A DNA stretch of 42,316 nt from a virus. The DNA lies in the IMG/VR virus record IMGVR_UViG_3300030329_005397, positions 1-42,316 of that record; one strand, written 5' to 3'. The notes beneath the pieces were generated by a model. The model was not told the DNA's origin. It made no database searches and saw only the letters and a list, made by a program, of their open reading frames with translations. Positions 1 through 42,316 of the stretch are shown piece by piece. The position numbers and the translations under genes are program-made. Position 1 is the stretch's first letter; every line of letters begins with the position of its first letter.

Positions 1-77
1 AAATCCCCTCCAAGAGGAAACTGGCTGAAGGTATTGATGCGGCTCGCCCATTCGGTTACCTGATCGGAACCGTTTTT
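1..77. repeat. Exact 77-bp direct repeat, copy 1 (copy 2 at 41438-41514)
   Basis: Bases 1-77 are identical to 41438-41514. The match then decays into a diverged but recognisable similarity up to about base 155 (41592). Both copies lie inside paralogous fibre genes in the same orientation. A contig that begins exactly at the edge of an exact repeat is typical of a de Bruijn assembly break. Confidence 0.9.
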
Positions 78-233
78 GGTAACGCCCGATCCAGCGTCCA
101 AATGAATGACCGGCTCCGTTTCCGTACTTGTTCCGTCGTCCAAGGCGTAGCCCGATGCCACCGCAGGAGCCGCTGGCCCCGCCGCGAAGGCTCCGCCGCG
201 CCAACCTCTGGCCGTTATGGGCGGCCAGGTCAT
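1..233 (-). CDS. Lectin-type tail fibre/spike protein, N-terminal part (runs off the left end)
   Basis: The gene starts with ATG at 233, which shares its A with the TGA stop of the upstream gene (TGATG overlap), and it is open to base 1. It encodes 77 residues and continues outside the window. From about residue 26 (YALDDGTSTET) it is nearly identical to the first part of the 277-residue protein at 40804-41637, including DAGSGVTKNGSDQVTEWA and FPLGGD. The first 25 residues differ and are rich in Gly, Ala and Pro. By that similarity it should be a second fibre or spike subunit with a concanavalin A/LamG-like fold. The function is inferred from position after other virion genes and from the paralogue. 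The end at base 1 is an assembly end, not a stop codon. Confidence 0.75.
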   Translation of the reverse strand, partial: MTWPPITARGWRGGAFAAGPAAPAVASGYALDDGTSTETEPVIHLDAGSGVTKNGSDQVTEWASRINTFSQFPLGGD

Positions 234-718
234 CAGTAACCCTGCTCGATGGTGAGCCCCAGGCGAAGGACCACGCTGCCTCCCCCGTAATTAGTTGCGC
301 TGCCTCGGAGAATGATTGCTCCGTAAAGCTGACCGTTCGCGGTGTCGAAAGCTATCGGGGAGAAGGCGGCCGGGATGGCCACCTTGTTGTCGGTCAAATC
401 AGTATAAGTTTCGGAGGAGTCGATCTTGCCGATGAGGGTGGCGGCGTCTGCGTCGGACACGGAAGGCGCTGAATCCGGCGAGCCGAAATCCGGGGCCGTC
501 TGCTTGTCCGAAAACCAGAACTCGATCTGGCTCCCCAGATCGGCCTGGTCGACGATTACGGCGTTGTTGATCGTGCCGATGGTGCGGCCGGTGCCGACGG
601 CGATGGCTATTCCCTCGACCAGGAGGTCGCCGGTGGCGTATTCCGAGCCGGGCATCGTTATCGTGGTATCCACTACTTTCGTTCTGAAATTTGCTACGTT
701 GCTTGAATTTGCTCCCAT
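233..718 (-). CDS. Putative virion/tail-associated beta-rich protein, 161 aa
   Basis: This is a hypothetical protein in the capsid-to-tail part of the structural operon. It starts with MGANSSNVANF and has no membrane segment. It has alternating hydrophobic stretches (TITMPG, AVIVDQADLG, GAIILRGSATNYGGGSVVLRLGLTIEQGY) typical of beta-sandwich virion proteins. A good Shine-Dalgarno (AGGAAG) precedes the ATG. The stop overlaps the start of the lectin-type fibre gene and the upstream adaptor gene ends 18 bases away, so it is co-translated with tail genes. A minor head-completion or fibre-anchoring role is likely, but no specific family is recognised. Confidence 0.7.
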   Translation of the reverse strand: MGANSSNVANFRTKVVDTTITMPGSEYATGDLLVEGIAIAVGTGRTIGTINNAVIVDQADLGSQIEFWFSDKQTAPDFGSPDSAPSVSDADAATLIGKIDSSETYTDLTDNKVAIPAAFSPIAFDTANGQLYGAIILRGSATNYGGGSVVLRLGLTIEQGY

Positions 719-736
719 GATGCTTCCTGGTTGTCG

Positions 737-1618
737 TTAACTGAATACGGTGCCGACCGATGCCACCTCTCCCTGTTGCGGAAGGCCGATGGCGTCGGCC
801 GCGTGCTCTAAATGCTCGAAAGCCCGTCGCTCCTCGGCGATGGACTTTCCGGTCTGGCCGTCGGCGGCCAGGAAATCGCTGTATGCGGCCCGGACGACGA
901 AGGGCCGGAGGATCCAGGGGAAGTCCACCTTGGTCCAGTATGCGGTGTTGTCCGGCGTCCTGGCGGGCGAGTTCGTATGGGCCTGTATGCAGACGGCGCA
1001 CTCGCCGGAGTTCTGGGCCCCGAGGGCGGTGCCTTCGTCCCAGACCAAATCGCCGACGTAATAATTGGCGGTCGTGTTTTCGTAGAGGGTGCCGGTGAAT
1101 TCGGGTGGGCGCTTGCGGAATTCGACAAATACCTGGTTGCCGGCCAGGCTGCTCACTTGGATGCCGTTCTCGCTCATCTCGAAATTCAGCCGGCCCGGCG
1201 TCGTGTTCTTCCTGGGGTTCCGCTCGTAGATCCCCTTGACGTCGCCGAGCTTGGTCTTGCCGGTTTGCTCGTAAGCAATGTATCGGTCCCATTCTCCCAG
1301 GTTGTCGGACCACTTGGTCGCGTCCGACAGGGCGGCGGTGTTGGAATTGGCCAGGGAAATGTAATATTTCTTGCCGGTCGGATCCCACACGATGTCGTCA
1401 ATGGCGTAGGTCCCGTCGTCGTCGAAGTCGGGCCGGTACTGGCGTTGCTCGAGGAGCATCATTTCCGGCCACCATTCCCAGGTCCAGGCTTCTCGCAGGC
1501 GCTCGTTTATATATTCGCCGAAGTCTGCTTGGACGTTTGCAATCTGCGTGTAGTCGAGGCCGTCGTGCCGGCATATGCCTTGCATCACGCCCCGGAAGCT
1601 GGTCGCCCTCATGCTCAT
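737..1618 (-). CDS. Putative tail adaptor/connector protein with two carbohydrate-binding-module-like inserts, 293 aa
   Basis: The ATG at 1618 is chosen because it forms an ATGA overlap with the stop of the upstream gene. The open frame continues to 1999, but that part is antisense-like shadow of the 134-aa gene. The N-terminal and C-terminal helical parts (VQADFGEYINERLREAWTW; ILRPFVVRAAYSDFLAADGQ) resemble the helical adaptor that sits under podovirus portals. Between them are two segments with the aromatic spacing of CBM5/12-like modules: YAIDDIVWDPTGKKYYISL...ATKWSD and YYVGDLVWDEG...AYWTKV. The gene follows the capsid genes and precedes the fibres, as expected for an adaptor. The family assignment is by pattern only. 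Confidence 0.6.
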   Translation of the reverse strand: MSMRATSFRGVMQGICRHDGLDYTQIANVQADFGEYINERLREAWTWEWWPEMMLLEQRQYRPDFDDDGTYAIDDIVWDPTGKKYYISLANSNTAALSDATKWSDNLGEWDRYIAYEQTGKTKLGDVKGIYERNPRKNTTPGRLNFEMSENGIQVSSLAGNQVFVEFRKRPPEFTGTLYENTTANYYVGDLVWDEGTALGAQNSGECAVCIQAHTNSPARTPDNTAYWTKVDFPWILRPFVVRAAYSDFLAADGQTGKSIAEERRAFEHLEHAADAIGLPQQGEVASVGTVFS

Positions 1619-2019
1619 TGCGAGCCCTGGTCGGCGTGAACGATCGTCTTTACCTTGCGGCCGGCGTGATCGTACAAATAAGTTTTGGCCATACTGGGCA
1701 GTCGGCCTCGGCCGGTCGCCCTGGAGCTGCCTCCGTGGCCGGTCTGGATCTTCTCGCTTCTCGAGTCGACCCTGCATTGGGGATTGTCGCGGAGAAATTC
1801 CTTCACGAATTGCGGATCCTTCCAGGCTTCGTAGCCCAGGCGTTGGCCCCAGTAGTGGAAGAATTCCGGGCGTATCTGAAAGGCGACCTCTCCCTGGTCG
1901 CCGAAGAACCGCCGGCGCCCGGTGGCGGCCGCGGCCTTTACCTGGAGATTCTCGGCCTTGCGCAGCTTCATGTGCCGCCCGGTCCGGAACTCCTCGCAAA
2001 CTTGATCGAAACTTACCAT
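1615..2019 (-). CDS. Conserved-looking virion-operon protein, 134 aa, function unknown
   Basis: The small protein starts MVSFDQVCEEF. Its centre (FFGDQGEVAFQIRPEFFHYW) is aromatic-rich, followed by AWKDPQFVKEFLRDNP and a basic, Gly/Ser/Arg-rich C-terminus. There is no signal peptide or membrane helix. It lies just after the intrinsic terminator at 2032-2060, so its expression depends on read-through or on a promoter near the terminator. It is coupled by ATGA to the adaptor gene. An internal Met at residue 17 is an alternative start; the first ATG is kept because an AGG-type ribosome site lies 6 bases upstream. Genes in this position between capsid and adaptor are often head-completion or minor capsid proteins, but I do not recognise a family. 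Confidence 0.7.
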   Translation of the reverse strand: MVSFDQVCEEFRTGRHMKLRKAENLQVKAAAATGRRRFFGDQGEVAFQIRPEFFHYWGQRLGYEAWKDPQFVKEFLRDNPQCRVDSRSEKIQTGHGGSSRATGRGRLPSMAKTYLYDHAGRKVKTIVHADQGSQ

Positions 2020-2031
2020 TTTACCTGGGGG

Positions 2032-2060
2032 AAAAGGGCGAGGGTGATCAGTCCTCGCCC
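2032..2060 (-). terminator. Intrinsic terminator after the capsid/decoration genes
   Basis: The arms GGGCGAGG (2036-2043) and CCTCGCCC (2053-2060) pair perfectly (8 bp, 9-base loop). On the minus strand they are followed by TTTT. The structure lies between the decoration gene (ends 2101) and the 134-aa gene (starts 2019). It would lower expression of tail genes relative to capsid genes. Confidence 0.75.
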
Positions 2061-2100
2061 GTACCCCAATTTTCCGATTTGACTCGAAACTAGATTACAC

Positions 2101-2625
2101 TCAAGCCGCCGCGATGGCCTGGTGGCCGGAGCGGATCTTGAAATATAAGTCGAGGATCCCGCGGTCCAAGTCGCCCAGGACTTTGCCGGAATCGGCCCCT
2201 ATGGTGATGATCACCTTGGCGTTGGTCGCCGCGGTGAAGGTCAGTCCGTTGTTCGCGATGGGCTCGGCGTGATGCACCGGGTTGTCTCCCTCGATGTACT
2301 TCTTCGCCGCCAGGTACTGGTCGGTATCATCCGGGTTGCCGACGAGGAAGGTCGAGTCGTTGACCGCCGCGGTGCCCGAGTTCTCCACGCTGGTGAAGGC
2401 CCGGGTCAGCTTGTAGCCGACGCACTCGATGTAGACCGGCGCGGCCGCGGTTGGTGCCTGCGGAAGCGAGACTGTGAAGGTCGCGTCGTCTCCGGCCGAC
2501 GTGACCGTAACCAGGTCGGCGTGCGTGAAGCGAAGCCCGTGCGTGGCCCCGTTGTTGAGACCGGCCGCTTCCTGGGCCAAGAGAGGCCGAAGTCGGTCGG
2601 ATGATGTTAATGCTACTGTAGCCAT
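2101..2625 (-). CDS. Putative capsid decoration/stabilising protein, 174 aa
   Basis: The protein directly follows the major capsid gene, 15 bases downstream, with a strong ribosome site (GGGGAGGA). It starts MATVALTSSDRL and is Ala/Thr/Val rich. It has several beta-strand-like segments (ATFTVSLPQAP, VYIECVGYKL, LTFTAATNAKVIITIG) and no Cys pairs or membrane segment. Size, composition and place immediately after the capsid gene fit a decoration or cement protein, or a small head fibre. That role is inferred from synteny, not from a recognised signature. The gene ends 40 bases before a strong terminator, so scaffold, capsid and this protein form the highly expressed head unit. Confidence 0.65.
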   Translation of the reverse strand: MATVALTSSDRLRPLLAQEAAGLNNGATHGLRFTHADLVTVTSAGDDATFTVSLPQAPTAAAPVYIECVGYKLTRAFTSVENSGTAAVNDSTFLVGNPDDTDQYLAAKKYIEGDNPVHHAEPIANNGLTFTAATNAKVIITIGADSGKVLGDLDRGILDLYFKIRSGHQAIAAA

Positions 2626-2640
2626 TGAGTTATCCTCCCC

Positions 2641-3648
2641 TTAGCTGGTTGAATTAATGGGAATCATGCAGAGCGGATTGTCGATCATCAGCATGAAGAT
2701 GGCGTCGATGATGCGCTTGTGTCCGCCGCCTTGGTACTCCTGCTTGACCACGCGGGGCAAGCGAGTGTAGGCGAGGCCGCACATGCTCATGTCGGCGAAG
2801 ATGCCCACCTTGTGAGTGGTGGCCGCGTCGGCTCCGGTGGCCGCCGCCGTCTTGAGAAAGCTCGAGACGTGGAGGTCGTAGGTGCCGGTGTCGAGGACCA
2901 GGCGATCGATGGTGTTGATCATCTGGTTCGAGCTGGCTTCCTGGTTGAAGGTCCGGGAGGACACTTGCGTCGCTCCGGAAACCGTCTGGTAGGTCGTGAA
3001 GTCGGTGAACTTCTGCTTGAGCTCGATGCCGACGAAACCGTCCAAACTGACGGGCCCCTTCTTCTGCTTGTAGCTGGATTGACCCAGCCCGTTAAAGATG
3101 GTCTCGGTGAAGTTGGCCAGAGTGTCGGCGTGCTTCGACGCGGCAGGCGTGCGAAACGAACTAGGCACGTCGTATGCGGACCAGCTTGTATCGGTCCACT
3201 TGAAGATGCCACGCGTCTCGTTGCCCTGGTCCACTCCGTTGTCGCGGGCGGAGTCTGCGTCGGAGAGGCAGCGCTTCTCGATGATCCGCTTCAAGCTCAC
3301 GAGTCCGTCGCTGACCTGTGCCTTGATGGCGGACCCCTTGACTCCGGCTTGCGTCATTGCGTCCTCGGAAAAGTCCGAGACCCCGACGTTGTGCCAGACT
3401 TTCTGGGAAACGCCGGTGAGCTCTTCTGCCTGGAGGCTGGAGAACTCGGTCGCGTCGACCCCGTCGAGCACGCCCTGGTGACTCACTTCCGGATAGGCTT
3501 TCGCCTGCCAGTAATGCAAAACTTGCTGCGGCTTGGTGCGTTTTTGTATCATCGACGTGAAAGGCGTCGATTCGGATTCGACGACGGAGATCAAGTCGGC
3601 CCAATCGGTCGGCTTGGCTACGGCGTCTTTTTCATATAAGATAGCCAT
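2641..3648 (-). CDS. Major capsid protein, 335 aa
   Basis: This is the expected major head protein. It follows the scaffold gene, has the strongest-looking ribosome site in the head region (AAGGAGG upstream of ATG 3648) and is followed by a decoration gene and terminator. The N-terminal segment (ADLISVVESESTPFTSMIQK, then a Trp-containing strand HYWQAKAYPEVSHQG) matches the N-arm style of HK97-fold capsid proteins of the SU10-like type. The rest alternates strands and helices, including SLKRIIEKRCLSDADSARDN and DRLVLDTGTYDLHVSSF. No protease gene or protease fusion is visible nearby. The HK97 assignment rests on this local similarity and on synteny. Confidence 0.8.
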   Translation of the reverse strand: MAILYEKDAVAKPTDWADLISVVESESTPFTSMIQKRTKPQQVLHYWQAKAYPEVSHQGVLDGVDATEFSSLQAEELTGVSQKVWHNVGVSDFSEDAMTQAGVKGSAIKAQVSDGLVSLKRIIEKRCLSDADSARDNGVDQGNETRGIFKWTDTSWSAYDVPSSFRTPAASKHADTLANFTETIFNGLGQSSYKQKKGPVSLDGFVGIELKQKFTDFTTYQTVSGATQVSSRTFNQEASSNQMINTIDRLVLDTGTYDLHVSSFLKTAAATGADAATTHKVGIFADMSMCGLAYTRLPRVVKQEYQGGGHKRIIDAIFMLMIDNPLCMIPINSTS

Positions 3649-3681
3649 GTGTAAATTCCCTCCTTGGAAATCGTGGTTGGT

Positions 3682-4668
3682 TTATAGTCCCAGCATTTCT
3701 CCGACTACTGCTTCCAGGTTTCCGTTGGCGGCCGCTTGGGCCCGCTCCTTGGTCAGTCCGGTCGTCCTCCCCCTCGCCGGCGCCGCCGGTCCGGGTCCGC
3801 CCATCGGCATCGCCTCGGTGGGAACCACCGGGGGAGCCGCCTGCGCGTTGGTCGAGATCGAGCCCTCGCCGCTCTTTTCGGCGTAGATGTCTCGAGCCGC
3901 GTGCCCCAGGAGCACCAGGGCCGACGGATCGACCTTGAGCAGTTCCTGGAACGGCTTGGTGTTGTAGAGCCTGGCGGCTTCCTCGAAGCCGGGCAGGTTC
4001 TTGTCGGCCAGAAAAGGGAACTTCTCGACCGCCCTTCGCTCGACGCCCTGGCGCTTGGCCAGGCGTTGTCGCGCCTCGGGAATCTTGATGAGCAGCTCCT
4101 CCTCCACCTGGGCCCGTCGCTCGCGCACTTCGTCCTCGGACCAGTCCGGGTCGTTGTCCTCCCCGGATCCGACGTAGCCGTGCTCGTTGCGTATTGCCCA
4201 GGCTTTGAACTCGACCAGAGTTCTTTCCTTCTTATCCAATTCGGCTTGAGACATTCCCGCGTAAGGGTCATCCGATCGGATCACGATCGAGGGTTCGGCC
4301 TGGGCGGTTTTGGCCGCCTTGAGCTTTTCCTCGAGATCGCGCTGGACGGATCTCTCGTTCTCGAGTTGTTCCTCCAGTTCCTTGCGCTTGCTCACCTCCT
4401 TGCCGATCCTCTTGTCGATGCTTTGCTGCACCTCCAAGGGCAACGGTTTCCTGGCCGCCGAATCGGGGGCCGGGTTCGTTTCGATTTCGCCTTCGCTCGC
4501 GGTGGCTTCCGCCCCTTCGTTTTCGGGCTTTCGATCGAACACGCCGGGGGCCAGATCGGCCCTCGCGGATTCGAGCAATTCGAGCGTATCATCTCCAGCG
4601 GTTTGAGTCGGCTGTTCGCCGCCGGTCGGAGCCGCAGTCTCCGTACCTTGTTCTAATGTCTGATTCAT
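3682..4668 (-). CDS. Putative scaffolding protein, 328 aa
   Basis: The protein is acidic and Glu/Ala/Gln-rich, with no Cys in the stretches inspected. It has a low-complexity N-terminus and a long coiled coil (LEVQQSIDKRIGKEVSKRK, ELEEQLENERSVQRDLEEKL), followed by helices and a Pro/Gly-rich linker near the C-terminus. This composition and its place just before the major capsid gene are typical of phage scaffolds, which nucleate shell assembly and leave the procapsid. ATG 4668 (MNQTLEQGTET) is preferred over the longer open frame to 4749. It has an AAGGA ribosome site upstream, and the extension lies in promoter-like, repeat-bearing DNA. It is the first gene of the head unit after the attachment region. 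Confidence 0.75.
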   Translation of the reverse strand: MNQTLEQGTETAAPTGGEQPTQTAGDDTLELLESARADLAPGVFDRKPENEGAEATASEGEIETNPAPDSAARKPLPLEVQQSIDKRIGKEVSKRKELEEQLENERSVQRDLEEKLKAAKTAQAEPSIVIRSDDPYAGMSQAELDKKERTLVEFKAWAIRNEHGYVGSGEDNDPDWSEDEVRERRAQVEEELLIKIPEARQRLAKRQGVERRAVEKFPFLADKNLPGFEEAARLYNTKPFQELLKVDPSALVLLGHAARDIYAEKSGEGSISTNAQAAPPVVPTEAMPMGGPGPAAPARGRTTGLTKERAQAAANGNLEAVVGEMLGL

Positions 4669-4704
4669 CTCATGGATTGTCCTTCCAAGCAGGATTGAAA
4701 ATCC

Positions 4705-4734
4705 ACTAAACGAGGAGCCCCGGAAGCTGGTCAA
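4705..4734 (-). promoter_or_regulatory. Possible promoter for the scaffold/capsid unit
   Basis: On the minus strand TTGACC (4734-4729) is followed after 18 bases by TTTAGT (4710-4705), about 37 bases before the scaffold start. The -35 box is good and the -10 box weak. A promoter is needed here because the upstream integrase is on the other strand, but this exact site is only a candidate. Confidence 0.3.
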
Positions 4735-4750
4735 GGGACCGACTTCCATC

Positions 4751-4776
4751 CCGACTCGTACCGACTCGTACCGACT
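4751..4776. repeat. Short tandem direct repeat upstream of the scaffold unit
   Basis: CCGACTCGTA occurs twice in tandem (4751-4770), followed by a partial third copy CCGACT. It lies between the scaffold promoter area and the integrase arm sites. It could be a regulator or excisionase binding site, but nothing more can be shown. Confidence 0.5.
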
Positions 4777-4804
4777 TTACTTCGACCGCGAAAACACGCG
4801 AACT

Positions 4805-4838
4805 CCCACCAACTTGTGTAGCAACTTGTGTATCAGTT
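4805..4838. promoter_or_regulatory. Arm-type integrase site pair, left of attP core
   Basis: Two copies of AACTTGTGTA start at 4811 and 4823 (12-bp spacing), preceded by CCCACC and followed by TCAG. The same block in the same orientation recurs at 5051-5081 on the other side of the core. Direct repeats flanking a tRNA-type core next to the integrase gene are the usual look of arm-type binding sites. The assignment is inferred from pattern and position. Confidence 0.6.
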
Positions 4839-4909
4839 GAACCCTATGACTTTTTTTTTCGGCTTGTTTCCGGGGCCCGCGGGACGCCCTTCCATTTGCG
4901 CCATATTGG

Positions 4910-4954
4910 TTCGGGACGCAGAGGTCGCTGGTTCAAATCCAGTCGTCCCGACCA
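4910..4954 (+). other. attP: attP core: 3' half of a tRNA-Pro(CGG) gene
   Basis: The sequence reads from the anticodon loop (TTCGGGA) through the 3' anticodon strand (CGCAG), variable loop, a perfect T arm (CTGG-TTCAAAT-CCAG) and 3' acceptor strand to the CCA end. No matching D arm or 5' acceptor half lies upstream, so it is not a working tRNA gene. Phages that integrate into tRNA genes carry exactly such a 3' segment, so that the host tRNA is restored on insertion. The integrase gene starts 218 bases away and repeats flank the core. The expected host target is tRNA-Pro with anticodon CGG. Confidence 0.85.
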
Positions 4955-5050
4955 GCTTGAAATAGCCGATTTCCGGCTGTAGCCCAGTTCAGAAGAGGGA
5001 AGGGAAATCCGTTGCAGATAGACTCGGATGGACACGGATGGACAGGGATA

Positions 5051-5081
5051 CCCACCAATTTGTGTATCAATTTGTGTATCA
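5051..5081. promoter_or_regulatory. Arm-type integrase site pair, right of attP core
   Basis: Two copies of AATTTGTGTA start at 5057 and 5069, with the same 12-bp spacing, the same CCCACC prefix and TCAG suffix as the block at 4805-4838. The block lies between the attP core and the integrase start. Integrase binding here could also repress its own promoter. Confidence 0.6.
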
Positions 5082-5172
5082 GATGGGTTTGACAAGCGGG
5101 GGTGGTTCAACACTCTTTTGATGCAGATTGCGACGACCCGCATCACCCAATTAACTCAACTCGAAATCTCCA

Positions 5173-6729
5173 ATGAAAAATTCAGGAAAAAACAAGGACA
5201 CTAAATACCTACAAAAAAGGGACAATCTCTGGTATCTCAGAAAGCGTTTGAAGGGTGGAAGAACGATACTTAAATCGCTCGAAACTTCGGACCACCAGGA
5301 GGCCAAGAAACGGCGCAACCGGGAGCTCAAGAAACTGGAGCTCGGCGAGGACTCCTACTACAACCAAATCGACTCCAAGAAAGCGAAGCATTTCCCGACC
5401 GTGCAGGAGCTGGTCGACTGCTACCTGGATTGGGCCCAATACGTGAACGAGATCCGCAAGGGCCCGAATCCCCAAACCGCCCAGGGAAACGTCAATGTGT
5501 TCCTCCGGGTCCTCTGCGCCCGCTACGGTTTTCAACCCAACTCTTGCGGGAAGTCCTACGACGTTCCCGAGGAGATCGCCAACCTCCCGCTCTCGGTCGT
5601 GAACGGCGACCTTCCCCTGGACTACGATCATTATTCCTGGAAGCACGCGAAAGGCAGAAAAGACGATAGCCTCAAAGTCACCATCAACTCGAATATCCGC
5701 AAGTCCGCGGCCTTGTTCTCCTCCAAGTCGAAAGCCCCGATCTCTCCTCTGGAATGGTACGAGAAGCAGGGCCTCGCCCTTCCGGACTCGGTCAAGGATT
5801 TCGTCAAGGCCGCCGGCAAGTACTCGCTCCGAGCCGCCGCATACCAAAAGCCTCCTCAAAACTTAATCGACAAGACCTTTGCAGCGGCCGAGATCCTCAA
5901 GCGTGAGAACCCGGCCGTCGGGGCCGCCTTCGTGCTTTGCTACGACCTGGGCCTCCGGGCCGGCGAGGCCGCCTGGTGCCGCTGGGACTGGTTCGAGCTT
6001 CGGGAAGATGGCAACTGGACGGTCAACATCAAGAAGATCACCCAGGTCGTCGGCCAGGAAAAGGGATTCAAGGGCCCCAAGGCGTCGACCACAGAGCGGC
6101 CCGGCCGCACGATCGCGATCCCGGCCGAAACCGCGCAATGGCTGAACGACAACGTTCGCGTCGAACAGGTGGCCCGGCCGGAGCAACCCAAGGTCAAAAA
6201 GACCAAGATCGACTTCGAGCAGGCCGAGGAAATTCGCAGGCGTTTCGCAGAGGGCGGAGTGACCAAGCTCGCCCTGGCCAAGGAATTCGGAGTCAGCAAC
6301 GTATTCATCGCGAAAGTCATATCCGGCGAGAAGTGGAAGGCCCCCCTCGGGAAGCGCGAGCTACCGGAGGACGCCGGCGAGTACGTGCTCCCTGGCCTCA
6401 CGTTCACCGATCGCTACAAGGGTATCATCGCGGAACTGAACGCCTGGCTGCGAGACCTCGGCTGGACCAAGGAACCAGGCCCCGGCCACAACGGTTTCGA
6501 GAAAGCCGCTCACGAACTGCGCAAGCTCAAGGGCTCCGAATACTATTGCCACCCGGAACTCGGAGCGGTCCAGGCCCGGAACTTCCTCGGCCACTCCAGC
6601 GTCGTGACGACCGAAACCTATTACGCCGCCCTCGGCCGCGACCAGGTCAAGGTCTGCTACCCGCAAGTTTTACGCACCAAGGCGGCCAACGACTTCGACT
6701 CCTTCTTTCAGCATCAGCAGTCCGCGTAA
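5173..6729 (+). CDS. int: Tyrosine integrase with an inserted helix-turn-helix in the catalytic domain, 518 aa
   Basis: This site-specific recombinase inserts the phage at the tRNA-Pro site. The N-terminus (KYLQKRDNLWYLRKRLKGG, residues 11-29) is an arm-binding-like beta-rich domain, followed by a SAM-like core-binding region (about 75-220). Catalytic motifs are Arg262 in GLRAGE, HELR with His447 and Arg450, GHSS with His474, and the nucleophile Tyr483 or Tyr484 in TETYYAAL. Between the beta-strand/Lys region and HELR is an insert of roughly 45 residues (about 345-390: FEQAEEIRRRFAEGGVTKLA, then KEFGVSNVFIAKVISGEKW). The insert has the pattern of a homeodomain-like or resolvase-type helix-turn-helix. 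It makes the protein longer than common integrases of about 350-420 residues. The gene is alone on the plus strand and ends before a hairpin terminator. Confidence 0.93.
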   Translation: MKNSGKNKDTKYLQKRDNLWYLRKRLKGGRTILKSLETSDHQEAKKRRNRELKKLELGEDSYYNQIDSKKAKHFPTVQELVDCYLDWAQYVNEIRKGPNPQTAQGNVNVFLRVLCARYGFQPNSCGKSYDVPEEIANLPLSVVNGDLPLDYDHYSWKHAKGRKDDSLKVTINSNIRKSAALFSSKSKAPISPLEWYEKQGLALPDSVKDFVKAAGKYSLRAAAYQKPPQNLIDKTFAAAEILKRENPAVGAAFVLCYDLGLRAGEAAWCRWDWFELREDGNWTVNIKKITQVVGQEKGFKGPKASTTERPGRTIAIPAETAQWLNDNVRVEQVARPEQPKVKKTKIDFEQAEEIRRRFAEGGVTKLALAKEFGVSNVFIAKVISGEKWKAPLGKRELPEDAGEYVLPGLTFTDRYKGIIAELNAWLRDLGWTKEPGPGHNGFEKAAHELRKLKGSEYYCHPELGAVQARNFLGHSSVVTTETYYAALGRDQVKVCYPQVLRTKAANDFDSFFQHQQSA

Positions 6730-6752
6730 CCTTCAGAGGCCCGGAGGCCCAG

Positions 6753-6787
6753 GGGCCGTCACTCGAGAGGGTGGCGGCCCTTCTCTT
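6753..6787 (+). terminator. Terminator after the integrase gene
   Basis: GGGCCGTCAC (6753-6762) pairs with GTGGCGGCCC (6771-6780), one pair being G-U, across an 8-base loop. It is followed by TTCTCTT on the plus strand. It begins 24 bases after the integrase stop. Confidence 0.6.
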
Positions 6788-6832
6788 GTGTGCACGCGGG
6801 CTCGCGAAGCCCCTGTGCGTAAGCCCGGGACG

Positions 6833-7488
6833 CGCCTCGCCCGGGCAGGTACACGCCTCGCCCGGGCAGGTACACGCCTCGCCCGGACGGGTACACGCCT
6901 CGCCTGGGCAGGTACACGCCTCGCCTGGACGGGTACACGCCTCGCCTGGGCAGGGACGCGCCTCGCCTGGACGGGTACACGCCTCGCCCGGACAGGTACA
7001 CGCCTCGCCTGGACGGGTGCGCGCCTCGCCCGGACGGGTACACGCCTCGCCGGGGCAGGGACGCGCCTCGCCTGGGCGGGACTGCGCGGGGCTGCGTACC
7101 CGGGACGCGCCTCGCCCGGACAGGGACGGGCAGGGCTGCGGGCAGGTAGTGCGTGCATTATGCGCCGGGACGTGCCTCGCCTGGACAGGGGCACGCCTCG
7201 CCCGGACGGGATCACGCAGGGCGGCGGGCAGGGATGCGCCTCGCCTGGACAGGTACGCGCCTCGCCGGGGCGGGTACACGCCTCGCCTGGGTAGGTACGC
7301 GCCTCGCCTGGACAGGGGCACGCCTCGCCCGGACAGGTACACGCCTCGCCTGGACAGGGGCACGCCTCGCCCGGACGGGTACACGCCTCGCCTGGGCAGG
7401 GACGCGCCTCGCCTGGGCTGGGACGCGCCTCGCCCGGACGGGTACACGCCTCGCCGGGGCAGGGACGCGCCTCGCCCGGGCAGGTACA
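6833..7488. repeat. 21-bp tandem repeat array, about 27 units in two 12-unit blocks
   Basis: Units contain the invariant core CGCCTCGCC, followed by a variable YGGRCRGGKACA-like half. Read by eye, unit starts fall every 21 bases from 6833 to 7064 (12 units) and again from 7237 to 7468 (12 units). Single or paired units near 7107, 7172 and 7193 lie in a degenerate middle. GCAGGGCTGCGG-like segments mark the edges at about 7130 and 7490. The array fills the gap between the convergent integrase and portal-operon ends. All frames are open on both strands because 21 is a multiple of three and the unit has no stop, so the long open frames here are not evidence of genes. I saw no spacers, so it is not a CRISPR. 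Confidence 0.95.
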
Positions 7489-7548
7489 GGCAGGGCTGCG
7501 GACGGGCTTCGCGTGCGCGACGACAGGTGGATGCATTTGTGTGGAAAC

Positions 7549-7628
7549 GCCGTCGCACCTTTTTTTCATACCGAATCAAATCGGCTTGTTTCCTGGGCTC
7601 GGCCGTCGCACCTTTTTTTTATACCGAA
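7549..7628. repeat. Two direct copies of a 27-bp T-tract element
   Basis: GCCGTCGCACCTTTTTTT followed by ATACCGAA occurs at 7549-7575 and again at 7602-7628, differing at one base (C or T). TTTGTGTGGAAA also occurs twice, at about 7537 and 7631. Nothing else is visible between the 21-bp array and the terminator-like hairpin at 7646. Confidence 0.75.
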
Positions 7629-7645
7629 AGTTTGTGTGGAAAATC

Positions 7646-7683
7646 GTCAACCAGACAGTTTTCCCTTTTTTTGTCTGGTTGAC
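7646..7683 (-). terminator. 12-bp perfect hairpin at the end of the replication-terminase-portal operon
   Basis: GTCAACCAGACA (7646-7657) and TGTCTGGTTGAC (7672-7683) are perfect inverted repeats with a 14-base loop. The stop codon of the last minus-strand gene lies inside the left arm, so the hairpin encodes the gene's C-terminus. A short T run follows on the minus strand. It probably terminates the long operon. Confidence 0.6.
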
Positions 7684-7955
7684 TGCTTCTTGTCCGAAAT
7701 CACCAGGATCCGATCGTGAGGCCGAGCCGGATCCAGGACCGGAAGCTCGTCGCCTTCCCTGGGGCCCAGGCCGCTGAAGTGTCCGCTCTGCAAGTTGTTG
7801 TCCTTGCACTTGCAGTTCAGCCAGAACCCGCGGCGGCGATCGCCCCCCACTATCTGGACGACGTACTCGATCGACGAATAGTTCCCGCGGACGACGGCCC
7901 CTGGCTCCACGCCCAGGGGAGCAGGCGCCGTAAAGTCGAGCTCGAGCTGACTCAT
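7647..7955 (-). CDS. Hypothetical protein, 102 aa, last gene of the portal operon
   Basis: ATG 7955 (MSQLELDFTAP) is selected because it forms an ATGA overlap with the small membrane-protein gene upstream. The longer open frame to 8201 has no supporting start. The protein has a compact central part (GAVVRGNYSSIEYVVQIVGG, then GFWLNCKCKDNN) with two Cys two residues apart, which could bind a metal or be chance. The C-terminus is Lys/Arg rich. No family is recognised. It is the final gene of a chain of coupled genes that begins at 18018, and its stop codon lies in the terminator-like hairpin. Confidence 0.65.
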   Translation of the reverse strand: MSQLELDFTAPAPLGVEPGAVVRGNYSSIEYVVQIVGGDRRRGFWLNCKCKDNNLQSGHFSGLGPREGDELPVLDPARPHDRILVISDKKQSTRQKKGKLSG

Positions 7956-8077
7956 TGGAAAAACAGGAAAACCAAATGGATTACGGCGAAGCAAAGGTCC
8001 AGGACGACCTCGCGTTCCAGGAAGAAAAGGATCAAGGCCGCAAGCCAATACCACTCCCTGGGAAACTCCTCCTTCAC
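7952..8077 (-). CDS. Very small membrane protein, 41 aa
   Basis: GTG 8077 overlaps the TGA of the 90-aa gene (GTGA) and the stop at 7952-7954 overlaps the next ATG (ATGA). The frame is therefore held between two coupled genes, which is good evidence that it is translated. The product begins MKEEFPREWYWLAALILFFL and continues with a second hydrophobic stretch (DLCFAVIHLVFLFF), so it is nearly all membrane. A holin-like or other small membrane role is possible, but nothing in the sequence proves it. Confidence 0.6.
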   Translation of the reverse strand: MKEEFPREWYWLAALILFFLEREVVLDLCFAVIHLVFLFFQ

Positions 8078-8346
8078 GGCCTCGGCCGCGTAAGATGCGC
8101 CAGCTCTTCCTTGAATGCAGCCAGGGCCGCCGCCCCCCCCAAGTAAAACTTTGTTTCCGAATCGGGAAGCGTCTCGTCCATCGCCGCGGTAGTACGATCA
8201 AGGATGGCCTCGTCCAGCATGACCTGGACCGCCTTCATGGGCCTGGAGTTCGCCTCGTTGGCCAGGGCTTCCTGCATTTCGTTTGCATTCAAAGCGGGCT
8301 CCGCCGCCAGCTTGACAGTCGTCTTTAGTCCAAACCAGGTTTTCAT
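8074..8346 (-). CDS. Hypothetical small phage protein, 90 aa
   Basis: The protein starts MKTWFGLKTTVKLAAEP and is mostly helical and acidic in the middle. It ends LPDSETKFYLGGAAALAAF then KEELAHLTRPRP. There is no membrane segment. It lies 3 bases after the stop of the basic 59-aa protein and is GTGA-coupled to the membrane microprotein, in a short run of portal-linked small genes. Genes of this kind beside the portal are common in podovirus-like genomes and often uncharacterised. No function is assigned. Confidence 0.65.
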   Translation of the reverse strand: MKTWFGLKTTVKLAAEPALNANEMQEALANEANSRPMKAVQVMLDEAILDRTTAAMDETLPDSETKFYLGGAAALAAFKEELAHLTRPRP

Positions 8347-8349
8347 TTA

Positions 8350-8529
8350 TCAATCCCTTTGCTTTTCCTGGCTGCAATCAAACTCGCCGGTGTTCCCGGG
8401 TGGGTGGTCCCGGCCTCTCTTGGCCCAGAACGCACGCCACCCTCGGTCCACCTCTCGAGAGGTCGGCCAATATTTTAAATCAACGCCGAGTTTTTTGCTC
8501 CTTCTCTTTTTCGGCTTTTTCTTATTCAC
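8350..8529 (-). CDS. Small basic protein, 59 aa
   Basis: This Lys/Arg-rich protein begins with NKKKPKKRRSKK, followed by a Trp-containing part (DLKYWPTSREVDRGWRAFW). GTG 8529 is preferred because GGAGG inside the end of the portal gene lies about 10 bases upstream. GTG 8538 would give 62 residues. It overlaps the portal stop by 8 bases and ends 3 bases before the next ATG, so it fits the operon closely. The charge suggests nucleic-acid binding. The function is unknown. Confidence 0.6.
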   Translation of the reverse strand: MNKKKPKKRRSKKLGVDLKYWPTSREVDRGWRAFWAKRGRDHPPGNTGEFDCSQEKQRD

Positions 8530-10783
8530 CGGGTTCACCTCCTCCGGCTAGACCGGCCTGCGGAGCTTGTTGCTGCATCTGAGCCGGCGAAGTTCCTACG
8601 CGCCCGATCTGCTTGTTCTGCTGCTGCTGCTGCATGAATTGGAGATGCTTGACTCGGTTTTGCAGAATCTTCTGCGAGTCCTCGGTCAAGTTCTCCATCG
8701 CGGCCGGGTTGGCCTGCCCGATCGCCTGGAGCACCTGCAACCGCAAGGCATGGTTTTCGCCTTCCTTTTTCATATCCGGCTCGACGCCCGCGGCGATCTT
8801 GGCGAAGTTGATTTGCTCCTCGCTTATCTCCTTTTGGTTGGCTGCCTCGACCGGCACCAGAACGTCGTCGGCGAGGTTGGGATCGATGCCGCCGAATAGC
8901 CTGGCGACCAGGAGATCGCGCTTGGCCGTTCCCAGGGTGTCCATCGGTAGAATGTAGCGGCCGATGATCTCGGCCTTCTTGATCACGTGTTCCATGTCCA
9001 GGTCCTTGGCGTCGAAGTCGATCGAGACGTCGAACATTCCCTGGATCTCGGCCCGGCCTCGGGCGATGGGAACGGCTTCCTTTGATCCCGTGATCCGGGC
9101 CAGGGTCTGGTCGTCCATGTACTGCTGGCAAAGCTGCAAGACCATCTTGAAGACGTCCTTGAGGCTGTCCAGGAATCGGTCGATCATGTCCTGCTGGTGC
9201 AACTGGGTCAGGGCCGGGTCGGTCGTGCCCCGGTTCATCCGCCCGAAATAATTGTCGACCATGCGGTCCAGATCGGCCCGGGCCTTGTCGTTGGTCGTCG
9301 GGTAGGCCGGCGGCGCCATCCAGTTTATCTCGTTCGGCCGCGTCTCCTTGACGACGGCCATCGGCCCGATCGCCACGCGGTGCGTAGGCCGCGATTTAGG
9401 GGCCTTGATGGGCGGGACGGTAGTGAGTTGGACGTGAGCCCCGAAACTGTCCCAAAAGACCTTTTGGAGCTTCTGCATGGTCATGGCCAGCTCGGGCACG
9501 CTTCGACTGTCCCACAACCTGGAGGTGAGCGTCTCACGCCCAAACCATACGAACGGATATTCGCCATGCGCGTAGGGGAGCAGTTGCCTGTCCTTGGCCG
9601 CGAAATCGACCTGGCTGTGAAAGCAAGTGTAATAGACTCCTGGCACGCCGTCGTCGTTCACCGCCTTGTAGTAGGCCGTGATCTGTTCATACAGGCCACG
9701 CCGGGCTTGAGTGTCCGGGCTCTTGACGACCAGGGCGTCCTCGACCAGCTCGGTGATTTCGTAGGTCGGGAAACCGGTCTCGCCCTCGTACTCGAGAGCC
9801 TTTTCGACGTACTCCCTGGAATAGCCGTGAGTCAGGACTCGTTCTCGCATCTCGGCTTCAGACAACCACTCGCGGATAAAGACCGCCCGAGACCGCTGAA
9901 TGTCGGTCGTGTTGGCCGGGATGAAAATATCCTCGAAGAGGCGATGAGCCGTGAGGGCCGGACCGTTCTCCTTCATGTACGGCTGGGGAAACACGGCGCT
10001 CGTGGCCGGCTGTCCGGTGGCTTCGTCCACTACGAAATTTTTGCGGAGGTCCTTCGCTATCTTGCGGGCCCTCTTCATCGTCACGTGCGGAGCCGCTCCG
10101 GTCAGTAAGCCGGCTAGGCGTTCCTCCTGCTCCGGGTCCTGGAGCATCGATACAAGCTCGGTTACCAGGGCTTCCGGGTCTTCGGCCGGAACTATGCCGC
10201 TGGCCATGAGTAGCTGGGCCACGTCGTCGATCCCTATTTCCTTGTTCTCCAAGGCTGTCTTGGCTTGCCAGTATACGCCCATAACGGCACCGGCCGGGAC
10301 GTCGCCCTCTTGCCATTGAGCCAGGCGCTCCAGCGTTCTTCGCCAACTCGAGCCCAGCTTGCTCTTTAAAAGCCACTTGAGGACGACGGTCAGGACCGCT
10401 CCCAGGCGGAGGTCGCGGCTCTCGGTTCCCTCTACGACGACCCGAGACCTGGTGGCCGCCGCGACTAGGGTCTTTGCCCTTTCGTTGACCAGCATGTCCG
10501 CCGTGCGGATCCTGGTGTCCGGAGCGCCCTCGAACGGGAAGACGGGCTCGCCATCCAAGTTCTTTCGATGCACCAGACCGTCGGAGCTTTGTCCGGTCCA
10601 CCGGCAAAAGCGCGCGTCGCTGGCGTCGCTTCGACGGTCCGCGATGTCCTCGGCCGCGTCCTTCATTATGTGATCGATTTCGTTCTTCAACCTAGTGAGT
10701 TCATCGTCGGTCACGCTCGCGTCGCCGCCGTCTCCCTTAACGACCTCAATGGTCTCCTCATCGTGCTGTTTTACTTTAATCAT
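8522..10783 (-). CDS. Portal protein, 753 aa
   Basis: The portal is the dodecameric DNA channel at the head vertex. The call rests on its place directly after the large terminase and one small gene, its length, and portal-like features. These are an acidic helical N-terminus (DDELTRLKNEIDHIMKDAAE), the FPFEGAPDTRIRTADMLVNE segment seen near the start of large podovirus portals, and a long mixed alpha/beta body. Near residues 575-600 it has LKDVFKMVLQLCQQYMDD. The C-terminus is Gln-rich (MQQQQQN and QMQQQAPQ), as in portals with a long barrel. The ATG overlaps the end of the small HTH gene by 8 bases. No frameshift is seen. Confidence 0.85.
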   Translation of the reverse strand: MIKVKQHDEETIEVVKGDGGDASVTDDELTRLKNEIDHIMKDAAEDIADRRSDASDARFCRWTGQSSDGLVHRKNLDGEPVFPFEGAPDTRIRTADMLVNERAKTLVAAATRSRVVVEGTESRDLRLGAVLTVVLKWLLKSKLGSSWRRTLERLAQWQEGDVPAGAVMGVYWQAKTALENKEIGIDDVAQLLMASGIVPAEDPEALVTELVSMLQDPEQEERLAGLLTGAAPHVTMKRARKIAKDLRKNFVVDEATGQPATSAVFPQPYMKENGPALTAHRLFEDIFIPANTTDIQRSRAVFIREWLSEAEMRERVLTHGYSREYVEKALEYEGETGFPTYEITELVEDALVVKSPDTQARRGLYEQITAYYKAVNDDGVPGVYYTCFHSQVDFAAKDRQLLPYAHGEYPFVWFGRETLTSRLWDSRSVPELAMTMQKLQKVFWDSFGAHVQLTTVPPIKAPKSRPTHRVAIGPMAVVKETRPNEINWMAPPAYPTTNDKARADLDRMVDNYFGRMNRGTTDPALTQLHQQDMIDRFLDSLKDVFKMVLQLCQQYMDDQTLARITGSKEAVPIARGRAEIQGMFDVSIDFDAKDLDMEHVIKKAEIIGRYILPMDTLGTAKRDLLVARLFGGIDPNLADDVLVPVEAANQKEISEEQINFAKIAAGVEPDMKKEGENHALRLQVLQAIGQANPAAMENLTEDSQKILQNRVKHLQFMQQQQQNKQIGRVGTSPAQMQQQAPQAGLAGGGEPGE

Positions 10784-10982
10784 GTTCGCCCTCTCGTTTG
10801 TTTTCGTTGCCTTTGCCCTCGGCCAGTCTCTCGACGTCGGCCGTTCTATAAAGTCTCCACTTCAACCCCTTCAGCTTTACCGGCTCGATCACCCCCGCCT
10901 GCTCGAGCTTTTCCAGGGACCACCTGGCGAGGCCCAGCCGCTCCATGACCTCCCCCCTCTTTATGAATGCCGGCTTCGCCAT
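10776..10982 (-). CDS. Small helix-turn-helix protein between terminase and portal, 68 aa
   Basis: The protein begins FIKRGEVMERLGLARWSLEK, followed by LEQAGVIEPVKLKGLKWRLY. This is the MerR/excisionase-type winged HTH layout, with a recognition helix and a Trp/Arg wing, followed by a charged tail. It is TGATG-coupled to the terminase stop and overlaps the portal start. The location is where many phages keep a small terminase or a DNA-recognition partner of TerL. No other small terminase is obvious, so it could recognise the packaging site. Equally it may be a regulator. Confidence 0.65.
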   Translation of the reverse strand: MAKPAFIKRGEVMERLGLARWSLEKLEQAGVIEPVKLKGLKWRLYRTADVERLAEGKGNENKREGEHD

Positions 10983-12826
10983 CAGAAGTGACCGCCCCCT
11001 TCAGTCTCCCAGGTGCCGACCTCGAGGTCTTCGATCCCGGCCATCAACCCATAACGGAGAGCGTCGACCGGGTCCTTCGAGGCTCCCTTGTTCCCATCCT
11101 TGCCGGTCCAGTTCGCCAGGCTGAAAGCCAAGTTCCTGCAACCTTTCGCCAGGTACAGCCTGGGCTGGTTAAAAAAGGATTTCTCCTGGGTCTCGTCCCA
11201 GTCCAAAAGGTCGTTTATCTTCGCCACGCCCTCGGCGATGTCGCCGCCAGGCGCGCATGAGAAATGCAGCCCGATGTCCTCGAACTCGGTCAACAGGGTG
11301 ACGGGGCGATCGTTTTCGATCCTGGGGCTGCTGGCGGCCCTGGCGTCCATGTATCGTTCGACGACCTCTTCGTCGGCGCCCTCGTTCTCCGTCCACTCGG
11401 CCACCGCCTCGCTTTCCCTTTTGTCGGCGTCCGGGCGGTCCTTCCATTTCTTCCAGGCTTCCCAGCCCTCCAGGCGGGCGATCTCGCGCTTGTACTTCCA
11501 GAGCCCGAAACCGAAACTGTCCTGGGCCGGGCCGGGCCGGCCGTCGGCCTTCTTGCCGTCGGGCAAGGTCCAGGGGCCGGGCACGCCGATCTCGGGCACG
11601 TCGTAGTCTCCGGGCCACTCGCGATAGGCGTAAACGTTTTCGCCGACGACGCGGAGCCACAACATGTAGAAATTGCGGCCGCTCGAGGGATCGCAAACCA
11701 GGACGCAGGGCCCCTTGTCCGGCACCGATTCGTCGGGCACCACGTGGACTTTCGGGTCGAACTTGGGGAACCGGGTGGCCATCGTCTTGTTGGCCAAACC
11801 GTAAAACCTTTCCTTCACGAACCACCTGGGCTTGCCCTCGACGATGTCGTTGACCGCCGCCGGGTTGCCGTAGGGATTGTCGGAGGAGTGAAAGAATACC
11901 ACGGCCCGGCGATTGTCGCCGGCGCACTTCATTACCCTGGGCACTTCCTCGAACCGGCGGCCCTCGGGCACGGCCGGCTGGCTTTCGCCTCCATTGGTCC
12001 AGGCCAGGCAGTCCTCGAGCTCGAGAGCCAGGGCCGGAATTCTTTCGCCGCCGTCCCTCGGACAAAGAAAAGCAATCGACTCCCGGACCGGCTCGGCCCC
12101 GTCCAAAAACATTTTGCAAGTGTCGGAGTAACCGCGGACCGGAGTGAAGGTGACCATCATCTTCGAGTTTGGAGCCCTGGTCGCCAGGCGCAGCTCCAGA
12201 CTGGTCACCCAGTCGGCCGGCACAAGCTCGTCGCACCAGGCGATGTTCAGCTCACCACCCTCGATTTTCTCGCGGTCTTGTTCGTAGTTCCGAAAGGAGC
12301 ACTCGGCGCCGTTGTGAAGAACGAATTTGTTGTCCGAAAAGCCGTATTTTTGATTGTACGAAATGTAGGCCGTCGTCGTGCGTACCTTCCGCCGCTGGTC
12401 GGGCGGGAGAAAATTCCACATCAGCGGGTGCTGGTACTCGACGCCGTTGGCGTTGGACTCATGGAAGCACCAGGCCCGGCCCTCGGGCGTGGCTTGCAGC
12501 ATCTGCATGGTCCGCTTGGCCGCGTAAAAAGACTTTCCACCACGATTTCCACCATTGATCAAAAGGACGTCGACCGGGCGATCGAAACCCAGGGCTTCGC
12601 GAACCGCGGCCGCCTTCTCCTGGTCCACCCAGGAAAACCCCAGGAGGTAGTCGCAAATCTTCCAGATCGGAGGCTCCCAGCCGGAGCCCAGGGGGTCCTC
12701 TTTTTCCTGGGCGATCAGCTTTTCGCGGTTGGTGATCGTTTCGATCCATGCCTTCGGACCCATCTCCTCCGTCTCCTCCCTGGTCGGGAGGCGTAGAATC
12801 GGGTGAGGCGTAGGCTCGAAAGTCAT
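10982..12826 (-). CDS. terL: Terminase large subunit, 614 aa
   Basis: This is the ATPase and nuclease that packages DNA through the portal. The Walker A motif is GGNRGGKS at residues 92-99, preceded by VDVLLIN. The Walker B is LNIAWCDE at 193-200, ending in the catalytic Asp-Glu. The ATPase coupling region follows (MMVTFTPVRGYSDTCKMF). The nuclease domain starts about 375 with CVLVCDPSSGRNFYMLW, whose Asp379 is the expected first metal ligand. It ends with KDPVDALRYGLM, the usual late Asp. The length is typical for terminases with an extended linker. It is ATGA-coupled to the upstream coiled-coil gene and followed by a small HTH protein and the portal. Confidence 0.93.
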   Translation of the reverse strand: MTFEPTPHPILRLPTREETEEMGPKAWIETITNREKLIAQEKEDPLGSGWEPPIWKICDYLLGFSWVDQEKAAAVREALGFDRPVDVLLINGGNRGGKSFYAAKRTMQMLQATPEGRAWCFHESNANGVEYQHPLMWNFLPPDQRRKVRTTTAYISYNQKYGFSDNKFVLHNGAECSFRNYEQDREKIEGGELNIAWCDELVPADWVTSLELRLATRAPNSKMMVTFTPVRGYSDTCKMFLDGAEPVRESIAFLCPRDGGERIPALALELEDCLAWTNGGESQPAVPEGRRFEEVPRVMKCAGDNRRAVVFFHSSDNPYGNPAAVNDIVEGKPRWFVKERFYGLANKTMATRFPKFDPKVHVVPDESVPDKGPCVLVCDPSSGRNFYMLWLRVVGENVYAYREWPGDYDVPEIGVPGPWTLPDGKKADGRPGPAQDSFGFGLWKYKREIARLEGWEAWKKWKDRPDADKRESEAVAEWTENEGADEEVVERYMDARAASSPRIENDRPVTLLTEFEDIGLHFSCAPGGDIAEGVAKINDLLDWDETQEKSFFNQPRLYLAKGCRNLAFSLANWTGKDGNKGASKDPVDALRYGLMAGIEDLEVGTWETEGGGHF

Positions 12827-13278
12827 TTTCCGTTATGCATCTCCTGGATTATTCCAGCCATCGTCAGCCGGTTTGCTCTATTGTCGCGGTCCAGCGCTTT
12901 CATAGCTTCCCAAAGCTTGTCCTTTACCCTCTCCAATTCGTTGCTCGCCCGCTTTGTCAGATAAGCGACGTCCGCTCGGATTTGTGGAAGTTTAGCCTCA
13001 AAGAACTTCTTCGATTCATCCTTGGCTTGAGAGCGGATCAAATACCATTCCTTATCTATTACGCGCCGTTCCTTATCTTCGATGCGCCGCATTGATAACT
13101 TCGCTTCGTCTACGGACTCCGCCAGGACAATCACCGATTCCGACAATTCGTTTATACGGTTAAGGAGCCGGCCGAGAAGAGCCGTGAAATCCGCCGGACA
13201 TTCCAGCCGGGTCATCTCGAGCGGCCTGCCCAGGAAAACGTCGTCAGCCACTACCGGCCTGTCTTTATCTCGTATCAT
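12823..13278 (-). CDS. Coiled-coil hypothetical protein, 151 aa
   Basis: ATG 13278 (MIRDKDRPVVADDVFL) gives an ATGA overlap with the preceding gene. The much longer open frame upstream is an antisense or frame shadow. The protein is helical and charged, with heptad-like runs (LLGRLLNRINELSESVIVLA; SNELERVKDKLWEAMKALDR), and has no membrane helix. It lies between the primase-linked small genes and the terminase. That place suggests a DNA-metabolism or packaging accessory role, but no family is recognised. Confidence 0.65.
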   Translation of the reverse strand: MIRDKDRPVVADDVFLGRPLEMTRLECPADFTALLGRLLNRINELSESVIVLAESVDEAKLSMRRIEDKERRVIDKEWYLIRSQAKDESKKFFEAKLPQIRADVAYLTKRASNELERVKDKLWEAMKALDRDNRANRLTMAGIIQEMHNGK

Positions 13279-13685
13279 GCAACTCCCCTTGCTTCCGCCA
13301 GTTCTTCCGGATCCGGATGGATTCCCTTCCAGGGCTGCACCGAATTGATGCAGTCGACGATGATCGTTATTTCCTGGAATTCCGATTCGGCTTTCTCGAA
13401 TTGCCTGGGAGAAAAAAGCCAGCTCGTCGAGTGATCGAACTCCCACTCGAGCTCGCCGTTGGCCTCCTTGACGTTGTAAAGCTTGACGACGAAATGGGAG
13501 ATCGTTCCTGGTTTTATTGCGACGGCGTAAAGTCTGGCGGAAACCTCGGCCTTGTCGTCTCCCCATTTATAAACCGTATGGCAAGGGTCGTATTTTTTTA
13601 ACGTAACGGGGTTGCCGGAATGCTCCATCATGCTGGCTAACCACGGTTCCACCGGGTGGGTTTCAATCATTTCCATTTTACTCAT
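13275..13685 (-). CDS. Hypothetical protein, 136 aa
   Basis: The protein starts MSKMEMIETHPVEPWLASMM. The middle is beta-rich (HTVYKWGDDKAEVSARLYAV; TISHFVVKLYNVKEANGELE) and the end helical (SPRQFEKAESEFQEITIIVD). No signature motif or membrane segment is seen. It is held in the chain of coupled genes by ATGA at both ends. It could be a single-strand-DNA-binding or other replication accessory by position, but the sequence does not support a firm call. Confidence 0.65.
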   Translation of the reverse strand: MSKMEMIETHPVEPWLASMMEHSGNPVTLKKYDPCHTVYKWGDDKAEVSARLYAVAIKPGTISHFVVKLYNVKEANGELEWEFDHSTSWLFSPRQFEKAESEFQEITIIVDCINSVQPWKGIHPDPEELAEARGVA

Positions 13686-13816
13686 ATTGGGGTCCTTTGT
13701 TTGTTGTCGTTAGAATTAGTGCCGCCGCCGGAGAACGGAGTGGAATGATGACTGATGGGTCGCTTTTCAACCGGCGACGGCAAAGGGTTCATAAAAGTGA
13801 TATTGGTCAAAGGCAT
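13682..13816 (-). CDS. Small protein between primase and the 136-aa gene, 44 aa
   Basis: ATG 13816 overlaps the TGA of the primase-helicase (TGATG) and its own TGA overlaps the next ATG (ATGA). It therefore exactly fills what would otherwise be a 130-base gap. The product begins MPLTNITFMNPLPSPVEKRP and is short, polar and Gly/Asn rich near the end, probably unstructured. It may be a peptide partner of the primase, or mainly serve translational coupling. No function can be stated. Confidence 0.5.
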   Translation of the reverse strand: MPLTNITFMNPLPSPVEKRPISHHSTPFSGGGTNSNDNKQRTPI

Positions 13817-15696
13817 CAGTCTTCCTCGGTTGGTACATATACCCTGGGCGTCGCCAGGCGGTTCTCTTTGTATTGCCAGGAGCCGTCTTCCTTGCCGAAA
13901 AACAGACGCTTCATAGGCTCGTCGCCGTCGCCTCCGCGTTGAGCCAGAACGATGAACATGGCGTCGTGTAGCTCCTTCACTTTCCGAAGGTCCGAATCCG
14001 GGGCTCCTTTTGTATGCAAAGACTCCAGGTCGAGTTCCTTCTGCTTGTTTCTAAATACGCAAATAACGTTGTGCGAAAGGTCGGTTATATGAACCGAGCC
14101 CCGGACGTCGTGCTTCGACGGCCAGTATTTAGCCTCCGGTCGTTTTTCGCTGGGCTTCTTGGAGTGGGCCACCAGGTGGACGTGAACGTCGTGCTCGGCG
14201 GCGAAGTCGCACAAGGCGTTTAAGAATTCCTTTTGGCCCTGGTTGTCTTCCTCGTGAACGCTGCATCGCATCAGCGAGTCGATCACGAAGTGGGTTACGC
14301 CGTATTTTCTGGCGGCGTAGGCGAAGACCTCCAGGATCTCGGCCCCGGACGCGGTGCCTACTTTGTCATATACCCAAAAATAGCCGCTCATCCAGGTAAG
14401 GGCTCGCCGGAAATCGTCCTCGTCGTCCGGCTTGGATTTGCCCATAGCCATCCTCATCATATTTTGGACATTCTTTTCCGGTTTCATTTCAAGCGAACAA
14501 ATGCAGGATTTGCGGCCCAAGCCGGCCAGGTGAACCAGGACGTAGTTGAGCAGGACCGTTTTGCCGTGCTTGGAATACCCGGTCCAGGTGCTGACCTCGC
14601 CGGCCCGGAAGCGGAAAGGTAGGGTCCAGGGCGGAGCATCGCCGGGCTCCTCTCCGCCAGGCGGGTAAAAACATTCCCAAACTCGAAGGTCGAAGTCGGC
14701 CACGTTCTTCAGCTCGGCCGGATCCATGTCCCTGGCCGCCTGGTAGGGACCCTCGAAGAACTCGGAGCCGTCGGCTCCGGACTGAGCCCATTCGTTGACG
14801 TCCTTGCAGCCGTCCGGCCACTCGATCATCTTGCACCGTTCCCGGCCCAGGCGCCTGGCGAGCGTGGCCTGGGATTTCACTCCCGCCTCGTCGATGTCGC
14901 CGGCTAAATAAATTGTCTTGAAGCATTGCAGCCAATCGTAGTCGTGCTGGAGCGGGTCGTCCTTGTCGCTCTTCAACGTTCCAAACGGAAGCGAGACGGC
15001 CGGGAACCCCCAGCCCGTAAGGGTGACCGCGTCGATCTCTCCCTCGGTGATAAACAGTTCCTCGCAGTCGGCCGGGATCGCCTGGATCCCGAAAAGCATC
15101 CTGGGCCCTCCGGCCGGCTCGACGCGGATTCCCTTTTTCTCGAACTCCAGCCACTTTACCAGGAGCAGCTCCCCGTCCGAGTCCACGAACGGCCAGGCTA
15201 TTTTCTTGCCGTCGGGAGACTGGCCGACGCCGTAAGCCGCCAGGGCCTCCGGCTCGAGCTTTCTGGTTTTCACCAGGTACTTGTAGGCCGGGCTCGCCGG
15301 GTCCAAAGGAAGCGGCTTCTCCGGGCGGGGTCCTTTTTTCGGATCCCTCCGAGGCAGCATCGTTTCCCTGACCGACTTCAATTTCGGAGCCAGGTCCGCT
15401 ATACCCAGCAAACGCTTGGCCTCCTCGAACGCGGTCCGAAAGTCGCAATTCCTGGTAGCCATCCAAAGCCCCAGAAGGTCGCCTTTTTGACTCGGGTCGG
15501 CGTGGTCGATCCACAGCCCTTGATTGGGGCCCTGGAGCGAGACCCGGAGGGAGGTTGTTTTTTTGCCGGTTTTGCTTCGACCGGTAACGTTCGGGGCCGC
15601 CCATTCCCCTTTGATTCTCTCGCCCTCGGGCAAAAGGTGGCGACAAACCTCCTCCGCTCGACTCGCGAGCGCTTCGCTTACTTGCCTCCCGTCCAT
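13816..15696 (-). CDS. Primase-helicase (Toprim plus RecA-like DnaB-family helicase), 626 aa
   Basis: This is the replicative enzyme of the phage. The N-terminal part (1-110) corresponds to a primase N-domain but lacks a visible four-Cys zinc finger. The Toprim domain is marked by FITEGEID (Glu218) and LAGDIDEAG (Asp267, Asp269). The helicase domain has Walker A GYSKHGKT (373-380), SLEM (401-404), Walker B HFVIDS (Asp473), motif H3 HVHLVAHSKK (505-514), and DVRGSVHITDLSHNVICV near 530-547. The layout is that of T7 gp4 or Twinkle-like proteins. It follows the iteron-bearing initiator gene with 3 bases between the genes, so loader or initiator and helicase are made together. Confidence 0.9.
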   Translation of the reverse strand: MDGRQVSEALASRAEEVCRHLLPEGERIKGEWAAPNVTGRSKTGKKTTSLRVSLQGPNQGLWIDHADPSQKGDLLGLWMATRNCDFRTAFEEAKRLLGIADLAPKLKSVRETMLPRRDPKKGPRPEKPLPLDPASPAYKYLVKTRKLEPEALAAYGVGQSPDGKKIAWPFVDSDGELLLVKWLEFEKKGIRVEPAGGPRMLFGIQAIPADCEELFITEGEIDAVTLTGWGFPAVSLPFGTLKSDKDDPLQHDYDWLQCFKTIYLAGDIDEAGVKSQATLARRLGRERCKMIEWPDGCKDVNEWAQSGADGSEFFEGPYQAARDMDPAELKNVADFDLRVWECFYPPGGEEPGDAPPWTLPFRFRAGEVSTWTGYSKHGKTVLLNYVLVHLAGLGRKSCICSLEMKPEKNVQNMMRMAMGKSKPDDEDDFRRALTWMSGYFWVYDKVGTASGAEILEVFAYAARKYGVTHFVIDSLMRCSVHEEDNQGQKEFLNALCDFAAEHDVHVHLVAHSKKPSEKRPEAKYWPSKHDVRGSVHITDLSHNVICVFRNKQKELDLESLHTKGAPDSDLRKVKELHDAMFIVLAQRGGDGDEPMKRLFFGKEDGSWQYKENRLATPRVYVPTEED

Positions 15697-15699
15697 GCC

Positions 15700-16290
15700 T
15701 CATTCCTTCCACATATGATAAGGCCGGGTAATGTGAGGACTTACGTCCGCCCATTCATCGTCTTCTTTGGCCGGGGGGGGCTTTTTTTTCGGGAAAACCC
15801 CAGCCCATCCGCTCACCGTCGACTCACCCAAGGCGTCCAGTACCTGCTGCAAGTCGTACTTCTCGAACTGCTCCGCGAATACCTCGGCCGTCCCGGCGGA
15901 AACCGGGGGGGGATTTGTTTTCGGCTCGGATCTCATTTCAACAAATCTTTTCCAGGCGAGCTCGAACTCCGGGCAGTTGAATTCCGGCTTGTTGGAAAAA
16001 AGAGAAGAGAAAGAAGAAAGAAATAAATCCCCCTGGGGGGATACTAGGGGGGTTCTTACTGTATTTTTTTCTCTTTGTCTCCCGTGTGCGCGAGGTTTGG
16101 GCCCTGTTTGGGCCCTGTTTGGGCCTTGTTTGGGCCCTGTTTGGGCCCTGTTTGGGCCCTGTTTGGGCCCTGTTTGGGCCTTGAGTAGCGAGGCAATGTA
16201 AGCCGATTTTGTCATTGCTGAAGCTGAAGCTGATTTTTCAAGGTCTTCGGCTAAAGCAACGGGGAGGGTTACTTTGATTATTTTTTTCAT
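15700..16290 (-). CDS. Replication initiator-like protein: N-terminal ribbon-helix-helix, repeat linker, DnaT/O-like C-domain, 196 aa
   Basis: Residues 1-38 (IIKVTLPVALAEDLEKSA then MTKSAYIASLLK) form a CopG-type ribbon-helix-helix DNA-binding domain. Residues 38-66 are an 11-residue repeat (AQTGPKQGPNR) encoded by the iterons. After a linker, residues 104-167 (CPEFELAWKRFVEMR ... VLDALGESTVSGWAGVFP) match the C-terminal 'WxxW ... GWxGLFP' region of phage replication and helicase-loader proteins. DNA-binding head, iteron-coding linker and helicase-recruiting tail mirror the lambda O arrangement. ATG 16290 gives an ATGA overlap with the excisionase-like gene. Homopolymers near 15771-15790 (C8 and A8 in the coding strand) are potential slip sites. 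Confidence 0.7.
   Translation of the reverse strand: MKKIIKVTLPVALAEDLEKSASASAMTKSAYIASLLKAQTGPKQGPNRAQTGPKQGPNRAQTGPKPRAHGRQREKNTVRTPLVSPQGDLFLSSFSSLFSNKPEFNCPEFELAWKRFVEMRSEPKTNPPPVSAGTAEVFAEQFEKYDLQQVLDALGESTVSGWAGVFPKKKPPPAKEDDEWADVSPHITRPYHMWKE
15995..16183. other. ori: Candidate replication origin: eight 11-bp iterons plus purine/AT-rich tract inside the initiator gene
   Basis: Eight tandem units TTTGGGCCCTG (two read TTTGGGCCTTG) run from 16096 to 16183. Each full unit holds the palindrome GGGCCC. On one side is a T-rich stretch (16060-16078), a near-palindrome of C and G runs (16027-16042) and a 34-base purine tract (15995-16028) that should melt or unwind easily. Iterons next to an easily melted tract inside the initiator gene is the plan of the lambda origin. 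The function is inferred from this layout. Confidence 0.6.
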
Positions 16291-16511
16291 GCCGTCACCT
16301 CCGACCTTTCCTGGAGCCGCAGGACGGCCGCCTCCGGTATCCGCAGAGTGGCTTTGCTGCCATTGAGATAGAAGTAGGGCCAGAGGCCGCTACGGCCTTT
16401 TGATTCGTCCGCGTCCCGCATGTAGCGGTAGACGGTCTTTGGGTTGACGCTCAATATCTCGGCCACCTCTTTGACGGTGAGTAGTTTTTGGGGGGTCTTT
16501 CTTGCAGGCAT
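16287..16511 (-). CDS. Excisionase-like/MerR-type helix-turn-helix protein, 74 aa
   Basis: ATG 16511 (MPARKTPQKLLTVKEVAEIL) shares its A with the TAA of the upstream gene. The longer open frame to 16697 is a shadow of that gene. LTVKEVAEILSVNPKTVYRY followed by MRDADESKGR and a basic wing is the HTH_17/AlpA-type fold found in excisionases and small phage regulators. It is far from attP (about 11 kb) and adjacent to the initiator. It could be the directionality factor, a repressor, or an origin-binding helper. The fold is well supported; the role is not. Confidence 0.75.
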   Translation of the reverse strand: MPARKTPQKLLTVKEVAEILSVNPKTVYRYMRDADESKGRSGLWPYFYLNGSKATLRIPEAAVLRLQERSEVTA

Positions 16512-17138
16512 TAGAATCTTCCTCGGTATCGTGGGAGTTTGCAGGCCAGGCTCCACAGAGTCTCGCCGGGGTTTTTTTTCGCGGGAACCAACATTCCCTT
16601 TGTGAAATTCTTCGTCTCGCGGACTACCAGGGTGGCCATCTCGGCCGGCTTGTAATGGCGTAGCTCGGCCGGCTTGTAGTCCTCGGCGGCGATGCACCCC
16701 AGGAGCCGGGGATTGGTCCAGAAACGGACGACGATCAAATCCTTGTATTCAACCTCGGGAACGTCCTCCTGGTCGATCTGGAAGACTCCCAGGAGCTTGA
16801 TCACCCCATCGGCCGTCAGAAGGACTTTCTTGCCCTTCTTGATCCACCCATCGCCTTCCTGGAGATATTGCCTCCTGGCGAGCCTTACGCGGCCCCTGGT
16901 GAGGCCCAGGCGTTTGGCCAGGTCCGCCTCAAGTTCCCCTTTGTCTAAAATTTTGTCTGGGCGGATGTATCCTCCCCGGCTACCCGCATCGATTTTCTTC
17001 GACCCCCCCCCCCCCCGGTCGGCCGTCTGGATCCCTGGGACCCGGCACCTCGAGGCCCTCGGGTCCACCAGGTTGTGTACCCTTTTGTGTAGCAGGATAA
17101 GACAAATCGTCTGTTTTATGCCGAATTGAACCCTTCAA
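16511..17138 (-). CDS. DNA-binding (winged-helix-like) control protein broken by a frameshift at a G14 tract
   Basis: Downstream of the tract the frame encodes a clear protein: YIRPDKILDKGELEADLAKR then LGLTRGRVRLARRQYLQEG, a winged-HTH-like start. Upstream of the tract that frame looks like non-coding shadow and lacks an ATG (only GTG 17068). The neighbouring frame, in contrast, reads MKGSIRHKTDDLSYPATQKG with normal codon use from TTG 17138, which overlaps the upstream TGA as TTGA. The two frames join if the run holds 13 or 16 G instead of 14. The coordinates given are for the whole reconstructed gene of about 208 residues. A sequencing slip, a phase-variable switch or slippage during expression are all possible. 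Confidence 0.6.
17003..17016. repeat. 14-base C/G homopolymer within a control gene
   Basis: There are 14 consecutive C on the plus strand (G on the coding strand). It is the longest homopolymer noticed in the window. It lies exactly where the coding potential changes frame. Confidence 0.9.
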
Positions 17139-17824
17139 CCTCTTGGTACTCCATCCTTGTCCGCCGGTTCAGCGGCCTCCGGCCCTGGTTGCGACGGCGG
17201 AGCCAGGGCCGGCCCGGGCGACGGGCCGGCCAGGCCCTTTTGTTCCTTCTTTTCTCCCTCTATTTTCATTCCCTCGCCTCCAACGGCTCGGACCCGGCGA
17301 AGGCTCGCCAGGTAGGCATCGAAATCCTCATTACTTGGCTCGGCCGGAGAGTGGGCCACCCGGCTGGTAGCTCCACCACTCAACAGCTCGCTCTTCTCGG
17401 TCAGTATGCCCACGATGACCGCCTTCTGGTTGGCCGGGATCTTCCTCGCCTGCTCGTCGTCCAGGAGGTCTTCGACGATTCGCTCGCCGGCCAGCCTGGC
17501 TCCTCTCCGGTAAAGGTTCGCCAACCTTCCTTTTTCTATATCTACAGCCTCACCCTCCCGGTCCCGGACGGCCATGACCGTGTTCGGGCTGACCTTCAGC
17601 AGCTTGCCGATCCGGATCATGCCCAAACCTTCGGCCAGGCAGTAGACAATGGTTTGATAGACTTGCGGTTTTTGCTCGAAAAGACGATCCCCCGTGTACT
17701 CGCCGCGACGCTCCGCGGCGGCCAGGAACTCGGCCGGGATGCCGGGCAGATCCAACTGCTCGACCTCCGCCTCGGCGGGCTCTGCAAGAAGCAGGCTGTC
17801 CTTCGATTTTTGCGTCAAAATCAA
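17135..17824 (-). CDS. Helix-turn-helix DNA-binding protein, 229 aa
   Basis: Residues about 50-85 (VYQTIVYCLAEGLGMIRIGK then LLKVSPNTVMAVRDREG) form a resolvase/transposase-like HTH. They are followed by a helical region (AGERIVEDLLDDEQARKIPA, NQKAVIVGILTEKSELLSGG) and a Pro/Gly/Glu-rich disordered tail of about 50 residues. The pattern resembles phage helix-turn-helix proteins that carry a small-terminase-like or replication-control head. It sits second in the control operon, coupled by ATGA to the ribbon-helix-helix gene and by TTGA to the G-tract gene. A role in early control or replication is most likely. A small terminase is an alternative, although it is 4.3 kb from TerL. Confidence 0.65.
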   Translation of the reverse strand: MILTQKSKDSLLLAEPAEAEVEQLDLPGIPAEFLAAAERRGEYTGDRLFEQKPQVYQTIVYCLAEGLGMIRIGKLLKVSPNTVMAVRDREGEAVDIEKGRLANLYRRGARLAGERIVEDLLDDEQARKIPANQKAVIVGILTEKSELLSGGATSRVAHSPAEPSNEDFDAYLASLRRVRAVGGEGMKIEGEKKEQKGLAGPSPGPALAPPSQPGPEAAEPADKDGVPRG

Positions 17825-18018
17825 GCCCCTCTGCGATCCTGCTGTTCATCTCTTTTCAATGCCTGCTTCAAGTCGGGATGATCCTGGAGAAGAGATCGAA
17901 GGGTCGAGCTTAACGAGCTGCTTCGGCGAAAGGCCAGGCGGCGAACGAAATCCATTTCCCGGTCAGTCAATTGAACCATGCAACGATGGCGCCGGAGAGG
18001 TTGTAGGGTTGTTGTCAT
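17821..18018 (-). CDS. Small ribbon-helix-helix regulator, first gene of the replication-packaging operon, 65 aa
   Basis: MVQLTDREMDFVRRLAF then RRSSSLSSTLRSLLQDHPDL has the strand-helix-helix pattern of Arc/CopG-type regulators. The ATG at 18018 gives 65 residues; Met14 is an alternative start that trims a basic N-terminus. It faces the plus-strand regulator across an operator region rich in TGCAACA repeats, and is ATGA-coupled to the next gene. By position it could be a Cro-like antagonist of the divergent regulator. That role is inferred. Confidence 0.65.
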   Translation of the reverse strand: MTTTLQPLRRHRCMVQLTDREMDFVRRLAFRRSSSLSSTLRSLLQDHPDLKQALKRDEQQDRRGA

Positions 18019-18026
18019 CCATAACG

Positions 18027-18133
18027 AAGTGCAACAATCTGCAACACTCTGTCAAATTAAAGTTATTAACAAGGGAATTTGACACAAATTGTTGCACTTG
18101 ACACCTGAAGAACTCAATACATATGTATGCACC
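18027..18133. promoter_or_regulatory. Divergent promoter/operator region of the putative lysogeny switch
   Basis: A perfect 11-bp inverted repeat, AAGTGCAACAA (18027-18037) and TTGTTGCACTT (18089-18099), encloses an inner pair, GTCAAATT (18051-18058) and AATTTGAC (18076-18083). TGCAACA occurs at 18030 and again at 18040, one helical turn apart, with an inverted copy at 18090. TTGACA boxes lie at 18079-18084 and 18098-18103 on the plus strand. The latter is followed after 18 bases by TATGTA (18122-18127), which would start transcription close to ATG 18134. On the minus strand TTTAAT (18061-18056) is a possible -10. The repeats suit binding by one or both flanking ribbon-helix-helix proteins. 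Confidence 0.65.
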
Positions 18134-18382
18134 ATGTCACCTAAAGATAAAGAGGAAGTTCGAGTAGCTTTCCAGCTCCCAGCCCATATCGTCCAGGATA
18201 TAGATAAACTAGCGGCCTCGCTGCACCAAACCCGGTCGCAAATGTATCGTTGGATCACCGTGTCCTTCCTCGAGTCGGTGTGCGACAAAGAAGAACCCCC
18301 ATCAATTCCAATGCTACTGGAGCTTGCCCGGACGGTTAAAGGCCCGAAAGAGTCGACCCCGTTCTCTCCCGTAAGGAACTAA
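18134..18382 (+). CDS. Ribbon-helix-helix transcription regulator, 82 aa
   Basis: The core VRVAFQLPAHIVQDIDKLAA then SLHQTRSQMYRWITVSFLES is a textbook CopG/MetJ-like pattern: a strand with alternating polar residues, then two helices. ATG 18134 (MSPKDKEEVRV) is chosen over TTG 18089, which would place the operator repeats inside the gene. No good Shine-Dalgarno is seen before 18134. The best promoter starts transcription at about that base, so the message may be leaderless, as for lambda cI from PRM. It is the only regulator reading away from the replication operon, so it is the best candidate for the lysogeny repressor. Confidence 0.7.
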   Translation: MSPKDKEEVRVAFQLPAHIVQDIDKLAASLHQTRSQMYRWITVSFLESVCDKEEPPSIPMLLELARTVKGPKESTPFSPVRN

Positions 18383-18424
18383 CTATATGTAAAATCAAGT
18401 CCGCCCGGCAATGAAAGGATTAGA

Positions 18425-19042
18425 ATGAACATCACCAAACAAAGGCACTACAAGGAGATAACCGAAAATCGCGTGACCGACCTTACGGAGCGGCTGGATA
18501 AGGCAACCGAGGCTGCCAAACGCGCCGATGCGGAATTCCAGGAAACAAAACACTGGTGGCGACGCTTCTGTATGCTTGCTTTTTTATCGTTGTCCGGATT
18601 AGCCGCCTACTGGGTTTCGCTCACTAGCGAGCGATGGAAGGAGTCCAACGAAGTCAGCAAGCTGGAAGCCGAACTTAACATTATTCACGAGAAAACGATT
18701 CTTGAAAAGGACCTGCGCAACAATGAACTGGTCGATAAAATCGAACACTTGAGCAAAGCACTCAGGGCTCACAAACAGCAATCTGTGACCGTGCGCAACT
18801 TTTTGTTGACCTTTCACCAACCCGAGAGCTCGCCGGGATTACCAAACGATTTTAGGGACTGGTGGACCTATGAACACATGCGCCTAGAGCGAGGAGTTCC
18901 TGGGCCCCGATATACTTACGGGCTTCGCTTGATCGAGCAACTGGAGCATGAGTGGAACGACGGTAATCCAAAACTTGGTCGCCGAGACGCAGCCACAACG
19001 GCTGGCAAATTAACAAACGACGAAGACGAAAAGCAGTTGTGA
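18425..19042 (+). CDS. Membrane-anchored coiled-coil protein, 205 aa, possible lysogenic-conversion or exclusion factor
   Basis: The N-terminal coiled coil (residues 7-40, ITENRVTDLTERLDKATEAA) leads into one membrane helix at about 46-65 (FCMLAFLSLSGLAAYWVSL). A second coiled coil (ELNIIHEKTILEKDLRNNEL) and a soluble C-domain with several Trp and Tyr follow. AAAGGA stands 5 bases before the ATG. It is the second gene of the plus-strand cassette with the putative repressor, where phages often keep genes expressed in the lysogen. Base composition is visibly more AT-rich than the flanking structural genes. No family is recognised; superinfection exclusion or defence is a guess from position and membrane topology. 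Confidence 0.65.
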   Translation: MNITKQRHYKEITENRVTDLTERLDKATEAAKRADAEFQETKHWWRRFCMLAFLSLSGLAAYWVSLTSERWKESNEVSKLEAELNIIHEKTILEKDLRNNELVDKIEHLSKALRAHKQQSVTVRNFLLTFHQPESSPGLPNDFRDWWTYEHMRLERGVPGPRYTYGLRLIEQLEHEWNDGNPKLGRRDAATTAGKLTNDEDEKQL

Positions 19043-19045
19043 TAG

Positions 19046-19336
19046 TCAGTACATGCCGCCGGGGCGGTACAGGACGACCGGGCTTTCCAGGTGCCCCAGC
19101 GAATTCAGGACGTTGAAGTCCAAATGCTCGAGCGCGCGCTCCTGGTCGCCGAATTCCTTGGTCGCGACCTCCACCAGCTTGTCCCAGTCGTAGCAGGCCA
19201 CCGGACCGAAGTCTATCTTCTCGACGTAGCCGACCAGGGCCTCGTCCCAAAAGTCCTCCTCGAGCACCAGGCAGCTCTCGCAGGCCGCGTCGATGAATTC
19301 ACGCTGGGGCGAAAGCTCCGCCGGCAAACCGCTCAT
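19046..19336 (-). CDS. Hypothetical protein, 96 aa, after the giant gene
   Basis: This acidic soluble protein starts MSGLPAELSPQREFIDAACE. It contains two Cys close together (CESC), an aromatic/acidic middle (EEDFWDEALVGYVEKIDFGP) and ends PVVLYRPGGMY. Its ATG shares the A of the giant gene's TGA (TGATG). It ends 3 bases from the stop of the convergent membrane-protein gene, so no room is left for a separate terminator. It is the last gene of the virion operon. No family is recognised. A small partner or chaperone of the giant protein is possible from the tight coupling, but this is not shown. Confidence 0.65.
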   Translation of the reverse strand: MSGLPAELSPQREFIDAACESCLVLEEDFWDEALVGYVEKIDFGPVACYDWDKLVEVATKEFGDQERALEHLDFNVLNSLGHLESPVVLYRPGGMY

Positions 19337-22300
19337 CAGTCTATCTTTATGGGTTTAAATGGCTTCCTCGGTGGCTCGGGCGGCTTGAGCCTCTCGAAAT
19401 CCTCCTGGAGCATGGGCGGGCCCGCCGGGATCTTATCGCCTTCACTCGGTTCCCACCGTGAATCCGGAATTGACCACTTCCATTTCTTCCTGTGCTCCTC
19501 CGACTCCACGTCCTCGGCCGTGACCTCTGTCTTTCTCGATTCGACGAAGGCGGCCCTGTTCTTGCGGTACGCCTTGGCGAAGGCTTCGACTTCAAGGGTA
19601 ATGGCGTTGTCGCCGGGTCGCTGCAGCAAGGTGTAGAGACGGGCTTCGGCTTTAGCCGCCGCTCCCTCTCTCATCGACTCGACGATAGCCTTGACTATGT
19701 CGGTCTTGCCCTCTTCCGAGAGTTCCTCAAGCTCGGACATGCGGGCTTCCAAATCGGACCGGAATTCCTGGCCCATGTACCGGCTGTAAAGATAATGGGC
19801 CTCCTCCATCGCCCGCTGCCCCTTCTCCTCCAGGATGTCGTGGAAGATCTCCTTGTCCCTCGACGGCGGCTTCGGTATCATCCGGTGATTGACCAGGAAG
19901 TCCATCAGCGGGTCCGGGTCGCCGCTGGCTTTTCTCAAACGGTCGAAAAACCGCTCCGAAAAAGTGCCTTCCATTTTCATGGCCGGCTCACCCCAAACGT
20001 TCAGCCTCGGGTATTTCTCGCCCAGGTAACCGTAGTTTATTACGTTGATCCAGGCGCCGTTGAGTTCGTTCGGGGTGTAAGCCGTGGAGTCGAACAACTG
20101 CGCAGTCTGGCTGACCGCGGACGGGATGGCGAAAGACGCGGCCGTGCGCTTGCTCAATTTATCGAAAGCCCGCCCAGATTGATCGTCGAATTTGAAAACC
20201 TTTATGAGATCCCCCACGCCACTCAAAAAAGTCTGGTCGAAAAGCGTCGAGCCCGCGGCCAGGAACCCGGCCGCCAGGCGATCGTTCAGCTCCTGCTCGT
20301 CCATGTCGCCGTATTTCCGCTGGTCCGCGTAGCCGCCCAGCGCGGCCAACGGAATGGCCAGGGGCGACTCGCCGTAGTTCCATCGGCCCCAGGGCGTCTT
20401 GATGGTCCAAGGCTCCCAGTCGGTCGTGTCCTTCAAGGTCTGGGCGTCGTCGAAATTGTCCGGGCCTTTCCCGGTGATGCTCCACAGCGGGTCGTCGTCG
20501 TCCTCGTATTGCGAAAACAACCATTGCAAAGTGACTATCGTCGCCGTCCCGATCATGTTGCGGGCGAGCATGTCGTTGAGCTGCTCCTCCGACTTGGTCG
20601 GCTTGCCCGCGGAGTCGGTTTCGGGAAGGTATTTCTGCGACGCCCAGCGTAGGGTTCCCAGCCCGGGCGTCAGCTCGATCGCGGTGTTGGCGACGTTGGC
20701 GACGACGTTAACGAACGGAACGAAAACCTTTCCGACTTTACTGCCGACCCATTGTGTCGGCCCCATCTTTTCGCCAGGCGCCAGCGGCGGGTTGACCATG
20801 TGGTTGAAACTGTTTGCAAGCAAGCCGATCAAGCCGTCGGGCTTTTGCTGGAAAACCGCATTCAAGGCGAAGTCCATAGCGTCCTTTTGCAGCTCCGGAT
20901 TGCGAGCCATCTCCGTAAGCTCGGCCACCCGCCGCTTGTATGCGTCGCCTTCCAGGCCCTCGGCCGCCGCCTGGTCCTGCGCCTGCTGTTGGTGCTTGCC
21001 GTCGAGGGCCAGGATCTCCTTCACCCGGGCTTTCAATTCCTTGCCCTTCAAACCCTGCTTCTTGGCCAGTTGAACGGCCAGGAACCGCGCTTTCATTTCC
21101 ATGTTGGTATACCTGAACATGGCGTCCATCGCGGCCAGCGGCCGAGTGGAAAGCATTTTGAGAGCGCGCAAAGGATAGAGAAGGCCCGTGGGTTTCCACC
21201 TATCCAGCAAACTGTCCGCATGGTACTTGCTCTGCTCCGGACCCTTGCGGCCGCGGCCCGTCCAGTAAGTATGCCAGGCTTCCCGGCCGCCGACGCCGAA
21301 ACCGCGGGCCATGCCGGCCAACAGATGCAACATGCCAGTAGGCGATCCCTTGCTCCTCACCGCCTGGGTGACGAAGCCCAGCATCACCATTTGGATATTA
21401 GAGAACACGTTGATTTGGTGCGTCCGGAAACCGGACAACATGTTCGCGTACCGGATCGCGAACATCACGTCGACCGGGTTGTCTCCCACCTTGTTCGCGA
21501 TCTCGTTCAGCAGGTCGACCGTCGCGTTGTCCTTGGGGCTGCCTTCACCCGCTTCCTGGACCCGGTCCGCCAGGGTGCCGATCAATTTCAACCAGGCCGG
21601 GTCGTAGCTGGTCGGAAGCCCCAGCCCCTTGGCTATTTGATTATAGACGTCCTCTCGGTCGAAGGCTCCCAGGTTGGCCATCTCCAAAAGCTTTTGCTCC
21701 TGCGTCTTGATAGCCCGCTGCACCTTCTTGCTCGACCGCCCGGCGATCTGATCTAGCTGACGCTTGGCTTCGGTTTTCAACAGTCCGCGGTAGCTGTCCT
21801 CGATCCGCTTGGCCAATTGCCCGGCCGAGTTCGGGTCCAGCCCCAGGCGGGCGACCAGGCGGTCCCGCAGCTTGGCTCCGGTGGCATTCTGTAAACTGTA
21901 ATGTTCGCGGACCAGGCTATCCAGTTGCTTTTCCATATCGACCAGCTCTTCGCTGATCGCGCCGACAAGCACTTTCCCGGAAGCCTCGTCGAATTGTATC
22001 GCGCCGTAAACCTCGGCGATCGCCCGCAGCTTCTCCGGGTTGTCCTTGTACTCCTCCGCGATCGCCTCGCCGACTTCTCCCCAGGTCTCCAGATATTCGT
22101 CCGGACGAGAAAGCAAATCCTCGAGGACTTCGCGGTCCGTTGGCGGCGGCGTTCCCGGCGCCCGCGCCGGAGCCTCGACGCCCGCGTCCTCGAGCTTGCC
22201 CTTCGCGTGCTTCACCAGGCGGTCGGTGAATGCATTCAAAACCTTTCCTCGAACCTCCGGATGGTCCTTGAATCCAGCCCTCACCATCTGCATGATTCGG

Positions 22301-25300
22301 GCCACCGCTTCCGGGGATTTCGCCCGGCCGTAAACGCGGCCCTCGCCTCGACGATTCCGCATCACCCGCGTCAAGGTGTCCACTCCGGGCCGCTCCTTGG
22401 CCACGCCCGCCGAGGCAGCCTGTTGAGCCGACTGCATGACCGAGGCCACCGAGTCAGCCGCGTCGGTCGCTCCCGCCCGTCGAAGGCTGGCTCCCTGGGC
22501 CTTCGCCACCTGGCGCTTGGCGAGCCGTTGAAGGGAGTGGGGATCCAGGTAACTGAACGCCGAAAATATCTGCACCGCACGCCCGTAGCTCTGGCTCAAT
22601 TCGGACAAGCGGTCGGCCAGCTCGGCCGCCTTGTCCGCTCGCTCGTTGACCAGGTCCAGACGGCCCAGCGATTTAGCCAGGACGACGTTGGCCGACGCCC
22701 GCCTCACCAAAATCTGGCCCAGCATGGCGCGGACCTCCGGGGTCATGTCCGCCCCGCTCCGGAAACGAGCCTCCGGGTCCTCCCCGTGGAAAATCGTCAT
22801 GGCCTCGGCCAGGGTCTGCTCGTTGGCCCGGATCTCGTAGGTCGTCTTGACCTTGTCCTTGACCTCGTCCGGGATGGTGGCGTCCTCCAGCACCCGCACG
22901 GGGAAACTGCCTGTGCCCAGGATCGGCTCGCGGTCCGTGCCGCCTGGCAGCCGCGACTGGCTGAATTTCAGCGAGTAATCCGGCGGAGACTCGAAATCTA
23001 CTGGGGCTTCCGCACGCTCGGCGGCGGGCCCATGTAAGGCCCCGCCGGGAAGGTCCTCGACGGTTCCTCGGAGGTAGCTGGAGACTTCGACTTGGTCCCA
23101 CTTTTCGTAAACCTTTCGGATACGCGGCTCGAGCCGACTGTCCAGCCTTCGGAGAACATCGGATCGTCCGAGCTCGCGAAGCCTTCGTCGATATACTTCC
23201 CCCTGCCCATTTTCTCTCCAGTCGTTTCCTTCATAAATACTTTCCTTGGCGAATTTCTTGACGTTTACATTAATCTCCGGGCCTTCCAAGTCCAGCACGC
23301 TTTTTGCTATGACGCTCCGGATTTTCTGGAACTCCAGGTTGTCCAGCGCGTCCGCCCCGGTCGCCCCTTCCTTCTCGGTCATAAAGTTCATCAACCGAAA
23401 CCCGTCGTGCGTGAGATAGTAGCCGATATCCTTGTGACGCCCGGTATCTCCGAAATGTTTTTCCAGGGCCGCGTGGACCGCCCGCACCTCGGTCATGTTC
23501 GGCTGCCGCGTCTCGCCGCTCTCCTTGTCGGTTATGACGAAGTCGATGCCATCCGCGTCGGCCAGCTTGCCGGCGAAAAACGGACGGTAGCCGGCCCCCG
23601 AGTCCTGGCGGTAATACAAGGCGTGCAAAAGAACGTACGCTTCCGCGTACTCCCTGGACTGGTCCTGCATGGTGAGCGAGCCCTCGCCGCCCTTCGCCGT
23701 AGTCGTCGCCAGGCCCACCTGGGCCGCCGGGGTGATCTCGAGCTGCCCGTGGGCCGTGTTTATCCAGATGGACGGGCCGACCGCCGCTCCTTCCGCGGCT
23801 CCCTGGAGCGGCAACATGCCGAGCTCCTCGGCGATGATGTCGTTGCCCGTATCCGGGTCGTGGAGGCTCTCCAACATGTCCGCGAAAAAACGGTGCTTCA
23901 ACTCATAAGGCATGTCGTGCACGTGAGGCAGCACGTTCGTCGTGCTCCCGGGCTGCATCTCCATCGAATGGAAAAACAGGCGGCGCTCCATCGCGTCGGA
24001 AAAATCGAACTTGTCGGTCGGTCGAAAGGCTCCCTCGGTCCCTTCCAGCTTCAACTCCTTGTTGAGCCGCCGCTGAAACATCGTCCGGTAGAACTTCTCG
24101 AACTCTGGATTTGCCTTGTCCGTGCCGCCTCCGATCATCTCGCCGAGCTCCGTCGCGTCGCCCGCGTCCACGTCCCGCTGCTTGGCCGGACGAGGTTGCG
24201 TCAACGCCCGCAAGGGAATGCCTTTCTTTTCCGCCGCCTCCAGGACCTCCTTCTTCATCGAGCCCCACAACCCCTGGGCGTAGGTCCAGACCGCCGCCTG
24301 CACCTGCCAGGGCTCCCAGCCCATTTGGTCCCCGATCTCCCGGTGTGTCCTTAAAATGTAGTCGTAGGCGTTGTCCGACAAGGTGTCCGACGGGTATCCG
24401 TAGGCCCTCGCGATCCACATGTCCGCGGTGACCCCCTGGGCCCTCGCCGGATCGATGACAACCATCAAATTCTGGTAGAAATTATTCGTCTTGCGACCCT
24501 CCCAGCCGACGTCGCCCCACAAGGCGTCCGCCGCGTCGAGTTGGCCCCGGCCGTCCTTTATCATGTGTATGAACTTGCCGCTCTCGTCCTTCGCCAGGAA
24601 TTCCTCCTGGGTCATGCCGCTTTTCCACATGTTGTAAGCCTTCAAGGCGTAGTCCCAATTCGTCTGCACCCTATTCTGAGGAGAGAACACGCCGATCAAC
24701 TGGGCCAGCTTGTCGGCGTCGTTCACGTCGCCCGCCACCAGGTCCATGATCGCCCGCGAACTGTGCTCGTACCACATCCGGCCGACCTCGCCGCGTTCCG
24801 CCATTCCCTGGAGCCGCGAAATCAACTGGGTCCGCAGCCTCGGCGTATTGAACCGCGTCGGAGCTCCGACCACTCGGCCTTTGATCTCCTTTACCTCGCC
24901 GCCCTGGACGTCGACCAGCTTGTCCGCCTTGTCCTTCGCCAGTTGCTTTTCCCTGCCGCTGGCTCCGGCCCCCTCGCCGGGCACGCCTTCCTCACTTTTC
25001 TTCGAGAACAAAGGCATGTTCATCGTGGCCGCCGCCGCCTCCGGCGTGAGGTCGAAATAGTGGACGCCGAGCTCCGTCGCGTCCTCCTGTTCCTCGAATG
25101 GGTCTTGGAGTAAATTCATTTCGGGTTCCTCGTAGACGAGGATCCCGCGGGTCACCTTCTGGCCACTTTTCTTGATCAAGGCGTTGGTCCGGTTGCGCAG
25201 GTCCCGGTCGTAGAATTGCAAGTTCGCATGGCCGCCGAGCTGTATGGCATCGACCCCCAGATCTTCCGCGGTCAATGAGTGGTAAGGCTCGTCGCCAATA

Positions 25301-28300
25301 GGGACAAATTTTGACTTGTCCGCGAGGGCCGCCTGCATTCGCTTGAAGACTGCATCGCCTACCTTTTTTCGCGCCTCTGATTCCGTAAGCTTCTCACCGA
25401 CCTTCTTGGAAACCACGTCTTGCTTGCTCAACACTACCCACATGGGGGCCTTGGTCTGTGTCTCTCCTGGCGGTAGCGGCGGGCCTTCCTGTATCGCTTG
25501 AAAATATATTTCCTCCGAGAGCCTCCCCTTGTTGTATCGCTCGTTTTGTTCGGCGCCGTCCAGCCAGGCCACCCGCTCGAAGCCCTCCCTCTTCGCCATC
25601 ACGATCGCTTGCTTCATCGCCAGGGCGTGCCAGGTCTTCTTGAAGGGAGCGTCCGGCACAAGGACGACGACGTTTTCCTGACCTGTCCCGGTCTGCACGG
25701 TCGGAGTTTTTCGTCCATACCCGAAATCGAAGGGCGTCTCCTTCTCCAGTCGCGCTACGTGCTTGTCGTGGTTGTTCCTTACGAATTCACGTCGGTTTAG
25801 TCTCCATGTCATCATTTCAGCCGTATTTTCCTCAAGGCCGCCAGGCGCCGGGTTGGCCGCTTCGAATTCCGCCTGGACGGCCTTCTGGGCCTCTGCGTAT
25901 ATATGCCGCCGCCGGACTTGCTGGGCCGCCTTGTGCCAGTCGCTCTGGATCTCCTGAATGAGGAGGGTCCGCTTGCCGTCCATCATTCTTTCGTCGACGC
26001 GGAGGTGAAAGAGGACGTTCCGATCGGGGAAATGGTCGGTATGGAAAGACAAATGCTTCTGGGCTGACCCGCGTGGGCTGCCCGTATTCGGGTCGACGTC
26101 CAGGTGGTTGCCACGAGCGTCCAAGGGAATGGGGGGCCCGTAAAAGTTGCTGTGGTCCCTGGCCTGTTCGATCCGCCAGTCGTTGGCTTCTTCTTTGGTC
26201 GCGAATTCCTTGTCGGGTAAGTTGTTGCCTACCCGGTCTGCATTCGACACTAGCCAGCCGTCGATCGTCGGTTTAAGATCGTAAGTGACGAGAATTTCCC
26301 GGTAGTTCGTGCCGCCCGGCTCGGTCACGTTGTAATTGGAGTCCGTGCCGTACAAGGGTGTAGGGTCATCTCCTCTCGCCGAATTGCCCCGCTCATTGAC
26401 CCTGAACCTGGGAGAAATTTGCAGCACCAGGTCCTGGACCTGGCTCTTGTCAAGGGTGCCCTCGGGCAACTTGTCGGCCAGGCCGATGGCGTCGGCGTAG
26501 GCGGCCGCCCCGGAAGTATTCTTTATTTTGGCCTGGAGCTGCTCCTTGCTGAACCGGGCCGGCATGTCGACCAGGACGCCGTCGATCAAATTGTCCTTCA
26601 GCCCCAGGTGCTCGAGCACCAGCTTCTCGAGCGGACCGTCCTCGGCCACGACGAGCTCGCCTTCGGCGGCCTCTTTCTTGCTGAACATAGGCACGCCGTC
26701 CTCCGCTTTTTCGGGCAACAGAATCGCGCGGACCTTCGGGTCGCGCAGGTCCACGCTCCAGCCTTCGACGTAGTCCACTTCGGCGGTCGCAGCTTGTCCC
26801 GGCGGCGGGGGAAGATCGCTCTTCCAATGCTTGCGGCGGCCGCCGCTGAATTTCTCGAGCTTAACCTTGACGCCCGCCTTCTTTAAAATCTTCTCCACGT
26901 ACCGGCGCATTTCGCCGTCGTAAAAGTTGATGTTCCTCTCGCCGCCGATCCGGATCCGCTCGCCGTTTCCGAAACCCTCCGCAGTCAAGATGACTCTGTC
27001 GGCGTCAGCCCCGAGATCCTTACGGTCTTGCGCCGTCAAAGTGTCGGATCCAAACAAGCCCAGCACGCTGGCCTCCTCGGAAACGGACTGCTTGTGCCAT
27101 GCTCGTATAATCTCTCTGCCCTTGGCCGCGTCGCCGTCGCCCAGGGATTTGACGAATTTATTCTGATGAGCCTCGTTCACATCCACCGAGATGGCGGTAG
27201 GCTCTCTTCTAACAAGACGCCCGTCTCGATCGCGATCATACGCGACATAAGCAAGGTTGAACACGCCGTCGTAGGCGTCGGATTCCATGACTCTCAGAGC
27301 CACCACGTCGCCCGTAATGCCCTTGTTGTAGCGCCGGTTCTGAATATCCCCGGTCGTCCAGGCGAACTTTTCATGGCCCGCCAGGATGGCCCGTCTCATC
27401 TCCAGGCGCAGGGCCTTCTCTACCCAGTTCTTGTCCATGAATGGGTGCACCTTCTCGAAGGCTTGGCTGATTGTCCAGTCCTTCAGCGAGGCAACTTGCT
27501 CTCTCGCGAAAGCCTCGGGGTCGGCTCGCTGTCTGGCCATCTCGGCCGGCCCAAGCTCACTCGCTTTTCCCTGCGGCCAGTAAACCTTCTCCACGCCGGA
27601 CATTCGTCTGCCGCTTTTCGCACCTTCGTCCTTGAAGTAAAGCGAAACCGCGCCGGCCTTGGTCTCGTCGCTGCCTTCTCGCACTACCCAGAAAAATCCC
27701 TTGAAGTCCTTGTCCGGGGTGGAGAAGGGCTCATCCCCTTTGTGATAAACGGTCGGCGCGTCGCGAAGGGCCGCCCGATCGCTTGGAATAAGCACGTGCA
27801 AGTTCTCGTCGCGCAGCTTCTTCGCCTCGTCGCTCTGGAACTCTTCGCCGTAATACGTCCGGGCGTCGTCCTCGAGGCTGGTCCTGGTGTTCGATCGGGT
27901 ATGGAAAAGCACGCCGTCCATGTCCGCGTTGGTATCGTCGAAGTGCCACCCATACCAAGCTCCGTCCGGATCGTAGTATAGCGTTTCCTGGTAATTCAAG
28001 CCGCCTGGCTCCGTTATTCGGTGGTACTGGTAGCCCGCCTCGTTGGCCGCCCTGGTCGGGTTGATCGCGTAAGGCGCCTCGTCCTCGAGGTCCGCCACGC
28101 GGCCAAGCATTTCGTCGCTTAAAATGTCGAGCTCCTGCCCCCAGCCCTCTTCCTCGCCCTGCTTCCTGGCCATCGCCTCGAGGTCGACTTCCGCCTTGGC
28201 CTCCACGCTCATGCCGTGAAATTCGCCGACTCCCTCATCGAATCGATTCTGCAAAGTCTGCACCCGGGCCTCGATCGCCTGGGCGACCTTCAGTTCGTGC

Positions 28301-31300
28301 GCCCCGACAATCTTTTCCACCTCGGCCGCCACCCAGTCGCGGTTCAGCGCGGCCACTTCCTCCTTCACCTCGGCGTAAACATAACCGTCGGAGGTCGCCT
28401 CCAGAATATCGCCGTTGACGTGGTCGACTATCTCCCAGGAGTTGATCAGGCCGCTCACTTGGTCGAGGACCCTGGGCTGTATAATCCGAGACTTCGCGTA
28501 GACCCATTGATGGATCTCCTCGATCGTCGCGGGACCCTCGTCTCGCTGGTCCCAGAATTCATCGAGGTCGACCCAGTTCGCCTGGGCCTGGGCCCCGGCC
28601 ATTCCGGGAGCGCTCAAGGCTTTCTCGAATTGCTGCCTGGTGAATTTTTTCTGGCCGCGGGCCTCCATCATGGGAAGCACCCGGTCCAGGATGTTGTCCC
28701 TCATGCCGCCTCGCTCGATCGCGAGGGCCTCCCGCTGCTCCAGGCGTACGTCGGTGGCGTCCCAGTCCTCCGCCCGCTTCTTGGAGTACTGGACCGCCTC
28801 CACTCGGGTAACCATGAAGTATGGATGCCCCTGGAAGCTCTTCATCTCGCCGGGCTTCAACCCGGCCAGCGTCAGCAGCCGATGATATTGCCTGGTCTTG
28901 GCCGGGTCCATCGACGAAATGGCCACCCGGCCTTTATCGTTCGCCCATCCCTGGACGGCGTCGACGAAGTTGCTCATCATGTCCCGGAAATTCATGTCCG
29001 TTTGCAGCACCGCGGTCCAGTCGGTCCGGCCGAGCTGGTCCTCCTCCCGGGCCGCCGACAAACCATTCCGCTGCACCGCCACCTGGTAGCGGAGGTCGTC
29101 CGGGTAAAGCTCCTCCTTGCCGTGAGTCAGGTAAATTTCATACTCGCCGTTTGGCACGCTCTCGATCCGCTCCAAACCGTGGGCCGCCAGGCGACGCCCG
29201 TCCTCCGCCAGAGTGTCGCCCCGCGACTTGGAAAATTGCGGGCCGGAGACTTCTTCAACCGCCGGAGCCTCCGGGTCGGCTGCCGGATCTACCGGGGGCA
29301 ACGGGTCGGCGGTCTCTACCGGTCCGACCGCCGGCGGTCGTTCCCCTGGGTCCCTGGTGGAATCCGCCCTGGCTTCTTTCACGTGTTGTTCATTGAGCCG
29401 GATGACCTCGGCGGCAATCGATCTGGCGAGCCCGGTCCTGGGGTGCTGTGATGCGAGATGCAGAGCCTGGAGGACCTGGGCGTCGGTCAGTTTGTCCCGC
29501 ATCGTCTCCGGGCTTTTGCGTAGAATCGTTTTCTTCACCCAATCCACCAGGCGACGCCGCTTGATGGGCGTGAGCATGGAAGGGTCTTCGGCAAGCTGGG
29601 CCACGAATTCCTTGGCCAGCATGATTTGCCCGGCGGGCGAGACGCTTTCCAGGCGCTCGGTCGCCGTCGCCTCCGGGCCGTCTTGTTGCTGGTCCCATGC
29701 CTGGAGGTCGTTTGCGTCCAGGTATTCATTGGCGAGTGTGTTCAGTTTTTCGGCATTGGCCGGGTCCGCCAGGATCTGACTGACGACCCGGGCGTAAAAT
29801 CTGTTTTGCGTTTTCTTTTCTCCGAGCACGTTCTCGACTGAATCGTGGCCGATGACTTCGTGATCGAATACCTCGACGGCCCGCTCGGCCGAAGTGAGGT
29901 GGTTGGCGTGCAGGTAAACCTTGCCGTTGAACTGGACGCCTTCGACGCGCATCCCCGGCCCTCCCTCTGATTTCGGTTTTATGTTCTGGGCGATTCCCTT
30001 GGCGACCGTGAGAGCGTCGCCGAATTCACGCTGGGCCACGGCCATAGCCTCCACGGTTTCCGGAGAAGGGTCCTGCTCCATAGCTTGCTGGGCGGCCAGA
30101 AGGCGTTCCTGGGGGCCCTTCAGTATGCCGGCGGCGTCGTCGAATATGACGACGGTCGGAGCTCCGCCTTTCATTTCCGCAAGCCTGCTCTCGATGGCGG
30201 CCTCCACTTGGTCCACGGTGAGCCTCTCGCCTTTCGGGTTCTCGTCGGCCGGCATGGAATCCGCCCTGCTCTTGATGTAGCTTGCGGCGTCTTGGACTTC
30301 GTCCGCTTCCAGTTTGGCGATCAGCGCCTTCGTTCTTTCGTCGGCCGGCCGGTTGTCGATCTCTTGTCTGAACCGGGCTTCCGCGAGGGCCTGCTTGAAC
30401 CCTTCCTTTGGATTGGCCAGGGCTTCGTCGAGGTGCCTGAGAGTCTCCAGGCTTTCCTCGTCGCGAACAAGGACCGCGTTGCCTTCGGAGTCCACTTCGT
30501 CCAGGCGAGCGGCGTAATCGTCCCGGAGCACCTGAAGCTGCTTCTTGTAGTCAGCTTCATACTTTCTGTATTTGGCCGTGTCGGTCGCCTGGTAGATATT
30601 GATCCCGGCCTCGGCCGGGGCCGTGCCCAGCTCGGCGATGATTTCCTGGAAGATGGCCAGGCCGTCGGTGACCTTCCCGTCCAAATAGATTTGCTTCACG
30701 GCCTCGCCGCCGCCGCCGCCGATGCTTTGCACCAACGCCTCGGTCGATACCCTGGCCATCGCCGCGCTTTTGCGGTAGCCGGCCCGAGCAAACTGTTGGA
30801 TCGGCTCCCGAAACAACTTGCCGGCCACTCCCATCGTCGCGGCGTCGAAACCTCCCACGATCAAGCCCGCGGCCTCACCTTCGGTCCTGACCTGGGCGTA
30901 AATCTCGGGATTGTCCAGCATGTACTGGAAAAAACCCCTGACCCCTTCCTCCGAGGTTGGATCGAAACCATGCTCGATCATGGAGCTCACCATGTGCGCG
31001 CCGTATTCCATTTGGAAACTGGATCGCCCGGCCGCTCCGATCGCCCCCCAGGGGCCCGCGACCAGGGCGCCTATGGCGGTCGCCACTATGGAGTAACCCA
31101 TTTGCGGGGCGTTCTCGGCGGCGACCTGCCCGAGGATCTCGACCGGGTTGTTTACGAAAGTCCAAAAGCCAGGGTTGCTGATGAAGTCCTCGTAGCCTTG
31201 CGAATGATAACCTTGTAGGTGCTGAACGAGCGCCTGGTTTTCAGCCAGGACCTTGACGTTTTCCTGGATGCTCGCCTTCCAATCCTCCCGGCGCTTCCTC

Positions 31301-32325
31301 CAATGATCAAAGGTCGATGCGCTCCCCTTCTGAAGCATTTCGTTGAATTCCTTTTCCGCGTAGGGCATCGAGCCGTAAAACCGATCGTTCGCCATGTCCA
31401 CGTATTTGACGTAAGCTTCATGGACGCCGCCTCGACGCACCCACTCTTTCCATTGCGGGCTGTTGGTGAAAATATCAAAGTCTAGCAGCGCCCGGTCCAC
31501 GCTTCCCGGCTCGGTCTCGATCCATTGCGTCTTTCTTTCATCCCAATCGTCAGGTGATTGATGCTTGCGAGCCGGCGGCTGGGCCATCCTTTTGCCTTCG
31601 TCGGTTTTGGCCACGTAATAAATGCGCAACGCCTTGCGCCAATCCTCGTCTGAAATCTTGATGTTTCCGTCTTCGTCGTAGAGACCGCCTCCGATGATCT
31701 CCATGAGCTCTTTCTCGGACTCGATGTAGTTTGAAACCCAGGCAACCTTGTCGAAAAGGCCGTCCAAATTCGACGCCGCTTGACCGCTCCGCAAATTGTA
31801 CCAGCCGCGGTCTATCCCAACCCACCAGGACTTGAGCTCGCCTGGGCGCTCTCCTTCCAGTTCCAGGCGAGTGGGCTTCGGCTTGCCCTCGATCGGCGGC
31901 GGCGCTTCTCCTGGCGGCGGCCTGTCCGGCACCTCCTCGAGGCCCTCGAACTGCTCGCGCGTTATTCTGCGCACCCCACCCGTCGGCTCGTCCGGCTTTG
32001 GCGACGGGTCCTTGTCGGCTGGGGCCAGGTCATTCCAAAAGTCGTCCACCGGCGGGGGCTCGAACTTCGGCCTATCGATCACCACGTCCGCCAGCAGGAG
32101 CTCGTCGAAGTCCGCGTCACCCGGGCCTCCTTCCGGCTCTTCTTCTCCCCCGATAAAAAGCAGCTCGTCGAGGTCCCGGTCACCTGGATCCTCGGTGCCG
32201 GGAATTTCCTCCGGCTCCAGCTCGGGCGGCGTCTCGCCCTCGGGCGGCCCACCGGTCACCTCGGGCGGTTCGTCGTCGTCCGTATCCTCGGCAAGCGCGA
32301 GTAGCTCCTCGGGTTCCTCGGCCAT
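19336..32325 (-). CDS. Giant large polyvalent virion protein, 4329 aa, multi-domain
   Basis: One uninterrupted frame covers 30% of the window. Residues 1-170 are acidic and Pro-rich. About 405-445 is hydrophobic (YSIVATAIGALVAGPWGAIG). HEVIGH (His822-His827) sits in a zincin-like region seen in phage polyvalent proteins. About 1031-1180 could be GNAT-like (MDPAKTRQYHRLLTLAGL, PYFMVTRVEA). Residues 1190-1810 and 1890-2380 are two diverged copies of one module (ITEPGGLNYQET at 1437 against VTEPGGTNYREI at 2000). IQSDWH is at about 2130. Residues 2460-2740 hold a helical domain with GVFSPQNRV. The C-terminal third is helical, with ANMLSGFRTHQINVFSN near 3630 and FVPFVNVVANVANTA, as in the C-terminal domain of such proteins. 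FSKK-type linkers recur. It is probably packaged in the head and injected with the DNA. Confidence 0.85.
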   Translation of the reverse strand: MAEEPEELLALAEDTDDDEPPEVTGGPPEGETPPELEPEEIPGTEDPGDRDLDELLFIGGEEEPEGGPGDADFDELLLADVVIDRPKFEPPPVDDFWNDLAPADKDPSPKPDEPTGGVRRITREQFEGLEEVPDRPPPGEAPPPIEGKPKPTRLELEGERPGELKSWWVGIDRGWYNLRSGQAASNLDGLFDKVAWVSNYIESEKELMEIIGGGLYDEDGNIKISDEDWRKALRIYYVAKTDEGKRMAQPPARKHQSPDDWDERKTQWIETEPGSVDRALLDFDIFTNSPQWKEWVRRGGVHEAYVKYVDMANDRFYGSMPYAEKEFNEMLQKGSASTFDHWRKRREDWKASIQENVKVLAENQALVQHLQGYHSQGYEDFISNPGFWTFVNNPVEILGQVAAENAPQMGYSIVATAIGALVAGPWGAIGAAGRSSFQMEYGAHMVSSMIEHGFDPTSEEGVRGFFQYMLDNPEIYAQVRTEGEAAGLIVGGFDAATMGVAGKLFREPIQQFARAGYRKSAAMARVSTEALVQSIGGGGGEAVKQIYLDGKVTDGLAIFQEIIAELGTAPAEAGINIYQATDTAKYRKYEADYKKQLQVLRDDYAARLDEVDSEGNAVLVRDEESLETLRHLDEALANPKEGFKQALAEARFRQEIDNRPADERTKALIAKLEADEVQDAASYIKSRADSMPADENPKGERLTVDQVEAAIESRLAEMKGGAPTVVIFDDAAGILKGPQERLLAAQQAMEQDPSPETVEAMAVAQREFGDALTVAKGIAQNIKPKSEGGPGMRVEGVQFNGKVYLHANHLTSAERAVEVFDHEVIGHDSVENVLGEKKTQNRFYARVVSQILADPANAEKLNTLANEYLDANDLQAWDQQQDGPEATATERLESVSPAGQIMLAKEFVAQLAEDPSMLTPIKRRRLVDWVKKTILRKSPETMRDKLTDAQVLQALHLASQHPRTGLARSIAAEVIRLNEQHVKEARADSTRDPGERPPAVGPVETADPLPPVDPAADPEAPAVEEVSGPQFSKSRGDTLAEDGRRLAAHGLERIESVPNGEYEIYLTHGKEELYPDDLRYQVAVQRNGLSAAREEDQLGRTDWTAVLQTDMNFRDMMSNFVDAVQGWANDKGRVAISSMDPAKTRQYHRLLTLAGLKPGEMKSFQGHPYFMVTRVEAVQYSKKRAEDWDATDVRLEQREALAIERGGMRDNILDRVLPMMEARGQKKFTRQQFEKALSAPGMAGAQAQANWVDLDEFWDQRDEGPATIEEIHQWVYAKSRIIQPRVLDQVSGLINSWEIVDHVNGDILEATSDGYVYAEVKEEVAALNRDWVAAEVEKIVGAHELKVAQAIEARVQTLQNRFDEGVGEFHGMSVEAKAEVDLEAMARKQGEEEGWGQELDILSDEMLGRVADLEDEAPYAINPTRAANEAGYQYHRITEPGGLNYQETLYYDPDGAWYGWHFDDTNADMDGVLFHTRSNTRTSLEDDARTYYGEEFQSDEAKKLRDENLHVLIPSDRAALRDAPTVYHKGDEPFSTPDKDFKGFFWVVREGSDETKAGAVSLYFKDEGAKSGRRMSGVEKVYWPQGKASELGPAEMARQRADPEAFAREQVASLKDWTISQAFEKVHPFMDKNWVEKALRLEMRRAILAGHEKFAWTTGDIQNRRYNKGITGDVVALRVMESDAYDGVFNLAYVAYDRDRDGRLVRREPTAISVDVNEAHQNKFVKSLGDGDAAKGREIIRAWHKQSVSEEASVLGLFGSDTLTAQDRKDLGADADRVILTAEGFGNGERIRIGGERNINFYDGEMRRYVEKILKKAGVKVKLEKFSGGRRKHWKSDLPPPPGQAATAEVDYVEGWSVDLRDPKVRAILLPEKAEDGVPMFSKKEAAEGELVVAEDGPLEKLVLEHLGLKDNLIDGVLVDMPARFSKEQLQAKIKNTSGAAAYADAIGLADKLPEGTLDKSQVQDLVLQISPRFRVNERGNSARGDDPTPLYGTDSNYNVTEPGGTNYREILVTYDLKPTIDGWLVSNADRVGNNLPDKEFATKEEANDWRIEQARDHSNFYGPPIPLDARGNHLDVDPNTGSPRGSAQKHLSFHTDHFPDRNVLFHLRVDERMMDGKRTLLIQEIQSDWHKAAQQVRRRHIYAEAQKAVQAEFEAANPAPGGLEENTAEMMTWRLNRREFVRNNHDKHVARLEKETPFDFGYGRKTPTVQTGTGQENVVVLVPDAPFKKTWHALAMKQAIVMAKREGFERVAWLDGAEQNERYNKGRLSEEIYFQAIQEGPPLPPGETQTKAPMWVVLSKQDVVSKKVGEKLTESEARKKVGDAVFKRMQAALADKSKFVPIGDEPYHSLTAEDLGVDAIQLGGHANLQFYDRDLRNRTNALIKKSGQKVTRGILVYEEPEMNLLQDPFEEQEDATELGVHYFDLTPEAAAATMNMPLFSKKSEEGVPGEGAGASGREKQLAKDKADKLVDVQGGEVKEIKGRVVGAPTRFNTPRLRTQLISRLQGMAERGEVGRMWYEHSSRAIMDLVAGDVNDADKLAQLIGVFSPQNRVQTNWDYALKAYNMWKSGMTQEEFLAKDESGKFIHMIKDGRGQLDAADALWGDVGWEGRKTNNFYQNLMVVIDPARAQGVTADMWIARAYGYPSDTLSDNAYDYILRTHREIGDQMGWEPWQVQAAVWTYAQGLWGSMKKEVLEAAEKKGIPLRALTQPRPAKQRDVDAGDATELGEMIGGGTDKANPEFEKFYRTMFQRRLNKELKLEGTEGAFRPTDKFDFSDAMERRLFFHSMEMQPGSTTNVLPHVHDMPYELKHRFFADMLESLHDPDTGNDIIAEELGMLPLQGAAEGAAVGPSIWINTAHGQLEITPAAQVGLATTTAKGGEGSLTMQDQSREYAEAYVLLHALYYRQDSGAGYRPFFAGKLADADGIDFVITDKESGETRQPNMTEVRAVHAALEKHFGDTGRHKDIGYYLTHDGFRLMNFMTEKEGATGADALDNLEFQKIRSVIAKSVLDLEGPEINVNVKKFAKESIYEGNDWRENGQGEVYRRRLRELGRSDVLRRLDSRLEPRIRKVYEKWDQVEVSSYLRGTVEDLPGGALHGPAAERAEAPVDFESPPDYSLKFSQSRLPGGTDREPILGTGSFPVRVLEDATIPDEVKDKVKTTYEIRANEQTLAEAMTIFHGEDPEARFRSGADMTPEVRAMLGQILVRRASANVVLAKSLGRLDLVNERADKAAELADRLSELSQSYGRAVQIFSAFSYLDPHSLQRLAKRQVAKAQGASLRRAGATDAADSVASVMQSAQQAASAGVAKERPGVDTLTRVMRNRRGEGRVYGRAKSPEAVARIMQMVRAGFKDHPEVRGKVLNAFTDRLVKHAKGKLEDAGVEAPARAPGTPPPTDREVLEDLLSRPDEYLETWGEVGEAIAEEYKDNPEKLRAIAEVYGAIQFDEASGKVLVGAISEELVDMEKQLDSLVREHYSLQNATGAKLRDRLVARLGLDPNSAGQLAKRIEDSYRGLLKTEAKRQLDQIAGRSSKKVQRAIKTQEQKLLEMANLGAFDREDVYNQIAKGLGLPTSYDPAWLKLIGTLADRVQEAGEGSPKDNATVDLLNEIANKVGDNPVDVMFAIRYANMLSGFRTHQINVFSNIQMVMLGFVTQAVRSKGSPTGMLHLLAGMARGFGVGGREAWHTYWTGRGRKGPEQSKYHADSLLDRWKPTGLLYPLRALKMLSTRPLAAMDAMFRYTNMEMKARFLAVQLAKKQGLKGKELKARVKEILALDGKHQQQAQDQAAAEGLEGDAYKRRVAELTEMARNPELQKDAMDFALNAVFQQKPDGLIGLLANSFNHMVNPPLAPGEKMGPTQWVGSKVGKVFVPFVNVVANVANTAIELTPGLGTLRWASQKYLPETDSAGKPTKSEEQLNDMLARNMIGTATIVTLQWLFSQYEDDDDPLWSITGKGPDNFDDAQTLKDTTDWEPWTIKTPWGRWNYGESPLAIPLAALGGYADQRKYGDMDEQELNDRLAAGFLAAGSTLFDQTFLSGVGDLIKVFKFDDQSGRAFDKLSKRTAASFAIPSAVSQTAQLFDSTAYTPNELNGAWINVINYGYLGEKYPRLNVWGEPAMKMEGTFSERFFDRLRKASGDPDPLMDFLVNHRMIPKPPSRDKEIFHDILEEKGQRAMEEAHYLYSRYMGQEFRSDLEARMSELEELSEEGKTDIVKAIVESMREGAAAKAEARLYTLLQRPGDNAITLEVEAFAKAYRKNRAAFVESRKTEVTAEDVESEEHRKKWKWSIPDSRWEPSEGDKIPAGPPMLQEDFERLKPPEPPRKPFKPIKID

Positions 32326-32326
32326 C

Positions 32327-33577
32327 CTAGTTTACATTGAAACCCGGGATCTCTCTGGCAATCGGTTCCGAAATTCTCCAATAATTGGCGGCCCATATAA
32401 GGTCCTGGGCCGCTTTCAATTGTTCCTTGTTGGGAGTCGCGGGGATTTCGTCGCCCACCTTCAGCGTCGAGTTGGCATTTAGCCTCCTGGCTTTCTCGAC
32501 GTCCTTTTCAGTCGCCAGCTTTCTCTTTTTCAGGGCGAGCTTCGCTTTTCTCAGGAGCTCCATGCCGTCAGGACCTTTCAAAATATTATAATATTTAGGC
32601 AGCGAAACAGTCAGGTTCTTGATCTTTTCATTTTCCGCCTCCGCCTGTTTTACGAGGTCCTCGACTTTATCTTGATCCGCGGGGCGTACCCCCTTCTCCC
32701 GTTCGTTCCAGTAGAACTTATTGGCTAGTTCTTCCGTCATCGCCGCGTCGCCTCTTCGGACCGCATTCTTGATGTCGGCCCATTGTTTCCCGGTGGTGCT
32801 CTGGTACTGCGGAGCGGCGGCTTGAGTGGACGCAGGCTTGCCGCTTTGCCCGGTGGCTTGCAAGTTCGGGCTCGTAACATTCCCGTCTTCATCTTCCAGC
32901 CAATGAAGTTGACCCCCGCCTGGCAAATTCTTTGATTTTATTTTACCGTAGGTCTTTGGAGGCGCATCCTGCTCGGCCATGATCTTGTGAAACGCCAGCA
33001 TGTTTTCCTGGTTAAGGTCCAGCCCCTTCACGCGCATCTGCCATTGCGGGGCTTCCTTGAGCTTGGCCAGCTTCGCTCCTCTTTCATTGAATGCTACCTT
33101 GGCGGCGGCGTTCTCGTGCTTCGCTTCTCCCGATGCCAGCCTCATGGCAAAGGCGTCGTGCTCGGCTCCGCTTTTGATGGTCTGGTCCCATTGGAGGTTC
33201 CGCTTCTTGGTGGCCTCCTGTTCGGCGACCAAAAGTCTTTTCTGCTCCATCGCCAGCAGCTTCTCATGCTGGGCCCGGAGCCTGTCCTCTTCAAGCTTGG
33301 CCTGCTCGGCCTGCTTCATCTTGCTGGCGATGTACCCTTCGAGCTCGCCCGTGCCGGCGGCGTATGCTTCGCCCTTCGGCATACCCATGCCCTCCGCTAT
33401 CATTTCGAGCTTTTTCTGCTGCTCGCGCAGGGTCTTGTCCTTCTCCTTTTGGGCCTTCTCCTTTTCCCTGGCCATCTGCAAAGCCATCGCCGACCGTTCT
33501 TCCCTGGCTCGTTTGCGCCCGGCGGCTCCGCCGCTTCTCGCCGGAGCGAATCCTCCTCCTTGGTATATGCTGCTCAT
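32327..33577 (-). CDS. Coiled-coil virion protein, 416 aa, probable ejection/internal protein
   Basis: After a short Gly-rich start (MSSIYQGGGFAPARSGGAAG) the protein has a very long, highly charged coiled coil. It runs from about residue 20 to 200 (MAREKEKAQKEKDKTLREQQ; EEDRLRAQHEKLLAMEQKRL). A globular, Lys-rich second half follows. There is no membrane helix. It lies between two probable internal proteins and the giant polyvalent protein, and its ATG overlaps the upstream stop (ATGA). In podoviruses the genes just before the largest virion protein encode core or ejection proteins, so this role is inferred by order. Confidence 0.65.
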   Translation of the reverse strand: MSSIYQGGGFAPARSGGAAGRKRAREERSAMALQMAREKEKAQKEKDKTLREQQKKLEMIAEGMGMPKGEAYAAGTGELEGYIASKMKQAEQAKLEEDRLRAQHEKLLAMEQKRLLVAEQEATKKRNLQWDQTIKSGAEHDAFAMRLASGEAKHENAAAKVAFNERGAKLAKLKEAPQWQMRVKGLDLNQENMLAFHKIMAEQDAPPKTYGKIKSKNLPGGGQLHWLEDEDGNVTSPNLQATGQSGKPASTQAAAPQYQSTTGKQWADIKNAVRRGDAAMTEELANKFYWNEREKGVRPADQDKVEDLVKQAEAENEKIKNLTVSLPKYYNILKGPDGMELLRKAKLALKKRKLATEKDVEKARRLNANSTLKVGDEIPATPNKEQLKAAQDLIWAANYWRISEPIAREIPGFNVN

Positions 33578-35172
33578 GCCATAGCCTCCTCGAGATTCTT
33601 GACCTGTTGAGTCAACTGATTAAGTTGTTCGTAGGCGGACTGCTCCGCCTCCCACTTGTCTTGCTCGGCCCCTATCAATTCCTTCGCCATCGTGCCGGCG
33701 TAGCCGATCGTCGGGTCGTACATCGCGCTGCCCACGTCGGTCCCGGATCCCGTATAGACGTTGGCTCCGGCTCCGGTGCTCACCGCGTCCGTTCCCATCA
33801 TCGTGAGAGGGTCGGCGGAAGCCGCCTGGGTGACGCCGGCCAACGGCGTGGCGTATGCCCTTTCCTGGGCCATGAGGGCGAGTCCCATCTGCTGGGACTG
33901 TTGGCGGCGTTGGCGTTGGGCCGCCTCGGTGTTCAGCAGGACGTTGGCCAGGCCGCCCTTCCCATACATGGACTGGCTCTGCATGGACGGGCTCAGGCCG
34001 GCCAGGGAGCGGTCCCGCAAATCCTTGAGCTCCTGGTCTCCCAGGCGGCCGCCTGTCGCGAGGTCGCCGAATATGCTTTCGCGCAACTGGGTGGCCTCCG
34101 GTCCGTAGGCTCGGCCCATCGCGTAGTCGACCGATTTCTGGACGTCGGGAGCACGGAAATCGCTGGGCTTGTACCCGAAGCCACCCGGCTGGTCCGAATA
34201 GATCTGGGTCGCTTGTTCCAGGTTGGCCATCTGCTCGGTCCTCCTGGTCTGGCCAAGGTCGGCGGTGGCCCGCTCGATTTGTCCCATGCCGGAAAGTTCT
34301 CGCTCCAGGGCCTGGGCGGCGGGATGGTTGGGGTGTTCTCGCATCACCCGCAGCAAATACTCTTCCTCGGTGAGGGCCGCGTTGTTGGCCTTGGCCGCGG
34401 CGTAACCCTGCTTCAAGGTCTCCCCGTATTCCGGATCCGAAAAAGCCCTGGATGAAAGCAGGCCGTGGGCCCGCTGGTATTTCTTGAGCTGCTCCAGCCC
34501 GACGTAGGTCGGCTGGTCCTCGAACTGGGCGGCTTGCATGTCGGCCCGGATGCCCTGGTCGGTGAGAGCCGCCAGGTTCTGCTTCAAGATGGCCGTCGGG
34601 TCGACGTTCGGGCCCGCGTCGCCGCCGCCCGCCATGTTGTCGACTACCTGCCAAATGCCTGCCCCGGCGGCCAGGGCTCCCAGGATCTTCGTGACGTCGT
34701 CCAGACCCCACTTGCCGTCGTCGAGGTCGCCCCGGGCGGCGGCCAGGTCCGCCTGCCTCTTGGTCACCTTGTTCATTTCCGCGATCGCCCAGTCCGCTTG
34801 ATCGCCCTCGCCGCCCTGGGCCTTGTAATTGTCGTACTCGGCCTGGAGTCCGGTGTCCGTAAGCCGGCCCGCCTTGAATTGGGCGTTCAACAGCTCCTTT
34901 CGCTTCTCGAGGGTGTCGTCGTAGGACTCGAATTCTTGGTCGACCTGAGCCGTTGGATCGGGCGTCGTCGGCGTCGGGTCAGGCGTAGGCGTTGGATCGG
35001 GGTCGGGCGTCGTCACAGTAAGCGAGCCGCCCGGATCGATTGTCGTGGTCGGGATTTGAAGGTTTATAGGCTCATACGTTCCTCCCGAACCAATGCCCAC
35101 GCCGGGAAGGCCGCCGTAAGGGCCGCCGGTGTATGGTGGTAATACGTTTTGTGATGATAATGTTGATGCCAT
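33574..35172 (-). CDS. Probable internal/ejection virion protein with Pro-Thr-Asp repeat stalk, 532 aa
   Basis: The N-terminus is Gly/Pro/Ser rich (YTGGPYGGLPGVGIGSGGTY), followed by a low-complexity stretch at about residues 55-75 (DPDPTPTPDPTPTTPDPT). A helical body (LEKRKELLNAQFKAGRLTDT) comes next. One mildly hydrophobic segment (VTKILGALAAGAGIWQVV, about 163-180) could insert in a membrane. The rest is Gln/Ala rich, with repeated Met-Gly-Gln segments. GAGGA precedes the ATG. Its place in the row before the giant protein suggests an ejected internal protein. No family is recognised. Confidence 0.65.
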   Translation of the reverse strand: MASTLSSQNVLPPYTGGPYGGLPGVGIGSGGTYEPINLQIPTTTIDPGGSLTVTTPDPDPTPTPDPTPTTPDPTAQVDQEFESYDDTLEKRKELLNAQFKAGRLTDTGLQAEYDNYKAQGGEGDQADWAIAEMNKVTKRQADLAAARGDLDDGKWGLDDVTKILGALAAGAGIWQVVDNMAGGGDAGPNVDPTAILKQNLAALTDQGIRADMQAAQFEDQPTYVGLEQLKKYQRAHGLLSSRAFSDPEYGETLKQGYAAAKANNAALTEEEYLLRVMREHPNHPAAQALERELSGMGQIERATADLGQTRRTEQMANLEQATQIYSDQPGGFGYKPSDFRAPDVQKSVDYAMGRAYGPEATQLRESIFGDLATGGRLGDQELKDLRDRSLAGLSPSMQSQSMYGKGGLANVLLNTEAAQRQRRQQSQQMGLALMAQERAYATPLAGVTQAASADPLTMMGTDAVSTGAGANVYTGSGTDVGSAMYDPTIGYAGTMAKELIGAEQDKWEAEQSAYEQLNQLTQQVKNLEEAMA

Positions 35173-35184
35173 GTTTTGTCCTCG

Positions 35185-36972
35185 TTAGTACTGTGGCCCT
35201 GGGAAAAGTGTTTCCGGCGAAGGAGCTCCTACCTGCATGAGCGCGTCCGGGCTCCACATGGACGGCACCTCGCCGTGATCCTCCAGCCATGCTTGTTCGT
35301 AATCGATCGGGGGCGGCTGCTCCATAAAGGAGGCGACGGTCGGATCGGTTCCGGCGCTGACCTGGCCTAGCCGCTGATAATAATCGGCCTCGGTCATTTC
35401 CTCGCCGAATGCGGCCAAGGCGTCGCTCGGGTCCCAGGTCTCCCTGGGCATACCGGGGAAAGGGTTGAAGTCGAAAAGCCGATTAGTGGGCCGAGCCGCC
35501 GTCTCGGTTGGTTGCGCTCGCAAAGCCTGGAGCTGCTGATCGCGACTGGAAGCGGTCGGGAGAAAAGCGGGCATTCCGTAATACGGCTCCTCGTCTTCCT
35601 GGAAGGCCGGCTCGTCGGTGAACATGTGCGGATCGAAAGCGGACGGCGTTCCGCCTGCTTGGGTGAATGCCAGATTGAGTTCCTCGGTGGACGGCATTTC
35701 CTCCGCCGGCGCCGCCGGCGGAGGCTGGTAGGATATTTCGGAAGGAGAGTGGCCCTCGTAAGGCTTCACCCCTTCCGGGCGCGGCTTCCCTGCGTATCGC
35801 GCTTGCCTGAGATCCTGGGGAGCCAAATCCCCGGTCGTCGCGAGTTGCAAATACGCCTCTTGATCCTTGGGCTCCAGCCCGAGGTCGTAAGCCAGCATGG
35901 TGAAATCGCGATGACCGCCCGGCACTTGGTCAACAACCCGGGCAAGCTCGGTCAGCCTGTCCAGTTCGTCGTCGCGCAACTGGAAAGCCGCCTGGAACCA
36001 GTCGCGGCCCCCGCTCATTTTCTCGTCAAGCTCGGACCTGGCCAGGTTCTCTCGATAGGTTTCGTCGTACTGCTCGAGCTCCTTCTCGGACAAGCCGGGC
36101 CCACTTATCATTTTATGAAAATCCTCGGCCGACAAGTCCTCCTTCTCGAGCGTCGACGTTCCCTCCAGGATCCTCCGGGCCGCTTCCTTTTTTTCCCGGC
36201 GAGCCGTGGCGTAGAATTCAGTCGATTTCTTGGCCTGCTCCGGCGTAAGCCCACCCGGAAGGTAACCGCGGAAAACATGTTCGTCGACGGCTCTGCCCAA
36301 AAGCCCAGGGGCGTCCATCAATCCTGGTCGCAATCCTTTGCCGGTGAACATCTCAACGCCAAACTTGACCGGCTTCACGCCGCCTGGCATTTCCAGGTTG
36401 ATCAAAGGTGAAACGGTTTTCCCGTAGAGCTGGCTCGCCTTCTCCTCTACGAACTGACCGGCTTTGCTCTCGCCCACGAACTCGGCCGCCTTGTTGAGCC
36501 CCTTCTCGACGTAGGTGAGCGGGTCCCAGGGCTGGCCCTCCGGGTGTTTCTCGGTCTTGAAAACTTCGTGCAAAAGAACGGCCAGGGAACTCAACGGGTC
36601 GCCGGCGGCCATCGCGTAGCCATGCTGCTTCGCCAGGGAGCGTCCGACCCGGCCCGGGTTCAATGCCTCGGCGGCCAACTGCTGGCCGCCCGAAGGGTCC
36701 AGTACGTCCGCCACGTTTGAAATCCGCGGCCAGTCGCGGGCGACGGGTCCGAATTTGTTGTAGTACTTTATAACCTCGTTGAATCTCTTGGCCGGGCCGA
36801 CGTTCCCTTTCTTCAATTCCTGGAGTGCGTGCGCTTGCATCCGGTCGATGACCTGCGTTGAAAGCGCGTTCGTCGCGCCCAGAACCTTTTCGGTTCCGGT
36901 CACCTTGTCCTGCCCGGCGCGTACGTCGCCGAGATGGGCCGAGGTGAGATCCGCCAGCTTCAGTTCGGGCAT
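35185..36972 (-). CDS. Probable internal virion protein, 595 aa, function unknown
   Basis: The protein is soluble and mixed in composition. The N-terminal half is helical (LSTQVIDRMQAHALQELKKG; FNEVIKYYNKFGPVARDWPR; LSSLAVLLHEVF). The centre has a charged helical part with LEKEDLSAEDFHKMISG. The last 200 residues are Pro/Gln/Glu rich and probably disordered (SYQPPPAAPAEEMPSTEEL). It starts one base after the stop of the 116-aa gene and is followed by other probable ejection proteins. The HEV in LLHEVF is not a peptidase motif as it stands. A core or ejection function is inferred from order only. Confidence 0.6.
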   Translation of the reverse strand: MPELKLADLTSAHLGDVRAGQDKVTGTEKVLGATNALSTQVIDRMQAHALQELKKGNVGPAKRFNEVIKYYNKFGPVARDWPRISNVADVLDPSGGQQLAAEALNPGRVGRSLAKQHGYAMAAGDPLSSLAVLLHEVFKTEKHPEGQPWDPLTYVEKGLNKAAEFVGESKAGQFVEEKASQLYGKTVSPLINLEMPGGVKPVKFGVEMFTGKGLRPGLMDAPGLLGRAVDEHVFRGYLPGGLTPEQAKKSTEFYATARREKKEAARRILEGTSTLEKEDLSAEDFHKMISGPGLSEKELEQYDETYRENLARSELDEKMSGGRDWFQAAFQLRDDELDRLTELARVVDQVPGGHRDFTMLAYDLGLEPKDQEAYLQLATTGDLAPQDLRQARYAGKPRPEGVKPYEGHSPSEISYQPPPAAPAEEMPSTEELNLAFTQAGGTPSAFDPHMFTDEPAFQEDEEPYYGMPAFLPTASSRDQQLQALRAQPTETAARPTNRLFDFNPFPGMPRETWDPSDALAAFGEEMTEADYYQRLGQVSAGTDPTVASFMEQPPPIDYEQAWLEDHGEVPSMWSPDALMQVGAPSPETLFPGPQY

Positions 36973-36973
36973 T

Positions 36974-37324
36974 CTACCAGGTGGCTATGCCCACTCTTTC
37001 CCAGGTGCCCGGCGTGCCGGTGGCGGTGCAGATGTAAAGATAGCTCGAGTCGTATGCCAGGTCGCCGGCCGTGCCGTTGGCCGAGGAGGCTCCGGGTTGG
37101 TTCGGGCTCGCCCTGGCGACGACCAGGCGCTTCACCTTCTTGAGCGCGTTCGCGTCGTCGTCGAAGACAAGGAACATGTCGTCGTCCTCGAGGGTGGTGA
37201 CCTCGGTCCTTTCGGTGATCGCTCCCTTTTCGATGACGGCGTCGTCAACCAGGCTGTTCAAGTCGGTGTGCGTGATGGTCTGTCCGCTCGCGAAGTCTTT
37301 CCCTTTGGTCATTTCCGTACCCAT
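36974..37324 (-). CDS. Small virion protein (fibre/head-fibre-like), 116 aa
   Basis: The N-terminus (GKDFASGQTITHTDLNSLVD then DAVIEKGAI) resembles the attachment segments of short phage fibres. A strand-rich part follows (DDMFLVFDDDANALKKVKRL). The C-terminus (AYDSSYLYICTATGTPGTWE then RVGIATW) is the common 'YICTATGTPGTWERV' motif of tail and head fibre proteins. GGAGG lies just upstream of ATG 37324, overlapping the end of the nozzle gene. A virion-surface role is likely. Whether it is tail or head fibre cannot be told from the sequence. Confidence 0.7.
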   Translation of the reverse strand: MGTEMTKGKDFASGQTITHTDLNSLVDDAVIEKGAITERTEVTTLEDDDMFLVFDDDANALKKVKRLVVARASPNQPGASSANGTAGDLAYDSSYLYICTATGTPGTWERVGIATW

Positions 37325-37334
37325 GTCGTCCTCC

Positions 37335-39260
37335 TCAGTAGTGTATTCTGCTTTGTCGCAAGCTCGTGTATCCCTCGACCGTCACGCCCTGGAACTCGAT
37401 CCGGCCGCGCGTCTCGCCGCCGCTCGCCAGAACGGCGGTGGGAAGCTTGCCGTTTGTCATGTAAATTTGTATGAACGAGCCCCGGGCCTTGGCCACCAGG
37501 CTCTCGGTGAACTCCTCGGCCACCAGCTCCACGTCTCCGGCCGGCGAAGCCAGGCCCCAGTAGGACCAGCCGCCGTACTCGTCCGGGTCGGTGGCGTAAG
37601 CGTAGACCGCGGAGTAGTTCTGATTGCCGTCGACGTAGGTGCCGAGCGACTTGAACCGGGCCGTGATCCTGGTCCATTTCTTGGGCGTCAATTCTCCCAG
37701 GGTGTAACCCCTGGTAGCGGCGAGGTGCTCGGAGTAGGCGGTCGATACCGTGCCGCCGGTGCCGTATTCGTCCTTGCCGTTGGCGTTCTCCTCGTGGACG
37801 AAAATGCCGCCGTTGGAGGTGAGGGCGAACACGCGGCGTTGCTTGTTGTATATGCCGACGACCAATTCGTCGACGTGCCAGGGAAGAAAGTCCACGCTCT
37901 CCCAGGCCCGCAAGGCGGTATTGAAAACGGCCACGTACTTGGGCCGGTAGTTCCCGGAATCGGTCTCGAAAATATTCGGGAGGGCGATGTAATACCGGTT
38001 GTTGTTGAACACGGCGCAAGCCTTGTGCTCGTACCCGATCGGTATTTCGTCGATCCAGTTTTGTATATCCTCGCTAATGGGTTTCTCGGAAACTTTCAGC
38101 AAGGCGGCCGCGGCACCCACCTTCGCTCCCGTTTTGATACCCATGTCGACGGCGTAGACGCCGGAGTCGGAGAGGAAAAACAACTGACCGCCCATCGTCA
38201 CGACGCTGCGCCTGGCCGCCACGCCCATTTGCCTGGTCAGCTCGGTGACCTCCACGTTGTCCAGGGCGTTTATCCCGGACATGTAGAACATGCTGGTCCG
38301 CTTCATCACCAGGAGACCGTCGTCGTGGATCGGCTCCAGCGCCTGGATGGCGTCCGGGCCGCCGGCGTCCACCTGGATAACCTTGAGCGGGTCGAAGGTG
38401 TTCGGATCGAGGATGTTGCTGAATCGCACTTCATGTCTTCCGGTGGCTACCGCCAGGCGGTTGGCCGCCCGGGCCGCGAAGTCTCCCGGTGGCATCTGGT
38501 TGGACTCGGAGCTGGCCCAGGCTTTGCCGCTTGGCGAAGACCAGGTGCCGTTGCCGGTCCTGCCGTCCAGGGAAAAAGTGGTGGCCGAAACCTTGGTCAC
38601 CACGTAAGTGCCGTTGGCGTTGGTGTTGCCGGCCACGTTGTTGACCGTTACCAGGTCGCCGGTCTTGAAGGAGTGCTCCCTGGCCGTGGTCAGGACGACG
38701 GGCACGCCGGAGCCCGTGGAGTTGGTGATCTCGTAGGTCTCCGGTCTGAGAAAGCGGGTGTTGAAGGAGTCGTAGACCAGGGGATATTCCCCCAGGCGGA
38801 CGTCAGTTGCGCCGGTGTCGAGCGCGAAAGGCAGCCTGGGGCCGCCGCCGCGAAATATCCAGCATTGGTCCTGGGCCTGGAACGGCTCCACCGCGGCCGC
38901 GATGGTTTCACCCTCCTGGAAATTTATTTTCGTCACCCCGTTGGTGTCCGGTATGATGAAGAAAGCCCGGTCGTCGGAGGCGACCACGATCTTCTCGATC
39001 CCGTCGGCCGGGTCGGTGTAGGCTCCGGCCCCGTAGTTGGTCCTGCCCATGAGGTCGGTATGGTCGGACCCGGTCCCGATTCGCTTCAGTCCCTTGCGGC
39101 CGCGGATGACTCCGCGGTCAAGCCGAATGTTCTTGGCCTCCGCCAGGAAGCCCTGGGGGAGGGTGGCCGGGTCCTTCCCGGAGGCCAGGCCGACGAAGCG
39201 CATGTCGCCGTCGGACTGCATCTGCGAGTCGAGCTTGAACTGGGTGCCGTACCGAGCCAT
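37335..39260 (-). CDS. Tail nozzle-like beta-propeller protein, 641 aa
   Basis: The start motif (GFLAEAKNIRLDRGVIRGRK then GLKRIG) and the series of propeller-like blades (VVASDDRAFFIIP, NNNRYYIALP, YVAVFNTALRAWESVDFLPW, RRVFALTSNGGIFVHEE) match the tail tubular/stabilisation class of short-tailed phages, as in T7 gp12 or P22 gp10. Residues about 175-245 are an inserted small beta domain of the 'TGDLVTVNNVAGNTNANGTY' type found in many virion proteins. ATG 39260 shares the A of the upstream TAA. It is the best evidence, with the adaptor, that the tail is short. Exact family membership is unproven. Confidence 0.7.
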   Translation of the reverse strand: MARYGTQFKLDSQMQSDGDMRFVGLASGKDPATLPQGFLAEAKNIRLDRGVIRGRKGLKRIGTGSDHTDLMGRTNYGAGAYTDPADGIEKIVVASDDRAFFIIPDTNGVTKINFQEGETIAAAVEPFQAQDQCWIFRGGGPRLPFALDTGATDVRLGEYPLVYDSFNTRFLRPETYEITNSTGSGVPVVLTTAREHSFKTGDLVTVNNVAGNTNANGTYVVTKVSATTFSLDGRTGNGTWSSPSGKAWASSESNQMPPGDFAARAANRLAVATGRHEVRFSNILDPNTFDPLKVIQVDAGGPDAIQALEPIHDDGLLVMKRTSMFYMSGINALDNVEVTELTRQMGVAARRSVVTMGGQLFFLSDSGVYAVDMGIKTGAKVGAAAALLKVSEKPISEDIQNWIDEIPIGYEHKACAVFNNNRYYIALPNIFETDSGNYRPKYVAVFNTALRAWESVDFLPWHVDELVVGIYNKQRRVFALTSNGGIFVHEENANGKDEYGTGGTVSTAYSEHLAATRGYTLGELTPKKWTRITARFKSLGTYVDGNQNYSAVYAYATDPDEYGGWSYWGLASPAGDVELVAEEFTESLVAKARGSFIQIYMTNGKLPTAVLASGGETRGRIEFQGVTVEGYTSLRQSRIHY

Positions 39261-39604
39261 TACTTTTTCCCCGCGATCAACTCGGCCAACCGCTGGATTT
39301 TCTCCTGCGTGGCGGATTCCAGATTTCCTATCTTGTCGTAAATTTTCCGGGCGTCGTTACGACGGTCTTCGTCCGCCTTCAATAGGCCCGCATGGTTTTC
39401 CTCCACCCTTTTTCGCCACTCCCGGTCGGCCACGTCGTTCTTGCCGATGTCATGGACGGCTTCGCTTAATCGGCTGCCAAGCTCGTCAAGCTCGCCTTCA
39501 AGTTCAGCTATGCGATTATGCTCCTTCTTCAGCATCCAGGAAATGCCAGCGAGGACAGTCGCCACCCCGAATATGATGTAGTCGCTGTAGTCGCTGAATT
39601 CCAT
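39260..39604 (-). CDS. Membrane-anchored coiled-coil protein, spanin-like, 114 aa
   Basis: The N-terminal membrane helix at residues 8-25 (DYIIFGVATVLAGISWML) is followed by a charged coiled coil to the end (RIAELEGELDELGSRLSEAV; QEKIQRLAELIAGKK). This is the topology of an inner-membrane spanin (Rz-like), but many phage membrane proteins share it. It is TAATG-coupled on both sides, in a run of small membrane proteins before the nozzle gene. No endolysin is recognised nearby, which weakens the lysis reading. Confidence 0.6.
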   Translation of the reverse strand: MEFSDYSDYIIFGVATVLAGISWMLKKEHNRIAELEGELDELGSRLSEAVHDIGKNDVADREWRKRVEENHAGLLKADEDRRNDARKIYDKIGNLESATQEKIQRLAELIAGKK

Positions 39605-39855
39605 TACTTTGTCCGGTTCAATAAATGATTCTCAATGCGCTCGATGGCCCCCTTCATTTCCTCGAGCGTCGCGAAGATCGTCCGGTTCGTTGCCCCGCTG
39701 GTGCCCTTGAACTCGGAAAACTGGACGTGAAGATCGTGCAGTTGGGCCTCGGTCTCCTTCAGCCCCTGGGACTGGTTCCGCCACATCACGCCCAGGGCCG
39801 CGAGAAAAGCGAAGAGGACGACCTCGACGACGACCGTGAAGTCCACGCTTTCCAT
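39604..39855 (-). CDS. Membrane-anchored coiled-coil protein, 83 aa
   Basis: ATG 39855 shares its A with the TGA of the upstream gene and is preferred over the open frame to 39933. MESVDFTVVVEVVLFAFLAA then LGVMWRNQSQ is an N-terminal membrane helix. It is followed by heptad repeats (LKETEAQLHDLHVQF; IFATLEEMKGAIERIENHLL). Topology and size match the next gene, so the two may form a pair or be related by duplication. A spanin or holin-partner role is possible. The sequence shows only topology. Confidence 0.65.
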   Translation of the reverse strand: MESVDFTVVVEVVLFAFLAALGVMWRNQSQGLKETEAQLHDLHVQFSEFKGTSGATNRTIFATLEEMKGAIERIENHLLNRTK

Positions 39856-40130
39856 CAGTTTGTTCCGTTGTCGTCGGGTTTTAGAAAGATACTCTTTATC
39901 GTGTCCTTCTTCGGCACGAAGAAATCGCGCCACTTACCCGCTTCTTCGATTGGCGCGGTAGTATCCTCGACGTAATCGATCTCCACATCAAGAAGGGCAG
40001 GTACTTGGATGCGCATGGACTTCCCCCTCGTTCCTACGCCCAAGCATCCGGAGCATACGAATACCACCATCATCATCATCAGCGTGATGAACAGAATGAT
40101 ATGCCAAGGTAGTGATTCGCGGGCGCTCAT
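39855..40130 (-). CDS. Small exported or lipoprotein-like membrane protein, 91 aa
   Basis: A short N-terminus leads into a strong hydrophobic segment (WHIILFITLMMMMVVFVCSG, residues 9-28), ending in CSGC. Cys29 could be lipidated, but Cys rather than Leu occupies the -3 place, so the lipobox is poor. The rest is a soluble domain (RIQVPALLDVEIDYVEDTTA; KWRDFFVPKKDTIKSIFLKP). It may be an outer-membrane spanin-like lipoprotein or a membrane-anchored virion or lysis factor. It begins 3 bases after the basic 39-aa gene and is coupled to the next. Confidence 0.6.
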   Translation of the reverse strand: MSARESLPWHIILFITLMMMMVVFVCSGCLGVGTRGKSMRIQVPALLDVEIDYVEDTTAPIEEAGKWRDFFVPKKDTIKSIFLKPDDNGTN

Positions 40131-40133
40131 ATC

Positions 40134-40253
40134 TCATTTACGTTTTGCAGCCTTACGCTTCCTTGCATATGCACGCGCTTTGCTTGCCGAGGCATGTGTC
40201 CGAACCTTACCGTTATATTTCGTCTGTCTTGGATTTCTTTTTCTTTGTGGCAT
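40134..40253 (-). CDS. Very basic 39-residue protein
   Basis: ATG 40253 has AGGA upstream and the frame ends 3 bases before the next ATG. The product, beginning MPQRKRNPRQTKYNGKVRTH, is about 40% Lys plus Arg, with an Ala/Lys/Arg tail and no acidic residue. It resembles protamine-like or ribosomal-protein-like peptides. It may condense DNA in the head or bind nucleic acid. Similar tiny basic proteins are found in some phage virions, but the role here is inferred from composition alone. Confidence 0.6.
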   Translation of the reverse strand: MPQRKRNPRQTKYNGKVRTHASASKARAYARKRKAAKRK

Positions 40254-40267
40254 ATTTTTATCCTCTT

Positions 40268-40540
40268 TTAGTTCTCCTTAATCTTCCGGAACAATCCACC
40301 AAGGAATCCCCCGGCTTTCTCCTTGATCTTCTCGTCAACCTTCTTGTCGCCAATAGCCTTGGCCTTGCCGATATTGATTGCGGGTATGTCGATCAACAGA
40401 GTGTAGATTTTCTTGATCCACCCAGCGGCCTTATCGTCCTTGGGCGTGGGTGTCATCGCCGCTATTGCGGAAGCGAGCATCGAGGCTCCTCCCACACACG
40501 CGATTAAAGTTACGTAATTAGCTGTTAGCCATGCCATCAT
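40268..40540 (-). CDS. Small membrane protein, holin-like, 90 aa
   Basis: MMAWLTANYVTLIACVGGAS then MLASAIAAMTP forms one N-terminal membrane helix. A second weakly hydrophobic stretch follows (IYTLLIDIPAINIG), then a strongly charged Lys-rich C-terminus (KKVDEKIKEKAGGFLGGLFR). AAGGA lies upstream of the ATGATG start. Size, helix placement and basic tail are compatible with a holin, and it lies among other small membrane proteins. Holins are too diverse to confirm from this. Confidence 0.6.
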   Translation of the reverse strand: MMAWLTANYVTLIACVGGASMLASAIAAMTPTPKDDKAAGWIKKIYTLLIDIPAINIGKAKAIGDKKVDEKIKEKAGGFLGGLFRKIKEN

Positions 40541-40549
40541 AATTTTCCT

Positions 40550-40804
40550 TTATTCTTCTGGTTCGGGATCGGCGTGCCAATCGTAGTCGTAAGGGATTTC
40601 GCCCGTGACCAAATGTCGGCACATGTCTTCGATGGGCAGGATGTATTTGTCGGCGTGTTCGGGATGGTCGGACCGCACCTGTTGACGATACGAACAATAA
40701 GCGGAAAATGGTGACGATGCTATGTCCAGCGCATCCTCCAAAGCAGCCAGAGCGTTGTCATAACCCCTTTGCGTGACGTAAAGTTTTGCGTGCGTGGTGG
40801 CCAT
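40550..40804 (-). CDS. Hypothetical protein, 84 aa
   Basis: This soluble, acidic protein starts MATTHAKLYVTQRGYDNALA. It is helical in the middle (LEDALDIASSPFSAYCSYRQ) and has an acidic, aromatic end (GEIPYDYDWHADPEPEE). ATG 40804 shares the A of the lectin-fibre stop (TAATG). A tail-fibre chaperone would be expected at this place, directly after a fibre gene, and the size would allow it. No chaperone family signature is recognised. Confidence 0.6.
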   Translation of the reverse strand: MATTHAKLYVTQRGYDNALAALEDALDIASSPFSAYCSYRQQVRSDHPEHADKYILPIEDMCRHLVTGEIPYDYDWHADPEPEE

Positions 40805-41637
40805 TATATGCTGTATTTGGTTTTTAAATAATCAACGACCACCTTGAGATCGCCGCCATCTAAAGTGTTTCCGTCCATCGTCACGCTTAGGTCGTCATAA
40901 ATAAAAACCTCCGCAACCTCGCAGTCGGTATTCAGCGCATAAGCCGCTTGCCTATAAAGCCCTCCGATAGCAAAATCCTCCTCCAGCACAGTCGTGTTTT
41001 GTGTGCCATTAAAGGGATACCTGTTCAAGCTATCGTATAAGTAGCTGTCGTCTCCATCCGCTTGCCAAGCAAGCACGTACTGCCCAGCGGAAAATCCGCC
41101 AGTACTTGGCGACCCGTTCGTGTATCTAGAGGTTCCATTCCCATCCCAAAACCTATGACCAAGCGTGGTATGTTGCATTGCACCAATGTAGTTGCCGCTC
41201 GTCGCCCAAGTTGCACCTTGACCACTCCAAAACATGTCGTTGTTAGCAGCAGTTTCGATATGCACAGCCATTATGACCCAATATGGGGGAGTCACCGTGC
41301 TTGGCAGGGCATTTCTCCCTGCGACAACGGATGAAGTAGTGTTTGCCCCACCGTTCATCTGATCGCCTCCGTCAAAAACAATCACGGGCTTGGAGTTTAG
41401 ATTCGATGACGATGCGGAGTAAGTAGGCGCTCTAACTAAATCCCCTCCAAGAGGAAACTGGCTGAAGGTATTGATGCGGCTCGCCCATTCGGTTACCTGA
41501 TCGGAACCGTTTTTCGTAACACCTGATCCAGCGTCCATGTGGATGGTCGGGTACGTTTCCGTACTTGTGCCGTCGTCCAAGGCGTAGCCCGCAGCAGAAG
41601 CATGCCCGCCTTGTACGTTTGGAAAAGGAAAAGTCAT
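40804..41637 (-). CDS. Lectin-type (concanavalin A/LamG-like) tail fibre or spike protein, 277 aa
   Basis: After a short Gly/Ala start the protein has the shared N-part (YALDDGTSTETYPTIHMDAG, DQVTEWASRINTFSQF). It is followed by a jelly-roll-like series typical of LamG/laminin-type lectin domains: KPVIVFDGGDQMNGG, PYWVIMAVHIETAANNDMFW, YVLAWQADGDDSYLYDSLNR, and EVAEVFIYDDLSVTMDGNTL near the end. Such domains bind surface glycans in phage spikes. It is ATGA-coupled to the upstream 211-aa fibre-like protein. Its N-part is duplicated, with an exact 77-bp DNA match, at the left end of the window, so the phage has at least two related receptor-binding subunits. Confidence 0.75.
   Translation of the reverse strand: MTFPFPNVQGGHASAAGYALDDGTSTETYPTIHMDAGSGVTKNGSDQVTEWASRINTFSQFPLGGDLVRAPTYSASSSNLNSKPVIVFDGGDQMNGGANTTSSVVAGRNALPSTVTPPYWVIMAVHIETAANNDMFWSGQGATWATSGNYIGAMQHTTLGHRFWDGNGTSRYTNGSPSTGGFSAGQYVLAWQADGDDSYLYDSLNRYPFNGTQNTTVLEEDFAIGGLYRQAAYALNTDCEVAEVFIYDDLSVTMDGNTLDGGDLKVVVDYLKTKYSI
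41438..41514. repeat. Exact 77-bp direct repeat, copy 2
   Basis: This segment is identical to bases 1-77. It codes for the same fibre segment (SDQVTEWASRINTFSQFPLG region). The conservation at the DNA level, in contrast with the diverged flanks, points to recent duplication or gene conversion between fibre genes. Confidence 0.9.
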
Positions 41638-42269
41638 TGGAGCGCCTTGACCGTCAATAAGCTGAAGCCATTAACTCTGGTTATGAAAAAGAGGAAATCA
41701 TCGCCGTTGGCAGTCGATATCGTGTCTCCGTCGACCTTGGTGAACCCTGAGGTCGTTATGGTCCCGGCGCTTGAGTCGTTGGTGTATTGAATGACTATGG
41801 AACAGGTCGTCGCCGGAGGCGCCAGCGTATGAGCGCCATTGTTCACGGCTTTTTGAAAATTACCATCGGCCGGATCCGGCGTGTATGTCCCTGAGGTAAT
41901 AGTACCTTTGTCGTATTCCGTGGCGTTGAACCCTTTCGTCAATGTGTCGGCGGTGTCCGCTTTCAACGTGTCGGCGTCGTAAGCCTGCACATCCGTCCCG
42001 ATTTCCAGACTCAGGTCGGCTTTGATCTCGGCGTCGGTCCGCCCCTCGATCGATGTCCCGTCGACCCTAAGCCAATCGTTATCCGCCACATTGGCGTTGG
42101 CCACCAAGAGGCTTCTGTCGGATATACCCGTCAAGTCGGACACGAGCACGTGTTTGGTAGTGCCCGCCGAAGAGTCCGCAGTATCGCTCACGTCCACGAT
42201 GGGGATCATGTCTCCCGTGGCGGGCGCGGCCCCCAAGGAGGTTAATGCTGTTATTTTTTTATCTGCCAT
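41634..42269 (-). CDS. Fibre or head-fibre-like virion protein, 211 aa
   Basis: The N-terminus (MADKKITALTSLGAAPATGD then MIPIVDVSDTADSSAGTTKH) is the common start of phage fibre and head-fibre proteins ('KITALT...DxxPIVD'). Short repeats resembling pyocin/fibre stems follow (NDWLRVDGTSIEGRTDAEIK). A C-terminal beta domain (TCSIVIQYTNDSSAGTITTS; DFLFFITRVNGFSLLTVKAL) follows. GGAG lies 8 bases before ATG 42269. It starts the fibre cluster seen in the window and is ATGA-coupled to the lectin-type subunit, so the two probably assemble together. Confidence 0.7.
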   Translation of the reverse strand: MADKKITALTSLGAAPATGDMIPIVDVSDTADSSAGTTKHVLVSDLTGISDRSLLVANANVADNDWLRVDGTSIEGRTDAEIKADLSLEIGTDVQAYDADTLKADTADTLTKGFNATEYDKGTITSGTYTPDPADGNFQKAVNNGAHTLAPPATTCSIVIQYTNDSSAGTITTSGFTKVDGDTISTANGDDFLFFITRVNGFSLLTVKALQ

Positions 42270-42273
42270 TGTT

Positions 42274-42316
42274 CTACTCCGTTAAAATATTAAAACCGTC
42301 CTCGGTGACTAGAGAA
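42274..42316 (-). CDS. C-terminal end of an upstream gene (partial)
   Basis: The open frame enters from the right edge and ends with TAG at 42274-42276, giving SLVTEDGFNILTE. The stop lies 4 bases before the start of the 211-aa gene and overlaps its ribosome site, as in the rest of the operon. Too little is visible for a function. If the window ends were joined, this frame would be in phase with the partial fibre gene at 1-233. Confidence 0.5.
   Translation of the reverse strand, partial: SLVTEDGFNILTE

Follow-up and report, generated by a model that had tools for sequence, protein, structure and literature searches.

Among phage initiators whose own gene contains the origin, DNA-binding domains of the winged-helix type predominate, the iterons of lambda are longer than 11 bp, and ribbon-helix-helix (RHH) proteins are known as repressors, antitoxins, and partition (ParR) adaptors. 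In the O gene of lambda and the Stx phages, the origin lies inside the initiator gene, with iterons between the DNA-binding and helicase-recruiting parts of the protein and an AT-rich tract beside them (PMC7466680). The lambda iterons are inverted-repeat sites bound by O dimers, and at plasmid origins the helical phasing of iterons matters (PMC5043065). The initiator gp38 of SPP1 binds oriL repeats located inside gene 38 (PMC6316719). ParR of R1 binds 11-bp repeats, of which at least two are needed (PMC9426499), while the PrpA antitoxin of pMBL6842 is an RHH protein that binds the iterons of a plasmid origin (PMC7848731).

The DNA analyzed here, hereafter the window, is a stretch of 42,316 nucleotides from a virus (IMG/VR record IMGVR_UViG_3300030329_005397). 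We consider it probable that it holds an origin of the lambda plan inside its own initiator gene, in which the winged-helix domain was replaced by an RHH domain. The gene structure, the repeat, the easily melted tract, the neighboring gene, and the conservation of the RHH-like start and the repeat within a clade of related phages were read directly from the sequence; the window features concerned are the following:

15700..16290, minus strand: initiator gene, 196 aa, with an RHH-like N-terminus, an iteron-coded linker and an O-like C-domain
16177..16290, minus strand: RHH/CopG-like N-terminal domain, residues 1-38, with sub-threshold matches
16096-16183, unstranded: iteron array, eight tandem 11-bp units, coding-strand unit CAGGGCCCAAA
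16027-16042, unstranded: inverted repeat ATCCCCCCAGGGGGAT, between the iterons and the purine tract
15994..16029, unstranded: putative DNA-unwinding element, a 34-bp purine (coding-strand pyrimidine) tract
15905..15912, minus strand: C8 run (coding strand) between the linker and the C-domain of the initiator
15772..15960, minus strand: O-like C-domain, residues 111-173, from a phrog_678 match and alignment with O-like C-domains
13816..15696, minus strand: primase/helicase, 626 aa, directly downstream of the initiator, with TOPRIM and DnaB-like ATPase
16287..16511, minus strand: small DNA-binding protein of the HTH_17 family, encoded immediately upstream of the initiator, with conserved counterparts in the relatives L181 and L185

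The array occupies nt 108-195 of the 591-nt initiator gene, between the RHH-like and the O-like parts, and its first unit overlaps the 3' end of the RHH coding region. On the plus strand the unit reads TTTGGGCCYTG (CCCTG in 6/8 and CCTTG in 2/8 units), and the coding strand of the gene (16290..15700, minus) runs over the array as CAAGGCCCAAACAGGGCCCAAA... The eight units that the initial annotation had placed between the N- and C-terminal regions are confirmed. TRF returned a period of 11 with 97% matches, and the lag-11 self-match of the array was 70.5, whereas none of 1000 synonymous recodings of this protein exceeded 41. The iterons are direct repeats with a palindromic core of only 6 bp (GGGCCC), unlike the longer inverted repeats of lambdoid O iterons. 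No second iteron cluster was found in the 42-kb window, where single matches (≤ 2 mismatches) are scattered at chance level. The remark that every frame of the array is open is true but follows automatically from an 11-bp period: 11 shares no factor with 3, so each frame of a given strand runs through one and the same 33-bp cycle.

The purine-rich tract and the C/G palindrome reported near the array were likewise recovered, at 15994-16027 and 16027-16042, respectively. The former is the longest R/Y tract of the window, its 36-bp duplex stability lies 3.4 z units below the mean (top 0.024% of window positions), and it coincides with the 36 bp of lowest stability in the gene (nt 261-296), on the C-domain side of the array. 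A terminator reading of the palindrome was rejected, since the terminator-like pattern is equally frequent in shuffles. The GC-skew shift predicted at about 16.1 kb is absent from the window, along which cumulative skew falls almost steadily on the gene-dense strand. Two short 12-bp repeats at 4810-4832 and 5056-5081 (CAACTTGTGTAG, CAATTTGTGTAT) lie beside an AT-rich stretch near 5172 and may mark a regulatory region or another candidate origin.

The initiator gene and the gene before it share an ATGA, in which start and stop codon overlap, and a strong ribosome site (GGAGGTGA) precedes the start. Its N-terminus looks RHH-like: Pfam RHH_5 matched with E = 0.023 and 14.9 bits against a curated cut-off of 26, and CopG residues 1-37 are weakly co-linear with it (E = 0.46, window sequence alone). 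The proposed RHH domain thus stands as a resemblance, all matches being below curated cut-offs. Searching the C-terminal region against phage replication profiles, as had been suggested, gave phrog_678 ("replication initiation O-like") over residues 111-173 (E = 3.4e-6, profile positions 226-287 of 346), with no match of this profile before residue 111; Phage_rep_O (PF04492) found no match in the protein in the Pfam search. The AF2 model of the whole protein, built from one sequence, was poor (pLDDT 49), and that of the C-domain was moderate (pLDDT 65.5) and had no match in a PDB fold search. Because a PDB profile search of the C-domain gave only weak and implausible matches, the "DnaT-like" half of its earlier label is unconfirmed and the O-like half is retained; its function is presumed to be helicase recruitment. 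The downstream gene matched phrog_239 (E = 7.5e-107) as well as Pfam AAA_25 and Toprim_2. With the initiator as query, the only close relative among viral contigs was in the near-identical contig L004, none was found in phages or plasmids, and eight bacterial or archaeal genomes with related modules gave no match. Two other small, possibly RHH-like proteins are encoded divergently at 17821-18018 (minus strand) and 18089-18382 (plus strand), around a very AT-rich gap at about 18054.

Relatives of the phage were recovered via the terminase (65-74% identity); between their primase/helicases and the one in the window, identity is 46-54%. In the primase/helicase tree the clade phages form one supported group of nine (100/99), of which three further members have truncated initiators. 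Five relatives carry a readable initiator start in the same place:

L181, 5742-6440: initiator with about 6 repeat units
L184, 609-1151: initiator with about 3 units
L185, 689-1213: initiator whose 11-bp repeat is not significant (P = 0.46, synonymous recoding)
L189, 927-1478: initiator with about 4 units
L267, 1110-1652: initiator with about 3 units

These proteins begin with M[PS]RLS[IV]... and are short, like that of the window, so that an RHH-like N-terminus is present in 6/6 members of the clade in which the gene start can be seen. When these six N-termini were combined into a profile, RHH proteins were its first four PDB matches (CopG twice, MazE9, and NikR; best E = 0.04), hhalign of CopG against a four-sequence subset gave a probability of 45%, and no Pfam RHH family was found in the N-termini of the relatives when each was searched singly; the RHH identity of the clade N-termini is therefore suggestive rather than conclusive. 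In 5/6 initiators, the window with its roughly 8 units included, 11-bp repeats start at nt 108-122 and lie within nt 108-196 (P < 0.001 each, synonymous recoding). The peptides encoded by the repeats differ (QTGPKQGPNRA, QLGANWVPNGR, ALKQRENSAK, ALNQRGFGAD) while the 11-bp repeat persists, hence it is the DNA repeat and not the peptide that is kept. Relatives with a degenerate peptide linker and no DNA repeat, the case named as contrary to an origin, were looked for, and what was seen is peptide divergence with the repeat staying in these five. For L184 and L189, the stability minimum of the gene falls on the 5' side of the array. The type of C-domain varies within the clade, that of the window and L181 appearing alike and L184, L185, L189, and L267 having another. 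The nearest outgroup with a readable initiator, L205, is without an RHH-like N-terminus and has somewhat similar 11-bp repeats.

These unit numbers (about 8, 6, 4, 3, and 3) contradict the proposal that copy number is locked to multiples of three, and in the relatives the frame is restored by indels flanking the array. Nor is this an odd constraint on an origin, as had been thought: the Stx phages have two iterons more than lambda and 13 extra O residues, so in-frame changes of iteron number were already known (PMC7466680). The idea that the coding frame fixes the number of iterons is corrected accordingly, the spacing following the DNA helix and the frame being mended by indels at the sides.

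We surveyed the genes upstream of related primase/helicases in phage records, viral contigs, and bacterial genomes, obtaining 103 non-redundant initiators. A single primase/helicase query gave no match in the genomes, and the genome collection of primase/helicases worked with an alignment as query. In-gene repeats, defined as a 10-mer that occurs at least 4 times (≤ 1 mismatch) in a span of 260 bp, were present in 41/103 initiators vs. 0/2060 codon-shuffled genes, at a median position of 0.45 of the gene. Their spacings cluster at 10-12, 17, and 21-24 bp, i.e., about one or two helical turns, and in many cases three does not divide them. The 36-bp stability minimum of the whole gene fell ≤ 170 bp 3' (C-domain side) of the repeats in 25/37 clean cases (7.3 expected) and on the opposite side in 4/37; the window shares this polarity, its purine tract being 3' of the repeats on the coding strand. 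Repeats inside the gene with AT-rich DNA mostly on the C-domain side could thus offer a practical route to predicting phage origins from sequence. Pfam assigned the N-termini chiefly to HTH_36 (30), DnaD_N (18), DUF1376 (13), and Phage_rep_O (9), the non-RHH N-termini being mostly winged-helix types, and among the first 25 of the 56 families listed for the 103 initiators no RHH family occurred except the window's own RHH_5. On sequence grounds, the lambda plan is evidently common and inherited in this primase/helicase lineage, because 41/103 initiators have mid-gene repeats, usually with AT-rich DNA next to them and mostly with winged-helix N-termini. Tandem linker arrays of 11 bp also occur in the non-RHH initiators of L063 (3595-3643), L223 (5750-5809), and L233 (2221-2295), as does a 12-bp one in L129 (3474-3567), again without an RHH-like N-terminus; one-turn arrays are therefore not tied to RHH.

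The window shares with lambda and Stx the in-gene origin architecture, the mid-protein iterons, and the adjacent AT-rich tract (PMC7466680), and differs in its 11-bp direct repeats, in an RHH-like fold instead of Phage_rep_O, and in a fused primase/helicase instead of P. SPP1 oriL is alike in architecture, with direct repeats and an unwinding element and the repeats inside the initiator gene (PMC6316719), whereas it relies on a separate loader, gp39, and a DnaB-type helicase, gp40. The phrog_678/phrog_270-type initiators next to phrog_239 of Pseudomonas and Escherichia phages have the same gene order, a homologous primase/helicase, in some a homologous C-domain, and often in-gene iterons followed by AT-rich DNA; their N-termini, unlike that of the window, are mostly HTH_36, DnaD_N, DUF1376, or Phage_rep_O. 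R1 ParR/parC resembles the window in pairing an RHH protein with 11-bp direct repeats (binding being predicted for the window) but serves partition, not replication, with repeats outside the gene and a ParM motor. PrpA, also unlike the window protein, is not an initiator and represses replication by competing with RepB (PMC7848731). Since the C-domain and primase/helicase lineage already uses the lambda plan, mostly with winged-helix-type N-termini, the simplest reading appears to be that the plan was inherited and its DNA-binding fold replaced once. The initial annotation had seen a convergent lambda plan with a different fold; the plan and the different fold are supported, strict convergence is not. 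The novelty is the swapped DNA-binding fold with one-turn repeats, as the lambda plan itself is already known. If true, the DNA-binding fold of this plan can be swapped while the plan persists.

From these features we infer that the RHH domain binds the repeats and that the site melts, loads the helicase, and serves as an origin. RHH dimers would occupy neighboring 11-bp iterons, spaced by roughly one turn of the DNA, cooperatively and on one face of the helix; the resulting nucleoprotein array, in mid-gene, may exert torsion that melts the AT-rich polypurine tract beside it, and the primase/helicase encoded by the next gene would be recruited by the O-like C-domain. In favor of an RHH-bound origin we counted the RHH-like N-termini of the clade, the conserved repeats, the O-like C-domain, the phrog_239 neighbor, the survey, and the precedents; against it, the sub-threshold RHH matches, the poor AF2 model, the lack of a PDB match for the C-domain model, L185 without a significant repeat, the 5' position of the least stable DNA in L184 and L189, and the missing skew shift.

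The array could instead be an operator or a centromere-like site, at which the RHH protein represses its own operon or segregates the DNA in the manner of CopG or ParR, with the origin elsewhere. Such roles are typical of RHH proteins, R1 ParR binds 11-bp direct repeats (PMC9426499), and a protein bound to an array inside the operon could block transcription. We nevertheless regard this as unlikely, as the protein has an O-like initiator C-domain and adjoins the primase/helicase, no ParM/ParA-type motor gene was found among the scanned neighbors of the initiator, and 41 other initiators have repeats of the initiator type at the homologous site, mostly followed on the 3' side by AT-rich DNA. 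It is more doubtful still that the array is a coding minisatellite, a flexible linker recently expanded by slippage whose DNA repeat is functionless. The units are nearly identical, as after recent expansion, the sole internal variant is synonymous, and direct comparison is limited to one near-identical contig (L004); yet in four divergent relatives an 11-bp period that exceeds synonymous nulls recurs at this position, although their units have diverged and their peptides are unlike, and selection for a repeated peptide cannot produce an 11-bp periodicity of the DNA that runs through all three frames.

An origin to which some other protein binds, for example a host factor or the HTH protein encoded upstream, with the RHH domain only dimerizing or binding elsewhere, has a slim chance of being correct. 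The 11-bp repeats of L205 mean that the repeat could be read by another protein, and an HTH gene adjoins the initiator; in the RHH clade, however, every significant repeat begins where the RHH coding region ends, as would fit an RHH domain and repeat inherited as one unit.

Homopolymer runs are concentrated around the locus: 6/12 of the window's G/C runs of at least 6 fall within 15.70-17.07 kb (binomial P = 9e-7), five of C and one of G on the coding strand, the latter a G14 run in the gene two upstream of the initiator. The C8 run of the initiator has C6-C8 counterparts in the same place in L181 (6087), L184 (891), L185 (962), L187 (99), L189 (1201), and L267 (1390), kept even in GC-poor relatives where CCC makes up 2-14% of the proline codons. 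Contig L004 has C7 where the window has C8, and its C-domain is out of frame; one-base slippage at the run would remove the C-domain, the frame that L004 displays. Close to its start, the gene two upstream carries G12-G17 on the coding strand, conserved between the window (17003-17016) and divergent relatives (L181 5041-5057, L189 251-263, L267 459-470); this run looks like a contingency (phase-variation) tract, and L004 begins at this run (L004 1-14). The runs may be switches, DNA elements, or assembly effects. A scheme in which the initiator of this marine clade builds a ParR-like filament on in-gene one-turn iterons, with the C6-C8 (and G12-G17) runs as a frame switch, is speculative and improbable; if the switch were real, a one-base slip would yield an RHH-only protein that binds the origin without recruiting the helicase, so that some of the population would stop replicating. 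Additional runs of C6-C8, many of them preceded by an A-run (AAAAAGCCCCCCC), occur in several replication genes, at 15773-15780 and 16490-16495 of the window and in the relatives (L181 5542 and 6785; L184 1497; L267 2001). Elsewhere in the window, about 31 copies of a 21-bp repeat with a 63-bp higher order lie at 6826-7488, and one gene of 4329 aa (19336-32325) takes up 31% of its length.
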